DNA of 64,000 nt, taken from Sphingomonas sp. SCN 67-18 (GTDB lineage: Bacteria > Pseudomonadota > Alphaproteobacteria > Sphingomonadales > Sphingomonadaceae). Positions 1-64,000 of the stretch are shown here, piece by piece. The stretch lies in the NCBI RefSeq assembly GCF_001724715.1, contig NZ_MEFG01000004.1, positions 1 to 64,000 of the forward strand. The letters are read 5' to 3'. The notes beneath the pieces are model-generated. The model did not search any database. It was not told where the DNA came from and saw nothing but the letters and a program-made list of their open reading frames with translations. Position 1 is the stretch's first letter. Every line of letters begins with the position of its first letter. Made by a program: the position numbers and the translations under genes.

Positions 1-17
1 CCCTCGCTCTCGAACAG

Positions 18-47
18 GACGTCCATAACGACGTCCTTATGGACGTC
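18..47. repeat. Inverted repeat downstream of the STN gene
   Basis: Perfect 11-bp arms (GACGTCCATAA at 18-28 and TTATGGACGTC at 37-47) flank an 8-base loop that itself contains GACGTCC, so GGACGTC-like units occur three times. The hairpin lies 15 bases past the stop codon of the minus-strand STN gene, where a terminator would sit, but no T-run follows on the minus strand. It could be a terminator, a protein-binding site or a recombination scar. Confidence 0.5.
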
Positions 48-62
48 ACTTACCCACTCACA

Positions 63-344
63 TCAATCCTCGGCAGGCGGCCTCAATCGGTCGGTTACGA
101 CATTGCCGACCACCGCCGTCGACACCTTCCCTTCGACGATGACGGGTTCGTACAGGAGCTGCTGCTTGCTCTGGAGGGCGAACTCGGCCAGCGCGGTCTT
201 CATCGGCTGGGCGGGCACGTTCAGGCGCACCGTGGGCGACGCGGCGCGGACTCCCGGCTGGCCCTGAACGAAGGCGTATGCCGGCGACGACAAAGCCGAC
301 ATTGCCATGAGCGGCGCCAAACGGGCCATGATCCTGCTGCGCAT
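63..344 (-). CDS. Truncated STN-domain protein (TonB-receptor N-terminus)
   Basis: The 93-residue product has a signal peptide ending near SPAYAF, followed by an STN (secretin/TonB N-terminal short) domain fold, with VRLNVPAQPMKTALAEFALQ and LLYEPVIVEGK matching the usual pattern. In FecIR systems this domain is the periplasmic end of a receptor that signals to FecR. Here the frame stops where the last STN helix should be, and no TonB box, plug or barrel follows in any frame before the window edge. A strong ribosome site (AGGAGG, about 7 bases before the ATG) supports translation. It lies just downstream of fecI and fecR on the same strand. It may be a decayed receptor start or a stand-alone signalling peptide. 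Confidence 0.6.
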   Translation of the reverse strand: MRSRIMARLAPLMAMSALSSPAYAFVQGQPGVRAASPTVRLNVPAQPMKTALAEFALQSKQQLLYEPVIVEGKVSTAVVGNVVTDRLRPPAED

Positions 345-431
345 CGAATTCCCCTCCTGTCGTGTCGCCCGCGCGGCGACCTCAGCCGGAAAGACGCAAC
401 CCTGAAGAAAACCCGAATCGAAAATTTAAAA

Positions 432-1457
432 TCACTGGCGGCGAGCGAGAACGATCCTTGAATCCGTCCGTTCGACGACTTTCACCGGAAAGGACATGGA
501 CAGCGCCTCAACGAAGGTTTCCAACTCTCCTGTTCGAAAGGCGCCACTGATCTTGCGCGTCTTCAGGTCGTCCCCATTCAATATGATGTCCTGTTCGGAA
601 TATCGATTCATCTCGCGAACGGCATCGGCCAGCGCATCATTGTCGAAGATGATGAGTCCTTCCGTCCAACTGGTGAGCCGGATGAGATTGGGGTCATGCG
701 TCACCATCACTCCCGCCGCTGACGCCACGAGCACGTCATTGGGCCTTAGCTTCGCTATCCGTTCGGCCCTGTCGGCCGGTCTGGCCACGGTCACCTGACC
801 TTCGATCAGAGCGACCTTGATCGATCCGGTGTCGAGACGAACGTCGAACGTCGTCCCCTGCGCCGTGACGAGCCGGTCGCCAGCCACGACCTTGAACGGT
901 CTTGTCTGCCCCTTTGCGACATCGAAAAGCGCCTCTCCCCGATCGAGGATCACGGTGCGCGTGCGGTCGTCATAGGCTGTACGCAGCCGACTCCCGGTGT
1001 TCAGGGTGACATGCGATCCGTCACTGAGCGAAACTTCAAGGCGCTGGCCAGCCCCCGTCTCATACACCCGGGACTGGGCCTGGGCTCCCGCACCCCACGG
1101 CAGCCATGGCAATGCCCCATCCCGCATGGCGAACAGCCCGATGCCCACGCAGAACAACATCGCCACGGCAGCGGAAAAAGCAGGCCAGCGGCTCCGCTCC
1201 CTGGGTTCGGCGACGACCAGTCGCGCGAGGGTTTCGTGGCGCAACGCGAGCATCTCAACAGAATCCGCGCTTGCCCGTACCATTTCGTGCGCTCGCTCGA
1301 TCTCGGCAAAAGCTTCTGCATGGTGCGGATCGGCATCACGCCATCGGCGGAAAGCCGCCACATCACCTGCAGCCGGGTTATCCGACATCCGCTGAAACCA
1401 AAGCGCAGCCTGTTCGAGGATCGGGTCAGGCGAATGCAAGGCACTGCTGTCATTCAT
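432..1457 (-). CDS. FecR-family anti-sigma factor
   Basis: The 341-residue inner-membrane regulator passes a signal from an outer-membrane receptor to its cognate ECF sigma factor. The N-terminus carries a DUF4880-like region (ALWFQRMSDNPAAGDVAAF). One membrane segment follows (about FSAAVAMLFCVGIGLFAM). The periplasmic FecR domain contains GSHVTLNTGSRLR and DRGEALFDVAKG, and the C-terminus is a DUF4974/STN-like domain (LADAVREMNRYSEQDIILN). The ATG at 1457 (MNDSSALH) was chosen over an upstream in-frame start because it overlaps the end of fecI by 8 bases in the usual coupled arrangement. The natural receptor partner is not in view; only the truncated STN protein follows. Confidence 0.9.
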   Translation of the reverse strand: MNDSSALHSPDPILEQAALWFQRMSDNPAAGDVAAFRRWRDADPHHAEAFAEIERAHEMVRASADSVEMLALRHETLARLVVAEPRERSRWPAFSAAVAMLFCVGIGLFAMRDGALPWLPWGAGAQAQSRVYETGAGQRLEVSLSDGSHVTLNTGSRLRTAYDDRTRTVILDRGEALFDVAKGQTRPFKVVAGDRLVTAQGTTFDVRLDTGSIKVALIEGQVTVARPADRAERIAKLRPNDVLVASAAGVMVTHDPNLIRLTSWTEGLIIFDNDALADAVREMNRYSEQDIILNGDDLKTRKISGAFRTGELETFVEALSMSFPVKVVERTDSRIVLARRQ

Positions 1458-1998
1458 CGCGATACTCCCGCAGCGCGGCGGCGACATGAGCGAGCGCCTT
1501 GGCATAATGCATTTCGACGGATCGGGTCGACAATCTCATCGATTCGGCGACGATCGACGTCTTCTGTTCCTCGAATACCCGCAAGATAAACACGTCCCTT
1601 GTCCGCTCCGGCAATGCTCTGAGCGCTTCCTGCAGGACCGCCAGCGCCTCGCGCCCCACATAGATGCGCTCCGGGGAAAAATCCGTCCCGTCATGCTTGC
1701 CGAGGTCGAAGGCGACATGGGCGTCGCGATGCCGGGCCTGATCACGACGCGCCTGATCGCGCAGAGCATTTGCGGCCGTGGTGAACAGATAATTTTCGGG
1801 TTTGTCGATCGACGACAGGTTTCCCGTCCTGGACAGCCGAAGCAGCACCTCCTGAACCAGATCCGGCACGTCGCTGCGGTTTCGCACCCGCCGGAGGAAG
1901 TAACGCTTGAGCGGCTCAGCATAGTGGCGGGCGAGTTCTTCCAGGCGCGCGCCCGAGCCGTCCTTCGCCCGATCGATCGAACGCCGCGACGAGGTCAT
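1450..1998 (-). CDS. FecI-type ECF sigma factor
   Basis: This 182-residue RNA polymerase sigma factor belongs to the ECF/FecI group. Region 2 is visible as LKRYFLRRVRNRSDVPDLVQEVLLRL. Region 4 is LPERTRDVFILRVFEEQKTSIVAESMRLSTRSVEMHYAKAL, where the last part is the helix-turn-helix reading the -35 element. It is the first gene of a minus-strand unit with fecR and the STN gene, and probably drives transcription of a TonB-dependent receptor lying beyond the left edge. About 410 bases separate it from the divergent phosphoribosyltransferase gene. Confidence 0.92.
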   Translation of the reverse strand: MTSSRRSIDRAKDGSGARLEELARHYAEPLKRYFLRRVRNRSDVPDLVQEVLLRLSRTGNLSSIDKPENYLFTTAANALRDQARRDQARHRDAHVAFDLGKHDGTDFSPERIYVGREALAVLQEALRALPERTRDVFILRVFEEQKTSIVAESMRLSTRSVEMHYAKALAHVAAALREYRDE

Positions 1999-2408
1999 AT
2001 CAGCCTCTGTTCCTGCGCGGTCGCCTGCCCGACATGCCGCTTCCGTCTCCCCTCCAGACCATATGCCGCATGCATAGACGCACGGCGGAACGGAATCCGC
2101 AAATCATCCGTCGGCTTTCCATGGCACGCTCATGCGCCATAGCCTCGCCGCATCGTTGCAGCGGGCCAGCATAAGACAGGCGTGGGATTTCCAGCCGCCC
2201 CCCTGCCCTTCGCGATGACCCGCGCGCAGCCGGGCCGCGCTCGTCGCGCTCGCCATCAAACAGTCCGATGCGGCAGACATCTCACAGGCCGAACGGCATA
2301 GACGCCGGCCATTTCGCTATAGCCCGCCCGCCCTTGATAAGGCAGGAACGCCACTGGGTTTGGCGATCCGGCCGTCCCTGCTCTGCATATCGAGGAACTG
2401 GGCATCAC
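1999..2408. other. Intergenic region between fecI and the PRTase gene
   Basis: About 410 bases between divergent genes with no convincing coding frame on either strand. It must hold the fecI promoter (minus) and the phosphoribosyltransferase promoter (plus), but I see no clear -35/-10 pair. The only recognisable site is the ribosome-binding sequence GAGGAAC at 2392-2398 in front of the downstream GTG start. Confidence 0.5.
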
Positions 2409-3005
2409 GTGACCGACCTGAAACTCTATCTTTCTGCGGACCAGCTGCTCGAGGATTCATTCCGCCTCGCCAATCTGATCTTCGATTCCGGCTTTCGTCC
2501 CTCGCATATCGTCGGGTTGTGGCGCGGGGGGGCGCCGGTGGGCATCGCGATCCAGGAACTGTTCGAATATCGCGGCATCGAAACCGACCATATCTCGATC
2601 CGGACATCGTCCTATTCAGGCATCGACCAGACGGAGCCGGAAGTCCGCGTTTACGGCCTCAGCTACCTCATCGACACGCTCAACCCCGACGATGCGCTGC
2701 TCGTGGTGGACGATGTGTTCGATTCAGGCCGATCGATCCGCGCATTCCTGCATGAGCTGCGGGCGCGGTGCAGGAACAACATGCCAGCCACGGTGAAGGT
2801 GGCGACAGTCTATTACAAGCCGGCGCGCAACGTCACCGACCTGAAGCCGGACTATTATGTCCACGAAACCGGCCAGTGGCTGATATTCCCGCACGAGATA
2901 AACGGGCTTAGCGAAGCCGAAATCCGCACGCACAAGCGCGGGGCGGCGCTGATCCTTCGCGATGCGCCCGAAGGTGCGCCGGACGCCCGGTTCAAGCTGG
3001 GCTGA
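2409..3005 (+). CDS. Purine phosphoribosyltransferase (HPRT/XPRT-like)
   Basis: The 198-residue type I phosphoribosyltransferase would convert a purine base plus PRPP to the nucleotide. The PRPP-binding loop is clear near residues 97-110 (LLVVDDVFDSGRSI), and an earlier LWRGGAPVGI segment matches the pyrophosphate loop. The GTG at 2409 was selected because GAGGAAC lies 10 bases upstream; an upstream extension has no family resemblance. The neighbours on the other strand are an adenosine-deaminase-like enzyme and an NCS2-type permease, so the block reads as uptake, deamination and phosphoribosylation of purines. Hypoxanthine, xanthine or guanine specificity cannot be told from the sequence. 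Confidence 0.85.
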   Translation: MTDLKLYLSADQLLEDSFRLANLIFDSGFRPSHIVGLWRGGAPVGIAIQELFEYRGIETDHISIRTSSYSGIDQTEPEVRVYGLSYLIDTLNPDDALLVVDDVFDSGRSIRAFLHELRARCRNNMPATVKVATVYYKPARNVTDLKPDYYVHETGQWLIFPHEINGLSEAEIRTHKRGAALILRDAPEGAPDARFKLG

Positions 3006-4104
3006 GGCGGGCTGCGGCCGCGTCGAAGGCCAGTTGGAACGCCTTGCCCCAGCCGAGCTTCTGCTCGGCGGTCGCCCAGCTTGCCTTGATGCCGTTCTGC
3101 ATCATCGCGCGTAGATCCGCGATGTCGAAACCGAGGTGGGAATACATTAATTCCCACGCCCCGGCCGGCGTGACGTGGTGGAGCGTCGGATCGTCCGTAT
3201 TGGGGTGGAGGCTGAGGCCCAGCTGCGCCATCCGCCTTATCGGATGATCGAGCGCCCAGCGTTCCGGCGGCAATGTGCGCAGGTAAAAGCTGTTGGTGGG
3301 CACGACGGTGAAGACAAGCGCGCGCGCCGCATATTCGCGCGCCAATGCGGGATTGTCGACGATGGTATAGCCATGATCGACCCGATCGACGCCCAGCCGC
3401 TCAACCGCGGTTTCCACATTGGTCCACGGCATGCCGAACTCACCGGCATGGGCGGTGGCCCGCAGCCCGTGGCGCCGCGCCAGCGCATAGGCTTCGATGA
3501 ATCCTTCCGGCGGATGGTCGTTCTCGCGATAGTCGATGCCGATGCCGGGCACGGCCGGATGGCGGTGGGCGAGCATCGCCTCGACCATCGCGATCGCGGC
3601 CTCACCCCCCGCCTCGCGGTCTATGCTGGGGATCAGCAGCGCGGAGATGCCGTGATCGCGCCGCGCGCGGTCGATGCCCGCAACGATTGCATCCTGGATC
3701 GCGGCATAGGGCAGGCCGCCGTCGCGCACCGTCGCAGTCGGATTCCAGAAAAATTCGGCGTGCCGCACATTTTCCGCGGCGGCATCCTCCAGATATTCAT
3801 AGGCGATCCGCTCGAACACCTCCGGCTCCAGCAGCATGTGCCGCTCCAGCGTGCGCAGGACGTGGAGGACCCCGACCGGCTTCGCGCCGCGCGTGTAGAA
3901 CCCGTTTATCTGTTCGCGCGTGATCGGCGCGCGGGCGCGCTCCGCCAGCGCGGCAAACGTCTCCTGCCGGATGGCGCCGAGCAGATGGCAGTGCAGCTCC
4001 ACCTTCGGCATGGCGTGGAAGAACGCCCGGTGCGCGGCGCTCACCGGACGCGCGAGCGGACTGGCGGGAACATTGCCGAGCCGGGGGACGGGAACGCCCG
4101 GCAT
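2992..4104 (-). CDS. Adenosine/adenine deaminase family protein
   Basis: This 370-residue metal-dependent hydrolase of the adenosine deaminase family removes the 6-amino group of adenosine or adenine. Visible zinc and catalytic motifs, in order, are VELHCHLLG (HxH, residues 38 and 40), TAHAGE, VDHGYT and HPNTDDPTLH. The start overlaps the stop of the upstream permease by one base (TGATG), indicating one transcript. The 3' end overlaps the convergent phosphoribosyltransferase gene by 14 bases. Adenosine and adenine deaminases of this family are hard to separate by eye, and related proteins act on other amino-substituted rings. Confidence 0.85.
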   Translation of the reverse strand: MPGVPVPRLGNVPASPLARPVSAAHRAFFHAMPKVELHCHLLGAIRQETFAALAERARAPITREQINGFYTRGAKPVGVLHVLRTLERHMLLEPEVFERIAYEYLEDAAAENVRHAEFFWNPTATVRDGGLPYAAIQDAIVAGIDRARRDHGISALLIPSIDREAGGEAAIAMVEAMLAHRHPAVPGIGIDYRENDHPPEGFIEAYALARRHGLRATAHAGEFGMPWTNVETAVERLGVDRVDHGYTIVDNPALAREYAARALVFTVVPTNSFYLRTLPPERWALDHPIRRMAQLGLSLHPNTDDPTLHHVTPAGAWELMYSHLGFDIADLRAMMQNGIKASWATAEQKLGWGKAFQLAFDAAAARLSPA

Positions 4105-5426
4105 CAGTGGACGGCCGAGGCCATGTAGAAATAATAGCCCAGCGGCACGGCAAGCACGAGCAGGCCGATGGGGAGCTGACGGATCCTGCCGGCGAGAACC
4201 TGCACGATCACATAGGTGAGCAGCCCGCCCGCGATACCCGTGCCGAAGCTGTTCGAGATCAGCGTCAGCAGCACCATCGCCATGGGCGGGAACATGTCGA
4301 TCGCGTCGCCATCGTGCATCTGCCGCAGCGAGCCGAACATCGATATGCCGATCAGGATCAGCGCCGGCGCGGTCGCCTGCGGCGGGATCGCCATCGCCAA
4401 GGGCAGCAGGGCCAGCGTGGCGAGGAAGCAGAGCGCCGCGAATATCGGGGTCAGCCCGGTCCTGCCGCCCGCCTCCACGCCGGCGGCGGATTCCACCAGC
4501 GCGGTGGCGGCCGGAATGCCGATCAGCGGCCCGAAGGTCGCCGCGAGAGAATCGACCAGAAAGGGCCGCTCGATACCGGGAAGATTGCCTTCCGCGTCGG
4601 TCAGCCCGGCCTTGGCGCCCACGGCGAGCGTGGTGCCAAGGGTGGAAAAAAACTCGGCGGCGAAAAAGGCGAACATGTAGGGCAAGGCGGCGAGCGACAG
4701 CACGGCCATCGGGTCCAGCTCCATCGCCACCGGAGCCATGCTGTGCGGCAGCGACACCGCGCCGGTCAATTGGGTCAGCCCATAGGGCACGCCCCCTATG
4801 GCCGCCGCGGCAATGCCGAACAGGATGGCCCCGGGCACGCGCCGCGCCTGCAGCGCAACGGTCACGCCAAGCCCGATCAGCGCGACGATGGGTCCGGGCT
4901 GAGACCAGTCGCCAAGCGCCAGGGAGCTGGACTTCACATTGACCGCCACCATGCCGGCATCGCGGCAGCCGAGCATGGCGATGAACACGCCGATCGACGC
5001 GCCCAGCCCCAGCTTGATCTGCGGCGGGATCATCTTCACCACCAGTTCCCGCGCGCCGGTGAGCGTCAGGACCAGAAACGCAATGCCCGAGGCGCTGGCT
5101 ATGCCCAACCCCACCTGCCAGGGCACGCCATCGACCTGCGCCAGCGTCACGCCGACGATCGCGGATCCGCCGATGCCGGGGCCGACGATGAACGGCAGGT
5201 TGGCATACCACCCCATCGTCACGCTGCCGATGGCGAGCACCAGGATCGCGGCCGTGGTGACCGCGCCGCGATCCATCCCGCCGCTCGCCAGCAGGGCGGG
5301 GATGACGACGATCAGATAGGCGGCCGCCAGAAATGTGGTCAGTCCGGCCATCGCCTCGCGCGGCACTGTGGTGCCCCGCGCCGTGAGCGCGAAACGCCGC
5401 TCGACCAGATCGGCAAGCGCGCTCAT
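4104..5426 (-). CDS. NCS2/AzgA-type nucleobase permease
   Basis: This 440-residue inner-membrane transporter has about 12-14 hydrophobic segments and resembles the AzgA branch (adenine/hypoxanthine/guanine permeases) of NCS2. The N-terminal EAMAGLTTFLAAAYLIVV stretch, the NLPFIVGPGIGG loop and FFSTLGTTLAVGAKAGL are the recognisable family elements. The start MSALADLVERRFAL (ATG at 5426) aligns with the usual short cytoplasmic N-terminus; upstream sequence in frame is not membrane-protein-like. It is co-transcribed with the deaminase gene and diverges from a LysR gene that probably controls it. Proton-coupled import of a purine base is the likely role. Confidence 0.85.
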   Translation of the reverse strand: MSALADLVERRFALTARGTTVPREAMAGLTTFLAAAYLIVVIPALLASGGMDRGAVTTAAILVLAIGSVTMGWYANLPFIVGPGIGGSAIVGVTLAQVDGVPWQVGLGIASASGIAFLVLTLTGARELVVKMIPPQIKLGLGASIGVFIAMLGCRDAGMVAVNVKSSSLALGDWSQPGPIVALIGLGVTVALQARRVPGAILFGIAAAAIGGVPYGLTQLTGAVSLPHSMAPVAMELDPMAVLSLAALPYMFAFFAAEFFSTLGTTLAVGAKAGLTDAEGNLPGIERPFLVDSLAATFGPLIGIPAATALVESAAGVEAGGRTGLTPIFAALCFLATLALLPLAMAIPPQATAPALILIGISMFGSLRQMHDGDAIDMFPPMAMVLLTLISNSFGTGIAGGLLTYVIVQVLAGRIRQLPIGLLVLAVPLGYYFYMASAVH

Positions 5427-5619
5427 CGCCGGCCCCGCCGCGCGATAAGCGTTGCAGGCGCGGGAAGGGTTATCGAAGCAGATGCCGACCGGCGAACCAT
5501 GGCCACCCCCAACAGGCTTCGGCTCCATTTCGCGCTTTGGCGCCACGAGCCGCATCCGTCCCCGGCCTGTGCAAGCACCCCGGGACCATCCGAACGCTAG
5601 ACAAGAGTTTTAGTAAGAG

Positions 5620-5630
5620 GAATGACATTC
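5620..5630. promoter_or_regulatory. Small palindrome, possible LysR site
   Basis: GAATG-A-CATTC is a short perfect palindrome in the 255-base divergent intergenic region between the permease and the LysR gene. Its position suits a LysR-type operator controlling the permease/deaminase transcript and the regulator itself. The site is short, so a chance match is possible. Confidence 0.3.
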
Positions 5631-5681
5631 ATTCTATCCGGCTATAGGATTTACTTATGAAATCCATGTTGTGAGCCTGTC

Positions 5682-6614
5682 TTGACCGCACCCCGATCCA
5701 GCCCCGACCATCGCCTGAAGGGCCTGTCGCTGCGGCAGTTGCGCTGCTTCGTCGCGGTTGCGCGGCTCGGCAGTTTCAGCGCCGCCGCCCGGCACCTCGC
5801 CGTATCGCAGCCGGCGCTCAGCGCGACGATCCGCCAGATCGAGCAGCAATTCGGCTTCGATCTGTTCCATCGTACCACGCACATGGTGGCGCTCAGCGAT
5901 CAGGGCCGGTCGATACTGCCCCTTGCCGAACGACTTCTGATCGCCGCCGACCATGCGTTTGACGATATGCGTGCGGCGGTGACGCACCAGCGCCTCGCCA
6001 TCCGCATCGGCGCGATCCCTTCGGCCCTGCCGATGGTTGCCCGCGCCATCGCACCGCTCGCGAAGTCCGATCCCGACATCGACCTGCATGTGGCCGATGG
6101 CCGCAATGACGAACTCATCGCCGGACTGGGCGTTGGGCGCTTCGACCTGATCGTCGGCATCGGCCCCGCACCCACCGATGCCTTCGCCGCGCGCACGATC
6201 ATGGAAGACGACATGGTGCTGCTCGCGCCCGACGATCACCCGCTCGCCCGGACGGGCCGGCAGCCATGGCGGGCGCTGGCCGGCCATGCGCTGGCGCACT
6301 TCAACGGCGGCAGCATCGGCACGCTGGCGGAAGCAGCCCTGACCGCGCATGGATTGAAGGCAAGCAAGCGCTTCCGGCTCGATCATGCGGCGTCATTATA
6401 TGCGGTGGTGGAAAGCGGGATGGCGCTTGGCATCATGTCCCGGCTCTACGCCTCCGCCCCGCACCCACATTCCCGGATACGGCTGGTGGCGCTGATCGAA
6501 CCGACTGTCACCCGGCCGATCGCCGTCCTGCACAGGCGGCATCTAAGCACGGAGCATCCCCGCGCGCTGCATGTCGTGGAAACACTGCTTCAGGCCGGCC
6601 GCCGGACAGGCTAA
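5682..6614 (+). CDS. LysR-family transcriptional regulator
   Basis: The 310-residue regulator has an N-terminal winged helix-turn-helix (LSLRQLRCFVAVARLGSFSA with ARHLAVSQPALSATIRQIE) and a C-terminal periplasmic-binding-like co-inducer domain (from about IRIGAIPSALPMVA). The reading frame is closed by a stop at 5658, so the start is the TTG at 5682, or a later codon. It is transcribed away from the permease/adenosine deaminase pair and is its most likely regulator, responding perhaps to a purine metabolite. The effector is not deducible. Confidence 0.88.
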   Translation: MTAPRSSPDHRLKGLSLRQLRCFVAVARLGSFSAAARHLAVSQPALSATIRQIEQQFGFDLFHRTTHMVALSDQGRSILPLAERLLIAADHAFDDMRAAVTHQRLAIRIGAIPSALPMVARAIAPLAKSDPDIDLHVADGRNDELIAGLGVGRFDLIVGIGPAPTDAFAARTIMEDDMVLLAPDDHPLARTGRQPWRALAGHALAHFNGGSIGTLAEAALTAHGLKASKRFRLDHAASLYAVVESGMALGIMSRLYASAPHPHSRIRLVALIEPTVTRPIAVLHRRHLSTEHPRALHVVETLLQAGRRTG

Positions 6615-6970
6615 ACCGCCGAAGGCCGGGCGCGGGGCGGACCGGCACGGGTGCCGATGCGGCCCCCATGCCCGCCCGTCGACCCGGCGACGCCCGGAAC
6701 ACCGGCCTCAGCACGCCTCGGAAGAGGAGGACGCGCGCATCCACGGGGCGCCATAATGGATGGCGACGGCAACCTCCCCGTTTTCGAGCAGAAGCCTCAG
6801 GACACGACGCAGCGCAAAGGACACGCGAAAATCGCGGGACATATGACATCTCCGATATGAAAACCGGCGGACATTTCCTGCCGGGCAGCCATGATATAGG
6901 GCCGGGCGCACGAATAGTGGCGCCGATTTTGCCTGGCTCGACGCATAATTTATGCGTTATATTACCGATC
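6615..6970. other. Intergenic region upstream of the Lrp gene
   Basis: About 355 bases between the LysR stop and the Lrp-type start. I find no supportable gene. The only clear element is the palindrome at 6941-6957 next to the Lrp start. Confidence 0.5.
6941..6957. promoter_or_regulatory. Palindromic operator before the Lrp gene
   Basis: ACGCATA-ATT-TATGCGT is a perfect 7-bp inverted repeat with a 3-base spacer, ending 13 bases before the Lrp-family start codon. Short AT-centred palindromes of this size are typical Lrp/AsnC binding sites, and its position suggests autoregulation. Confidence 0.55.
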
Positions 6971-7465
6971 ATGCGCAAAATGATCGAACTCGACAGTTTC
7001 GACCGGCGGCTGATCGCAGAAGTCCGCCGCGACAACCAGCAACCCGCGCGGGAGTTGGCCGGGAAGGTCGGCCTGTCCGTTTCCGCCGTGCAAAGGCGGC
7101 TGCGGCGGCTGCGGGACGAAAAGATCATCGTCGCGGATATCGCGATCCTCGATCCCGCCCTCACCGGATCGGCGCTGACCATGCATGTGCTGGTCAGGAT
7201 GAAACATGCCGGCCACCACGCCATGGACGCCTTCGCCCGCGAGATTGTCCATCAGCGCGAAGTGACCGGCGCCTGGGACGTGACGGGCGACGAGGATTAT
7301 GTGCTGAAGGTACAGGTCGCCTCCATGGCCGAATACGACGCCTTCACGCGGCGCGTGCTCGCCGAGGAAAAGGGCGTGATATCGTTCAAGACGCTGATCA
7401 CCGTCCGCACCATCGTCGCCGACGACCCATCCCGGCAACCGCTGCTGGACGCTGCGGATATATAG
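6971..7465 (+). CDS. Lrp/AsnC-family transcriptional regulator
   Basis: The 164-residue regulator has an N-terminal helix-turn-helix (LDSFDRRLIAEVRRDNQQPARELAGKVGLSVSAVQRRLRRL, read in two segments) and a C-terminal RAM ligand-binding domain (TGAWDVTGDEDYVLKVQV). The ATG at 6971 gives the usual Lrp N-terminal spacing and lies just after a palindromic operator. It precedes a TonB-dependent receptor gene on the same strand, which it may control. Lrp proteins of this class usually sense an amino acid; which one is not evident. Confidence 0.9.
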   Translation: MRKMIELDSFDRRLIAEVRRDNQQPARELAGKVGLSVSAVQRRLRRLRDEKIIVADIAILDPALTGSALTMHVLVRMKHAGHHAMDAFAREIVHQREVTGAWDVTGDEDYVLKVQVASMAEYDAFTRRVLAEEKGVISFKTLITVRTIVADDPSRQPLLDAADI

Positions 7466-7754
7466 GCAGGCTGCAGCGCCTCGCTCCCTGCCGGCGACGA
7501 GGCGCAACCGCGCGATCATGCGGCACAAAAGACGCGCGCCGGATGGTTTTTGCCGCCGAACGCACCATTAGTTGTGTCAGATACGAAGTCAGTTTGTGAA
7601 TGGCGGCATTTCTTGAATGCGGCGGAAAAGGAAGCATCGTCCCGGACCCGAATAGAGGTCGAACGTTTGTCGGAGGCGGGAGATGAGTTCTTCGAAATGC
7701 TGGATCTCCAGCCCATTCGAGCCGAACCACCCCGTAAGCGAGAGGGGAAAGATC

Positions 7755-10079
7755 ATGAACAAACTGAATGACTTCAAGACAATCAGGCGCGACCTGCGGC
7801 TGGCGACCGCACTGGGCCTCACCGCCGCTTCGCTGCTGGCGGCATCGCCCGCGCTGGCGCAGAACGCCGCGGCGGACCCGGCAGCGAGCGCCGAAAATGA
7901 CGGCGAGATCATCGTCACCGCCCAGAAGCGGCGCGAGGACGTGAAGAACGTGCCGCTCAGCATCTCGGTGCTTGGCGGCAACGCGCTCGAAAAGCAGAAA
8001 GTGGTCGATTTCCAGGACCTCGGCCGGGTCGTCCCCGGTCTCGCGGTCAGCAATACGGGCGCCAGCAGCCTGTCCCGCCTGTCGTTGCGCGGCATCGCAT
8101 CGGATCAGGGCACATCCACGGTCGGCGTCTATCTGGAAGATATCTCGCTTACCATCCCGAACCTGTTCTTCACCGGGTCCACCCTGCCGGAGCTTTTCGA
8201 CATCGATCATGTCGAGGTTCTGCGCGGCCCGCAGGGCACGCTGTTCGGCGCCAGCTCGCTGGGCGGCGCGATCCGCTTCATCCCCAACAAGCCGAAGCTC
8301 GACAGGGTGGAAGGCGAGATTTCCGGCGACATCTCCAAAACCCGCCACGCGGGCACCAACTATTCGGTCCAGGGCGTCGTCAACCTGCCCGTCGTCGAGG
8401 ACAAGGTGGCGGTGCGCATCGGCATGGTCCGGCGTGAGAATAGCGGCTATGTGACGCGCTACGACGGGGCCGGCCAGGCGCATTCCGACGTCGGCAACGA
8501 GCGCACCACGGCGATGCGCGCCACCGTGCTGATCCAGCCCGACGACACGCTGTCCATCGAACCCGGCCTGCTGTGGCAGAAGGTGGACAATAACGGCACC
8601 GGCATCTTCCAGGTCTCCACCCTGCCGGCCTACCGCCAGGACAAGCTGACCGCCGAGAAGATCCGCGACGAGCTGCTGGTGCCCAGCCTCACCATCCGCA
8701 AGGACATGGGTTCGGTCAACCTCACCTCGGTCACCAGCTATATCCGGCGCGACAATGACCGCCGGATGGACGGGCAGATCTACAACAGCGAGTTCGTCGC
8801 CTCCGTCGTCGATCCCACGTTCGGCAGCGATTACGAGACGATCGCCGGCCTGCCCGGGCCTTATGACAATAATGTCCGCGCCAAGCAGTTCTCGCAGGAA
8901 CTCCGCATCGGATCCGGCTCGACGCAGGAAACCGGCAGCCCGTTCGAATGGCAGATCGGCGGCTATTATTTCCGCCAGAACATCCGCACGATCGACGACG
9001 AATATGTCATCGGCCTCGGCGACACGCTGGCCGATCTCTACGAGGACGATCCCGAGGATATTCTCGGCGTGCCGCTCAACAACGACCTGCTGGGCTTTTA
9101 TCACTATACCAACCGCTCGCGCGAATTCGCGCTGTTCGCGCAGGCATCCTACATGCTGATGCCGAAGCTCAAGCTCACCGTCGGCGGGCGCCAGTCCTGG
9201 GCGCGCTACGGCTATGACCTGACCGAAGGCGGCTGGCTGGCCATCGGCGCGCCGGCGACGGACCACCGCACGGGCAAGGAAAACCCCTTCATCCCCAAGG
9301 CATCGCTGTCCTATGAGGCCAGCCGCGAAGCGACCTTCTACGCAAGCGTCGCCAAGGGCTACCGGCTGGGCGGGATCAACTCGCCGCTGCCGACCAGCTG
9401 CGGAACCTCGCTGGCGGAAGCCGGCATCACCAACACCAGCGGCATCTACAATTCGGACTCGCTGTGGAGTTACGAAGGCGGCGCGAAGCTGCGCCTGCTG
9501 GGCAACCGGTTGAACATCAACGCATCCGGCTTCTACATCGACTGGTCGAACATCCAGCAGAAGCTGTCGCTCAGCTCGTGCGGCTACGTCACCACCCTCA
9601 ACGCCGGCGACGCCCGCAGCTATGGCGGCGAGGCGGAGATCACCGCCCGCGTGACCGACGATCTGACGCTCGGCCTGTCGGGTGCGGTCAACAACGCCAA
9701 GATCACCCGTGCCGCCACCGGCACCGGGGCGACCAACGGGCAGCACCTGCCGTTCGTGCCGCGGTATAATTTCACCATGTCGGCCGATTACACGCGCGAC
9801 CTGGGCGGCGATTTCGAGCTGCATGCCCATGTCGACCTGAACCAGACGGGCAAGAGCAACGGCGCCTTCAGGCTCACCGATGCGGATTATCGCCGCCCCG
9901 CCTATACGGTGGTGAACCTCAATCTCGGCATTTCGCAGGGACCGTTCGATATCTCCGTCTTTGCCCGCAACCTGCTGGACAACGACAAGATCATCCAGCG
10001 TCCGTCGGCCTTGTTCGTCCGGCAGGGCCTGATCGTCCGGCCGCGGACCGTGGGCATTTCCGCCGGCTATAAATTCTGA
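7755..10079 (+). CDS. TonB-dependent receptor
   Basis: This 774-residue outer-membrane active transporter has a signal peptide ending ASPALAQ, a TonB-box/plug start (GEIIVTAQKRREDVKNVPLSISVLGG), the plug motif IDHVEVLRGPQGTLFGASSLGG and a C-terminal beta-barrel ending in aromatic KF. The ATG at 7755 was chosen for the adjacent purine-rich AGAGGGGA and the signal peptide that follows. There is no STN domain, so it is not an obvious FecR signaller. It lies between an Lrp-type regulator and the convergent folD gene, with a clear hairpin terminator after the stop. The substrate is unknown; sphingomonad receptors of this type often take up plant or aromatic compounds. Confidence 0.92.
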   Translation: MNKLNDFKTIRRDLRLATALGLTAASLLAASPALAQNAAADPAASAENDGEIIVTAQKRREDVKNVPLSISVLGGNALEKQKVVDFQDLGRVVPGLAVSNTGASSLSRLSLRGIASDQGTSTVGVYLEDISLTIPNLFFTGSTLPELFDIDHVEVLRGPQGTLFGASSLGGAIRFIPNKPKLDRVEGEISGDISKTRHAGTNYSVQGVVNLPVVEDKVAVRIGMVRRENSGYVTRYDGAGQAHSDVGNERTTAMRATVLIQPDDTLSIEPGLLWQKVDNNGTGIFQVSTLPAYRQDKLTAEKIRDELLVPSLTIRKDMGSVNLTSVTSYIRRDNDRRMDGQIYNSEFVASVVDPTFGSDYETIAGLPGPYDNNVRAKQFSQELRIGSGSTQETGSPFEWQIGGYYFRQNIRTIDDEYVIGLGDTLADLYEDDPEDILGVPLNNDLLGFYHYTNRSREFALFAQASYMLMPKLKLTVGGRQSWARYGYDLTEGGWLAIGAPATDHRTGKENPFIPKASLSYEASREATFYASVAKGYRLGGINSPLPTSCGTSLAEAGITNTSGIYNSDSLWSYEGGAKLRLLGNRLNINASGFYIDWSNIQQKLSLSSCGYVTTLNAGDARSYGGEAEITARVTDDLTLGLSGAVNNAKITRAATGTGATNGQHLPFVPRYNFTMSADYTRDLGGDFELHAHVDLNQTGKSNGAFRLTDADYRRPAYTVVNLNLGISQGPFDISVFARNLLDNDKIIQRPSALFVRQGLIVRPRTVGISAGYKF

Positions 10080-10087
10080 CGACCGTG

Positions 10088-10118
10088 GAAAGGCCGGCGC
10101 ACCCCGCGCCGGCCTTTT
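10088..10118 (+). terminator. Hairpin terminator after the receptor gene
   Basis: A 12-bp GC-rich stem (AAAGGCCGGCGC / GCGCCGGCCTTT) with a 5-base loop, followed by T and C residues, begins about 9 bases after the receptor stop codon. The A/T-flanked stem could act in both directions and so also serve the convergent folD transcript. Confidence 0.8.
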
Positions 10119-10149
10119 CCGCATTCCCCTATCGGGACCGAATGAGGGT

Positions 10150-11013
10150 CTAGGCCCCGCGTCCGGCGCGCCGGCGGGCCGCGCGCAGGGTGTTTTCCAG
10201 AAGACAGGCGATGGTCATCGGGCCGACGCCGCCCGGAACGGGCGAGACCGCCGCGGCATGGCCCATCTCGTCGAACGCCACGTCCCCGACGATGCGCCTG
10301 CCCTCCGCGCCATCCACGCGGTTGATGCCGACATCGATGACGACCGCGCCCGGCTTTACCCAATCGCCGCGCACGAGCTGCGGCGCGCCGGCGGCGACCA
10401 CCAATATATCGGCGGCGCGCACGATATCGGGCAGGTTGCGGGTCGCGATATGGGTGACGGTGACGGTGCATTCGCGCTCCAGCAGCAGCATGGCGACCGG
10501 CTTGCCGACGATGTTCGACTTGCCGATCACCACCGCCTGCAACCCGCGATAATCCTCGATCACCGTATCGAGCAGCTTCATGCAGCCAAGCGGCGTGCAG
10601 GGCGTCAGCCCGCCGGTGCCGGTGGACAGCCGCCCGACATTGACGGGGTGAAAACCGTCCACATCCTTGCGGGGGTCTATGGCGTCCAGCACCCGGTCCG
10701 CATCGATATGCGCGGGCAGCGGCAGCTGGACCAATATGCCGTCCACCCTGTCGTCGGCATTGAGCCGCTGGACGAGAGCGAGCAGCGCATCCTGCGCCAG
10801 CGTGTCCGGCAGGGCATATTCGAAGGACGCCAGCCCGGCCGCGCGGGTATGGCGGACCTTGGAGCGCACGTAGATTGCGCTTGCCGGGTCTTCGCCGACC
10901 AGGATCACCGCCAGCCCGGGCACGACCCCCTGCCCCGCCAGCCGCGCCGCCTCTTCCGCCACGCGCGCCCGGATTCCGGCCGCGATGCGCGCGCCGTCGA
11001 TCAGTGCGGCCAC
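10150..11013 (-). CDS. folD: Methylene-THF dehydrogenase/cyclohydrolase FolD
   Basis: The 287-residue bifunctional enzyme oxidises 5,10-methylene-THF to methenyl-THF with NADP and hydrolyses it to 10-formyl-THF. Family motifs are YVRSKVRHT (containing the catalytic lysine), [10 protein letters not shown], the cofactor site [15 protein letters not shown] and the C-terminal [10 protein letters not shown]. Translation starts at GTG 11013, four bases after the purU stop. Pairing with purU next to soxBDAG indicates a dedicated unit that disposes of the one-carbon group released from sarcosine rather than a biosynthetic copy. Confidence 0.95.
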
Positions 11014-11017
11014 GCCG

Positions 11018-11878
11018 TCAGCTCCGGAAGACGACGGTCTTGTGTCCGTTCGGAAATGCCCGTCCGTCGAGGTGGAAGGCCACGGCCCGCGCCAGCACGC
11101 GCCGCTCGATGTCGCGGCCCTTGCGGACGAGATCGTCCGGGCTGTCATGGTGGCTGATGCGCTCGACATCCTGTTCGATGATCGGCCCTTCATCCAGGTC
11201 TGCGGTCACATAATGGGCGGTCGCGCCGATCAGCTTCACGCCGCGCGCATGGGCCTGGTGATAGGGCTTCGCGCCCTTGAAGCCGGGCAGGAAGCTGTGG
11301 TGGATGTTGATGCAGCGGCCGGCGAGGAAGGCGGCGAGATCATCCGACAGGATCTGCATGTAACGGGCGAGCACGACCAGCTCCGCCCCCGTTTCCCCGA
11401 CGATGCGCTTGATCTGCGCTTCCTGCGCGGGCTTGCTGTCCCTGCTGATCGGCAGGTGGTGGAAGGGAATCGGGCCGAAATCGATCCCGGCATAGGTTTC
11501 GCGCGGATGGTTGGAGACAATCCCCACCACGTTCATGTTCAGCTCGCCGATGCGGTTGCGATAAAGCAGGTCGACAAGGCAATGATCGAATTTAGAGGCG
11601 AGGATGAGCACCCGGTGCTGCACCGAGCGCGGGCGAAGCGCCCAGTCGAGCGACAGTTCCTCGGCGATATGCCGGAAATCGGCACGGAAACGCTCCGCTT
11701 CCTCCTCGGAAGGCAGGGTGGCGACGATGCGCATGAAGAAGCGGTCCGTCTCGACATCGTCGAACTGATGGGCCTCGCTGATGTCGCCGCCGTGGCGATA
11801 AAGGCCGGCGGTGACGCGCGCGACGATGCCGGGCTGGTTGGGGCAGGACAGGGTGAGCATGCAGGCGTGGGTCATCAA
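11018..11878 (-). CDS. purU: Formyltetrahydrofolate deformylase PurU
   Basis: The 286-residue enzyme hydrolyses 10-formyl-THF to formate and THF. An N-terminal ACT domain ([23 protein letters not shown]) precedes the formyltransferase fold, which shows [17 protein letters not shown] with the catalytic His and [10 protein letters not shown] with the catalytic Asp. It is upstream of folD in a two-gene minus-strand unit. With sarcosine oxidase transcribed nearby, it would complete the chain methylene-THF to formyl-THF to formate and keep free THF available to the oxidase. Confidence 0.95.
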
Positions 11879-11969
11879 AGCCTCGCGAAGATGGATGACG
11901 CCCGGATCTTCGTGTCTCCCCGGCCAGCCTCATGGGTGCCGGTGGCGCAACCCCGCTAGTGGCACCGGC

Positions 11970-11988
11970 GGCAAGCGTTGCGCTTGCC
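11970..11988. terminator. Hairpin between the AraC regulator and purU
   Basis: A perfect 8-bp stem (GGCAAGCG / CGCTTGCC) with a TTG loop lies between two minus-strand genes. A second inverted repeat (GCCGGTG ... CACCGGC) sits directly beside it. No T-run follows on the minus strand, so a terminator role for the upstream regulator gene is plausible but not certain. Confidence 0.4.
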
Positions 11989-12041
11989 TGAATGCGACGC
12001 CTTCATGACCCTGCACGACATGGTCCGCTTTTGCGGGCGGA

Positions 12042-13058
12042 TCAGGGCTTGCCCGCCCCCGTCTGCCGCCGGACCCGTTCATGGCTGGGCGGGCGGCCGA
12101 AATGCTGGCGGTAGGACCGCGAGAAATGGCTGGTGTTGGCGAAACCGCAGGCGAAGGCGATGGCGGTCATGTTCAGCCCGGTGTTGCGCAGCAGCCTTTC
12201 GGCATGGGCGAGCCGCACGCGCAGATAGGTTTCGCGCAGGCCGTTGCCCGTCTCGGCGCGGAACAGCCGTTCCAGCTGGCGGATACCGACGCCCGCCACC
12301 GCCGCCAGCCGCTGGCGGCTGACCGGCTCCTCGATCCGGCCTTCCATTTCGGCGAGCGCGCGGAGCACCCGCTGGTTGGACACGCCATAGCGTTCCGACA
12401 GGCTCTGGCGTTGCGGCCGGTCGGCCAGGCGGGCCTCGGGGCGGATGAACCAGTCGGAGACCGCCACCGCCAGCGCATGGCCATGGTCGCGCTCGATCAG
12501 CTCTATGGCCAGGTCCATCCCCGCCATGCCCCCGGCGCAGGTGACGCGCCTGCCGTCGAACACGAACAGGCCCGGCTCGCAGATCGTGGACGGGAAGGCC
12601 TCGACAAAGGCCTCGCGATATTCCCAGTGAACGGTGGCGCGCCGGTTTTCCAGCAGGCCGGCGCGCGCCAGCACATAGGCGCCGCCCGAAACGCCGATCA
12701 TCACCGCCCCGCGCGCCGCCATCTGCCGGAGCCAGCCGAACGTGTCCGCATCGTCGAACAGGGTCGGATCCCCGCCCGCGAAGACGAACAGCGCGTCGCA
12801 GGCGAAGGGATCGCCAACGGCAAGGTCGGGCAATATCGTGGCGCCGTTCGACGCCTGGCACGGCCCGCCGTCCACCGAGACATGGCTCCAGCGGTAAAGC
12901 GTCCGCCCGCTCAGCGCATTGGCCGCGCGATAGGCCTCGACCACAGAGGCATAGGCCATCAGCGCGAACTGGTTGACCAGAAGCAGCCCCAGCGTCCGGG
13001 GCGCCGTGCCATAAGCCATCATGTCGTCATTCATCATAAAAGCGTCGCACCGGGACAA
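12042..13058 (-). CDS. GlxA/GbdR-type AraC-family regulator
   Basis: The 338-residue regulator joins an N-terminal DJ-1/GATase1-like domain (from about LGLLLVNQFALMAYASVVEAYRAAN, with GVSGGAYVLARAGLL) to a C-terminal AraC DNA-binding domain with two helix-turn-helices (RQRLAAVAGVGIRQLERLFRA and MTAIAFACGFANTSHFSRSY). This architecture is shared by GbdR, SouR and CdhR, which activate glycine betaine, sarcosine and carnitine catabolism. It lies 50 bases from the divergent soxB start, and is therefore the probable activator of soxBDAG and perhaps of folD/purU. The start may be at 13058 or at a methionine a few codons later. Confidence 0.88.
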   Translation of the reverse strand: MSRCDAFMMNDDMMAYGTAPRTLGLLLVNQFALMAYASVVEAYRAANALSGRTLYRWSHVSVDGGPCQASNGATILPDLAVGDPFACDALFVFAGGDPTLFDDADTFGWLRQMAARGAVMIGVSGGAYVLARAGLLENRRATVHWEYREAFVEAFPSTICEPGLFVFDGRRVTCAGGMAGMDLAIELIERDHGHALAVAVSDWFIRPEARLADRPQRQSLSERYGVSNQRVLRALAEMEGRIEEPVSRQRLAAVAGVGIRQLERLFRAETGNGLRETYLRVRLAHAERLLRNTGLNMTAIAFACGFANTSHFSRSYRQHFGRPPSHERVRRQTGAGKP

Positions 13059-13107
13059 GCATGGGCTTCGCTAGCGATGCCAATATCGGCTCCGCTAGGC
13101 AAATGAT

Positions 13108-14376
13108 TTGGACCGCCGGGTGACCCGATATTCGATTTTCAGTCTCGCCCGCCACGCCCTGTCGCGGCATCGCCGCTGGGAGCCGACCTGGCGCGACGCA
13201 ACGCCGCAGGACGGCTATGACGTCGTCATCATCGGCGGCGGCGGCCATGGTCTGGCGACCGCCTTCTACCTGGCCAGCGTGCACGGCATCCGCCGCGTCG
13301 CCGTGGTGGAAAAGGGGTGGATCGGCGGCGGCAATGCCGGGCGCAACACCACCATCATCCGCTCCAACTACATGCTGAACGGCAACGAGGCCTTTTACGA
13401 ATGGTCGATGAAGCTGTGGGAAGGGCTTGAGCAGGCGCTCAACTATAATGTGATGGTCAGCCAGCGCGGCGTGCTGAACCTCTATCACAGCGACGCCCAG
13501 CGCGATGCCTTCGCCCGGCGCGGCAATGCCATGATCCTGCACGGCGCGGGGGCAGAACTGCTGGACCGCGAAGGCGTGCGCAGGCGCGCGCCCTTCCTCG
13601 ATTTCGAGCAGGAACGCTTTCCCATCCAGGGCGGGCTCTACCACCCGCGCGGCGGCACCGCCCGGCACGATGCGGTGGTGTGGGGCTATGCGCGCGCGGC
13701 CTCGGCGCTGGGCGTGGACATCATCCAGAATTGCGAGGTCAACGCCTTCCTGCGCGATGCGAGCGGCGCGGTGGTGGGCATCGAGACCTCGCGCGGCGCG
13801 ATCCGCGCCGGCAAGGTCGCCATGGCGGTGGCCGGCAATTCGTCCCGGCTGGCGGCGCTGGCGGACCTCAGGCTGCCGATCGAAAGCCATGTGCTGCAGG
13901 CCTTCGTCACCGAGGGGCTGAAGCCCGTGCTGCCCGGGGTCATCAATTTCGGCGCGGGCCATTTCTACATCAGCCAGTCGGACAAGGGCGGGCTGGTGTT
14001 CGGCGGCGGGCTGGACGGGTACAACAGCTATGCCCAGCGCGGCAACCTGCCGGCGGTGGAGGATGTCTGCGAAAGCGGCATGGCGATCATGCCGATGATC
14101 GGCCGGGCGCGGCTGCTCCGCGCCTGGGGCGGCATCATGGACATGTCGATGGACGGATCGCCGATCATCGACCACACGCCCGTCCCCGGCCTCTATCTCA
14201 ACGCCGGCTGGTGCTATGGCGGCTTCAAGGGCACGCCGGCCGCCGGCTGGTGCCTCGCCCACCTGCTCGCCACCGACACGGCGCACGAGGTGGCGCGCGC
14301 CTATCGGCTCGATCGGTTCGCCACCGGCCATCTGATCGACGAAAAGGGCAACGGCGCCCAACCCAATCTTCAGTGA
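13108..14376 (+). CDS. soxB: Sarcosine oxidase beta subunit SoxB
   Basis: This 422-residue flavoprotein subunit carries the sarcosine oxidation site of the heterotetrameric enzyme (sarcosine + O2 + THF to glycine, H2O2 and methylene-THF). The family N-terminus TRYSIFSLARHALS is followed by the FAD motif YDVVIIGGGGHGLATAFYLA, then GGGNAGRNTTIIRSNYM. The start is either TTG 13108, with TAGG upstream, or GTG 13120, which would begin directly at MTRYSIFSL as in known SoxB. It is first in an operon with soxD, soxA and soxG. Confidence 0.95.
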   Translation: MDRRVTRYSIFSLARHALSRHRRWEPTWRDATPQDGYDVVIIGGGGHGLATAFYLASVHGIRRVAVVEKGWIGGGNAGRNTTIIRSNYMLNGNEAFYEWSMKLWEGLEQALNYNVMVSQRGVLNLYHSDAQRDAFARRGNAMILHGAGAELLDREGVRRRAPFLDFEQERFPIQGGLYHPRGGTARHDAVVWGYARAASALGVDIIQNCEVNAFLRDASGAVVGIETSRGAIRAGKVAMAVAGNSSRLAALADLRLPIESHVLQAFVTEGLKPVLPGVINFGAGHFYISQSDKGGLVFGGGLDGYNSYAQRGNLPAVEDVCESGMAIMPMIGRARLLRAWGGIMDMSMDGSPIIDHTPVPGLYLNAGWCYGGFKGTPAAGWCLAHLLATDTAHEVARAYRLDRFATGHLIDEKGNGAQPNLQ

Positions 14377-14388
14377 GGCGCGACGAGC

Positions 14389-14640
14389 ATGCGGATCCCC
14401 TGTCCCTATTGTGGCGAGCGCGACGCGCAGGAATTCGTCTATCGCGGCGATGCCGCGCCAACGCGCCCGACCGGCGATGAGGACTTTGTCGACTATGTCT
14501 ATGCCCGCGCCAACCCGGCCGGGCCGATGCACGAACACTGGTACCATGCGCAGGGTTGCCGGACATGGCTGCTGGTGGAGCGCGATACCCGCACTCACGA
14601 GATATTGAGCGCGCGCCTGGCGCGGGAGGCCGCGCAATGA
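14389..14640 (+). CDS. soxD: Sarcosine oxidase delta subunit SoxD
   Basis: The 83-residue small zinc-binding subunit has the N-terminal CPYCGERD motif and a later HEHWYHAQGCRTWL motif that supply the Cys/His ligands. It lies 12 bases after soxB and overlaps soxA in an ATGA junction. The length is slightly short for the family but all expected ligand positions are present. It is a structural part of the cytosolic heterotetramer. Confidence 0.93.
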   Translation: MRIPCPYCGERDAQEFVYRGDAAPTRPTGDEDFVDYVYARANPAGPMHEHWYHAQGCRTWLLVERDTRTHEILSARLAREAAQ

Positions 14641-17588
14641 GCCGCCTCGCCAGCGGCGGGCTGATCGACCGGAACGCCCCCCTCTCCTTCCGCTTCGACG
14701 GCAAGCAGTATCGCGGATATGCGGGGGACACGCTGGCGTCCGCGCTGATCGCCAACGATGTGCGCATCGTCGCGCGCTCGTTCAAATATCATCGGCCGCG
14801 CGGCATATTGACCGCGGGACAGGAAGAACCGAACGCCCTCGTCACCCACCGCGACGGCGCCCATGCCGATCCGAACAGCCGCGCCACCACCCTTTCCCTC
14901 TATGACGGCCTGATCGCCACCAGCCAGAATTGCTGGCCCAGCCCGCGCTTCGACCTGATGGGCGTCAACCAGCTGTTCGCGCCCCTGTTCGTCGCCGGAT
15001 TCTACTACAAGACCTTCATGTGGCCGGCGGCGCTGTGGGAGAAGCTCTACGAACCGCTGATCCGCCGGGCGGCGGGGCTGGGCAAGCTTTCCGGGCAGGC
15101 CGACCCGGACATTTACGACCGCGAGCACGGCTTTTGCGACCTGCTGGTGATCGGCGCCGGCCCCGCCGGGCTGGCGGCGGCGCTCGTCGCCGGGCGCGCC
15201 GGGCTGCGCGTGCTGGTGGCGGATGGCGATGCCCGGCCGGGCGGGCGGCTGCTGGGCGAGCGCCATGCGATCGACGACATGGCGGGCGTCGACTGGGCCG
15301 GGCGGACGGCAGCCGAGCTTGCCGCGCTCCCCAATGTGCGCCTGCTGCCGCGCACCACCGTTTTCGGCATCTATGACGGGCGCGAATATGGCGCGATCGA
15401 GCAGCTGACCGACCATCTGCCGCATGCCGCGCCCGGCAGGCCGCGCCAGCGGCTGTGGAAGATCATCGCCAGGCAGGCGATACTGGCGACCGGGGCCGTC
15501 GAGCGGCCGCTCGTCTTTAGCGGCAATGACCGTCCTGGCGTGATCATGGCGTCGGCCGTCTCCACCTTCGTCAATCGCTATGCCGCGGCGCCCGGGCGGC
15601 GGGCGGTGGTCGTCACGACGGCCGAAAGCGGCTGGGCGACGGCGCGCGACCTCAGCGATGCCGGTATCGAGGTGGCTGCGGTGATTACCCCGGCGGAGAC
15701 CGCGCGCGACGGGAGACACGCGGGGGCGAGCGACGGCATCGAGACGATCACCGCCACGGCGCTGCGCGTCATCGGCGGCCGGCAGGTGGCGGGCGTGGAG
15801 GTGCGCGACGCATCCGGCCGCACACGCCGGATTGCGTGCGATCTCGTCGCGATGGCGGGCGGCTGGAACCCCGCCATCGGCCTTGGCACCAATCTCGGCG
15901 CGCGGCCGGTCTGGTCGGAAAGCCTGCAGACCTTCCTGCTGGACGCCGCGCCGCCCGGCCTTGCCGCGGCCGGCGGCGCTGCCGGGCGCTGGGCGCTGGG
16001 CGATGCGCTGCGCGACGGCGCGGCACGCGGCGCGGCGGCGGCCGAGGCGCTGGGCAAACGCCCCGGCAAGCCCGCCTTCGCGGCCAGCGACGATCCCTCC
16101 GCCACCGCGCCGTTCTGGCATATTTCCGGCAAGGGCAAGGCGTTCGTCGATTTCCAGCACGACGTCACCGACAAGGATGTCGCCCTGGCCGCCCGCGAGG
16201 GTTTCGTCTCTGTCGAGCATCTGAAACGATACACCACGCTGGGCATGGCGACGGACCAGGGCAAGTCGGGCCAGGTCAACGGCCATGCCCTGCTTGCCGC
16301 CGCCACCGGCAAGACGATTGCCGAGGCGGGGACCATCCTGTCGCGCCCGCCCTATCTGCCGGTGGCGATCGGCGCCTTTGTCGGCCACCATCGCGGCAAG
16401 CATCTTCGCCCCACCCGGCGGACCGCCAGCCATGGCTGGGCGGAGGCCGCGGGCGCGACCTTCATGGACGCCGGCCAGTGGAAGCGCGCCCAGTGGTTTT
16501 CGTGCCCCGGCGAAAAGGACTGGCTGGAAACCGTCAACCGCGAGGTGCGCATGACGCGCGGCGGCGTGGGCATTTGCGACGTGTCGACGCTCGGCAAGAT
16601 CGACGTCCACGGCCCGGACGCCGCGACGCTGCTCGACCGGCTCTACATCAACGGATTTTCCGGCCTGCCGGTCGGCAAGGCGCGCTACGGCGTCATGCTG
16701 CGCGAAGACGGCTTCGTGCTGGACGACGGCACCACCAGCCGCTTCGCGGAGGACCGCTTCTTCGTCACCACCACCACCGTCAACGCGCCCAGGGTGATGC
16801 AGCACATCGATTTCGCCCGGCAGGTGCTGTGGCCGGAACTGGACGTGCAGGCCTGTTCGGTCACCGAACAATGGAGCACCTTTTCAGTCGCCGGTCCCAG
16901 CGCGCGGGCCTTGCTCCAGAGGCTGTTCCCGGACGTCGACCTGAGCAATGAAGGCTTTCCCTTCATGGCGGCGGCCGAACTGCGCTGGCGCGACCGGCCG
17001 GCGCGGATCTTCCGCCTCTCCTTTTCCGGCGAATTGGCGTTCGAAGTGAGCGTTCCCGCCAGCCATGGCGATGCGCTGGTGCGCGCGCTGTTCGAGGTCG
17101 GGCAGGCATTCGACACCGTGCCCTACGGCGTCGAGGCGCTCGCCGTGATGCGCATCGAGAAGGGCCACCCCGCCGGCAACGAGCTGAACGGCACCACCAC
17201 GGCGGGCGATCTCGGCATGGCGCGGATGATGTCGAAGAAGAAGGATTTCATCGGCAGGGTGATGGCGGCGCGGCCCGGACTGGCGGACCCGGAGCGGCCC
17301 GGCCTCGTCGGCCTGCGCCCCCTCCGCCCCGGCGACCGCATTCGCGGCGGCGCACATCTGTTTTCGCCGGGCGCGCCGCGCACGCCGGATGCGGACGAAG
17401 GCTATGTCACCTCCGCGGCCTATTCGCCGATGCTGGAAAGCTACATCGCGCTGGGGCTGCTCAAGCGCGGGCCGGAACGGCATGGCGAACGGATCACGGT
17501 GCATGATCCGCTGCGCGGCGCCGACGTGGAGGCGGAGGTGTGCAGTCCCGTTTTCTATGACCCGGAAGGGGTGCGCGTTCGTGGCTGA
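14637..17588 (+). CDS. soxA: Sarcosine oxidase alpha subunit SoxA
   Basis: The 983-residue alpha subunit starts at ATG 14637, overlapping the soxD stop. Domains in order: a 2Fe-2S-like N-terminal fold (FRFDGKQYRGYAGDTLASALIAN, HRPRGI), a FAD/NAD-type dinucleotide domain (DLLVIGAGPAGLAAALVAGRA and the FSGNDRPGVIMASA segment), and a C-terminal aminomethyltransferase-like folate domain (from about AGATFMDAGQWKRAQWF, with KIDVHGPDAATLLDRLY). The last domain passes the methyl carbon to THF, which links this enzyme to the neighbouring folD and purU. The length is typical. Confidence 0.95.
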   Translation: MSRLASGGLIDRNAPLSFRFDGKQYRGYAGDTLASALIANDVRIVARSFKYHRPRGILTAGQEEPNALVTHRDGAHADPNSRATTLSLYDGLIATSQNCWPSPRFDLMGVNQLFAPLFVAGFYYKTFMWPAALWEKLYEPLIRRAAGLGKLSGQADPDIYDREHGFCDLLVIGAGPAGLAAALVAGRAGLRVLVADGDARPGGRLLGERHAIDDMAGVDWAGRTAAELAALPNVRLLPRTTVFGIYDGREYGAIEQLTDHLPHAAPGRPRQRLWKIIARQAILATGAVERPLVFSGNDRPGVIMASAVSTFVNRYAAAPGRRAVVVTTAESGWATARDLSDAGIEVAAVITPAETARDGRHAGASDGIETITATALRVIGGRQVAGVEVRDASGRTRRIACDLVAMAGGWNPAIGLGTNLGARPVWSESLQTFLLDAAPPGLAAAGGAAGRWALGDALRDGAARGAAAAEALGKRPGKPAFAASDDPSATAPFWHISGKGKAFVDFQHDVTDKDVALAAREGFVSVEHLKRYTTLGMATDQGKSGQVNGHALLAAATGKTIAEAGTILSRPPYLPVAIGAFVGHHRGKHLRPTRRTASHGWAEAAGATFMDAGQWKRAQWFSCPGEKDWLETVNREVRMTRGGVGICDVSTLGKIDVHGPDAATLLDRLYINGFSGLPVGKARYGVMLREDGFVLDDGTTSRFAEDRFFVTTTTVNAPRVMQHIDFARQVLWPELDVQACSVTEQWSTFSVAGPSARALLQRLFPDVDLSNEGFPFMAAAELRWRDRPARIFRLSFSGELAFEVSVPASHGDALVRALFEVGQAFDTVPYGVEALAVMRIEKGHPAGNELNGTTTAGDLGMARMMSKKKDFIGRVMAARPGLADPERPGLVGLRPLRPGDRIRGGAHLFSPGAPRTPDADEGYVTSAAYSPMLESYIALGLLKRGPERHGERITVHDPLRGADVEAEVCSPVFYDPEGVRVRG

Positions 17589-18078
17589 TTTCGATTTCGA
17601 GCGCCGCGACAGCGGCGGCATGGCGACGATCATGGCGCGGAACGGCGTGGATCCAAGGGCGGTGGGCAAGGCGCTGGGGCTGGATGCGCCCGCCGCGCCG
17701 GGCCGTGCCGCCGACGGCCTTTCGCTGATCGGTTCGGGAGCGGGAAGCTGGATCGCCCATCAGCCGGACGCGGCGCCCACATGGGCGGATGATGTGCGGG
17801 ATCGGCTACAGGGGATCGCGGCGGTTTCGGACCAGTCCGGCGCCTACATCATCTTCAGGCTTGGGGGCACCGGCGCGCGGACGATCCTGCAGCGCGGCGT
17901 CGCGATAGACCTGCACCCGGACCGGTTCGGGCAGGGCGCCGCTGTCACGACCGCGATTGCCCATATCGGCGCCGTCATCTGGGTGGTCGACGACCGGCCG
18001 ACCTTCGATGTCGCTGTGTACCGCAGCTATGCCGACTCGTTCGAGGACTGGCTGACCCACGCCGCCGCCGCGCTTTGA
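17581..18078 (+). CDS. soxG: Sarcosine oxidase gamma subunit SoxG
   Basis: The 165-residue gamma subunit completes soxBDAG. It starts at GTG 17581, overlapping the soxA stop by 8 bases, with GGAAGGGG shortly upstream. The sequence matches the weakly conserved SoxG pattern (DQSGAYIIFRLGGTGARTILQRGVAIDL, VYRSYADSFEDWLTHAA). Its 3' end faces the convergent gamma-glutamyltranspeptidase gene 13 bases away. Confidence 0.9.
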   Translation: MADFDFERRDSGGMATIMARNGVDPRAVGKALGLDAPAAPGRAADGLSLIGSGAGSWIAHQPDAAPTWADDVRDRLQGIAAVSDQSGAYIIFRLGGTGARTILQRGVAIDLHPDRFGQGAAVTTAIAHIGAVIWVVDDRPTFDVAVYRSYADSFEDWLTHAAAAL

Positions 18079-18091
18079 CGCGGCGGACGCA

Positions 18092-19660
18092 TCAATAGCC
18101 GAGCGCCAGCCCATCCTTTCGCGGATCGGACCCGCCGATCAGCACGCCGCGCGCGCGGTCGATCAATATGGCCTGGCCGCCGCCGATGGGCCGCGAGACG
18201 CGGCGCACCCGGTGGCCCATGGCCTCCAGCGCCGCGATCGCCCCGTCGCCCAGCCCGGATTCGACATCGAGCACGCCATCCGTCGCAAAGCTGCGCGGCC
18301 GGTCGAGCGCGGCCTGCGGGTCGAGCCCGCCGTCCAGCATGTGGCAGAGCAGCTGCACCTGCCCCGCCGCCTGATAATGCCCGCCCATCACGCCGAAGGA
18401 GAGCAGCGGCAGCCCGTCGCGCAACGCCATGGCGGGGATGATGGTGTGCATGGGCCGCTTGCCGGGCGCGAGGGCGTTGGGATGCCCTTCGACGCGGCTG
18501 AAGCTGGTGCCGCGGTCGCTGAACAGCACGCCGGTCGCCGCGTCATAGATTCCGCTGCCGAAATCGGTGAAGATGGAATTGATGAAGGAGACGGCGTTGC
18601 CGTCCCGGTCCACCACGCTCAGATACACGGTGTCGCGGTGCTCCACGTCCAGCGGGCGATGCGCCGGGCCGGGCCGTGACGGATCGATCTGCGCCCTGAG
18701 CGTGGCGAGATGCGCCTCCCCCAGCAGCCGGTCGAGCGGAATATCGGCAAAGGCGGGGTCGCAGCACCAGCGGTCCCGCTCCGCATAGCCCAGCCGGGTG
18801 ACCTCGGCCATCAGATGGTGGAACTTCACCGGGTCATCCGCCGGGACGCCGCCGGCCAGCCGGTCGAGGATGCCGAGCATCATCAGCACCGTCATGCCCT
18901 GCCCGTTGGGCGGGCATTCAAGGATGGTCAGGCCGCGATAGTCGCCGCGGATCGGTTCCACCGGAGTACCGCGATGATCCGCGAAGTCGGCCGCGTCGTG
19001 GCTGCCGCCCGCGCCCCTCAGCGTCCGCGCCATCGCCTCGGCGCGCGCGCCTTCGTAAAAGGCCGGCGCGCCGCCCTGCGCGATCGCCCGCAGCGTCGCG
19101 CCGAGCGCGGGATCGGCGAAACGATCCCCGGCGCGCGGCGCGCGACCTCCGGGCATGAACTGCGCGCGCGCCGTCGGGCTGGCGGCGAGCAGCGCGGCGC
19201 TGCCCTCCCAATCCCACGCCACGCGCGGGGTGACGATATAGCCGTCCTCAGCCAGCGCGATGGCGGGGCGCAGCAGCTGACCGAGCGGCAGGCGGCAATG
19301 ATCCGCGTGAAGCCGCATCCAGGCGTCGACCGCGCCCGGCAGCAGCACCGCATTGCCATGGGTCCGCGCGATCGGGCCTGTGTCATGGGGGTCGAGCGCG
19401 GACGGTACCCGGCCGGACCCGTTATAGGCGCGCACCGCGCCGGCCGCCGTCGCATGGATGTAGAAGCTGTCGCCGCCGATGCCGGCATTCTGGGGCTCCA
19501 CCACGCAGAGCACGGCCGATGCCGCCAGTGCGGCGTCCGCGGCGCTGCCGCCCAGGCGGAGGATATCGATGGCGACGCGGCACGCCTCCGGGTGGGATGT
19601 GGCGACCATCCCCTGCGCGGCGTAGCTTGCCGAGCGGCCCGGCGCCTGGAAATCCCGCAT
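18092..19660 (-). CDS. Gamma-glutamyltranspeptidase family protein
   Basis: This 522-residue Ntn-hydrolase of the GGT family has the catalytic, autoprocessing threonine expected in HRDTVYLSVVD (about residue 344), and conserved SGxIN-like and GGG elements follow (FINSIFTDFGSG, PIGGGQAI). No signal peptide is visible, so it is probably cytoplasmic, unlike classical periplasmic GGT. It is the last gene of a five-gene minus-strand unit that includes HyuA/HyuB, relatives of 5-oxoprolinase, so gamma-glutamyl or cyclic-imide chemistry is possible. The actual substrate is unknown. Confidence 0.85.
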   Translation of the reverse strand: MRDFQAPGRSASYAAQGMVATSHPEACRVAIDILRLGGSAADAALAASAVLCVVEPQNAGIGGDSFYIHATAAGAVRAYNGSGRVPSALDPHDTGPIARTHGNAVLLPGAVDAWMRLHADHCRLPLGQLLRPAIALAEDGYIVTPRVAWDWEGSAALLAASPTARAQFMPGGRAPRAGDRFADPALGATLRAIAQGGAPAFYEGARAEAMARTLRGAGGSHDAADFADHRGTPVEPIRGDYRGLTILECPPNGQGMTVLMMLGILDRLAGGVPADDPVKFHHLMAEVTRLGYAERDRWCCDPAFADIPLDRLLGEAHLATLRAQIDPSRPGPAHRPLDVEHRDTVYLSVVDRDGNAVSFINSIFTDFGSGIYDAATGVLFSDRGTSFSRVEGHPNALAPGKRPMHTIIPAMALRDGLPLLSFGVMGGHYQAAGQVQLLCHMLDGGLDPQAALDRPRSFATDGVLDVESGLGDGAIAALEAMGHRVRRVSRPIGGGQAILIDRARGVLIGGSDPRKDGLALGY

Positions 19661-19673
19661 GTCCGGCCCCGCC

Positions 19674-20426
19674 TCAGCTATAGGAGCCGCCGTCGATGAT
19701 CAGCGCCTGCGAAGTGACGTAGGAAGATTCATCGGACAGCAGATAGACGTAGATCGGCGCCACTTCGGCGGGCGTGCCCTGCCGGCCCATCGGCACCGTG
19801 GCGGCCACCATCCGCTCGACCGCGTCGTCGCCGCCGATGAAGTCGATCGCCGGGCGGTTGAACGGCGTGTCGATCCAGCCCGGGCACAGCGTGTTGACCC
19901 GGATATCGAACGGCGCAAGCTCTGCCGCGAGCGAATTGCCCATGCCGATGACCGCCGCCTTTGCGGACGAATAGGCCGCACGCCCCGGCCCGCCATGCTT
20001 GCCGGCCAGCGACGACATGTTGACGATTGATCCCTTGCCCGCCGCCTTCAGGTGCGGGACCGCATATTTGACGCCAAGGAACTGGGCGCGGACGTTGACC
20101 GCATAGACGGCGTCCCAATCGGCGGCGGAGAAATGCTCGACCGGCCCCGCCCTCAGCAGCCCGGCATTCTGGCAGAGCCCGTCCAGCCCGCCCAGCCAGG
20201 CGACGGCCGCGGCGACCAGCCCGGCGATGCCGGCTTCGTCGCGCACGTCGACCGGGAAGAAGCGCGCCCGGTCACCATAGGCCGCGACGCTGGCCGGCCC
20301 CGCCTGCGCATCGATATCCGCCACCGCGACGCGCGCACCCTCGCGCACCAGCAGTGCGACGGCGGCCGCGCCGATATTGGTGATCCCGCCGATGAACAGG
20401 ATCCGCTTGTTGGCGAGACGGCTCAT
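19674..20426 (-). CDS. Short-chain dehydrogenase/reductase
   Basis: The 250-residue NAD(P)-dependent SDR has a cofactor segment GGITNIGAAAV (a variant of TGxxxGIG), the QNAG motif, a catalytic Ser in VNMSSLAG and the YSSAK catalytic pair. The C-terminus SQALIIDGGSYS is typical of the classical group. The start overlaps the hyuB stop by 4 bases, and the GGT homologue follows 13 bases downstream. It probably oxidises or reduces an alcohol/ketone intermediate of the pathway encoded by this operon. Confidence 0.85.
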   Translation of the reverse strand: MSRLANKRILFIGGITNIGAAAVALLVREGARVAVADIDAQAGPASVAAYGDRARFFPVDVRDEAGIAGLVAAAVAWLGGLDGLCQNAGLLRAGPVEHFSAADWDAVYAVNVRAQFLGVKYAVPHLKAAGKGSIVNMSSLAGKHGGPGRAAYSSAKAAVIGMGNSLAAELAPFDIRVNTLCPGWIDTPFNRPAIDFIGGDDAVERMVAATVPMGRQGTPAEVAPIYVYLLSDESSYVTSQALIIDGGSYS

Positions 20427-22132
20427 TGCTGCTGCTCCGCTGTCGATTGATCGGGATAATGATGCGCCAGCCAGTCGGCGGAGAATTTGCCGGAACGGCG
20501 ATCCTCGGCGATGGCCTCCTTCGGCCGCTCGTCCGGCGGGCCGTAACCGCCCGCGCCCGCCGTCTCGACGATCAGCGCCTCGTCCGGCGCGATCATCACC
20601 CGGCTGGGCTTGTTCTTCAGCACTTCCTCGACGCCGTCGCCGCCGCGCTTCAGGAAACGCCCGCGCCCCCCTTCGCTGCCGCCGAAAATGCCCCAGGGCG
20701 CGTTGCGGAAGCGTTCGCCCTGGCCGCTGAACATGGTCGGCCCGCCGCGCGGGCGGATGACGCGACGCAGGCCCAGCCCGCCGCGCGTGCGCCCCGCGCC
20801 GCCGGAATCCTCGATGAAGCCATAGCTTTCCACCATCAGCGGATATTCGGATTCGATCGCCTCGACCGGCAGGTTGGACGTGTTGATCAGGTGCACCTGC
20901 ACGCCGTCCTTGCCATCCTTGCCGACCCGCCCGCCAAAGCCGCCGCCCACCGTTTCCAGATAGACATAGGGCGCCCCGGTCGCGGGGTCAGAGCCTGAAA
21001 AGATCGCCGCCGTATTGGCGCCGTTGGACGCCGCCACCGCGACATCCGGCATCGCCGCCGCCAGTGCGCCGATGACCGTATCGATGATCCGCTGGCAGGT
21101 GTTGGCGCGCCCGGCGACCGCGCTGGGAAAGGCGGCGTTGACGATGGAGCCGAGCGGCGCGACCACGTCCATCGCGTCAAGCAGGCCCTGGTTGATCGGC
21201 GCGCCGGGATCGACCATCGCGCGGAACACATAGGCGACGGAAGATTGGGTGGCGGTATAGGGGCAGTTGATATTGCCCTTCACCGCCGACGACGATCCTT
21301 CGAAATCGAAACGGACCGGCCGTTCGCCGTCCGCGGTGATGGTGACGGCAATGGGCATGTCGAGATTGCCGTGCCCGTCATCGTCCATCTTGTCGACGAA
21401 GCGATAGGTGCCTGCGGGAATGGCGGCGGCCGCGTGCAGCATGCGGCGGTGGGTCCGCTCGATGATCTGGTCGAAGGCGGCGGTGAGCCTGGCGGCGCCG
21501 TGCTGGCCGACCAGTTCGCCGACCCGGCGCGCGCCGAGGCGGCATGCGGCGATCTGCGCGTTATAGTCGCCGCGCCGCTCGTCCGGCACGCGCACGTTCA
21601 GCAGCACCATGTCCATCAGGTCGCGATCCAGCACCCCTTCGCGGAACAGGCGGATCGGCGGGATGCGCAGTCCTTCCTGGTAGATTTCCGTGCCGCCGGA
21701 CATGCTGCCGGGCGACATGCCGCCGATATCGGCATGATGGGCGATGTTGCACACGAAGCAGAGCAGCCGCCCGTCCGCGAACACCGGGAAGGTCATGTTG
21801 ACGTCGGGCAGGTGGGTGCCCCCGGCGACGAAGGGATCGTTGCCGATGAACAGGTCGCCGTCGCGAATCTCGTCGAGCGGGTAGCGCGCCAGCACATGCG
21901 CGGTGAGGCCCAGCATCGAGCTGAGGTGGATGGGCTGGCTCGCTTCGCAGAGCGCGATCAGGCGACCGGACGGGTCCATCAGCGCGGTCGAATGGTCGTT
22001 GCGCTCCTTGATGTTGGTCGAATAGGCGCTGCGCATCAGCGCGATGTAGGTTTCGTCGGCGATCGACCTGAGGCTGTTGAGCAGGATTTCCAGGCTCACG
22101 GCGTCCAGCCCGTGTTGCAGGGGGGCGTTCAT
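20423..22132 (-). CDS. hyuB: Hydantoinase B/oxoprolinase family subunit
   Basis: The 569-residue protein is the HyuB-type beta subunit of ATP-dependent N-methylhydantoinase, 5-oxoprolinase or acetone carboxylase-like enzymes. Family segments include VSLEILLNSLRSIADETYIALMRSAYS, IKERNDHSTALMD and FIGNDPFVAGGTHLPDVNM. It overlaps hyuA and the SDR gene by 4 bases each, so it is translated as part of one operon. Sequence alone does not separate hydantoin from oxoproline specificity; the neighbouring cysteine hydrolase and sarcosine oxidase favour N-methylhydantoin in my view. Confidence 0.88.
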   Translation of the reverse strand: MNAPLQHGLDAVSLEILLNSLRSIADETYIALMRSAYSTNIKERNDHSTALMDPSGRLIALCEASQPIHLSSMLGLTAHVLARYPLDEIRDGDLFIGNDPFVAGGTHLPDVNMTFPVFADGRLLCFVCNIAHHADIGGMSPGSMSGGTEIYQEGLRIPPIRLFREGVLDRDLMDMVLLNVRVPDERRGDYNAQIAACRLGARRVGELVGQHGAARLTAAFDQIIERTHRRMLHAAAAIPAGTYRFVDKMDDDGHGNLDMPIAVTITADGERPVRFDFEGSSSAVKGNINCPYTATQSSVAYVFRAMVDPGAPINQGLLDAMDVVAPLGSIVNAAFPSAVAGRANTCQRIIDTVIGALAAAMPDVAVAASNGANTAAIFSGSDPATGAPYVYLETVGGGFGGRVGKDGKDGVQVHLINTSNLPVEAIESEYPLMVESYGFIEDSGGAGRTRGGLGLRRVIRPRGGPTMFSGQGERFRNAPWGIFGGSEGGRGRFLKRGGDGVEEVLKNKPSRVMIAPDEALIVETAGAGGYGPPDERPKEAIAEDRRSGKFSADWLAHHYPDQSTAEQQQ

Positions 22133-24165
22133 GCGTCGACCTCGATGACAAGATTGCCCAGCCGGTCGACGCGAACCGCATCGCCCGGCTGGATCACGAT
22201 GGTGGTGTCGAGCTGGTCCACAATGGCCGGCCCCTCGAAACGATCGCCCGGTTGCAATTGGGCGCGATGATAGACCGGCGTGTCGTGCCGCGCGCCGCGC
22301 GCGAACAGCACGCTGCGGCGGCTCGCCGGTTCCGGCGTGCGCCCGGCCCCGCCGTCCCGTTCTTCCTGCCGGCTGTCCTTGCGGCCTACGGCGGTGAAGC
22401 GAAGGCAGACCAGTTCGATCGGCGCATCGTCATTATGGAAGCCGTAGCTGCGCTCGTGCGTCTCGTGAAACTGCCGGGCAAGCACCGCCGCATCGACCGG
22501 CTCGCCGGGCGTGATCGGGCAACCAAGCTCGAAATTCTGGCCGCGATAGCGCAGGTCGACGCGAACCTCGATCCGGCGATGATCGTCGGCAATCCCTTCC
22601 GCGGCGAACCAGTCATTGGCCCGCCGGGCGAGCGCCGCCGTCCCGTCCTCGACGACCGGGCCGACCGCGCCGTCGAGCGGCATCGGCATCGGCAGGACGA
22701 ATTCCTCCCGGTCATCGGAGACGAGCAGACCCTCGGCGCAGAGCAGGCCGGGGCTGCCCGGCACCAGGATGCGCTTCATGCCGAGGCTGCGCGCGACGGC
22801 GGAGGCGTGGAGCGGCCCGGCGCCGCCGAACGGCATCAGGGTGAATTCGCGCGGATCGAAACCGCGCTCGACCGAGATGGCGCGGACGGCGCGCGCCATG
22901 TTGGCGACGACGATGTCGAGAATCCCCAGCGCGGTTTCATCGTCCGAAAGGCCGATCTCGCCGGCCAGACCGGCAATGACGCGGCTCGCGGCATCGGCGT
23001 CCAGCGTCATCCCGCCATCGAGCAGGACGACCGGCAGGCGGCCGAGCACGATATTGGCGTCGCTGACCGTCGGCTTATCACCGCCCCGGCGATAACAGGC
23101 CGGGCCGGGCACCGCGCCGGCGCTTTGCGGCCCGACCTTCAGCAATCCGTCGACATCGCGCCACGCGATCGAGCCGCCGCCCGCGCCGACAGCGTTGACG
23201 TCCACGCTGGAAATGCGCGCGGGATAGCCCTCGACCCAGCGATCGGCCGTCATCGACGCCGCGAAATCGCGGATCAGGCAGACGTCGGCGCTGGTGCCGC
23301 CCATGTCGAGCGTGATCACCCGCGCCTCGCCGGCCCGGCGGGCAATGTCTATCGCCCCGGAAATGCCGGCCGCCGGCCCCGAAAGCGCGGTGCGAATGGG
23401 GAAAAGACGCGCGCGCGCCACCGAGATCAGCCCGCCGCTCGACTGGTTGACGCCCAGCCGCGCTTCCGGGCTGTCCTCGGCCAGCCTCGTTTCGAGGTGG
23501 GTCAGATATTCGGCCATGACCGGCTGCAGATAGGCGTTGAGCACGGACGTCGACAGCCGTTCATATTCCCGGAATTCCGGCTGGACCTCATGGCTGAGCG
23601 ACACATGGACACCGGGCAGCGCCTTGCGGAGCGCGGCGCCGAATTCACGCTCGTGACGCGGCTCGGCAAAGGCGAAAAGCAGGCAGACCGCCACGGCATC
23701 GACATTCGCGGCCCGCACCTGGGCGACCACCCGGTCGATCTCGGCCTCCGCCAGCGGCGTCACGATCTCGCCGCCGCGCGTGATCCGCTCGTCAAGCTCG
23801 AAGCGGCGCTCGCGCGGGACCAGCGCGGACGGGTGATCGACCTGGAAATCATAGATGAGCGGCCGCGTCTGGCGGCCGATTTCAAGGAGATCGCGAAACC
23901 CTTTGGTGGTGACCAGCGCCAGCTTGCCGCCGCGATGCTGGATCAGCGCGTTGGTCGCCACGGTGGTGCCATGGCAAACCCGGTCGATCGATGCGGCGGG
24001 AATGTCGTGCTGCGCGCAGATCTCCCGGATGCCATTGAGAATGGCCTCGCCCGGATTATGGGGCGTGGACGGCCGCTTGTGCCGCAGCAGCGCCCCGCCG
24101 CCGGGCGGCAGCGCGCAGAGATCGGTGAATGTCCCGCCGGTATCGACGCCGATGATCCACCCCAT
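22129..24165 (-). CDS. hyuA: Hydantoinase A/oxoprolinase family subunit
   Basis: The 678-residue ATP-binding alpha subunit pairs with HyuB. The N-terminus IIGVDTGGTFTDLCAL and the central TLDMGGTSADVCLI motifs are the actin-like ATP sites of the family. The start ATG at 24165 overlaps the stop of the upstream PLP lyase by one base (TGATG). The complex hydrolyses cyclic amides (hydantoin or 5-oxoproline type) using ATP, in the cytosol. It sits in the middle of a tightly packed minus-strand operon. Confidence 0.9.
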   Translation of the reverse strand: MGWIIGVDTGGTFTDLCALPPGGGALLRHKRPSTPHNPGEAILNGIREICAQHDIPAASIDRVCHGTTVATNALIQHRGGKLALVTTKGFRDLLEIGRQTRPLIYDFQVDHPSALVPRERRFELDERITRGGEIVTPLAEAEIDRVVAQVRAANVDAVAVCLLFAFAEPRHEREFGAALRKALPGVHVSLSHEVQPEFREYERLSTSVLNAYLQPVMAEYLTHLETRLAEDSPEARLGVNQSSGGLISVARARLFPIRTALSGPAAGISGAIDIARRAGEARVITLDMGGTSADVCLIRDFAASMTADRWVEGYPARISSVDVNAVGAGGGSIAWRDVDGLLKVGPQSAGAVPGPACYRRGGDKPTVSDANIVLGRLPVVLLDGGMTLDADAASRVIAGLAGEIGLSDDETALGILDIVVANMARAVRAISVERGFDPREFTLMPFGGAGPLHASAVARSLGMKRILVPGSPGLLCAEGLLVSDDREEFVLPMPMPLDGAVGPVVEDGTAALARRANDWFAAEGIADDHRRIEVRVDLRYRGQNFELGCPITPGEPVDAAVLARQFHETHERSYGFHNDDAPIELVCLRFTAVGRKDSRQEERDGGAGRTPEPASRRSVLFARGARHDTPVYHRAQLQPGDRFEGPAIVDQLDTTIVIQPGDAVRVDRLGNLVIEVDA

Positions 24166-25289
24166 CAGGCCGCTCCCGCCGCCAGCGAAATGCCGGTGAT
24201 GTCCTGCCAGCCGGCGCGGTCCACCGCGCCTTCGGTGATGATGGTCAGCACGCGGGACTCCGGCCCCAGCCCCAGCCGCTGCCGGATATCGGGATCGGTG
24301 GCCGCCGCGACGATGCCCGCGATGCCGGCCGCGCCCGCATCTCCCGCGATGACGGGCGCATCGCCATGGCGGCCCTGCGCCAGCGCGCGCATCGCATCCA
24401 CCGCCGCCTCGTCGGGAATGCGCAGATAGCCGGAAACGGTGGGCCACAGCAGGTGCCAGGCGCTGAGCGACACCTCGCCGACCGAAAGGCCGCCCATCAC
24501 CGTATCGAGATCACCATCGATGCGGACCGGCCGGCCGGCCTCGGCGGAGCGATAGAGGCAGTCGGCGCGGTCCGGCTCGACCAGCACGAACAGCGGCCGC
24601 GCCGTGGGCCAGGCGTTCCACAGCATCCTGACCATGGCGGCGGCCAGCCCGCCGCAACCACCCTGGATGAAGATATGGGTGGGCGCCTGCGCCAACCGGT
24701 CGACCATCTCCTGCGCCATGACGCTATAGCCCGCCATGACGCGCGAAGGCGCCTTGTCTTCCGGGTCAAGCGCGGTGTCGGCAACCAGCGTCCAGCCATT
24801 GGCCTGGCAATCGGCCTCCGCCCTGTGGGTGGAATCGTCATAATTGCCGGCCACGCGGATGACCGTCGCCCCCATGCCGGCGATCAGCGCCGCGCGCCCC
24901 TCGCTGACATTTTCATGCAGATAGACCCGGCATTGCGCGCCGTGACGCCGCGCCCCCCAGGCGACGGACAGGCCGTGATTGCCGTCCGACGCCGTCGCCA
25001 CCGTCAGCCCGTCAGCCGAGCCCCGGTCCCGCACCACGCGCTCGACGGCATAGGCGCCGCCCAGCGACTTGAAGCTGCCCAGCCCGAAGCGGTCGCTTTC
25101 ATATTTCGCATCGACCCGGCCGAGGCCGAGATGCCGCGCCAGACCGGGCAGCGAAAGCAGCGGCGTCTCGCCATAGCCGTCCCACCCGCGGATCCGCGAC
25201 AGCGCGTCGTCAATGTCCGCCTGCTCGATCACGCCGGGGGCGAGCGTGTCTTCATGCTGCACAACATGTCTCAGGAAAAGATCGGTCAT
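24165..25289 (-). CDS. PLP-dependent lyase, diaminopropionate ammonia-lyase-like
   Basis: The 374-residue fold type II PLP enzyme resembles 2,3-diaminopropionate ammonia-lyase and threonine dehydratase. The Schiff-base lysine is in LGSFKSLGGAYAV, the ATASDGNHGLSVAWGA motif binds PLP phosphate or substrate, and GGCGGLAAA forms the glycine-rich loop. The ATG at 25289 (MTDLFLRH) has AGGGGA about 12 bases upstream. It is first in the operon with hyuA, hyuB, SDR and GGT. It probably removes ammonia from an amino acid released by the downstream amidohydrolases; the precise substrate is unknown. Confidence 0.82.
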   Translation of the reverse strand: MTDLFLRHVVQHEDTLAPGVIEQADIDDALSRIRGWDGYGETPLLSLPGLARHLGLGRVDAKYESDRFGLGSFKSLGGAYAVERVVRDRGSADGLTVATASDGNHGLSVAWGARRHGAQCRVYLHENVSEGRAALIAGMGATVIRVAGNYDDSTHRAEADCQANGWTLVADTALDPEDKAPSRVMAGYSVMAQEMVDRLAQAPTHIFIQGGCGGLAAAMVRMLWNAWPTARPLFVLVEPDRADCLYRSAEAGRPVRIDGDLDTVMGGLSVGEVSLSAWHLLWPTVSGYLRIPDEAAVDAMRALAQGRHGDAPVIAGDAGAAGIAGIVAAATDPDIRQRLGLGPESRVLTIITEGAVDRAGWQDITGISLAAGAA

Positions 25290-25589
25290 GCGCGCGCAAC
25301 ATCCCCTCAAGCCGGTGGTTGGCGGCCAATTCGCATCATCGGCGCCGCAATCGAAATCACAGGCTGCGCAATTTCACTTACCGCACCGAGAAACTGACGG
25401 TGGCGACAGGGGCGGCCGCCCGGCCTTTTTCGGCGGCGATACAGTCAAAAACACGCAACAATGCTTGGCCAGCGGGCAGATTGATGCTCCCCGGCGGCCA
25501 TGGCAGCTAGGCGCCAAAGGACGGTTTTACAGGGAGCCGCGCCGACCGGGCGACCGGAAGGCGGCGAGCGGGGGTTTGGGCACGCAATC
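25290..25589. other. Divergent intergenic region, no gene seen
   Basis: About 300 bases between the divergent PLP-lyase operon and the SLC10-type transporter gene. It should hold both promoters. I see no convincing coding frame, tRNA or structured RNA. Confidence 0.45.
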
Positions 25590-26582
25590 ATGAGATATCT
25601 TCGGACGATCGTCGATCCGTTCATCCTCGCCCTGCTGGGCACGGTGCTGCTGGCCTCGCTGCTGCCCGCGCGGGGCAGCGCCGCGCCCTTGTTCGACATG
25701 CTGGCGGACGCGGGCATCGTGCTGCTCTTCTTCCTGCACGGCGCAAAGCTCTCCCGCGAAGCCATCGTCTCCGGGGCGGGCAACTGGAAGCTTCACCTCG
25801 CCGTGTTGTCGACCACCTTCCTGCTGTTCCCGCTGATCGGCCTCGGCGTCGCCCACCTGCCGTTCCTCACGCCGGCGCTGGCCGGCGGCCTGCTGTTCCT
25901 CACCCTGCTCCCCTCGACGGTCCAGTCGTCGATCGCCTTCACCGCCATCGCCCGCGGCAATGTGGCGGCGGCGGTGTGCTCGGCCTCCTTTTCCAACCTG
26001 ATCGGCATCGTGCTGACGCCGCTCCTCGTCGCCGCGCTGATGCACAATAGCGGCAGCGGCGCGGGCCTTTCGCTGGACAGCATCCGCTCCATCGCCTTCC
26101 AGCTGCTGCTGCCCTTCGTCACCGGCCACCTGATGCGGCCGTGGATCGGCGCATGGGTGAGCCGCCACAAGCGGATGCTGACCCTGGTCGATCGCGGATC
26201 GATCCTGCTCGTCGTCTATACCGCCTTTGGCGCGGCGGTCGTCGAGGGGCTGTGGCATCGGCTTTCCGTCGGCACCATCGGGCTGATCGGGCTGATTTCC
26301 GTCGCCATGCTCGCCATCGTGCTCGCCATCACCTGGCTGGTCGGCCGGGCATGGTTCTCGCGAGAGGACGCGATCGTCCTGCAGTTCTGCGGGTCGAAGA
26401 AGAGCCTGGCCTCCGGCGTTCCCATCGCCGGGGTGCTGTTTCCGGCGACGCAGGTGGGCGCGGCCATCCTGCCGTTGATGATCTTCCATCAGATCCAGCT
26501 GATCGCCTGCGCATGGATCGCCCGCCATTATGCGGACGGCGATGCCGGGCAGGCGGGCGCGGCCGCCCGCGCCGATGGTTGA
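25590..26582 (+). CDS. Bile acid:sodium symporter (SLC10/YfeH) family transporter
   Basis: The 330-residue inner-membrane protein has about ten hydrophobic segments and matches the SLC10A7/YfeH-like branch of the bile acid:sodium symporter superfamily (LFFLHGAKLSREAI near the N-terminus, LLPSTVQSSIAFTAIARGN, CGSKKSLASGVPIAGVLF). The ATG at 25590 opens the first membrane segment. It diverges from the PLP-lyase/HyuAB operon and precedes the cysteine hydrolase gene, so uptake or export of an organic anion of this pathway is possible. The substrate is not identifiable. Confidence 0.85.
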   Translation: MRYLRTIVDPFILALLGTVLLASLLPARGSAAPLFDMLADAGIVLLFFLHGAKLSREAIVSGAGNWKLHLAVLSTTFLLFPLIGLGVAHLPFLTPALAGGLLFLTLLPSTVQSSIAFTAIARGNVAAAVCSASFSNLIGIVLTPLLVAALMHNSGSGAGLSLDSIRSIAFQLLLPFVTGHLMRPWIGAWVSRHKRMLTLVDRGSILLVVYTAFGAAVVEGLWHRLSVGTIGLIGLISVAMLAIVLAITWLVGRAWFSREDAIVLQFCGSKKSLASGVPIAGVLFPATQVGAAILPLMIFHQIQLIACAWIARHYADGDAGQAGAAARADG

Positions 26583-26677
26583 CAAGATATGCAAATGAAT
26601 TTTCTGACCGAACCCCTTCATCTGTGCCGCCGGACGGCTCAGTTGGAGCATGAGAACATAGACGGGACCATAAGGTT

Positions 26678-27325
26678 GTGAGCGAACCGCAAAAGGAACC
26701 AAGGCCGCTCATCGTCGGCAGGCCAGTGCTGCTCGTGATCGATGTCCAGAAGGGCAGCTATTCCGAATGGGCGCCGTCCGAGCGGCTGCCGCTGCTGCCG
26801 GACCGCATGGAGCGCACCCATCGCATCCGCCCGCTGGTGGACGCCGCCCGCGCCGCGAACATCCCCGTCATCTTCTTCAAGGAAGAACACAGGGCCGACA
26901 TGGTCGATTTCGGGCGCGAGCTGGACGGCACGGAGAATGTGCACTGCCTGGAAACCTCGCCATCGACCGAATTCGCCTATGAAGAGCTGGACATCCGCCA
27001 GCATGATTATCGCATCACCAAGCGGCGCTATTCCTGCTTCTTCGGCACGGAACTGGAAATCCTGCTGAAGGGCCTGAAGGCGGAGACGCTGATCCTGGTC
27101 GGCGGCTTCACCGACGTGTGCATCCACTATACCTATGTCGACGCCCACCAGCATGATTATCACTGCCGGGTGGTCGAGGATTGCCTGGTCGCCTCGTCGC
27201 CTCCCGCGCATGAGGCGTCGCTCAAGGCGATGGAATATCTGCAGATGGGCGCGGTGCGCTCGATGGCCGAGGTGATGGACGCCTTCGCCGCCCACGCCCC
27301 GGCGGCCCCCGCCACCGGCGCCTGA
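26678..27325 (+). CDS. Isochorismatase-fold cysteine hydrolase
   Basis: The 215-residue cytosolic amidohydrolase belongs to the isochorismatase superfamily, with the expected Asp-Lys-Cys triad at about D22 (LLVIDVQKG), K115 (RITKRRYSCFF) and C148 (GGFTDVCIHYT). Family members cleave N-carbamoyl or ureido groups, including N-carbamoylsarcosine amidase. Because HyuAB and sarcosine oxidase lie nearby, N-carbamoylsarcosine hydrolysis is an attractive assignment, but isochorismate, biuret or nicotinamide-type substrates are not excluded. The GTG at 26678 is the only suitable start; the ribosome site is weak. Confidence 0.85.
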   Translation: MSEPQKEPRPLIVGRPVLLVIDVQKGSYSEWAPSERLPLLPDRMERTHRIRPLVDAARAANIPVIFFKEEHRADMVDFGRELDGTENVHCLETSPSTEFAYEELDIRQHDYRITKRRYSCFFGTELEILLKGLKAETLILVGGFTDVCIHYTYVDAHQHDYHCRVVEDCLVASSPPAHEASLKAMEYLQMGAVRSMAEVMDAFAAHAPAAPATGA

Positions 27326-27375
27326 CGGCAAGCTTCGTCGAAGCTCGCGGCGAGCCCGACCGGCGTCGCTCCGCC

Positions 27376-28644
27376 TCAGCCCTGCGTGCCGGGCGGCGGC
27401 TGCAGCGTGCTGCAATTGCCCGTGATGCCCGCCCCGCTGACCAGCCGGTCGAGAAAGGCCGGGGAATCCGCCAGCGAGCGTTCCACAGCCGAGGAATGAT
27501 CCGCGCCTTCATAATAATGCTGCTGAACGACGGTTCCCGCCGCGCACATCGCCGACACGAAATTGAATTGCTTGGCGGGGTAGGCATCCCGGTCTTCCAG
27601 ACCCGTGCCGACGAACACCGGCGTGCGCAGCAGCACGTCCGGGAATGCCGTCTTGCTGACCACCATGGCCTCCAGCGCCTCCGTCGGCCGCTTGTAGAAA
27701 CGGGCGATAGGAACCCTGGTCTTTTCCGCATGTTGCACCAGCCCGCGCATGCAGGTGGTCTGCGCCGCGGCAAGCATGTCCAGCCCCTCGGCCGACAGAT
27801 AATCCTCGGGCCGGACGGCGTCCGGGTCGGAGGTGCGGGCCGCCCCCAGGAACCACAGCGCCTCATAGGCGGTGTTCGCATAGTCGTCGGGATCGGGATA
27901 GAGGTTGGGCATGGGCACCTGCCTCGCATCCCGGATGTTCGTGGTATGCGCGACGATGCCCGTCGCGACGGTGCCGAGGATGTTCAGTTCCGGCGCATAA
28001 TCTGGCGCCAGATAGGCGGCGGCGATCGCCCCTTCCGCGCCTTGCGACTGGCCCATGGTGATCAGCTTGCTGCGGGACAGCGCGTCATAATGCGCCAGCG
28101 CCGCGCGCAGCCCGTCCAGCACGGACATGCCCTCGGCGCGCAATTGCAGATAGGGATGGACACCCGGCGTCCCCAGCCCCTGATAATCGCTTGCCACGAT
28201 GGCGTAGCCGCGGGCGAGCCAATAGCCCAGATACGCCTTGTCGCGGGCCGAGCGGGCATTGAGCGACGGCGCGCAGATATCCGCGATGCCGGTGGTGCCG
28301 TGCGCCCAGGCAATGACCGGCCAGCCGCCGGCGGGCGCCTTGCCCCCGGGCAGGAAGACGATGCCGGAAACGGTGATGGTCCGGGCCGGATCGCGCCAGT
28401 CCCGCGATGTATAGAGGATGCGTTCGGCGCGGCCCGCCCCCGGCACCGACACCTCGGCGGGCGCCGGTTCCGTCCGCAGCATGACGCCGGGGCCGGCGGG
28501 CAACGCGGCATCCCAGCTGTAGAAAGCGGGAACCCCGCCGTCGCCGGCCCAGGGGTCCGTCCCGGCGGATGCCGGGGGCGCCAGCGCGATCGCCGCCGAA
28601 GCGATCAGGGCATAAGGAACCAGCCTTGCCTTCAACATCCTCAC
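27376..28644 (-). CDS. Secreted alpha/beta-hydrolase (secretory lipase-like)
   Basis: The 422-residue protein has a signal peptide ending PPASAG and an alpha/beta-hydrolase domain similar to secretory lipases. The nucleophile is Ser200 in MGQSQGAEG, an AWAHGTTG strand suggests the oxyanion region, and the acid and His candidates are in GLEDRDAYPA and GADHSS. It probably acts on an ester in the periplasm or outside the cell. It lies between the cysteine hydrolase (convergent) and the Rieske oxygenase (same strand), about 50 bases after the oxygenase stop, so the two may share a transcript. Confidence 0.82.
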   Translation of the reverse strand: MRMLKARLVPYALIASAAIALAPPASAGTDPWAGDGGVPAFYSWDAALPAGPGVMLRTEPAPAEVSVPGAGRAERILYTSRDWRDPARTITVSGIVFLPGGKAPAGGWPVIAWAHGTTGIADICAPSLNARSARDKAYLGYWLARGYAIVASDYQGLGTPGVHPYLQLRAEGMSVLDGLRAALAHYDALSRSKLITMGQSQGAEGAIAAAYLAPDYAPELNILGTVATGIVAHTTNIRDARQVPMPNLYPDPDDYANTAYEALWFLGAARTSDPDAVRPEDYLSAEGLDMLAAAQTTCMRGLVQHAEKTRVPIARFYKRPTEALEAMVVSKTAFPDVLLRTPVFVGTGLEDRDAYPAKQFNFVSAMCAAGTVVQQHYYEGADHSSAVERSLADSPAFLDRLVSGAGITGNCSTLQPPPGTQG

Positions 28645-28691
28645 TCCTCGCTCGTCGTCATTGTCCGGCGCGCCGCATCGCGGGCGGAGGC

Positions 28692-30014
28692 TCAGCTGAT
28701 CCTTTCCCGCTTCAGGTGAAGCACGCCGGTCGGGTTGTAGGCCTTGCCGATCTCTTCGGAATAGGCGTCCCGCCAGTCCGCGTCGGGCGAGGCCAGGAAC
28801 GCGCCCGAGCGCGCCTGCTGGAACGCCTCGACATCGTCCACGCCCGGCGGCGGCGTATTTTCTTGATGAGCGCGGACCAGCGCCAGCAGGCGCTTGCGCG
28901 TCATCACGATCATGTTGTCGGAGACGGAGAGATGCTCCTTCGTCCGGTCGCTGATCGCCCCCATGCTCTCGACCACCGCCTGGTCCTGCAGCTGCACCCC
29001 GGTCATGCCGGTGAAGCTGCGCCTGTTCTGGGCGTCACGGTCGATCAGATAGTCGTTATGTTCGTTGGGCACGGTGCGCCAGCGGTCGAACCAGCCGGTC
29101 CCGTTGGGCAGATATTCCTCATTGCATTCCAGCCCCGGGATGGGTGATCCGTCCTTCAGGCGGCGCACGCCGGCCGTGCGGTCACGATACATCCAGGTGA
29201 AGATCATGGTGTGCTCGTCATCCATCGGCACCGCGGCGTCGAGCACGATATTGTGGCTGAACACACCGTCCGGGAACTGGGTGTAGAAAGGCACAAGGAA
29301 GTTGGCGACGCGGTAATAAAGCTGGCCGTCCGCCGTCTCGCGGAAGGCGGCGTAGACGGTGCCGGCTTCCGTCTTGCCGACATGGTAGCGCGGGGCGCGG
29401 TCCTGAAGCGACAGGCTGTTGAGATCGTCCGGGTCGAGATCCTCGACCTTCACCGATCCGCCGTGGAGGAAGCCGAAATGCGAGGTATCGATCTCCCCCT
29501 CGAGCACCTGCAGGTAGTTGCAGTTCCGCAACGAGCAGCTCAATGAGACGGTGTCCTCCGGCAGCAGCGTCGCCTCGATGCCGGGCAGCGGCGGCGGCGT
29601 TTCGCGCTTGCCCATATAGACCCAGATGACGCCGTTGCGCTCCGCGCACGGATAGGCATCCGCCTTCAGGCGTTTGGCGAAACTGTTCTTCTCGGGCACA
29701 TTTGGCTGCTCCAGGCACTGCCCGTCCGGCGCGAATTTCCAGCCATGATAGATGCAGCGCAGGCCGCCCGGCTCGTTCCGGCCGTAGAAGAGCGACGCGC
29801 AACGATGCGGGCAGGCATGGTCCATGATGCCGACCGTGCCGTCGGGCGAGCGGAAGGCGACCAGCTTTTCGCCCAGCAGCATCAGCCGCATGGGCGATCC
29901 GCCGGCCTCCAGCTCGGATGCGAGGCAGGCCGGAACCCAATATTCCCGGATGAGCTGGCCCATCGGCGAACCGGGGCCGACCCGGGTGAGAAGTTCGTTG
30001 TCGCGCGCGATCAT
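28692..30014 (-). CDS. Rieske oxygenase alpha subunit (phthalate dioxygenase-like)
   Basis: The 440-residue ring-hydroxylating or N/O-demethylating oxygenase has a Rieske centre from C68-P-H70 (ACPHRCASLF) and C87/H90 (CIYHGWKF). The mononuclear iron ligands are expected in EGEIDTSHFGFLH (D176, H179, H184). Length and motifs fit the phthalate 4,5-dioxygenase/vanillate demethylase/N-demethylase group, which needs a separate reductase; none is present in this window. It diverges from a LysR gene. Given the amine-catabolic neighbours, oxidative N-demethylation is one possible role, aromatic oxygenation another. Confidence 0.88.
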   Translation of the reverse strand: MIARDNELLTRVGPGSPMGQLIREYWVPACLASELEAGGSPMRLMLLGEKLVAFRSPDGTVGIMDHACPHRCASLFYGRNEPGGLRCIYHGWKFAPDGQCLEQPNVPEKNSFAKRLKADAYPCAERNGVIWVYMGKRETPPPLPGIEATLLPEDTVSLSCSLRNCNYLQVLEGEIDTSHFGFLHGGSVKVEDLDPDDLNSLSLQDRAPRYHVGKTEAGTVYAAFRETADGQLYYRVANFLVPFYTQFPDGVFSHNIVLDAAVPMDDEHTMIFTWMYRDRTAGVRRLKDGSPIPGLECNEEYLPNGTGWFDRWRTVPNEHNDYLIDRDAQNRRSFTGMTGVQLQDQAVVESMGAISDRTKEHLSVSDNMIVMTRKRLLALVRAHQENTPPPGVDDVEAFQQARSGAFLASPDADWRDAYSEEIGKAYNPTGVLHLKRERIS

Positions 30015-30177
30015 GCCTCAACTCCAAATATCTGTTCCCGGCAGTTTTGCGGCCCGCGCCCGCACCGGCGGCGCGATCATGCCGCGCTGGATGCGACGGC
30101 GATCCCGCAGCCGGGCCGGCGCGCATATGCCTGTCCCTGCCCTCGATTTCATGCCACGGCTAATGGAGCCAGTTGAC

Positions 30178-30197
30178 GTGGCAAATGGAATGGCCAC
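30178..30197. promoter_or_regulatory. Inverted repeat in the Rieske/LysR intergenic region
   Basis: GTGGC and GCCAC form a 5-bp inverted repeat with a 10-base spacer, preceded by TTGACG at 30173. The site lies 33 bases before the LysR start in the divergent intergenic region, a fitting place for a LysR operator. Evidence is limited to this short symmetry. Confidence 0.3.
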
Positions 30198-30229
30198 CTT
30201 CGCAACATCGCTTGCTCAAGGATCGAACT

Positions 30230-31183
30230 ATGGAATTAGGCAACCGCCGCTTCACCGGAAAGGTCGGCGACAACGACCTGAGGCTGCTGCGCACCTTCTG
30301 CACGGTGGTGCGGCACGGCGGCTTCGCGGCGGCGGAATCCGAACTGCAGATCGGCCTTCCATCGATCAGCCGTTACATCAAGGATCTCGAGATCCGCCTC
30401 GGCCTGCGGCTGTGCGAGCGGGGGCGGCGGGGCTTCGCGCTCACCGCCGAGGGCAAGGAGGTGCACGCGGCGTGCATCAGCCTGTTCAACGATCTCGACA
30501 ATTTCGAAACCCGGGTGCGCGATATCCTCGCCAACCCGGCCGGGTCGCTCAGGATCGGCGTGGTCGATTCCCTGACCACCGACCCGCAATTCCAGCTGCC
30601 GCAGGCCATCCGCGCCTACAAGACGGCCTATCCGAACATCCATTTCGACATGTCGACCAGCACGTCCAATTCCATCGAACAGGACGTGATCGACGGGACG
30701 CTGGATATCGGCATCGTGTTCAACAGGCGTCATCTGGAACAGCTCAGCTATTCCCTGCTGCACGAAGAGGTCAGCTATCTCTATTGCTCGGTGGACCACC
30801 CGCTCTGGTCGGAACATGGCGGGTGCCCGCACGACGTGAACCTGGGCAATTATGAATTCGCCGGATATCCGATGATCCACGTCATGGAGGGCATGGGCAT
30901 TGACGGGCTGCTGCTGCGCACGGCGACCACGAACAATATGGAGATCATCGCCATGCTGGTCTCGTCCGGCGCCTATCTCGGCTTCCTGCCCCTGCACTAT
31001 GTGAAATCCCTCAAGGACGAGGATCGATTCCAGGCGATCGCGCCTGAGAAATTCCACTTCGAAAGCCGGATTTCCGCGATCACGCGCAGCGGCCCGGTTT
31101 CGCCGCTGGTGTCCAGCTTTCTCGCGCAGCTGAAGGCGAAGAGCCAGGCCCGGCCGCCAAGGAAGCAGCTGGCCGACGGCTGA
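30230..31183 (+). CDS. LysR-family transcriptional regulator
   Basis: The 317-residue regulator has an N-terminal winged helix-turn-helix (LRLLRTFCTVVRHGGFAAAESELQIGLPSISRYIKDLE, in pieces) and a C-terminal effector domain (LRIGVVDSLTTDPQFQLPQAI). The ATG at 30230 has AAGGA upstream at a good distance; an earlier in-frame start lacks one. It is divergent from the Rieske oxygenase gene and upstream of the MFS/amine-oxidation operon, so it may control both. Confidence 0.88.
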   Translation: MELGNRRFTGKVGDNDLRLLRTFCTVVRHGGFAAAESELQIGLPSISRYIKDLEIRLGLRLCERGRRGFALTAEGKEVHAACISLFNDLDNFETRVRDILANPAGSLRIGVVDSLTTDPQFQLPQAIRAYKTAYPNIHFDMSTSTSNSIEQDVIDGTLDIGIVFNRRHLEQLSYSLLHEEVSYLYCSVDHPLWSEHGGCPHDVNLGNYEFAGYPMIHVMEGMGIDGLLLRTATTNNMEIIAMLVSSGAYLGFLPLHYVKSLKDEDRFQAIAPEKFHFESRISAITRSGPVSPLVSSFLAQLKAKSQARPPRKQLADG

Positions 31184-31254
31184 TGCGTGGAAATGCAAGC
31201 TTGATTGCAAAAAATGCCATCTGATCGGCGGCGGGACGCTGCGTAGATATCGGG

Positions 31255-32559
31255 ATGGCAAATCCACCCCGGCAGAGCGCGGCGCGCGCCGAAACCCCAT
31301 CCTCCGATGCGGCATCGGTCCCGGCGCCCGGCTGGTCCCTGCTCGCCATCCTGATGGTGACGTACAGTTTCAGCTGGATGGACCGTTTCCTGCTGATCGT
31401 GATGATCGATCCGATCAGCAAGGACCTGAACATCTCGAACACCCAGATCGGCCTGCTGACCGGCTTTGGCGCGGCGCTGCTTTATTCCCTCGCCGGCTTC
31501 CCCATCGCGCGGCTCGCCGACCGCAAATCGCGCTCGCTGATCATCGCGACCACGCTGGGCATATGGAGCGCGGCCACGTCGGCGATCGGCCTCGTGCGGT
31601 CCTTTACGGCGCTGGCCGTCCTTCGCTGCGGCATCGCGGTGTCATCGGCCGGCTGCTCGCCCGCCGCCTATTCGCTGATCTCCGATTCCTTCCCGCCCAC
31701 CCGGCGCGGCACGGCCATCGCCATCTATTCGCTCGGCATTCCCATCGGCACATGGGCGGGGCTGATGCTGGGCGGCATCGCGGCGGATTCGATCGGCTGG
31801 CGCTACGCCTTCCCGCTGCTGGCGTTGCCCGGCGTCATGTTCGCGCTGTTCGTGCTGTTCTTCCTGCGCGAGCCGGTGCGCGGGCGGTTCGACGCGCATG
31901 AGGGCGAGACGGCGCGCACCTATTCTATCGGCGAAGCCGCGCGCTTCCTCGTCACCAACAAGGCGCTGATGGCCATGGCCTTCGGCTTTGCGCTGCTCTC
32001 GTTCGCCACCACTTCGTTCGAGACGTGGATTCCCACCTATCTGATCCGCGCGAACGGGCTGAGCGCGGGAGAGGTGGGCACCGTGTCCGGCCTTGCGCAG
32101 GGGTTGATGGGCATCATCGGCGCGCTGTTCTTCGGCATCGTGTCCGACCGCCTGTCGCGGCGGGACAAGCGCTGGTACATCTACGTGCCGCTGCTGTGCG
32201 GGCTGATCGCCTCGCCGCTGATCCTGCTGTTCTTCACGCTGCCCAAAAGTTCGGCCTATATCTGCTATTTCGTCATCGAGTTCCTGGTTTCCGGCTATGC
32301 GCCGCCGCTGTTCGCGGCCTGCCAGATGCTGCTGCCGCCCCGCCTGCGCGCGCTCGGCATGGCGACCATCCTGTTCATCCTGAACGTGGTCGGCACCGGG
32401 CTCGGCCCCTCGGTGACCGGCTGGCTGAGCGACCTCATCGGCGGCCACGGCCCGGCCGGCGGGCTGGGGCCGGCGATCATGGCCGTGCAGGGCGCCGCGC
32501 TGTTCGGCCTGCTGTCGCTGCTGATCGGCGTCAGCCATTTCAGGCGGGCGACCAGCTGA
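31255..32559 (+). CDS. MFS transporter
   Basis: The 434-residue inner-membrane permease has 12 predicted membrane segments. The motif-A region after helix 2 is visible (GFPIARLADRKSRSLIIA), and a related GIVSDRLSRRDKRW follows helix 8. This resembles the sphingomonad 'spinster'-like MFS group. It lies at the head of a plus-strand run with the cyclodeaminase-like protein, the FAD oxidase and two RidA proteins, so it probably imports their substrate. Confidence 0.88.
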   Translation: MANPPRQSAARAETPSSDAASVPAPGWSLLAILMVTYSFSWMDRFLLIVMIDPISKDLNISNTQIGLLTGFGAALLYSLAGFPIARLADRKSRSLIIATTLGIWSAATSAIGLVRSFTALAVLRCGIAVSSAGCSPAAYSLISDSFPPTRRGTAIAIYSLGIPIGTWAGLMLGGIAADSIGWRYAFPLLALPGVMFALFVLFFLREPVRGRFDAHEGETARTYSIGEAARFLVTNKALMAMAFGFALLSFATTSFETWIPTYLIRANGLSAGEVGTVSGLAQGLMGIIGALFFGIVSDRLSRRDKRWYIYVPLLCGLIASPLILLFFTLPKSSAYICYFVIEFLVSGYAPPLFAACQMLLPPRLRALGMATILFILNVVGTGLGPSVTGWLSDLIGGHGPAGGLGPAIMAVQGAALFGLLSLLIGVSHFRRATS

Positions 32560-32656
32560 CAGCCGGCGACGCGCGGCAGCGGGAAATTTCGACGGCCGAG
32601 GCCGCAAGACGCCCGATCGAACAGCAACGGCGCGGACGCGCCATGGAGAGGCATAG

Positions 32657-33802
32657 ATGACCCCCGATACCAGGATCGATTTCCTGTACCTTTCCGAACA
32701 GGACATGATCGCGGCCGGCGTCACCGACATGGCGGCGTGCGTCGATACGATGGAGGAGATGTTCGCGCTGCTCTATCGCGGCGACTACCGGATGGCCGGG
32801 CCGAACAATGATTCGCACGGATCCACCATCTCGTTCCCGCTGGAGCCGGCATTCCCCAACATGCCGCGGCACACGCCGGACCGGCGCTTCATGGCCATGC
32901 CGGCGTATCTCGGCGGCCGCTTCGGCACGACGGGGATGAAATGGTACGGATCCAACATCGCCAACCGCGAAAGGGGCCTGCCCCGCTCGATCCTGATGTT
33001 CGTCCTCAACGACAGCGACACCGGCGCGCCGCTGGCCTTCATGTCGGCCAACCTGCTTTCCGCCTATCGCACGGGCGCGGTGCCGGGGGTGGGCGCGCGC
33101 AGGCTCGCCCGGCCGGATTCGAGGGTGGTCGGCATCATGGGGCCGGGGGTCATGGCCAGGACGACGTTCGAGGCGTTCATGGTCGCCTGCCCGCATATCG
33201 ACACGGTGAAGATCAAGGCGCGCGGCCGCGACAGCCTCAATGCCTTCACTCGCTGGGTATCCGGCAAATATCCCGACGTCACCCGCATCGTCGAGGTGGA
33301 AAGCCTGGAAGAGGTGGTGCGCGACAGCGATCTCGTCACCTTCTGCAGTTCCCATTCGGCGGCGTCCGGCGGGGCGGCGGCCTATCCCACGGTCGAGCGT
33401 CAATGGGTGAAGCCCGGCGCCTTTCTTGCCATGCCGTCCCCCTGCGGCATGGACGAAGGGATGGAAGCGCCCGAAATCCGCAAGGTGGTGGACTGCCTTG
33501 GCATGTACGACGCCTGGGCGGAGGAGGTGCCCAAGCCGCTGCATCATCACATTCCGGTCATCGGCTGCCGCTTCATGGACATGGTCGACGAAGGGCGGAT
33601 GGCGCGGGACGATATCCACGATCTCGGCAAGATCGTCGCCGGGGACCTCCCCGGGCGGACCGACGAGGACGAGATCGTGATCATGTCGGTCGGCGGCCTT
33701 CCCGTCGAGGACGTGGCGTGGGGCACCGTCCTTTACCGAAACGCCGTGGAGAAGGGGATCGGCGTCTCGCTCAACCTCTGGGACCAGCCGGCGCTGCGCT
33801 GA
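32657..33802 (+). CDS. Ornithine cyclodeaminase/mu-crystallin family protein
   Basis: The 381-residue protein has the Rossmann NAD(P) motif VVGIMGPGVMARTTFEAF and an N-terminal region with MKWYGSN, where the family places substrate-binding residues. It is longer than ornithine cyclodeaminase itself and resembles proteins sometimes labelled tyramine oxidase subunit B. The start has GAGAGG upstream. It lies immediately before an FAD amine oxidase gene, so it may reduce an imine or act as partner of that oxidase. The specific reaction is not known. Confidence 0.8.
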   Translation: MTPDTRIDFLYLSEQDMIAAGVTDMAACVDTMEEMFALLYRGDYRMAGPNNDSHGSTISFPLEPAFPNMPRHTPDRRFMAMPAYLGGRFGTTGMKWYGSNIANRERGLPRSILMFVLNDSDTGAPLAFMSANLLSAYRTGAVPGVGARRLARPDSRVVGIMGPGVMARTTFEAFMVACPHIDTVKIKARGRDSLNAFTRWVSGKYPDVTRIVEVESLEEVVRDSDLVTFCSSHSAASGGAAAYPTVERQWVKPGAFLAMPSPCGMDEGMEAPEIRKVVDCLGMYDAWAEEVPKPLHHHIPVIGCRFMDMVDEGRMARDDIHDLGKIVAGDLPGRTDEDEIVIMSVGGLPVEDVAWGTVLYRNAVEKGIGVSLNLWDQPALR

Positions 33803-33843
33803 CCCCCTCCCGCCCGCACATCGCTCAATTTCAGGAACCCTCC

Positions 33844-35184
33844 ATGCCTTCGCCGATGCTCGATACCGTCGCCAATGCCCCCGCCCTTCCCGACCAGGTG
33901 GATGCGGTGATCATCGGCGGCGGCATCGTCGGCGCGACGACCGCGCTCGAGCTCGCCGAACGCGGCCTGAAAGTGGCGCTGTGCGAAAAGGGGCAGATCG
34001 GCTGCGAGCAATCCGGCCGCAACATGGGCTGGGTCAGGCTGTCCCACCGCGATCCGCGCGAAATGCCGCTGATGATCGAATCCGTCCGGCTGTGGGAAGA
34101 ACTCAACGCCCGCACCGGAGGTGAAACCGGCTATCGCCAGTGCGGCATCACCTATGCCTGCGCGTCAGAAGCCAGCCTGAAGGACATGGTCCACTGGCTT
34201 GGCGAGCAGCATGCCTATGGCGTCCCGGCGCGCGAAATCTCCACCGCGGAGGCGCTGGCGCCCTATCCGGGGCTGGCGATCGACCTGGTCGGCGCGGTGC
34301 TGAACCCCAGGGACGGCCGGGCCGAACCGCAAAAGGCGACGGCGGCCATCGCCCGGGCGGCCCAGCGGCTCGGCGTCACCATCCACCAGCAATGCGCGGT
34401 CAGGGTGGTGGAGCGGAGCGCCGGGCGGATATCCGGCGTGGTCACGGAAAAGGGCCGCATCGGCTGCAGCATGGTGCTGGTGGCGGGCGGCGCATGGTCG
34501 CGCAACTTCCTGCACAATATGGGCATCCGCTTTCCCCAGCTGCGGATGAAGAGCAGCTCGCTGCGCACCGCCGCGCTGCCCGGCGGCCCGGACGTGACGT
34601 TCAAGTGCAGTGACTTCACCTTCACCAAAAGGCTGGATGGCGGCTACACCGTCTCCGGCGGGGCCGCGACCAAGCATGACATCACGCCGGACAGTCTGCG
34701 CCTGATGCGTCCGTTCATCGCGACGGTGCTTCGGGAATGGAAATCCATCCACCTGGGCCTGGGGGCGACTTTTTTCCGCGAACTTTTCCAGAAGCGCCGA
34801 TGGGGCGCCGACGACATCACCCCGTTCGAGCGGACCCGCATCCTCGACCCGGAGCCCGACGCCGATCTGGTCGATCCGCTGCTGGAGCGCATCCGCAAGG
34901 TCTATCCCTTCTTCCGGGACGTAGAGATTGCCCAGCACTGGGCGGGCCAGATGGACGTGATGCCAGACGCGATCCCGGTCATTTCCGCGGTGGACGCCCA
35001 CCCCGGCCTGTTCGTCTCGTCGGGCTATTCGGGCCATGGCTTCGGGCTGGGGCCGGGCGCGGGCCGCCTTACCGCCGACATCATGACCGGAAGCGCGCCG
35101 GTGGTCGACCCGCACGAATTCCGGCTCGCCCGGTTCACCGACGGCAGCGCCATCACCGCGATGAGCGGCGTCACCCGGCGCTGA
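33844..35184 (+). CDS. FAD-dependent amine oxidoreductase (DAO family)
   Basis: The 446-residue flavoprotein has an N-terminal FAD motif DAVIIGGGIVGATTALELAERG, then GCEQSGRNMGWVR, and a C-terminal GYSGHGFGLGPGAGRL closing the FAD site. It belongs to the glycine/D-amino-acid oxidase (DadA/SoxB-like) fold and should oxidise an amine or amino acid to an imine. Two RidA-type imine deaminases follow directly, which supports that chemistry. The start is the ATG at 33844, 41 bases after the cyclodeaminase-like gene. Confidence 0.88.
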   Translation: MPSPMLDTVANAPALPDQVDAVIIGGGIVGATTALELAERGLKVALCEKGQIGCEQSGRNMGWVRLSHRDPREMPLMIESVRLWEELNARTGGETGYRQCGITYACASEASLKDMVHWLGEQHAYGVPAREISTAEALAPYPGLAIDLVGAVLNPRDGRAEPQKATAAIARAAQRLGVTIHQQCAVRVVERSAGRISGVVTEKGRIGCSMVLVAGGAWSRNFLHNMGIRFPQLRMKSSSLRTAALPGGPDVTFKCSDFTFTKRLDGGYTVSGGAATKHDITPDSLRLMRPFIATVLREWKSIHLGLGATFFRELFQKRRWGADDITPFERTRILDPEPDADLVDPLLERIRKVYPFFRDVEIAQHWAGQMDVMPDAIPVISAVDAHPGLFVSSGYSGHGFGLGPGAGRLTADIMTGSAPVVDPHEFRLARFTDGSAITAMSGVTRR

Positions 35185-35225
35185 ACCCGCCACTATCCCA
35201 CCCCGTCAAGAAGGGCACCATCGCA

Positions 35226-35660
35226 ATGGCAGAGGTCGTAAAGGTCAAGAGCGGCAGCGCGTTCGAGGACAGGAATTCCTTTTGCCGGGTCGTCAGGGCC
35301 GGTAACCTCATCTTCTCGTCAAATTCCTCGGGCCGGAATTACGCCACGGGGGTGATGCCCGCCGATCCGGTGGAACAGATGCTGCAGGCCATCGACAATA
35401 TCGATCATGCCCTGTCCGCCGTCGGCGCCAGCGTGGCGGACAGCGTCAGGGTTCAGGTCTCGCTGACCAGCCTGGATTATCAGGACGCGCTGCTGGCGGC
35501 ATTCGGCAAACGCTTCGCCGGGATAGACCCGGCGCTGACGCTGATCTGCCAGTCCTTTGTCGGCGACGTGAAGGTGGAGGTGGAGATCACCGCCTACAGG
35601 AGCGCGGACGGCAGCCCGCCGGAAACCGTGAGGATGGCCAGCCCGCCGCCATCCGGATAA
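35226..35660 (+). CDS. RidA-family protein
   Basis: This 144-residue Rid/YjgF-type protein shows CRVVRAGNLIFSSNSSGRN at the start and DSVRVQVSLTSLDYQDALLAAF in the middle. The arginine that RidA enzymes use for imine hydrolysis is not obvious in the expected place (DPALTLICQSFVGDVKVEVEI lacks the R seen in the next gene), so this copy may be non-catalytic or act on another substrate. It follows the FAD oxidase by 41 bases and is part of the same operon. Confidence 0.85.
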   Translation: MAEVVKVKSGSAFEDRNSFCRVVRAGNLIFSSNSSGRNYATGVMPADPVEQMLQAIDNIDHALSAVGASVADSVRVQVSLTSLDYQDALLAAFGKRFAGIDPALTLICQSFVGDVKVEVEITAYRSADGSPPETVRMASPPPSG

Positions 35661-35693
35661 GGCCCGGCCGCAAACCGACGAAAGGCGCCGACG

Positions 35694-36065
35694 ATGGACC
35701 CCGCTCACCTGCCGCATCTCGACCCGGCGCTTCCTTTTTCGGCGGCGGTGACGGCGGGCGGATTGGTGCTGTTGTCCGGCGAGATCGGGGTCGACGCGCA
35801 GGGGCGTCTGCCCGATCTGCTGGAGGACCAGGCCGCATTGCTGTTCGCCAATATCGAGAGGACGCTCAGCCGCCTGGGTCTCGACCGCTCGGCCATCGTC
35901 AAATGCACCGTGATGCTTGCCGACATGGCGGACTGGGACCAGTTCAACCGCGTCTATAGCCGCTTCTTCGAAGGGTTGCCCGCCCCGGCCCGCAGCGCGT
36001 TCGGCTGCTCCGGGCTGGCGCTGGGCGCGAAGGTGGAGATGGAGTGCATTGCCGTCACGCGCTGA
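35694..36065 (+). CDS. RidA-family imine/enamine deaminase
   Basis: The 123-residue protein has the canonical Rid pattern: VTAGGLVLLSGEIGVDAQGRL, then KCTVMLADMADWDQFNRVY, and PARSAFGCSGLALGAKVEMECIA with the catalytic-type arginine. RidA proteins hydrolyse reactive imines released by amine oxidases or PLP enzymes. It is the last gene of the MFS/cyclodeaminase/FAD oxidase/RidA/RidA operon, 33 bases after the first RidA gene. Confidence 0.92.
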   Translation: MDPAHLPHLDPALPFSAAVTAGGLVLLSGEIGVDAQGRLPDLLEDQAALLFANIERTLSRLGLDRSAIVKCTVMLADMADWDQFNRVYSRFFEGLPAPARSAFGCSGLALGAKVEMECIAVTR

Positions 36066-36079
36066 TTCGCCCGGCATGG

Positions 36080-36108
36080 TTGCACAAGCGCATTATCGTT
36101 CCTATAAT
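36080..36108 (+). promoter_or_regulatory. Sigma-70 promoter of the toxin-antitoxin operon
   Basis: A near-consensus pair is present: TTGCAC at 36080-36085 and TATAAT at 36103-36108, separated by 17 bases. It is the clearest housekeeping promoter in the window and drives the Xre/RES pair starting at 36141. Confidence 0.85.
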
Positions 36109-36140
36109 CAAGATATGTCCAATTCATTCTGAGGAACGAT
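36095..36140. promoter_or_regulatory. Toxin-antitoxin operator (inverted repeat)
   Basis: A perfect 9-bp inverted repeat, ATCGTTCCT at 36095-36103 and AGGAACGAT at 36132-36140, brackets the transcription start region. The left arm touches the -10 element and the right arm covers the ribosome-binding site (GAGGAAC) of the antitoxin gene. This is well placed for autorepression by the Xre antitoxin. Confidence 0.7.
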
Positions 36141-36518
36141 ATGGCCACCCCCCGGCCGCTGGCCCAGAGCGACGAGAACCGCGTGTTGACGACCGCGGTG
36201 TCCCGCATCGCCTCATGCTGGAAGCTGACCAACGAGCAGCTTGGCGCGGTGCTCGGCCTGTCGCCGGCGACGGCGTCGCGCCTGCGCTCGGGCGGGTTCG
36301 CGCTGGACCGGTCAAGCAAGGCGTTTGAGCTGGGCCAATATCTGGTCCGCCTGTTCCGCAGCCTAGACGCGCTGATGGGCAGCGACGACGCGGCCTCGCT
36401 GTCATGGCTGCGCAACCCCAATCTCGATCTGGGAGGCCGGCCGATCGACCTGATCCGCTCGATCCGGGGGCTGGATGCGGTGACGAACTATGTCGACGAC
36501 TTCCGCGCGCAGGTCTGA
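36141..36518 (+). CDS. Xre/ParS-type antitoxin (DUF2384)
   Basis: The 125-residue antitoxin of the RES-Xre family has an N-terminal helix-turn-helix (WKLTNEQLGAVLGLSPATASRLRSG) and a C-terminal MbcA/ParS/Xre toxin-binding domain (FRSLDALMGSDDAASLSWLRNPNLDLGG). It should neutralise the downstream RES toxin by binding and repress its own promoter. The coding region overlaps the toxin gene by 29 bases, giving coupled translation. Confidence 0.9.
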   Translation: MATPRPLAQSDENRVLTTAVSRIASCWKLTNEQLGAVLGLSPATASRLRSGGFALDRSSKAFELGQYLVRLFRSLDALMGSDDAASLSWLRNPNLDLGGRPIDLIRSIRGLDAVTNYVDDFRAQV

Positions 36519-37260
36519 AATCCGCCCGACGCCGGCCGATTTCCGCGCCTATGCCGGGCGCATCTGGCGTCTGGTCGAGGCGCAGCACCGCATCTCCACC
36601 AACCGGCTGGCCGCCGATGGCGACGATCAAGCGCTGCTCGAACGGCTGGTGGAGGAAGTGAAGCCGGCGATGCCCGCATCCGCGCAGGGGCTGCACTATC
36701 TGCTCGCCACGCCGTTTCGCTATGGCTACGCCAAGCCCTCCCGCTTTCGCCGGGCAAGGGAGCGGCCGGGCATTTTCTACGCGTCCGAAAATGTCGCCAC
36801 CGCGGTTGCGGAGACCGTCTATTGGCGGCTGCGCTTCTTCTCGCGCTCCCCCGGATTCACGCCGCCCACGGCGGTGGTCGAGCATTCCGCCTTCACCGTG
36901 CCCGTCCGTGCCGAACGGGCGCTCGACCTTACCGCCGCGCCGCTCGATGCCGGCACGGCGCGGTGGACGGACCCGGACGATTATGACGCTTGCCAGACAT
37001 TTGCCGCGCAGGCCCGCGCCATCGACGCGCAGGCGATACGCTATGCCTCGGTGCGCGATCCGCTGCACCGCGCCAATATCGCGCTGATCGACCCCACCGC
37101 CTTCGCCTCCGCGACGCCAGTGATCGAGCAGACCTGGCATTTCCGCTACGAAGCGGGCCGGATCACCGCGTTCGCGGCCTTCCCGTCGAGCGAGCGGCAC
37201 AGCCTTTCATTCGCCATGTTCGCCCTCACCCCGCCGGAGTCCGCGCCGGGCTGGGGCTGA
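36490..37260 (+). CDS. RES-domain toxin
   Basis: The 256-residue RES-family toxin belongs to a group known to degrade NAD+. Conserved features include the early RIWRLVEAQHRIST arginine region, the GIFYASENVATAVAETVYWRLRF segment with Tyr and Glu, and a late SSERHSLSFAMF serine region. It overlaps the antitoxin gene. The pair is inserted between a catabolic operon and a methyltransferase gene without visible mobile-element ends. Confidence 0.88.
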   Translation: MSTTSARRSEIRPTPADFRAYAGRIWRLVEAQHRISTNRLAADGDDQALLERLVEEVKPAMPASAQGLHYLLATPFRYGYAKPSRFRRARERPGIFYASENVATAVAETVYWRLRFFSRSPGFTPPTAVVEHSAFTVPVRAERALDLTAAPLDAGTARWTDPDDYDACQTFAAQARAIDAQAIRYASVRDPLHRANIALIDPTAFASATPVIEQTWHFRYEAGRITAFAAFPSSERHSLSFAMFALTPPESAPGWG

Positions 37261-37286
37261 ACGGAATTGGCCCGCCCGGGCCGCGT

Positions 37287-38150
37287 TCAGCCCCCGGGGT
37301 TGCGTGCGGTGACGATCCACGCCGCGCCTTCGATCATCACCGATTCCACGCCGGGGCGCTCGGCAAAGGCCGCGCGTACCGCCGTCGCGGCCCGGGCGCG
37401 AATGGCGTCGGGCTGGTCGGCGAGCGCGCGCGACAGCGGGCCGACCTGGAACGCCATCTCCACCGCATCGTCCAGCGCCGCGTCCCGGTCGACGCCCCGG
37501 CCGAAGGGTATGGCGTGGTCGAACGGCGCCAGCGCGACCGCCTCGAAACCGGCCGCCGCGAGGATGCGCGACACCCGCGTCGCATCTCCGAAGGAAAAGG
37601 GGCCGGGCGCTTCCGGGTCGGGCGGCGCGGGCGGCGGCACGATGGCGCGGATCGCGCCCATGGGCAGCCGCACCCAATCATTCTCCGCCGCGCCGCGCCA
37701 GCAGACGAAGGCGATCCGTCCGCCCGGCCGGAGCGCGTGGCGCATATGCGCGAACGCCGCCGCCGGATCGTCGAAGAACATTACGCCGAAGCGCGAGAAA
37801 AGCAGGTCGAACGCGCCCTGCGGCAGCGCGGCGGTGCTCGCGTCCGCCAGTTCGAAAGCGACAGGCGCGTCCGGCGGTGCAAGCGCCTGCGCATGCGCGA
37901 CCAGCGCCGCGGAAATATCCACGCCCAGCACCCGCCCGCCTGGCCCGGCCTGACGCGCAAGGGTGAAGCTGGTCGTCCCCGCACCGCAGCCGATGTCCAG
38001 CACATGCTCGCCGGGCCGGACGGCGGCGACCTGCAGCGCGCGCTCCCCGAACAGCGCGAGCATATGGTCCAGCCGCGCCTGGTTGGTCACCCAGCGTTCG
38101 CCGCTCTGGCCGTTCCAGTCGCTGACCTGATAGGCGCTGCGCTCCGCCAT
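37287..38150 (-). CDS. Class I SAM-dependent methyltransferase
   Basis: The 287-residue methyltransferase has motif I HVLDIGCGAGTTSFTLA, a following acidic GRVLGVDIS, motif IV-like GAFDLLFSRFGVMFF and the post-motif ALRPGGRIAFVCW. The ATG at 38150 has GGAGG at an ideal distance. It resembles UbiE/COQ5-like small-molecule methyltransferases, but the substrate is unknown. It is divergent from the DUF2817 gene and shares that intergenic region. Confidence 0.88.
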   Translation of the reverse strand: MAERSAYQVSDWNGQSGERWVTNQARLDHMLALFGERALQVAAVRPGEHVLDIGCGAGTTSFTLARQAGPGGRVLGVDISAALVAHAQALAPPDAPVAFELADASTAALPQGAFDLLFSRFGVMFFDDPAAAFAHMRHALRPGGRIAFVCWRGAAENDWVRLPMGAIRAIVPPPAPPDPEAPGPFSFGDATRVSRILAAAGFEAVALAPFDHAIPFGRGVDRDAALDDAVEMAFQVGPLSRALADQPDAIRARAATAVRAAFAERPGVESVMIEGAAWIVTARNPGG

Positions 38151-38253
38151 ACCGCCTCCAATTGAGAATGATTCGCGAATAATCGGCCACGCCCACCGCC
38201 GCAAGCGATAGACGCGGCGCGGTCTGAAATGTCCAGCGCCGGGCCACCATCGC

Positions 38254-38294
38254 TTGACAGATATTACGATACGAGTATGTTTCGTATTTAAATA
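38254..38294 (+). promoter_or_regulatory. TetR-type promoter/operator element, copy 1
   Basis: The element reads TTGACA, 7 bases, CGATAC, 13 bases, ATTTAAATA. It includes the inverted repeat ATACGA (38269-38274) / TCGTAT (38282-38287). A copy with identical spacing occurs at 40069-40109 before the receptor gene. The repeat lies where a repressor would block the promoter of the DUF2817-tetR unit. Confidence 0.65.
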
Positions 38295-38315
38295 TAGTGT
38301 CGGCGTGCGGGTCCA

Positions 38316-39389
38316 TTGGTCTATCCAGCAAATTACAGCGAAGCGACCCGCCTGTTCACAGAGGCGGCGGACGCAGCGGGCGCCACGGTGGCGCGCCACG
38401 CCCACCCGCATCGGCGCGCGCCGGACGGCGGGCCGCTGGAAATCGTCGCCGCGCAGCTCGGCCCGCCCGGGGCGTCGCGCGCGTTGCTGTCGATCAGCGG
38501 TACGCACGGGCTGGAAGCCTGCTCCGGCTCGGCGGCGCAAAGCCTGTTCCTTGGCGACCGGCCTGCCCTGCCCGCCGACACCGCCATCGTGCTGGTCCAC
38601 TGCCTCAACCCCTTCGGCTTCGCCTGGCATTCGCGCTGCAACGAGGATTTCGTGGACCTGTCGCGAAACTTCATCGCGGATTGGGGGCAACCGCCGGACA
38701 ACCCCTATTATGCGGAAATCCACGCGCTGCTGACGCCGTCGTCCTGGCCCGACGACACCGACGACCGGCTGAACATGGCGATCGCCCGGCTGACCGCCGC
38801 CCATGGCGTGGAGCAGGCGCTGACCGGGCTGACCGGCGGGCAATATGGGATCAGCGACGGGCTGGGCTTCGGCGGGTGTGGCTCCAGCTGGTCGCGCCGC
38901 ACCTTCGAAGCCATCTGCCGGGACTGGCTGGGGCAGGTGGCGCGGCTCGGCTATATCGATTTCCACACCGGCTTCGGCGCCTTCGCCGAGCCCTTTTTCG
39001 TCTGCCTGCACCCCCCGGACTCCCCCGCCCGCGCGCGCGCCGAACGGTGGTGGGGGCCGATAAACGACAGTCAGGACGCCTTTGGCATCGGCGCGGTGCC
39101 GCAATGGCAGGGGCTGCTGTGGGACGGGCTGAGGCGGTGGATACTGCCGGATGCCGAGATTTGCGGATCGGTGATCGAATTCGGCACCTATGCGCTGCCG
39201 CGCGTGGCCCGCGCGCTGATGGCCGACCGCTGGCTGCGCTTCGAGCAGGATGACGCCGCGCTGCGGGCGCGCGTCCGCGCCGAGATGATCGAGGCGTTCG
39301 CCCCGGCCGCGCCGGAATGGCGCGCGCGGGTGGCGGATCGCGGCCGCGCGCTCCAGCACGCCGCGCTGGCGGGGCTTGCCGACTGGTAG
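38316..39389 (+). CDS. DUF2817 (M14-like) putative carboxypeptidase/deacylase
   Basis: The 357-residue DUF2817 protein resembles the zinc carboxypeptidase M14/aspartoacylase fold. Candidate metal and catalytic residues are in SGTHGLEACSGS (H, E), the DLSRNF pair, LGYIDFHTGFG (H) and SVIEFGTYA (E). No signal peptide is visible. The best start is TTG 38316; a ribosome site is weak. It stands 68 bases before a TetR gene and behind a promoter/operator element shared with the TonB-dependent receptor, so it may process a peptide or acyl compound imported by that receptor. Confidence 0.82.
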   Translation: MVYPANYSEATRLFTEAADAAGATVARHAHPHRRAPDGGPLEIVAAQLGPPGASRALLSISGTHGLEACSGSAAQSLFLGDRPALPADTAIVLVHCLNPFGFAWHSRCNEDFVDLSRNFIADWGQPPDNPYYAEIHALLTPSSWPDDTDDRLNMAIARLTAAHGVEQALTGLTGGQYGISDGLGFGGCGSSWSRRTFEAICRDWLGQVARLGYIDFHTGFGAFAEPFFVCLHPPDSPARARAERWWGPINDSQDAFGIGAVPQWQGLLWDGLRRWILPDAEICGSVIEFGTYALPRVARALMADRWLRFEQDDAALRARVRAEMIEAFAPAAPEWRARVADRGRALQHAALAGLADW

Positions 39390-39457
39390 CGGGCAATGCA
39401 TCGGCGGGAAAAACAGGATAAGGCGTCGACCATGATCAGTTCACCGGAAAGGTCCGC

Positions 39458-40042
39458 ATGAAGCAGGAGAAGAAGGCCGGTCGCCCGCGGGATGCCGGCA
39501 AGGATGCGTTGATTGCCGACGCTATGCTGCAGATGCTGGCCGAGCACGGCTATGAAGGCGCGTCGTTCGAAAAGGTCGCCGCCAGGGCGCAGGTCTCCCG
39601 CGCATCCATCTACCGGCGCTGGGCGGCGAAGGAAGATCTCGTCATCTACGCCATCGGCGAGATGTTGCACGCCGAAGCGCAGAACGGCCCGCCCGTCGAC
39701 GGCACCGGCATCACCGCCATCCGCCAGATGCTGGCGCGCACCGCGACGCGGCTCAGCGATCCGTTCAAGCGCCGGGTGATCGCCTCCGTCCTGTCGGAAG
39801 CCACCGGCCGTCCCGCGCTGGCCAGCATGATCTCCAAGCTGGAGCAGGAACGCCGTGCGCCGCTGCTGGTGGCGCTGGAGCAGGCCCGCGCCGACGGCGA
39901 TCTGGAGCGGGACCATGAGGATGAATATCTGGGCGATGCGTTGGTCGGCGCGCTCTATTTCCGGGCCTTGCTGTCCCAGATGCCGCTCAACGACGCGGTC
40001 ATCACCGGCCTGATCGACTCCGTTCTCCGCCCCCGGCGATAA
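39458..40042 (+). CDS. TetR-family transcriptional regulator
   Basis: The 194-residue repressor has an N-terminal DNA-binding domain (ALIADAMLQMLAEHGYEGASFEKVAARAQVSRASIYRRWAAKEDLV, in pieces) and a C-terminal ligand domain. GGAAAGG precedes the ATG. It probably binds the two matching elements at 38254-38294 and 40069-40109, controlling its own upstream DUF2817 gene and the downstream receptor. The inducer is unknown. Confidence 0.9.
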   Translation: MKQEKKAGRPRDAGKDALIADAMLQMLAEHGYEGASFEKVAARAQVSRASIYRRWAAKEDLVIYAIGEMLHAEAQNGPPVDGTGITAIRQMLARTATRLSDPFKRRVIASVLSEATGRPALASMISKLEQERRAPLLVALEQARADGDLERDHEDEYLGDALVGALYFRALLSQMPLNDAVITGLIDSVLRPRR

Positions 40043-40068
40043 GAATCCTCCACCCCTTTCGTGCCATG

Positions 40069-40109
40069 TTGACATTAAATTCGATACAGGTCAGTATCGG
40101 ATTTAAATA
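40069..40109 (+). promoter_or_regulatory. TetR-type promoter/operator element, copy 2
   Basis: The same layout as the copy at 38254: TTGACA, 7 bases, CGATAC, 13 bases, ATTTAAATA, with 30 of 41 positions identical by hand alignment. The inverted repeat here is CGATAC (40082-40087) / GTATCG (40094-40099). It ends 23 bases before the receptor start codon. Confidence 0.65.
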
Positions 40110-40131
40110 ATGAGCATGGCTTAGGGGAGCA

Positions 40132-42324
<2,193 letters not shown>

Positions 42325-42339
42325 CCGCGGCGGCGGCGC

Positions 42340-42801
42340 TCAATGCGCCTGCTGCCGGGCAACCGGCCGCAGGATGCTGCGCATCGCGATGCTGGAATGG
42401 ATGCGGACCACCCCGGGCAGGCGGGACAGGATTTCCTTGTGAATCGTCTCATAGGCGGCGGCGTTGGGCGCGACGGCGCGCAGGATATAGTCGGCATCGC
42501 CGGTCATCAGATAGCATTCCTGGATTTCCGGGTGCCGCCGCACCGCGGCCTCGAAACGGTTGAGATATTCCTCCGTCTGCCGTTCCAGCGTGATCCGCAC
42601 GATCGCGATCACCCCCTCATGCTCCGGCCCGGCCAATATGGCGGTATAGCCCCGGATGACGCCGCTGCGCTCCAATATCCCCACCCGCCGCAGGCAGGCT
42701 GAGGGGGACAGGCCCACCTCCGCTGCCAGCACGCTGTTCGGCGTGCGAGCGTTCAACCGCAGCAGCCGGATGATATTGCGATCGATGGCGTCGATGGACA
42801 C
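42340..42801 (-). CDS. Lrp/AsnC-family regulator of the alanine genes
   Basis: The 153-residue regulator has a helix-turn-helix (IDAIDRNIIRLLRLNARTPNSVLAAEVGLSPSACLRRV, in pieces) and a C-terminal RAM domain (ECYLMTGDADYILRAVA). The start is GTG 42801 with AGAGGAA 5 bases upstream. It is divergent from the alanine racemase/D-amino-acid dehydrogenase genes, the usual place for the Lrp-type activator of alanine catabolism. A long inverted repeat overlaps its own start. Confidence 0.92.
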   Translation of the reverse strand: MSIDAIDRNIIRLLRLNARTPNSVLAAEVGLSPSACLRRVGILERSGVIRGYTAILAGPEHEGVIAIVRITLERQTEEYLNRFEAAVRRHPEIQECYLMTGDADYILRAVAPNAAAYETIHKEILSRLPGVVRIHSSIAMRSILRPVARQQAH

Positions 42802-42835
42802 AATATTCCTCTAAATTCTTCGCATAATATTGTGT
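42798..42835. promoter_or_regulatory. Lrp operator (inverted repeat)
   Basis: Perfect 10-bp arms ACACAATATT (42798-42807) and AATATTGTGT (42826-42835) are separated by 18 bases. The left arm includes the GTG start of the Lrp gene, so binding would repress its own expression and could influence the divergent alr-dadA-rid operon. Confidence 0.6.
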
Positions 42836-42934
42836 TTGATCGTCATATATCACCCATAATGTCAACCATTCGACGATAATTCGAATGCGCCGCCCATATA
42901 GTCACCGCAGCGCCAGAATCGGGATTTCGCCAGC

Positions 42935-44077
42935 TTGGATGACATCGATACGCCCTTGTTGATGGCCGGCGGCCGGCTTGAGATCGACCTCGGCGCACTG
43001 GCCGACAATTTCCGCAGCATCGCGGCCCGTGTCGCCCCGGCCCGCGCCGCCGCCGTCGTCAAGGCGAATGGCTATGGGCTGGGCGCAACCCGCGCCGCCG
43101 CCGCGCTGGCCGAGGCAGGCTGTCGGGATTTCTTCGTCGCCCATCTGGCGGAAGCGCTCGCCGTCCGCGCCGCCCTGCCCGGCGACGCCACGCTGGCGGT
43201 GCTGAACGGACTGCCGTCGGGCGCGGAGCGTCCCTGCGCCGATGCCGGCATCGTCCCGGTGCTCAATTCGGTGGAGCAGGCGATGCGCTGGCGCGACACG
43301 GCCGCCGCCCTTGGACACGCCCTCCCCGCCATCGTGCAGGTCGACAGCGGCATGTCGCGGCTGGGCATGACGGTGGAGGAAGCGGCGATGCTTGCCGCCG
43401 ATGCCAGCTTCACCGCCCGGGTGCCTGTCACGCTGGTGATGAGCCACCTCGCCTGCGCCGACACGCCGGACCACCCCGCCAATGCCGCCCAGCGGGACCG
43501 CTTTATCGCCGCGGCGGCGCTGTTCCCGCAGGCCCGCCGGTCGCTCGCCAATTCGGGCGGCGTCTTCCTGCCGGCCGCCTATCATTTCGATCTGGTCCGC
43601 CCCGGCGTCGCCCTTTACGGCGGCGCGCCCAATGATCGCGGCGCCAACCCGATGCGGCCGGTGATCCGGCTCGACGCGCGGGTGATCCAGTGCCGCAGCA
43701 TCGGCGCGGGCGACGGCGTCGGCTATGGCCTCAGCTTCGCCGCGACCGGGGAGACGCGCATCGCGACGATCGGCGTCGGCTATGCGGACGGCCTGCCCCG
43801 CACCCTCGGCAATCGCGGCGCGGCCTGGTTCAACGGCGTGCGCCTGCCCATTGCCGGGCGGGTTTCGATGGACAGCATCACGCTGGATATCTCCGCCCTG
43901 CCGGACGGCGCGCTGGCGGCGGGCGACTGGGTGGAGCTGATCGGCCCGCATCAGGCGCTGGACGATCTGGCCCGCGACGCGGGCACCATTTCCTATGAAA
44001 TTCTCACCAGCCTGGGCCACCGCTACCACCGGACATACCGGAACGGAGACCTGAAAGGTCAAGCGGAGGGCGCATGA
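42935..44077 (+). CDS. alr: Alanine racemase (catabolic)
   Basis: The 380-residue PLP enzyme interconverts L- and D-alanine. The cofactor lysine is K43 in [11 protein letters not shown], and the opposite catalytic Tyr lies in GVGYGLSFA. The family C-terminus [13 protein letters not shown] and WVELIGP are present. The TTG at 42935 was taken as start; ATG 42962 is an alternative with less N-terminal sequence. It overlaps dadA by 4 bases. With DadA downstream it serves catabolism of L-alanine rather than wall synthesis. Confidence 0.9.
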
Positions 44078-45333
44078 AGGTCGCGGTTCTGGGCAGTGGC
44101 GTCATCGGCGTCACATCGGCCTATTATCTGATGAAGGCGGGGCATGAGGTGACGGTGATAGACCGTCAGCCCGGCCCGGCGCTGGAAACCAGCTTTGCCA
44201 ATGCGGGCGAGGTATCACCGGGCTACTCATCGCCCTGGGCCGCCCCCGGCATTCCGCAAAAGGCGATCAAATGGCTGATGATGCGTCATCCGCCGCTGAT
44301 CCTGAAACCGCGGATCGACCGCGAGATGCTGGCCTGGCTGTTCGCCATGCTGCGCAACTGCACCGGCGCGCGCTACGCGCTGAACAAGGGGCGGATGGTG
44401 CGGCTGGCCGAATATAGCCGCGACGTGCTGGACGCGCTGCGCACCGATACCGGCATCACCTATGACGAGCGCATGCAGGGCACGCTGCAGCTGTTCCGCA
44501 CCCAGAAGCAGCTCGACGACATCGCCAAGGATGTCGCGGTGCTGCGCCAGGGCGGCGTGCCGTTCGAGGTACTGGACGTTGCCGGCTGCGTCGCGGCGGA
44601 ACCGGGGTTGGCGGCGACGCGGCACAAGATCGTCGGCGGCCTGCGCCTGCCCCATGACGAAACCGGCGATTGCTTCAAGTTCACCAATGCGCTGGCGGAT
44701 CTGGCGGCGGCGGGCGGCGTCGCCTTCCGGCACAACAGGTCGATCGAGGGGCTGGACGTGGCGGACGGGCGCATCGCCGGCGTCCGCACGGACCAGGGGC
44801 GCATCACCGCCGACCGCTATGTGCTGGCGCTCGGCAGCCATTCGGCGCGCATGGTGCGGCCGATCGGCATCCGCCTACCGGTCTATCCGATCAAGGGCTA
44901 TTCCATCACCGTGCCCATCGTCGATCCCGCCATCGCCCCGGTTTCGACGCTGATGGACGAAAGCTACAAGATCGCCATCACCCGGCTGGGCGACCGGATC
45001 CGCGTCGGCGGCATGGCGGAAATATCGGGCTACAACGCCAGCCTGCCGGAACGGCGGCGCGAGACGCTGGCCTTTTCGGTGGGCGATCTGTTTCCGGGCG
45101 CGGGCGACATCCCGGCCGCCAGCTTCTGGTCCGGCCTGCGGCCGATGACCCCGGACGGCACGCCGGTGATCGGCCCGACCGGTTATGACAATCTCTTCCT
45201 CAACACCGGGCACGGCACGCTGGGCTGGACCATGGCCTGCGGCTCCGGCCGCGTCATCGCGGACATCGTCAGCGGCCGCGCGCCCGATATAGACGCTTCC
45301 GATCTGTCGATCGCACGCTATGGGAAGCGTTGA
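44074..45333 (+). CDS. dadA: D-amino-acid dehydrogenase DadA
   Basis: The 419-residue FAD enzyme oxidises D-alanine and other D-amino acids to 2-oxo acids, passing electrons to the respiratory chain. The FAD motif [22 protein letters not shown], the [22 protein letters not shown] signature and the C-terminal [16 protein letters not shown] are characteristic. The start overlaps the racemase stop. A RidA gene follows, which would hydrolyse the imine product. Confidence 0.95.
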
Positions 45334-45369
45334 CCGATCTTCTCTCCGTTTCTGCCGAAAGGACTGTTC

Positions 45370-45717
45370 ATGACCCTCCGTCGCATCGAATCCGGCCCCC
45401 GCATGAGCCAGGCCGTGGTCCACAACAACACCGTCTATCTGGCCGGCCAGGTCGGCGCGCCCGGCGCCAGCGTGACGGACCAGACCAGGGCGGTGCTGGC
45501 GAGCATCGAGAAGCTGCTGGCCGAAACCGGCAGCGACAAATCGCGCATCATCAGCGCCACAATCTGGCTGGCCGACATGGCCGATTTCGCGGAAATGAAC
45601 GCGGTGTGGGACGCATGGGTGGGCGGCAAGGACGCCCCGGCCCGCGCCACCGGCGAGGCGAGGCTGGCGACGCCGGCCTATAAGGTGGAAATCATCGTCG
45701 TCGCCGCCTGCGACTGA
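45370..45717 (+). CDS. RidA-family imine deaminase
   Basis: The 115-residue Rid protein shows AVVHNNTVYLAGQVGAPGASVTDQTRAVL, ATIWLADMADFAEMNAVWDAWV, and ARATGEARLATPAYKVEIIVVAA with the conserved Arg region. It lies 36 bases after dadA and should hydrolyse 2-iminopropionate or related imines from DadA, protecting PLP enzymes. It resembles the group that is commonly adjacent to dadA. Confidence 0.92.
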   Translation: MTLRRIESGPRMSQAVVHNNTVYLAGQVGAPGASVTDQTRAVLASIEKLLAETGSDKSRIISATIWLADMADFAEMNAVWDAWVGGKDAPARATGEARLATPAYKVEIIVVAACD

Positions 45718-45729
45718 CGCCCGTGATGC

Positions 45730-45765
45730 CCCGCGCGATCCGGCCACGCCGCCGGGCCGCGCGGG
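45730..45765. terminator. Hairpin between convergent genes
   Basis: An 8-bp GC-only stem (CCCGCGCG at 45730-45737, CGCGCGGG at 45758-45765) lies 13 bases after the rid gene and 15 bases before the end of the convergent small gene. There is no T-run; it may still terminate both transcripts. Confidence 0.45.
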
Positions 45766-45780
45766 CGCAGTCCGTGCCGG

Positions 45781-46083
45781 TCAGCCCTCCACGGCGAACA
45801 GCGTCACGCCCGCATATTTCTGGTCGGCGGGGTCGAACACCGGCTGCGGCTCGAACGCATGGCCGGAAACCCGCGCGCCCTTCAGCCCGGCAAGCTTGAA
45901 CGTGCCCAGCTTGCTCTCGCGCGGCGGCTGCCCGTCGCGCTCGATGGTCACCGCATCGACATAAAGCTCGTCATGGCGCGTGTAGAGGATATGCGGCGCC
46001 AGCTTTACCGACATCCGGTTATAGGTCGCCTGGATGCACTTGCGCATCGCGATCGCCTCGAAGAAGATCCGGTTGCTATCCAT
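45781..46083 (-). CDS. Small uncharacterised protein (sphingomonad family)
   Basis: A roughly 100-residue protein starting at MDSNRIFFEAIAMRKC. It is soluble with no signal peptide or membrane segment, and shows a repeated-strand pattern (ATYNRMSVKLAPHILYTRHDELYVDAVTIERD) that recalls a WYL-like sensory fold. I do not recognise a function. The ATG at 46083 was preferred over a longer frame whose extra N-terminus is low in coherent sequence. It sits between the convergent rid gene and the STN-containing receptor. Confidence 0.6.
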   Translation of the reverse strand: MDSNRIFFEAIAMRKCIQATYNRMSVKLAPHILYTRHDELYVDAVTIERDGQPPRESKLGTFKLAGLKGARVSGHAFEPQPVFDPADQKYAGVTLFAVEG

Positions 46084-46225
46084 GCGGTCCTGATTGCTAT
46101 GCCCGCTGCGGCTTTTCAACTGCTTTTTGTGCAACGCAGCATGAATTATCGCCAATGGCGCTATTCCGTCCCCTGCAACCCGATCCGTCACATCTGCAGG
46201 CGCCTTGAACATCGGAAATCACCGG

Positions 46226-49200
46226 TCAGAAGCTCAGCCGGACGCCGGCCCTGTAGCTTCGCCCGAGCGTATCGTAGATCATGCCGCGAAAAGGCGCGAC
46301 GAACAGCGGGGTCTGGCCCGATGCCGAGCTCATCGGTGTGTCCGGCGGCGCAATATTGGCCAGATTATCGACAGCCGCGAATAGCTGGATATTGGCGGTG
46401 ATACCGTAAGAGGCGCGGATATCCAGATAGGCGACGGACGGAACCCGATTGTCATCGACATCCTTCGCCGTCCATTCATTGTTGAGCCTGGCCTTGCCGA
46501 TGAAGCGCACCTGCCCGGTCAACGACAACGGCCCTTGCTTGTAGGACAGCGAAACGGTTCCACGAAGCTTGGGAATGCCGGCGACCGGGGAGTCCTCGCC
46601 CACACTGCCGGCATAATCGACCTTGCGGCCGAGAATGACCTGTTCCTGAGTAAAGATATAGTTAGCGAGCAGCCGCGCGGATAGCTTCCCCGCGAACAAG
46701 GGCGCCACATAGTCGAACTGGACGTCCAGGCCCGAAGTCATGTCCGCATTGACGTTGAGCGGGAACAGCCTGATCTGTGAGATTTGCCCATCTTCTCCAT
46801 ATTCTATCCGCGAACAATAGGCGGTTTCCCCGGCCATGCAGCGGGCCAGCACCTGCGGTGCCCCAACCGAGTAGATGGCATCGGTGATCCTGATCGAATA
46901 ATAGTCGATCGACGCGCTCAGCCTTGGAATAGCGGTCGGCGTGAGCACCAGACCCAGTGAATAGGTCTTGGCCTTTTCCGGCTGCAGATAGGGATTGCCG
47001 CTTGCAAGCGTTATAATGGAAACACCCTCGCCGGATATCGGATCAGGCACGACGAAGCGGGTCGCCACCCCGGAATTGAACAGTTCGGCGAGGTTGGGTG
47101 CGCGGATGTCGCGGGAAATGGTGCCGCGTAGCCGCACGCTCTCGTTGAGCTGGCTCGTCAGGCCGATCTTCCAAGTATAGACCGTGCCGCTGGTCGAATA
47201 ATCGGTCGCGCGCACCGCGCCGTTGACCGACAGGGACCGAAGGATCCGATCCTTCAGGATCGGAACGTCGATTTCCAGAAAGCCTTCTCTGACATCATAT
47301 TCGCCGGAGAAGGGGCTGAAGTTCGCCACGGAATAACGCCGCGCCGCCGCCCCCGCATCAGCCACAATCCTTCCCTTTTCACGGCGATATTCTGCGCCCA
47401 GAGCCATCGCAACATCGCCGGCGGGAAAACCGAACGGCAGCGCCCCCTGGGCGGAGAGCGAAACGACGTCCTCCACAAGCTTCATGTCCTGGAAATTGTT
47501 CCGGGTGTTGACATAGTCGATCGCCACCTGGGAAGCGTTGCCGACGCCGAAGATATCGAGCGGCTGGCACCCGGCGGCCGCTGCGTCGAAGCCGGGGCCG
47601 GGGATCGTCGCCCTGCAGACGATATCGCCGGTGACGGGATCCCGGACAGCATCGACCGCAAAGGCATAATTGGCCGTTATGATGTTCGAAAGCGTGCGTT
47701 GATCGACGTTCAGCACGCCGTGCTGATAATAGGCGCTCCAGGTCCAGCGACCGATGGTTCCGTCGAGGCTGAAGACCGCGCGCTTCAGCTCACGATCGGT
47801 CGTCGCCACAGGGATGCCGAGGGCCTTTTCGAAAAGATTGAGGGAAGGTTTGCCGAGATCAAGATTATTGACGTTCGTCGTGCCCATGAGGAACGTCGTC
47901 ACGCCCTCATCGGCCATCCTGTCCTTTATGGATTGCGGCAGAAAGGCATTATCGTCCTGCACCACGATGCTGCCCAGCCGCAACGCCGGCACGCTATTGT
48001 TGCGCGAACTTGTCCGGCCATAGTTGAGCTGGATCGCTGCACGCACGGCGTCCGTCAGCTCGTAACTCACATAACCGAAGAGCGAGCTTGTCCGGTAGGG
48101 AACGCTCAGCAGGCTGGTGGAAGGCCACAGCACCTCCGCGTCCCCACCATTGGAGAAGGTGTTCGATACGTTACCGAAATTGAACGGCACGGGAGCCGCA
48201 TCCGCACCCACGAACTGAATGCCGCGGAGCGGGCCACCCGTGATCAGCCCTCCCTGCGTCGCTTGCGACAGACCTACATCGGTCGCGCGGATCAAGCGCG
48301 GCTCATCATTGGTCGGGCTGTGATCGGGGTTGTTGACGAGCAGCGTCATCCGTCTGGAATAGGGGCGCTGGTTGGCGAACACGGCCTCCGGGCTCTCCAG
48401 GCGGTTGGCCGCGAATATAACGTGCCCGCGATTGCCGGCGAAAGACGTCCCGGCCGCAAAGGACAGGCGCTGGCTGCCGGTATCGAACTTGTAGCTGTCT
48501 CCCCATTCGATGCTGCCCCGCACGCCATCGAATTTCCGGTTCAGGACCAGATTGACCACCCCCGCCACCGCGTCTGACCCCCAAGCGGCCGACGCGCCGC
48601 CAGTTACGATATCGACACGGCTGACCAGCACCGTGGGCACCGTGCCCAGATCGACCCCACCGGTGATGTTGGATGCCAGCACCCTCTGACCGTCGAACAG
48701 CACCAGCGTGCGATTAATACCGAGCTGGCGCAGATTCACCGTGTCGATACCGGTAATGCCGCCCACGATATTGCCGGAATTGCCGCCATTTCGTGGCGAT
48801 GCCGAGCCACCCACCGATGGAAGCTCCCGGATGGAATCCCCGATGCTCGCCTTGGCGTCGCGCTCCAGCACTTCTTCTCCCACCACGGTGACGGGCGTCG
48901 GCTGTGCATAGCCCGAGGTCGTGATGCGCGATCCGGTAACCACGATATCGGCCTGGTTCGCCCCGGTCAGATCTATGGGGGGAGGCGGCAGACTCGGTGC
49001 GGCGGCGGGCGGAGGCTGTGGGGGCGGCGCGGGGCTGGCCACCGCCGGAGGATTGGCGAAGGCCGCCCGCCGCAGCGGGGAGGCACGCCGCGCACGGAGC
49101 ACGACGACCACGCCATTGTCCGCCGCGATCACGAGGCTCGTCGACTGGAGAAAGCGATTGAGCGCCACCCGCGCATCGATGGCGCCAACCAGCGCCGGTG

Positions 49201-49399
49201 TGCGAACGCCCTGCAGGCTGTCGGCCGCCACGATGATCTGCAAGCCGCTCTGCCGTGCGAATACCGGAATGGTCGCGTTCGCCTCTCCCGCACCGATGTT
49301 GAAATTTCTCTGCTGGGCAAACGTCGCGCTGCCGGATGCCGCAAGGAAGGCTGTGCCAACGCACAAGCCCATGCGTCGCGCTACACGACTGGCCAGCAT
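46226..49399 (-). CDS. TonB-dependent receptor with STN signalling domain
   Basis: The 1057-residue outer-membrane transporter has a signal peptide ending ATFAQQ and an STN domain at about residues 33-105 (NFNIGAGEANATIPVFARQSGLQIIV, VALNRFLQSTSLVIA). A proline-rich linker (APPPQPPPAAAPSLPPPP) precedes the plug (ADIVVTGSRITTSGYAQPTPVTVVGEEVL) and a barrel ending RAGVRLSF. The STN domain suggests it signals to a FecR protein, most plausibly the pair at 61.9-63.5 kb. From the plug onward it is highly similar to the receptor at 58829-61693. It is the last gene of the array, after a 209-base gap. Confidence 0.92.
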   Translation of the reverse strand: MLASRVARRMGLCVGTAFLAASGSATFAQQRNFNIGAGEANATIPVFARQSGLQIIVAADSLQGVRTPALVGAIDARVALNRFLQSTSLVIAADNGVVVVLRARRASPLRRAAFANPPAVASPAPPPQPPPAAAPSLPPPPIDLTGANQADIVVTGSRITTSGYAQPTPVTVVGEEVLERDAKASIGDSIRELPSVGGSASPRNGGNSGNIVGGITGIDTVNLRQLGINRTLVLFDGQRVLASNITGGVDLGTVPTVLVSRVDIVTGGASAAWGSDAVAGVVNLVLNRKFDGVRGSIEWGDSYKFDTGSQRLSFAAGTSFAGNRGHVIFAANRLESPEAVFANQRPYSRRMTLLVNNPDHSPTNDEPRLIRATDVGLSQATQGGLITGGPLRGIQFVGADAAPVPFNFGNVSNTFSNGGDAEVLWPSTSLLSVPYRTSSLFGYVSYELTDAVRAAIQLNYGRTSSRNNSVPALRLGSIVVQDDNAFLPQSIKDRMADEGVTTFLMGTTNVNNLDLGKPSLNLFEKALGIPVATTDRELKRAVFSLDGTIGRWTWSAYYQHGVLNVDQRTLSNIITANYAFAVDAVRDPVTGDIVCRATIPGPGFDAAAAGCQPLDIFGVGNASQVAIDYVNTRNNFQDMKLVEDVVSLSAQGALPFGFPAGDVAMALGAEYRREKGRIVADAGAAARRYSVANFSPFSGEYDVREGFLEIDVPILKDRILRSLSVNGAVRATDYSTSGTVYTWKIGLTSQLNESVRLRGTISRDIRAPNLAELFNSGVATRFVVPDPISGEGVSIITLASGNPYLQPEKAKTYSLGLVLTPTAIPRLSASIDYYSIRITDAIYSVGAPQVLARCMAGETAYCSRIEYGEDGQISQIRLFPLNVNADMTSGLDVQFDYVAPLFAGKLSARLLANYIFTQEQVILGRKVDYAGSVGEDSPVAGIPKLRGTVSLSYKQGPLSLTGQVRFIGKARLNNEWTAKDVDDNRVPSVAYLDIRASYGITANIQLFAAVDNLANIAPPDTPMSSASGQTPLFVAPFRGMIYDTLGRSYRAGVRLSF

Positions 49400-49581
49400 C
49401 CCCCCTCCCTCAAAGGACTACCCATATTATTTTATATGTGCCGCACAAGGACGCGGACCCTGCCAGTCCCGCGCCCACACGCAGTCGCGCATTATTTCTG
49501 CGCTTGATGCATAGATGGCCCTGTGGGCGATTTCCCCCATTACGTGGCGATTTTTTTGTGAAGACGCGGATGTCGCGCCGT

Positions 49582-49604
49582 GGTCGGCCGTGCCCCGGCC
49601 GGCC
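49582..49604. terminator. Hairpin after the sugar dehydrogenase gene
   Basis: A 9-bp stem with one G-T pair (GGTCGGCCG / CGGCCGGCC) and a 5-base loop lies 3 bases after the minus-strand sugar dehydrogenase stop. No T-run follows, so it may attenuate rather than fully terminate before the STN receptor gene. The remaining roughly 180 bases to 49399 hold an AT-rich stretch that could be a separate receptor promoter. Confidence 0.45.
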
Positions 49605-49607
49605 GGT

Positions 49608-50816
49608 TCAACCCGGAACAAGCTTGAACAACCGCCCCTTGGGGTCGTCGGTCAGCAGATAGAGCGCACCCTCCGGCCCCTGCACCACAACGCGGATACG
49701 CTCGCCCTGTTCGAGCAGAAATCGCTCCTCGCCAACAACGCGATCGCCATTGAGGCTAAGCCGGACCAGGGCCGCGCTGCGCAGGCCGCCGATGAACAGG
49801 CTTCCCTTCCAGCTGGGGAAGAGGGCGCCGGTATAGAATGCCATGCCACTCGGGGCGATCACCGGGTCCCAATAATAGACCGGCTGCTCCATCCCCTGTT
49901 TCACAGTGATGTCGCCGGTGATGGCGTTGCCGTTATATTCGATGCCATAGGCGATCGTCGGCCAGCCATAATCACTGCTCTTGCGGGAAATGTTCAATTC
50001 ATCTCCGCCACGAACGCCATGCTCGACCTCCCACAATTCGCCGGTGGCCGGATTGATCGCCGCGCCCTGGACGTTGCGATGGCCGTAGGACCAAATTTCG
50101 GGCCGCACCCCCGCCGTGCCGACAAAGGGATTATCCCGGGGGACCGATCCGTCCGGATTTATCCGCACCACCTTGCCGAGCAGGCTGTTCATCTGCTGCG
50201 CTTGCATGCGCCCCGCCGGTATCGACCGATCGCCAAGGGTGACGAACAGCTTGCCGTCGCGCGCGAACACCAGCCGCCCACCGAAATGGAGCGTCGAATC
50301 GAGGGAGGGTGCCTGGTGAAAGATCGTCTGCACATCCTCCACGCGGGGTACTGCCCCGTCCACCAGCCGCCCCCGTGCCACGGCGGTGTTGTTGGTCCCG
50401 TCAGCCTGCGGCTCACTGTAGCTCCAGTAGATCAGGCCATTGCTTGCATGCCGCGGGTCCAGGGCAACATCCAGCAGCCCGCCCTGCCCCTTGACCATGA
50501 TCGGCGGCAGCCCGGCCACGGCGGGCGAAACCGCGCCGTCCGGCGTCACGATCCGCAACCGCCCCGCCCGCTCGGTGACCAGCATCCGCCCATCCGGAAG
50601 GAAGGCTAGCCCCCAAGGATTTTCAAGGCCCTCGGCAATGGTCACGCTCCTGAAGCCCACATTGCTGCGGGCTTCGGCAATACGGGTCTGTCCGTCGAAG
50701 GCAGGACGCTGGCCAGGGGCATTGGGAGCCACCTGGTTCCAGCTCTGCGCTTGCGCGGCACCCGCCATCATCAGCGCGGCACATGCCGTGCCGGCCCACC
50801 CTTTCAACCTGTCCAT
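49608..50816 (-). CDS. PQQ-dependent aldose sugar dehydrogenase (Asd/YliI-like)
   Basis: The 402-residue exported beta-propeller has a signal peptide ending GAAQAQ. It resembles soluble PQQ sugar dehydrogenases: [27 protein letters not shown], then [24 protein letters not shown] with the catalytic-type His, [31 protein letters not shown] and YGWPTIAYG. It should oxidise an aldose to its lactone in the periplasm. It lies 22 bases downstream of the SMP-30-like gene in the same transcript. Confidence 0.9.
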
Positions 50817-50837
50817 ATCGACCTTTTCCCGGATCAG

Positions 50838-51764
50838 TTATCGCAAAGGCACAGCCACCACGGCAAATGCACCGGGGTCGACGGCCGGATCGCTCATCTT
50901 CGCGAACTTGGGCTGCACCGCATATGCGACGTCGCCGACAAGCACTGCGGCGGCCACCCCGTCCGTCATCCCGTCCCGCACGACCCGCACGGTCGCCTGG
51001 TCTCCCCGAATGGTGACGATGCTCACCTTGCCGACGCCTTCCGCCACCAGCAGCGTATCCGGCCCAATGGTCCGCATCGCATCCGGTCGTTCGAGCGGTT
51101 GCGACAGCGCCAGCCGCTGAGGCGTGCCGGCGCTACCGTCCGGGTTTATGCCCACACGGTACAGACCACCTTCGCGAAAGGTGTTCACATAGAGCGCGCC
51201 GTCGGCCAGGAACGCCAGGCCGTCCACCGCAGCCAGCCGGGCGTCGTCCAGCCAGGGCGCGAAGGCGGCGTCCCCCGCCTTCCATCGGTAGATGCGCGCA
51301 TCCTCGAAATCGGAGACATAGACCGTCCCATCGGAGGCAATCGTCAGGTCGTTGCACCCGCCCCGCGCCTCCATCGAAAAATTGTCTCGCGGCGCCCCGG
51401 TTTCAGGGTCGAACGTGCGGATGGACGCCACGCCCTTGGCGCCGTCGGCCGATCGTACACCCGCATCGCAGACCCACAGCAGGTGCCGGCCCGCGTCGTA
51501 ATAAAGCCCCATCACGCGCTTCATGCCGTGCGCGCCCGGCACGATCCAGCGTTTCGCCGTACGCTCACCAGGCAGCGCCCGATAGACGCCCGCCCTGCCG
51601 ACGCTGCCGATCCACAGCGTCCCATCCGGCCCGGCGGCGATATTTTCGGGGAAAACGCGGCCGTCCTCAATCGGGATGTCGCCGCCTGCCCGTGACGCCG
51701 CGCCTGCCGGCGTGGACAACACCGCAATACCCAACAGCCAGGTCGCCAATCCATGCCTCATCAT
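50838..51764 (-). CDS. Exported SMP-30/gluconolactonase-like propeller
   Basis: The 308-residue protein has a signal peptide ending PAGAAS and a six-bladed propeller pattern of the SMP-30/gluconolactonase group (IAAGPDGTLWIGSVG, GGCNDLTIASDGTVYVSDFEDARIYRW, AVDGLAFLADGALYVNTF). If metal-binding, it could open a sugar lactone made by the neighbouring PQQ dehydrogenases. It is between ybdD and the aldose dehydrogenase on the same strand. Propellers of this type also act as non-enzymatic binding proteins. Confidence 0.8.
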   Translation of the reverse strand: MMRHGLATWLLGIAVLSTPAGAASRAGGDIPIEDGRVFPENIAAGPDGTLWIGSVGRAGVYRALPGERTAKRWIVPGAHGMKRVMGLYYDAGRHLLWVCDAGVRSADGAKGVASIRTFDPETGAPRDNFSMEARGGCNDLTIASDGTVYVSDFEDARIYRWKAGDAAFAPWLDDARLAAVDGLAFLADGALYVNTFREGGLYRVGINPDGSAGTPQRLALSQPLERPDAMRTIGPDTLLVAEGVGKVSIVTIRGDQATVRVVRDGMTDGVAAAVLVGDVAYAVQPKFAKMSDPAVDPGAFAVVAVPLR

Positions 51765-51793
51765 CTACCACTCTCCGATCTTCCCGCGCACGC

Positions 51794-51991
51794 TCAACAA
51801 CAACGGAAGCCGCCCTTGCCCTTGCCCCCGAACCGCGCAGCCTGCCGATCACGAAAGAATTCGGGATAGCTCATCACCGCCGCACCGGGATGCGCTCGCC
51901 TCATATGGTCCAGATAATTGTCGTAGGACGGCATCCCGACCAGCATCTGGCCTGCATGGGCAAGCTGCGCCCTCAGCCCGCGCCTGATCAT
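51794..51991 (-). CDS. ybdD: YbdD/YjiX-family small protein
   Basis: The 65-residue protein matches the YbdD/YjiX family, with [20 protein letters not shown] in the middle and an [13 protein letters not shown]-terminus. In other bacteria it is encoded directly downstream of cstA or btsT and is needed for pyruvate uptake. Here it overlaps the cstA stop by 4 bases, preserving that arrangement inside the oxidation operon. Confidence 0.93.
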
Positions 51992-54066
51992 GCCGCCGCC
52001 CCCGCTTCCCGGTGCGCATCATAGCCTTCGGGACTTTCGCTGGTCGTGATGCGGTCAGAAAGATAGGCCGCGCGACAGGCCTTTATACCGAAAAACACCA
52101 TGGCCACCACGACCGCCATGAAAAGCACGCACAGCGCCGCGTCGATCCGATCGTTGAAGATGATCCGCGACATCTCCGCCATCGACTTGGCCGGAGCCAG
52201 TACCTCGCCAGCCGCTGCCTTGCGTGAAAAGAGTTCGGCATGCGCGAGAAATCCGACGCGCGGATCGGCCGATGCGATCTTCTGCCAGCCGGCGGTAAGG
52301 GTGCAAAGCACCAGCCAGCTCGCGGGCAGGATCGTCGTCCACGCGAAGCGGTGCTTCTTCATGCGGAACAACACGACCGTGCCCAGGATCAAGGCGACTG
52401 CGGCCAGCATCTGGTTGGAAATGCCGAACAGCGGCCACAATGTGTTCACCCCGCCCAGCGGATCGGTGACGCCCTGGTAGAGGAAGAACCCCCAGGCGGA
52501 AACGCACAGGGCCGTGGCGACAAGGCCCGGCACCATGGCCGACGCATCCCGAAAGGCCGGAACCGCGAGGCCGAGCAGGTCCTGTAGCATGAAGCGGCCG
52601 GCCCGCGTGCCGGCGTCCACCGCGGTAAGTATGAACAACGCCTCGAACAGGATGGCGAAATGATACCAGAAGGCCTTCATCGCGGCCCCGCCCACCATAT
52701 GGCTGAATATCTCCGCCATCGCGACGGCCAGCGTCGGCGCGCCGCCGGTGCGCGATATGATGGTGTGCTCGCCCACCTCCTCGGCCGTGCGCGTGATCGT
52801 CTGGCTGTCGATCGGAAAGCCGAGATCGGTAACGGCTGCGGCGGCACTTTCGGGCGTCGTGCCGATGACGGCGGCCGGGCTGTTCATGGTGAAATAAATA
52901 CCCGGATCGATGATCGAGGCACCGATCAACGCAATGATCGCGACGAAGCTCTCCATCAGCATCGCCCCGTAGCCGATGAACCGGGCGTCAGCCTCATTAT
53001 CGATCAGCTTGGGGGTCGTGCCGGACGAGATGAGCGCATGAAAGCCCGATACCGCGCCGCACGCGATGGTGATGAACAGGAAAGGAAACAGAGACCCGGA
53101 CCAGACCGGGCCGCTACCGTCGATGAAATGCGACACGGCAGGCATCTGCAACGTCGGCTGCATGATGAGGATGCCGATCGCGAGCGCGACCACCGCGCCG
53201 ATCTTGAGGAAGGTCGACAGATAATCCCGCGGTGCGAGCAGCAACCACACCGGAAGGACGGAGGCGATGCCGCCATAGGCGATGAGAATCCAGCACAGCT
53301 GGACCGGTGTCAATGTGAAGACCGGACCCCAGACGGGCGATGCCGCGACATTCTGTCCATATATGATGGCCAGCACCAGGCCGACCAGACCGATTGCGGA
53401 CATTTCGCCGATCCGACCGGGGCGGATGAAACGGCCGTAAATCCCCATGAAAACTGCCAGTGGCATGGTGGCGGCGACGGTGAACAGGCCCCAGGGGCTT
53501 TCGGCAAGGGCGCGCACGACGATGAGCGCCAGCACGGCCAGGATGATGACCATGATCATGAACGCGCCGAACAACGCGATCACGCCGGCCGCCGCGCCCA
53601 GTTCCATCCGGATCAGTTCGCCCAGCGAGCGCCCGTCGCGCCGCATCGAGATGAACAGGATGATGAAATCCTGCACCGCGCCGGCCAGGACGACGCCGAA
53701 CAGAATCCACAGCATGCCCGGCAGGTAACCCATCTGCGCGGCAAGCACCGGGCCGACCAGCGGCCCAGCGCCCGCGATGGCGGCGAAGTGATGGCCGAAC
53801 AGCACGTAGCGATTGGTGGGGACGTAATCGAGCCCGTCATTGCGCCGGTGCGCGGGCGTCATGCGATTGCGGTCTATCCCGAAGACCCGCCCGGCCAAAT
53901 AGCGACTATAATAGCGAAAGGCGATCAGGTGGACCGACACCGCGGCGGCGACGATCCACAACGCATTGACCGCCTCTCCATTCGCCGTCGCCACTATGGA
54001 GAGCGCCAGCGCCCCCAATACACCCAATATCGCCCACGGCCCATGCTGCTTCAGAATCGCGCCCAT
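51988..54066 (-). CDS. cstA: CstA-family transporter (pyruvate/peptide)
   Basis: The 692-residue inner-membrane protein has many membrane segments and the CstA signatures [59 protein letters not shown] and [17 protein letters not shown]. coli members CstA and BtsT import pyruvate (CstA also peptides) by proton symport together with YbdD/YjiX. Its location inside a run of periplasmic oxidoreductases and an exported aldolase suggests it imports a carboxylate made in the periplasm. The gene lies 53 bases after the cytochrome c-NHL gene. Confidence 0.95.
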
Positions 54067-54118
54067 ATCGTCCCCATCCCATCATCTGGCGGTGATGCCA
54101 TCGCCGATGTCATGTCCG

Positions 54119-55594
54119 CTATTTCACATGGCGCGCAACGAGCTTTTCCTTCACCTGCGCCCCGTAGATGACGCCGTTCCTGTCCACCCATATGCCTTCC
54201 GCGCCGCTGGTCGCGCCAAGATCGGGATTGGGCTCCGGGTCGGGGATGAAAGCTGTGACCCTACCGTCCCGCACGCTGCCGATGCGGATGCCCCGCTTCC
54301 AGCCGGGATGATATCCATATCCCGCAGGGGTACGGGATTCGGAGTCCGTGGAATAAAGCACGTCATTATGGTCCACGAATAGCCCGCTCGGTCTACCGAA
54401 TTGGGTCCAGCTTCCTAATAAAATGCCTTCCTGATCATATATCTGAACCCTATCATTGGCACGATCCCCGACATAGATTCTTCCACTACTGTCGATCGAT
54501 AGCGTATGTGGAACATTCAACTGCCCCTGTCCGGACCCAACCTCACCCCATTGTTTGATAAATTTGCCCCGTTCATCGAATTTCATCACACGCGACGTCT
54601 TATCCGGGGTGTGCCCGTCCGCCACGAAGATGCTGCCGTCAGGCACAACCAGAACGGCATTTGGTTCGACGAAACCGTCTGTCCCGGCCGTCGCCACGCC
54701 GCGCTTGCCAAGCACGAGCAGCACCTTGCCGGACGGACTGAACTTCGTGACTGTGCCGCCCTTACCGCCTTCTACCCGGGCATCGGTGAGCCAGACATTG
54801 TCCTGGGCATCGATGAAGAAGCCATGAGGGAAGTTGAACATGCCGCCGCCGAAGGCGCGGATGAAACGCCCGCCGGAATCGAACATCATGATCGGATCGA
54901 TCTTGCTGTCCGAGCAACTGTTCGCCCCGCAACGCTCAGCGACCCAGATATTGCCCTTGCTGTCGGTCGCAACGGCACTGGTCGAGCCCATCGTCCGGCC
55001 GGACGGTAGCTTGAAGAAGGTCGTTTCGGTCCGATAGGGATTTGGATAGCTGTTCGGGTCACCGACCGCGATATTTTCGGACGATGGAGTGGACGGTTGC
55101 GCCGTTCCACCGCCGACACCCGCCGGGCGCTGGCTGGATATGCCGATCATGTTCAGCATTTCCGCGCGGGAGTTCAACGGCCGGCTTCCCGCCGGGTAAC
55201 CGTTGAACTTGAGCATGAAGGCAACGATGTCGGCATAGACCGCGCGGCTGAGCCCGTTAGGCCGATCGAACGGCATCGTTGTGCGAACCCGCTCGAACAT
55301 GTCGCCCACGGTCAGCCCGTTCCAGGTCGACTGGAACTGCGCCCCGGTGATCGACGGTGCCTCGCCCGTGCCGTCCAGTGTGGCGCCATGGCACACGCTG
55401 CAATCTTGGCTATACGCCACGGCGCCGCGCGCGGCCTGCTCCTCAGTGAAAACGCCGTCCCATACGGACTGCTGACTGCCCTGGGCGGACAACGCCCCTC
55501 CTCCGAAAAGGAAGGCAGCGCTGCATGCCAAACCCGCCAGACCAAGCGCAACACGGCCGATAGTATTGCTCACCCACTTCCTCCTTGTCATCAT
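54119..55594 (-). CDS. Cytochrome c-NHL propeller fusion protein
   Basis: The 491-residue exported protein has a signal segment (VALGLAGLACSAAFLFGGGA) and a class I cytochrome c domain at about residues 45-135, with CSVCHG as the haem site and the likely axial Met in RTTMPFDRP. An NHL-repeat six-bladed propeller follows (AVATDSKGNIWVAERCG, PHGFFIDAQDNVWLTDARV, PHTLSIDSSGRIYVGDRANDRVQIY). It starts 2 bases from the quinoprotein dehydrogenase stop, so it probably takes electrons from that enzyme; the propeller may bind substrate or have lyase/lactonase activity. The fusion is not a standard dehydrogenase subunit. Confidence 0.88.
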   Translation of the reverse strand: MMTRRKWVSNTIGRVALGLAGLACSAAFLFGGGALSAQGSQQSVWDGVFTEEQAARGAVAYSQDCSVCHGATLDGTGEAPSITGAQFQSTWNGLTVGDMFERVRTTMPFDRPNGLSRAVYADIVAFMLKFNGYPAGSRPLNSRAEMLNMIGISSQRPAGVGGGTAQPSTPSSENIAVGDPNSYPNPYRTETTFFKLPSGRTMGSTSAVATDSKGNIWVAERCGANSCSDSKIDPIMMFDSGGRFIRAFGGGMFNFPHGFFIDAQDNVWLTDARVEGGKGGTVTKFSPSGKVLLVLGKRGVATAGTDGFVEPNAVLVVPDGSIFVADGHTPDKTSRVMKFDERGKFIKQWGEVGSGQGQLNVPHTLSIDSSGRIYVGDRANDRVQIYDQEGILLGSWTQFGRPSGLFVDHNDVLYSTDSESRTPAGYGYHPGWKRGIRIGSVRDGRVTAFIPDPEPNPDLGATSGAEGIWVDRNGVIYGAQVKEKLVARHVK

Positions 55595-55595
55595 G

Positions 55596-57644
55596 TTATT
55601 TATGAGACGGTAAAGTGTAGGCTATATATTCTCCTGAATAAGTTCCCCCAGAGACGGCAACTATGATGAATTGCTTTCCATTCACCATATAGGTCATGGG
55701 AGATCCGCTTTGCGGAGCGGGCATCCATACCGACCCGACTTCCTGACCGTTATTTTTGTCATATGCTCGCAACATCGCGCCGCGCGGACGACTGTCCGAC
55801 GTCGTCACGACACCGTCTCCGGCAACCACCAGGCTTTTCGTGACCAATGTGCCGATCTGGAAGCCCGGCTGTCCGGTGCGCGCTATGTTCACGCCCTTCA
55901 GCAGCGGGTGATTGCGAACGATATCGGGCGTTTCCCCGTGGGGAATCTGCCACTTGATCGAACCCTTGTTCACATCGACCGCCGAGATCACCGAATAAGG
56001 CGGTTTCAGGAGCGGCAAGCCATCGATATCGAGTCGGCGACTGTTACCGTCGCCGGACGCCGCGGGCGGAGGTGGCGGCGGCGGAGCGGAGTCCGCACCC
56101 ACATCTTCACCGGCGGATTTGATAATCCGCACGGGCTGGCCGGAAACGCCGACCACATAATTGATATCGGTCATATCCTTCGGCCCAGGTAGCAAGCCGG
56201 TGGAATTCAGACAGGCCGTGCAGGCATAGACATAGACGACGCCGGTTTCCGGATCGAACGAGCCGCCAGGCCAGTTCGTGCCGCCGCCCGGCCACATGTT
56301 GAGTACGCCCAGTCGATCCGGGGTGCTGACGACAGGGGGTGTGTAAATCGGCCCGAACTTGTGATTCTTGGTCAAATCCAGCGCACGCTTACGGAGCTCC
56401 GGCGTAAAATCGATGAGATCTTCTTTCAGCACACCATTACGCGCATAAGCGGGCGGCTTGCTGGGGATCGGCTGGGTCGGCGAATACCATTCGCCGGGCA
56501 CGTCGCCCTTTTCGACCTTGCGCTCCGGGATCGGCCAGATCGGCTTTCCGGTCGCCCGGTCGAAGACATAGAGGTAATTCTGCTTGCTCGGCAGCGCGAC
56601 CACCTTGCGCGGCCTTCCGTCCACCGTGACGTTCATCAGCAAGGGGGCTGAGGAGTTATCGAAATCCCAGATTTCGTGGTGGATCAGCTGGAAATGCCAT
56701 TTGCGTTCACCAGTCAGCAGGTCGACCGCGACAAGACTGTTGCCGAACAAGTTGTTGCCGGGGCGATGGCCGCCATAGAAGTCGCTGGTGGGCGATTCTA
56801 CCGCCAGATAGGCGAGATTCAGTTCTGTATCGACCGATATCTGGGTCCACACCCCAGTATTGCCATTCGTCTCGGCCGACCCGTTATGCCAGCTGTCATA
56901 ACCGAACTGCCCCTTCTTGGGCACGGTATGAAAGATCCACATCCGCTTGCCGGTGCGGACATCGAATCCACGCACATAACCCTTGGTGTTGTTGTGAGTG
57001 CGCGGGGTAAAGCCCTCGCGCATCGCCGCGCCGACGATGATCGTGTTCCCGGCCACGGTGGGCGCGGCATGCAGGCCGACCTCGCCCGTTTCCAGCCCGC
57101 CCTGTAGATCCTGGTCGAAATCCACCTTGAGGTCGATCACGCCGTCCTTGCCGAAGCTCTTGATCCGCTGGCCCGTCGCTGCGTCGAGCGCGACAAGACG
57201 ATAGCCCGGCGTCACGTAGAGAATGCGCTTCTCCGTCCCGTCCGTCCAATAGGAGAGACCACGACCGGACAAGGCGCGTGGGGATGCGGCGCCACGCTTA
57301 CCTTCACGAATACTGTGAACCCACAGCAATTCGCCGGTCACTCCGTCGAGAGCGACGACACCTCGCCTCGTCCCCGCCGTTGCGTAGATGATGCCGTCCA
57401 CCGCCAGAGGCGTGCCTTCCAGCTTATATTCCGGCCGCGTCCCGATCTGATCGGTCTTGAACCGCCAGGCGACCTCCAGATCGTTGAAGTTGGAGGCGTT
57501 GATCTGATCGACGGGCCGGTAGCGGCTGCCGGCAAGATCCGCATTATAGGTCGGCCAATCGACATTCTGCGCTACGGATGGCGAAGCAAGCGCGAGCGCC
57601 AACATAGCGGAACCGAGGGAAAACCCTGTCTTTACACGAAGCAT
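55596..57644 (-). CDS. PQQ-dependent quinoprotein dehydrogenase
   Basis: The 682-residue periplasmic beta-propeller enzyme resembles the catalytic part of membrane glucose dehydrogenase and quinate-type dehydrogenases. A signal peptide ends PSVAQN; WPTYNADLAGSRYRPVDQIN opens the propeller, HHEIWDFDNSSAP marks the active-site region, and a PPPPPPP insert separates late blades. The N-terminal membrane anchor of glucose dehydrogenase is absent, so it should be soluble. Start ATG 57644 has AGGAG about 10 bases upstream. It oxidises a sugar, polyol or alcohol and would donate electrons to the adjacent cytochrome c. Confidence 0.92.
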   Translation of the reverse strand: MLRVKTGFSLGSAMLALALASPSVAQNVDWPTYNADLAGSRYRPVDQINASNFNDLEVAWRFKTDQIGTRPEYKLEGTPLAVDGIIYATAGTRRGVVALDGVTGELLWVHSIREGKRGAASPRALSGRGLSYWTDGTEKRILYVTPGYRLVALDAATGQRIKSFGKDGVIDLKVDFDQDLQGGLETGEVGLHAAPTVAGNTIIVGAAMREGFTPRTHNNTKGYVRGFDVRTGKRMWIFHTVPKKGQFGYDSWHNGSAETNGNTGVWTQISVDTELNLAYLAVESPTSDFYGGHRPGNNLFGNSLVAVDLLTGERKWHFQLIHHEIWDFDNSSAPLLMNVTVDGRPRKVVALPSKQNYLYVFDRATGKPIWPIPERKVEKGDVPGEWYSPTQPIPSKPPAYARNGVLKEDLIDFTPELRKRALDLTKNHKFGPIYTPPVVSTPDRLGVLNMWPGGGTNWPGGSFDPETGVVYVYACTACLNSTGLLPGPKDMTDINYVVGVSGQPVRIIKSAGEDVGADSAPPPPPPPAASGDGNSRRLDIDGLPLLKPPYSVISAVDVNKGSIKWQIPHGETPDIVRNHPLLKGVNIARTGQPGFQIGTLVTKSLVVAGDGVVTTSDSRPRGAMLRAYDKNNGQEVGSVWMPAPQSGSPMTYMVNGKQFIIVAVSGGTYSGEYIAYTLPSHK

Positions 57645-57679
57645 CGCGCATCTTCTCCTGGATAGAATTATTCTTGCTG

Positions 57680-57738
57680 TGGCCAAACGGTGCGCACCCC
57701 ATTGACGTTAGGAGGGGGTGGAGTGCGCACCGTGGCCA
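57680..57738 (-). other. Large intercistronic hairpin (aldolase/quinoprotein junction)
   Basis: Between the aldolase stop and the quinoprotein start, a 10-bp perfect stem (CGGTGCGCAC at 57688-57697, GTGCGCACCG at 57723-57732) extends through a 2-base bulge into 6 more pairs (TGGCCA / TGGCCA). The inner C-rich and G-rich runs can pair further. No T-run follows. It may stabilise the upstream mRNA or mark a processing site. Confidence 0.65.
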
Positions 57739-57743
57739 GGGGA

Positions 57744-58739
57744 TCACCCCATGGCTCTCACGCGATCGAGAGCCGATTTGAGCGATGCCCGTTGAGCGTC
57801 GGTAAGGCCGATGTTGGGAACGCGCGGCGTCCATTCGCTGGTGCCCATTTCCTGCGACAGAATGAACTTCATCACCGCGAAGTTATCCGCGCCGGCCGCC
57901 GCCGTTCCGATAATGCCCTGGGCGGCCTGCAACTTCGCCAGCGCTCCGCGCCAGTCGCCCTTGGCACGGTAGGCGCGGAAGATGTCGGCGCATTTGCGGC
58001 TGAAAGGATTGCCGTCCGCAAGGATGGCGCCCATCCCGTTTTCCAGGGCAATGGCAAGGTTGCTGTTGTTACCCGACCGCATGTTCAGATCGGGAAAGGT
58101 TTTCACGAAACCCGTATATCCGGACGCGATGCCGCTCGAATCCTTGATTCCGGCAAGATGCGGATAGCGATACAGGTTACGCAGCAACTGGATCGTGATC
58201 GGAACCTCGCTCAAACCGGGAATATGATAGAGGTTGATCGGAATCTGGACCGCCTCGAACAGCATCGAGAAATAGCGGGTAAGCCCCTCCACGCTTGGAT
58301 TGTCGAAATAGAAGGGCGGTATGACCAGCATTCCGTCCGCGCCGTTGGCTTCCGCGTGCTTGGCCAAATCAATCGTCTCGATGATGTTGGACGTGCCCGG
58401 ATTCATCATGATATTCATGCCGTTGCGATGCTTCATCGCAGTTTCGAGGATGAATTTCCGTTCGGTCAGCGAGAAAGACGGGAACTCGCCAGACGTCCCC
58501 AATACCATCACGCCATCCGCACCACAGTCCTTGTGCCATTGCATGATGGCGGCATATGCGCCGGGGTCGAATGTCCCGTCGCGATTGCAAGGCGTGACGG
58601 ATGCCACCCAGTACATGGTCTTTTCACGGCTACCCAGGCGGCGGGCCGCCTGCGCCACGGCCGGGGCACTTGCCGTCAACACCGTCGCAGCCGCAACACC
58701 CCCCATCATCCCGATCATATCCCTGCGCGTCGTCTTCAT
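57744..58739 (-). CDS. Tat-exported DapA-family aldolase
   Basis: The 331-residue protein combines a twin-arginine signal (MKTTRRDMIGMMGGVAAATVL, RR at 5-6, cleavage near VAQA) with a DHDPS/N-acetylneuraminate lyase barrel. The pyruvate-binding GTSGE is at about 81-85, the catalytic Tyr at about 171 (INLYHIPG) and the Schiff-base Lys at about 199 (AGIKDSSG). Family members cleave or form C-C bonds next to pyruvate; they are normally cytosolic, so periplasmic export is unusual. The ATG at 58739 has AGGTGA 5 bases upstream; a GTG three codons earlier is possible. It precedes the quinoprotein gene. Confidence 0.88.
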   Translation of the reverse strand: MKTTRRDMIGMMGGVAAATVLTASAPAVAQAARRLGSREKTMYWVASVTPCNRDGTFDPGAYAAIMQWHKDCGADGVMVLGTSGEFPSFSLTERKFILETAMKHRNGMNIMMNPGTSNIIETIDLAKHAEANGADGMLVIPPFYFDNPSVEGLTRYFSMLFEAVQIPINLYHIPGLSEVPITIQLLRNLYRYPHLAGIKDSSGIASGYTGFVKTFPDLNMRSGNNSNLAIALENGMGAILADGNPFSRKCADIFRAYRAKGDWRGALAKLQAAQGIIGTAAAGADNFAVMKFILSQEMGTSEWTPRVPNIGLTDAQRASLKSALDRVRAMG

Positions 58740-58760
58740 CGGGGTCACCTCTCCCAGTTC

Positions 58761-58800
58761 TTCCCTGTCGCGATGCCCAAGTAACCATCGCGACAGGGAA
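58761..58800 (-). other. Perfect 15-bp intercistronic hairpin
   Basis: TTCCCTGTCGCGATG (58761-58775) and its exact complement (58786-58800) flank a 10-base loop in the 89 bases between the receptor stop and the aldolase start. It is the longest perfect hairpin found in the window. No T-run follows on the minus strand, so it may cap the receptor mRNA or set relative expression rather than end transcription. Confidence 0.75.
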
Positions 58801-58828
58801 CATTTGCGGTTCAGTATTTTTAATATTA

Positions 58829-61693
58829 TTAGAAGTTAAATCTTACACCTGCACGGTAACTTCTTCCAATTGTATCATAAATAGTTCCACTAATCGGGGC
58901 AACGAACAGCGGCGTTTGACCTGCAGCGGAACTCATGGGAAGAGCTGGCGGAGCAACATTCGTCACATTGTCGATTGCAGCGAATATATTGATATTATCG
59001 CTAATCTCGTATGATGAACGAATATCAACATAGGTTACGCTAGGAACCCGGTTGTTATCGACATCCTTCGCCGTCCACTCATTCTTCAACTTCGCCTTTC
59101 CGACGAAGCGCAACTGTCCGGTCAACGACAGAGGCCCTTGATCGTAAGTTAAAGATGCGGTTCCACGCAGCTTCGGAATGCCGCTTACTTCTGCATCCCC
59201 GCCAATGCTTCCGGCATAGTTCACGGTCCTGCCCAGGATCACCTGTTCCTGGGTAAGTATGTAGTTACCCAAAAGCCTCGCCGAAATCTTTCCTGACCCA
59301 AGAGATGTCGAATAATCGATCTGGGCGTCGATACCAGAAGTCTTGTCAGAGTTAACGTTGAGCGGAAACAGCCTGATCTGCTGTATCTTCCCGTCGCCGT
59401 CATATTCAATCTGAGAGCAATATGCGGTCTCTCCGGCAATACACCTCGACAATACCTGAGGCGCGCCCACGGAATAGATCGCATCATCGATCTTGATCGA
59501 ATAATAATCGAGCGATGCGCTAAGCCGCGGAATGAAGCTGGGCGTGAGGACCACGCCGAGCGAATAGGTTTTCGCCTTTTCAGGCTTCAGGGCCGCGTTA
59601 CCGCCTGCCAGCGTTATGATGGAAACGCCTTCTCCGGTAACCGGGTCGGGAACGACAAAGCGCGTCGCCACGCCGGAATTGAACAACTCGGCAAGGTTAG
59701 GTGCGCGAATGTCACGCGAAACGGTACCGCGCACCCGGATGCTGCTGTTGAGCTGGCTCGTTAAGCCCACCTTCCATGTATAGACGGTTCCGCTGGTCGA
59801 ATAATCCGTCACACGGCCCGCACCGTTGAGCGAGAAGGATTCGACAAGATTATCCTTCAAGATCGGAATATCGACTTCGAGAAATCCCTCCTTGACGCTG
59901 TACTTTCCGGAGAACGGACTGAAGTTGGCCACCGAATAGGCACGCGCGGCCGCACCGGGATCGGCAACGATATTACCCTTCTCACTACGATATTCGCCAC
60001 CCAGCGCGACGGCAATATTGCCGGCCGCAAAGCCCACGGGCAACGTGCCTTGGGCCGAAACAGCGACGACGTCCTCGACCAGCGCAATACGCTGGAAATT
60101 GTTTCGGGTGTTCACATAGTTGATCGCGGCCTGCGAAGCATTGCCCACGCCAAAGATGTTCAATGGCACGCAACCCGCCGCAGCGGCATTGAAGCTAGAC
60201 CCTGGAACGGTCGCCCGGCACACGATTTCACCCGTCACCGGATGGCGGATCGCATCAACCGCGAACGCGTAATTCGCGGTTATGACGTTAGACCGTGTCC
60301 GCTGATCGACATCAAGTTCGCCCCGCTGATAGTAGGCGTTCCACGTCCAGTCGCCGAGGGAGCCGTCGAGGCTTAGCACCGCGCGTTTCAATTCCCGCTT
60401 GGTGGTCGCGACGGGGATGCCGAGAGCCTTTTCAAAGGCGTCGAGGGACGGCCTGGACAGATCGAGATTGTTGACGTTCGTCGTACCGACCGGAATGGTC
60501 GTCACGCCCTCTTCCGCCATCAGATCCTTGATGGATTGGGGCAGGTAGGCATTGTCGTTACGGATGTTGATGCTGCCCAGGCGCAGCGCCGGAACGCTGG
60601 CGTTGCGCGACCAGGTACGGCCATAGTTGAGCTGGACGGAAGCACGGATGGCGTCGCTGAGTTCGTAACTGGCATATCCGAACAACGACGTCGTCTTATA
60701 TTCGACCGTCAGCAGGCCGGTGGCCGGCCACAGTGATTCCGCGTCGCCGCCATTCGAAAAGGTGTTGGAGACATTGCCGAAATCGAAGAGCGTCGGCGTC
60801 GCGTTGGGACCGACGAACTGAATGCCGCGCAGAGGACCGCCGGTGATCAGTCCGCCCTGGGTCGCCTGGGAAAGGCCCACATTGGTGGCGCGGATCAGGC
60901 GCGGTTCGCTATTGGTCGGCGTATAGTTGGGATTGTTGACGAGAAGCGTCAGCCTCTTCGAATAGGATCGCTGCGACGCGAACACTGTGTCCGGGCTGGT
61001 GAGGTGGTTGGCCGCGACGATGACGCGTCCGCGATCGTCGGCGAAGGACGTGCCGGCCGCGAAAGACAGGCGCAGGCTCTTATTGTCGAACTTGTAGGAT
61101 TCGCCACCCTCAATGCTGGCCCGGATGCCGTCGAACTGGCGATTGAGCACCAGGTTGACCACGCCGGCGACGGCGTCGGAACCCCATGCGGCGGATGCGC
61201 CGCCGGTCACCACGTCGACCCGACTGACGAGTGCCGTCGGGATCGTGCCCAGATCGACACCGCCCGTGATGTTCGACGCGAGAACCCGCTGGCCGTCGAA
61301 CAGGACCAGCGTACGGTTGATCCCGAGCTGGCGCAGGTTGACCGTATCGATGCCGGTGATGCCGCCGACGATATTGCCCGCATTACCGCCGTTACGGGGG
61401 GAGGCCGACACGCCCACCGCGGGAAGTTCGCGAATGGAATCGCCGATGCTGACCTTCGCGTCGCGCTGCAGAACCTCTTCACCGACAACGGTGACGGGCG
61501 TCGGCTGGGTATAGCCGGACGTGGTAATGCGAGAGCCGGTCACGACAATATCGGGCTGGCTCGCCGAATCCGCCGCCTCGTCGGCAACACCCGGCGCTTC
61601 CTGTGCAAATGCAGTACCTTCGAAGAGAACCAACGATGTTGTAAGCAAAAGCTGGACGATTCGGCGAGATTTATGAGAGATTTTCATTAACAT
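58829..61693 (-). CDS. TonB-dependent receptor without STN domain
   Basis: The 954-residue outer-membrane transporter is the first gene of the array. After a signal peptide (ending GTAFAQ) and a short acidic stretch comes the plug (PDIVVTGSRITTSGYTQPTPVTVVGEEVL, IGDSIRELPAVGVSASPRNGGN, VSRVDVVTGGASAAWGSDAVAG) and a long barrel ending RAGVRFNF. It is closely related along its whole length to the receptor at 46226-49399 but lacks the STN domain. The last few hundred bases are clearly richer in A+T than the rest of the gene. Start is 61693 or a methionine two codons later. Confidence 0.93.
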   Translation of the reverse strand: MLMKISHKSRRIVQLLLTTSLVLFEGTAFAQEAPGVADEAADSASQPDIVVTGSRITTSGYTQPTPVTVVGEEVLQRDAKVSIGDSIRELPAVGVSASPRNGGNAGNIVGGITGIDTVNLRQLGINRTLVLFDGQRVLASNITGGVDLGTIPTALVSRVDVVTGGASAAWGSDAVAGVVNLVLNRQFDGIRASIEGGESYKFDNKSLRLSFAAGTSFADDRGRVIVAANHLTSPDTVFASQRSYSKRLTLLVNNPNYTPTNSEPRLIRATNVGLSQATQGGLITGGPLRGIQFVGPNATPTLFDFGNVSNTFSNGGDAESLWPATGLLTVEYKTTSLFGYASYELSDAIRASVQLNYGRTWSRNASVPALRLGSINIRNDNAYLPQSIKDLMAEEGVTTIPVGTTNVNNLDLSRPSLDAFEKALGIPVATTKRELKRAVLSLDGSLGDWTWNAYYQRGELDVDQRTRSNVITANYAFAVDAIRHPVTGEIVCRATVPGSSFNAAAAGCVPLNIFGVGNASQAAINYVNTRNNFQRIALVEDVVAVSAQGTLPVGFAAGNIAVALGGEYRSEKGNIVADPGAAARAYSVANFSPFSGKYSVKEGFLEVDIPILKDNLVESFSLNGAGRVTDYSTSGTVYTWKVGLTSQLNSSIRVRGTVSRDIRAPNLAELFNSGVATRFVVPDPVTGEGVSIITLAGGNAALKPEKAKTYSLGVVLTPSFIPRLSASLDYYSIKIDDAIYSVGAPQVLSRCIAGETAYCSQIEYDGDGKIQQIRLFPLNVNSDKTSGIDAQIDYSTSLGSGKISARLLGNYILTQEQVILGRTVNYAGSIGGDAEVSGIPKLRGTASLTYDQGPLSLTGQLRFVGKAKLKNEWTAKDVDNNRVPSVTYVDIRSSYEISDNINIFAAIDNVTNVAPPALPMSSAAGQTPLFVAPISGTIYDTIGRSYRAGVRFNF

Positions 61694-61891
61694 CCCCTCG
61701 TTTTTTCTGACAATATTATGCCCTTCATCCTGAACAGTTGCTCAGAATGAGAATCTTTTCCCTGAGACACAAAATTTATTGCGTCATATGCTGAGATGAA
61801 GCTGTGGCTGTTTTCCCCCACTCATCGATTCATTTTTTTCGAGATGCCAAATTGTCTTGAACTCGGAGGGGGGAGAGGCTTTGCTAGAGAG

Positions 61892-62473
61892 ATGAGGGGG
61901 GTGTCCGACAGTCGTGCGATCTGGCTCGCGCAGCATGTGCTGCCGCACGAAGCGGATTTGCGCAGATGGTTGAGGCGTCGGATTCCCGCCGGTCTCGACA
62001 TCGACGACGTCGTTCAGGAAACATATGCCAAGCTGACCATGCTGGCGGAGGTCGACCACATCGCGGCCCCGAAGGCCTATGTCTATCAGACCGCCCTGTC
62101 CGTCATCCTGCAGGAAAGCCGGCGCGCAAGGACCCGGCGCATCGACAATGACATTGAAATCGAGTTGCTGAAAACGGAAGCGCCTGAACCGTTGCAGGAT
62201 CAGCAGATCGAGGCGCGCCAGGAACTGGCGCAGGTATATGAGACGATCGCCGCATTGCCGGAGAAATGCCGCGAGGTATTTATCCTGCGAAAGATCGACG
62301 GCCTGTCCCAGCGAGAGATCGCGGAGAAACTACATTTGTCGGAAAGCACTGTGGAAAAGCATATCGGGCGGGGAATTCGCAGGCTGATCGAAAATTTCGG
62401 GCGTGGCGGAAGAAGCGGCACTTCCGCATCTAGCAGCAAGGAAACAGGTGGTCGGTCAGATGACGAAGGTTGA
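61892..62473 (+). CDS. FecI-type ECF sigma factor
   Basis: The 193-residue sigma factor has region 2 as ADLRRWLRRRIPAGLDIDDVVQETYAKL and region 4 as LPEKCREVFILRKIDGLSQREIAEKLHLSESTVEKHIGRGIRRL. The ATG at 61892 gives the usual N-terminus; GTG 61901 is possible, and a longer frame upstream adds non-family sequence. It is divergent from the TonB receptor/aldolase/PQQ array, with about 200 bases between, and overlaps fecR by 14 bases. It most likely transcribes that array when the STN receptor is occupied. Confidence 0.92.
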   Translation: MRGVSDSRAIWLAQHVLPHEADLRRWLRRRIPAGLDIDDVVQETYAKLTMLAEVDHIAAPKAYVYQTALSVILQESRRARTRRIDNDIEIELLKTEAPEPLQDQQIEARQELAQVYETIAALPEKCREVFILRKIDGLSQREIAEKLHLSESTVEKHIGRGIRRLIENFGRGGRSGTSASSSKETGGRSDDEG

Positions 62474-63452
62474 GACCAGTAAGGAGATCGATGCGCTGGC
62501 GGCCCTGTGGGCTGCCCGGCTCGATCGGGGCGAACTGACCGAACTGGACCAGCATTTGCTCGATTCCTGGCTGGAAGGAGACACCCGACGCCTGGGATCT
62601 CTGGCGCGCGCGCGCGCGCTGCTCATCCCCGTGTCATCAACCGCGAGCGCCGGCCGCCCGCCCGCCAACGATGCGGACGGAGCGCGACAAGAAGAGTCCG
62701 TCGCATCGATCGTCCCAAGTCTCATGTCCCGCCGGCGGATGCTGCAGGCCGGCACCATCACCGCGCTGGCCGCCGGCTTCGGCGGATTGGCGCTGCTGCC
62801 GCACGGCACCAGCAGCTATACGACGGCGCAGGGCGAGGTTCGCCTGCTGCCGCTGTCCGACGGATCGGTCGTGACGCTGAACACGGACAGCCGGATCCGC
62901 GTCAGCTTCGACGATGCCACGCGCACCGTCTATCTCGACGAGGGCGAAGTGCTGTTCGACGTGGCGCAAAACCCTCGACGCCCTTTTCTCGTCAAGGCGG
63001 GCATGGCGAAGGTCCAGGCGCTCGGCACCGCCTTCAGCGTACGACGCACGGGCGAAACCCCGGTCGAGATCATGGTCCGCGAGGGGACGGTTGAGGTCGC
63101 CGCGCCGCAGGGTCGCAGGCAATCGATGAAGGTCGGCGCCAACATGAAGGCGGTGGCGGACGCCAGCGGAGACATCTTCACGCAAGCGATGTCCAACGAT
63201 GAGATGGAGAGGATGCTGGCGTGGCGCGAGGGCAAGATCGGGTTCAGCGAGACGAGCCTTCACGACGCGGCGATGGAGTTCAACCGCTATAACAAAATCA
63301 AGATCGAGGTCGGAAACCAGACGATAGCGGCCTACACCGTGACCGGCATGTTTTCCGCCACGGATCCGCGCGGTTTCGCTCATGCAGCCGCGCTCAGCCT
63401 GGACCTGAAAGTCCAGGAAAAACCGGGACAGATTACCTTCGCGTCTAAATGA
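62460..63452 (+). CDS. FecR-family anti-sigma factor
   Basis: The 330-residue membrane regulator has an N-terminal DUF4880-like region ([30 protein letters not shown]). A membrane segment [17 protein letters not shown] is preceded by SRRRMLQ, which looks like a twin-arginine motif. The FecR domain contains [36 protein letters not shown], and the C-terminal STN-like domain is [20 protein letters not shown]. It holds the adjacent FecI inactive until signalled by an STN-bearing receptor, probably the one at 46226-49399. Confidence 0.92.
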
Positions 63453-63550
63453 CATTGCAGTGCTCCGCGCGGCTCAGCATTTTGCGCGGCGGCCGCTACC
63501 GGCAACGCCACAGACGCGGGTCGACAACGACAAAGCTGCTCAGGAGATGG

Positions 63551-64000
63551 ATGTCAGTGAGTAACATGTTCAGATTATTGTCTTCATGCCTTGCCGGAAG
63601 CCTTGTTCTGGCCGCATGTTCCAGCCCCGCCCCCCAGGAGGAGGCGAACGATATGACGACGCCGGCAGGCAATGCCGCAGACGCTACCAATACCGTCGAG
63701 GCCGCGGCCGACAATGCCGCAAGCGCCGAGAACGCGGCTCAGCCGGCCACAAATGCGGCGGAGGCGGCGGTGCCGCCCGCCGTGGAAGCCGTGAACAAGA
63801 CCGAGGCCAAGGCTGCGCCGACGCCCACCCCAACCCCCACGCCGGTGGCCAAGGCCGAACGGCCGGCGCAGTTCGCAACCTGCATGGCCTGCCATTCGGT
63901 CGAAAAGGGCGGCCCCAACAAGATCGGGCCTAACCTGTTCGGCGTGTTCGGTGCCAAGGCGGGATCCAAGGCCGGATTCAACTATTCCGACCCAATGAAG
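63551..64000 (+). CDS. Lipoprotein cytochrome c (cut by window end)
   Basis: The open frame runs off the right edge. The N-terminus [23 protein letters not shown] carries a lipobox with Cys23, followed by a long Ala/Asn/Glu-rich and Thr-Pro repeat linker. A class I cytochrome c domain then begins, with the haem motif CMACH (C111, C114, H115) and [16 protein letters not shown] lies 4 bases before the ATG at 63551; ATG 63566 is an alternative. As a membrane-tethered electron carrier it is well placed to accept electrons from the PQQ dehydrogenases encoded on the other strand. The axial Met lies beyond the window. Confidence 0.85.

Follow-up and report, generated by a model that had tools for sequence, protein, structure and literature searches.

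A predicted Tat-exported pyruvate aldolase of the DHDPS/NAL family in a candidate periplasmic oxidative cassette of a Sphingomonas species

The known enzymes of the DHDPS/NAL superfamily work in the cytosol or in organelles. In a 64,000-nucleotide stretch of the Sphingomonas sp. SCN 67-18 genome (the window), a minus-strand gene of this family (57744..58739) begins with the features of a Tat signal peptide. What would such an enzyme do outside the cytoplasm? The explanation that best accounts for the locus as a whole, and that we regard as fairly probable, is that it encodes an exported class I pyruvate lyase working in a small periplasmic oxidative cassette.

The N-terminal export signal

The open reading frame starts with ATG downstream of a Shine-Dalgarno-like sequence (GGGAGAGG) and encodes 331 amino acids followed by a stop codon. 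The sole Pfam match of its product is PF00701 (DHDPS; E=5e-39, 134.2 bits against a curated cut-off of 22.1), covering profile positions 7-287 of 289 and residues 48-328 of a 334-residue version that starts three codons upstream. Together with the GxxGE, Tyr and Lys residues described below, the profile makes the protein a full-length member of the superfamily. Its first 31 residues (MKTTRRDMIGMMGGVAAATVLTASAPAVAQA, MKTTRRDMIG...APAVAQA; codons 58647..58739, minus strand) show the n-, h- and c-regions of a Tat signal, with the twin arginines at positions 5-6, an uncharged h-region and an A-x-A at about residues 27-31. No such segment is present in solved DHDPS structures.

The signal is a property of a whole clade. 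We scored proteins by a simple rule, an RR soon after the start codon followed by at least 13 uncharged residues, which 31 of 32 clade members satisfied and only 1 of 24 other DHDPS-family proteins did; that lone positive reflects an implausible far-upstream start or reading frame. For a few clade members it was an upstream RR that satisfied the rule, and the real motif can be seen in their sequences. The one member that failed comes from a fragmented assembly and looks like a 5' frameshift. The motif takes forms such as TTRREMMG, TTRRGTMG, MTRRDTLA, LDRRTTLA, ITRRESLA, HTRRDTLG and TTRRMFVGM, and it is kept down to 37% identity within n- and h-regions that have otherwise diverged. A chance RR was ruled out by this conservation test. 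The genome also encodes TatC (PF00902, 3.6e-71) of the Tat translocase.

The predicted structure places the signal outside the enzyme. An AlphaFold2 model built on a four-sequence alignment has a mean pLDDT of 80 and a pTM of 0.79, and residues 1-33, which are disordered, form its only segment below 50. VIA-align superimposed residues 34-328 on YagE (2v8z; Z 34.4, rmsd 2.0, 287 aligned, 26% identity) and residues 32-330 on Neisseria meningitidis DHDPS (3flu; Z 33.5, rmsd 2.3, 288 aligned). Among the matches listed, the structural search returned DHDPS-family folds only, with 2v8z scoring best. Residues 30-35 of the model match about residue 1 in many solved structures of cytosolic enzymes; in the model, the N-terminus is an addition to a complete TIM barrel.

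A preliminary description of this DNA had proposed an export signal on a DapA-family protein, a proposal open to the objection that the N-terminus might lie inside the mature fold. The structure-based alignment leaves residues 1-33 of the model outside that fold, and with the conservation of the Tat motif across a deep clade and an encoded TatC, the predicted signal holds. It is very improbable that the RR stretch is something other than an export signal and that the enzyme stays in the cytosol: the tripartite Tat architecture is conserved and is absent from non-clade relatives, the extension is no part of the fold, and the neighbouring gene products are likewise predicted to be exported or envelope proteins. 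The motif, its conservation and the model make Tat export of the aldolase to the periplasm a well supported prediction.

The predicted active site and its chemistry

Catalytic residues were compared in 32 aligned members of the exported clade, which share about 37-74% identity with the query; a 33rd, L013, was used in the tree only. GTSGE at 81-85, Tyr171 in NLYHIPG and Lys199 in AGIKDSSG correspond to Thr44-Thr45, Tyr133 and Lys161 of Escherichia coli DHDPS, and Tyr144 corresponds to Tyr107. Lys199, Tyr171, Gly81, Gly84 and Glu85 are invariant in all 32 sequences, the two middle positions of GxxGE vary, and 31 of the sequences retain Tyr144. The equivalent residues of E. coli DHDPS and human HOGA bind the carboxylate, provide the Schiff base and act as a proton relay (PMC3188589). 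The intact pyruvate-aldolase site that had been proposed for this protein is thus borne out by the invariance of Lys and Tyr, and Schiff-base (class I) pyruvate chemistry is well supported by the sequence comparison.

The residues that recognise the second substrate in known enzymes are replaced. DHDPS Arg138 binds aspartate semialdehyde (PMC3188589); its position is Leu176 here and Thr, Val, Asn, Met, Trp or Leu across the clade, never Arg. Sugar recognition in NAL depends on the pair Asp191/Glu192 (PMC5380162), which aligns with Asn225/Ser226. Since the catalytic set is kept and both recognition elements are replaced, pyruvate chemistry appears to be retained and the second-substrate site appears to be new.

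The family profiles lead to the same placement. The protein scores 120 bits against a cut-off of 206 for the dapA equivalog TIGR00674, 76.1 against 382 and 89.5 against 281 for the NAL equivalogs TIGR00683 and NF003164, and 84.6 against 390, 74.6 against 374 and 89.9 against 397 for the NCBIfam archaeal KDG aldolase, KdgD and HpaI-type families. Because it reaches none of these cut-offs, the aldolase lies within the DHDPS/NAL superfamily but outside its named functional groups.

Comparison with the nearest groups shows what is shared. The aldolase resembles DapA (TIGR00674; 3flu, 6mqh) in fold over its full mature length (Z about 33, rmsd 2.3-2.5) and in the GxxGE, Tyr133/Tyr107 and Lys161 equivalents, and its best PDB sequence matches are DHDPS at 27-29% identity. 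These matches are what an ordinary lysine-biosynthesis DapA with an extended start would give, an idea that we rejected as scarcely credible: the Arg138 equivalent is replaced, the score falls below the family cut-off, and a separate dapA with Arg at that position lies on contig 23 of the same genome, so lysine synthesis is covered. The Tat signal and an operon of periplasmic oxidation genes rather than lysine synthesis genes also set it apart from DapA. With YagE and the 2-keto-3-deoxy-acid aldolases it shares class I pyruvate aldolase residues in addition to the fold, but it falls below the KDG aldolase cut-off, and to our knowledge no known YagE or KDG aldolase has an export signal. NanA has the same fold, Lys and Tyr, and NALs also have Leu at the Arg138 position; the difference lies in Asp191/Glu192, which the exported aldolase does not conserve, and in the low TIGR00683 score.

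What reaction does this site catalyse? Judged by sequence, aldol cleavage looks the same as dehydration or deamination, both of which occur in the superfamily. The Lys/Tyr/GxxGE set also serves dehydratases such as KdgD. The protein could therefore be an exported Schiff-base enzyme that dehydrates or deaminates a 2-keto-3-deoxy acid or a pyrroline-type compound without releasing pyruvate; this would fit the shared catalytic set of KdgD-type enzymes, the failure to reach any functional-subfamily equivalog cut-off and the variable Arg138 position in the clade. We consider it unlikely, as a gene for a CstA-family transporter beside the aldolase gene in four cassettes suggests a pyruvate product. 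Still less probable is an exported non-catalytic protein that uses the aldolase fold for binding or sensing. Assignment of function to the clade by sequence and first-shell variants in some homologues (GTNGE, and Asp replacing His172) leave some room for such a protein, but the Schiff-base Lys and the Tyr are invariant over a range of about 37-74% identity, which would be unexpected without selection for catalysis. We therefore continue with the exported lyase as the preferred reading.

A cassette of envelope and redox proteins

The aldolase is the second gene in a minus-strand series that gene order and spacing suggest is transcribed as a single operon. The series runs from a TonB-dependent outer-membrane receptor (58829..61693; PF00593/PF07715) through the aldolase to a PQQ-type quinoprotein dehydrogenase with a Sec-type signal seen by inspection (55596..57644), an exported cytochrome c fused to an NHL beta-propeller (54119..55594; PF13442 and PF01436), a CstA-family transporter and putative pyruvate:H+ symporter (51988..54066; PF02554, 3e-253), an exported SMP-30/strictosidine-synthase-like beta-propeller (50838..51764; PF20067 at a weak 6e-4), an exported glucose/sorbosone dehydrogenase (GSDH) family protein (49608..50816; PF07995, 3e-136) and a second TonB-dependent receptor, a paralogue of the first (46226..49399; PF00593). 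Divergent from the operon, on the plus strand, are genes for an ECF sigma factor (61796..62473; PF08281/PF04542) and a FecR-type anti-sigma/sensor protein (62403..63452; PF04773). The SMP-30-like, GSDH and sigma factor genes are conserved in locus L004, and the TonB receptor gene is upstream of the aldolase gene in most orthologous loci.

Several features of the surrounding DNA were noted. No sigma-70-like promoter or intrinsic terminator was found in the aldolase region. The gap between the TonB receptor and aldolase genes contains a perfect 15-bp inverted repeat (58761-58800; TTCCCTGTCGCGATG, 10-nt loop), which is probably not a conserved element, since the corresponding interval in six orthologous loci lacks a repeat of its size. 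Most of the window has a G+C content of 65-71%, but this drops to 57-61% from 54000 to 63000, and the operon genes also have a lower G+C at third codon positions; horizontal acquisition may be the cause. Lrp/AsnC regulator-, alanine racemase-, D-amino-acid dehydrogenase- and RidA-like genes at 42343-45714, named by inspection, correspond to an ordinary alanine-to-pyruvate route. In L005 (343-2360) and L026 (3926-6234), a conserved histidine kinase/response regulator-like pair is located upstream of the cassette and may regulate it.

The exported subfamily is monophyletic (33 proteins, support 1.0, long branch) and is found in the Sphingomonadaceae and one second family of the Alphaproteobacteria. 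Twelve homologous genes occur in 11 of 398 sampled Sphingomonadaceae genomes, from three of 96 genera. These include Sphingomonas quercus XMGL2, which has two copies and, like the Sphingobium sp. 66-54 and Sandarakinorhabdus metagenome-assembled genomes, is among the named loci with a homologue. In the second family, which came from a class-level draw, 11 of 96 genomes have homologues. A phylum-wide draw of 398 genomes gave none at 1e-45 beyond the own genome, and a plasmid collection gave none at 1e-30.

The aldolase, dehydrogenase and cytochrome/NHL genes form the core of the cassette. They are immediately adjacent in 13 of 14 sphingomonad loci, and beside the second S. quercus copy the core partners lie within 4 kb of the aldolase; cytochrome and NHL are separate genes in many of the orthologous loci. 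At an identity of 70% or above, orthologues of the dehydrogenase were found in exactly the 11 Sphingomonadaceae genomes with the aldolase, in two copies where there are two aldolases. The cassette is also present in several loci of the second family, where the closer homologues have the same partners and the more distant ones are found beside cupins with Sec or Tat signals, a Tat sugar-isomerase-like TIM barrel and a cytochrome-fused PQQ protein. Near the exported aldolases of six loci in other genomes (L074, L076, L077, L078, L080 and L020), RR or Sec-like signals also occur on many kinds of enzyme that are normally found in the cytosol: amine oxidase, amidohydrolases, dienelactone hydrolase, a sugar-isomerase-like TIM barrel and a class V aminotransferase.

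The dehydrogenase contains the PQQ propeller domain (PF01011, 3e-169, 565 bits) and keeps the catalytic-Asp motif, with WDF aligned to WDY of 1kb0. The own genome has no PqqC match and its PqqE matches are all below the cut-off; PqqC is missing in 12 of 14 carriers tested and present in the other two. The dehydrogenase would therefore run on imported PQQ, or work without using PQQ. Its relatives at 54-58% identity in other sphingomonads lie, at several loci, beside CoA-transferase, enoyl-CoA hydratase and aldehyde dehydrogenase-like genes, named by inspection and by blast to genes from earlier loci; these loci contained no Tat-aldolase and gave no clue to the substrate.

In E. coli, CstA transports pyruvate specifically and is driven by protons (PMC7730263). 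The transporter in the window is the sole CstA gene of its genome; it matches the Pfam CstA family and scores 1039.7 bits against a cut-off of 1188 for NCBIfam NF011590 (PRK15015). A CstA gene lies directly downstream of the cytochrome/NHL genes in four of 14 sphingomonad cassettes (the window, L004, L005 and L026), and shared inheritance of one block could account for several of the four. Three of the 11 indexed sphingomonad genomes with the aldolase have CstA, each as a single copy within the cassette, and eight have none; the background frequency above the cut-off is 27 of 200 Sphingomonadaceae genomes (13.5%). None of three second-family genomes tested has CstA. Pyruvate import by CstA is therefore not obligatory. 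By analogy with the E. coli protein, the cassette CstA is the best clue to periplasmic pyruvate release by the exported enzyme, and we take it as a hint only.

Proposed pathway and its meaning

The export signal and the operon partners together make it probable that the aldolase releases pyruvate outside the inner membrane. In the pathway that we propose, the TonB receptor would take up the substrate, or possibly a cofactor. The aldolase would fold in the cytoplasm, probably as an oligomer, be exported by Tat and cleave a 4-hydroxy- or related 2-oxo acid to pyruvate and an aldehyde. The quinoprotein dehydrogenase would oxidise the aldehyde, or an alcohol precursor of the 2-oxo acid, and pass the electrons to the periplasmic cytochrome c. 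Pyruvate would enter the cell together with protons through CstA where it is present, or through another carrier. Export in vivo, the type of reaction, the order of the steps, dependence on PQQ, pyruvate transport by the cassette CstA and the class of substrate are all inferred. The fully dedicated form of this scheme, in which C-C cleavage in the periplasm releases pyruvate for uptake by CstA and electrons from the other product enter the quinoprotein/cytochrome chain, is plausible to us but somewhat short of probable. With cleavage in the periplasm and uptake by CstA, no inner-membrane transporter for the whole compound would be needed.

The scheme resembles periplasmic PQQ oxidation systems such as the Pseudomonas ped cluster, which likewise combine a periplasmic quinoprotein-type dehydrogenase with cytochrome c. 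It differs from them in the predicted export of a C-C lyase alongside the dehydrogenase and in the absence of PQQ synthesis genes from most of the genomes. We know of no aldolase that is part of such a system. A search of the open-access literature for an exported DHDPS-family enzyme or a 'periplasmic aldolase' found nothing relevant, which is not proof of novelty.

Incomplete oxidation in the periplasm has so far consisted of redox steps. If the proposed function is correct, it would be extended to C-C cleavage, and a natural example of an aldolase folded and exported through Tat would be at hand. CstA would gain a concrete role in these bacteria, and its presence in some bacteria with no other CstA genes would have a testable reason.
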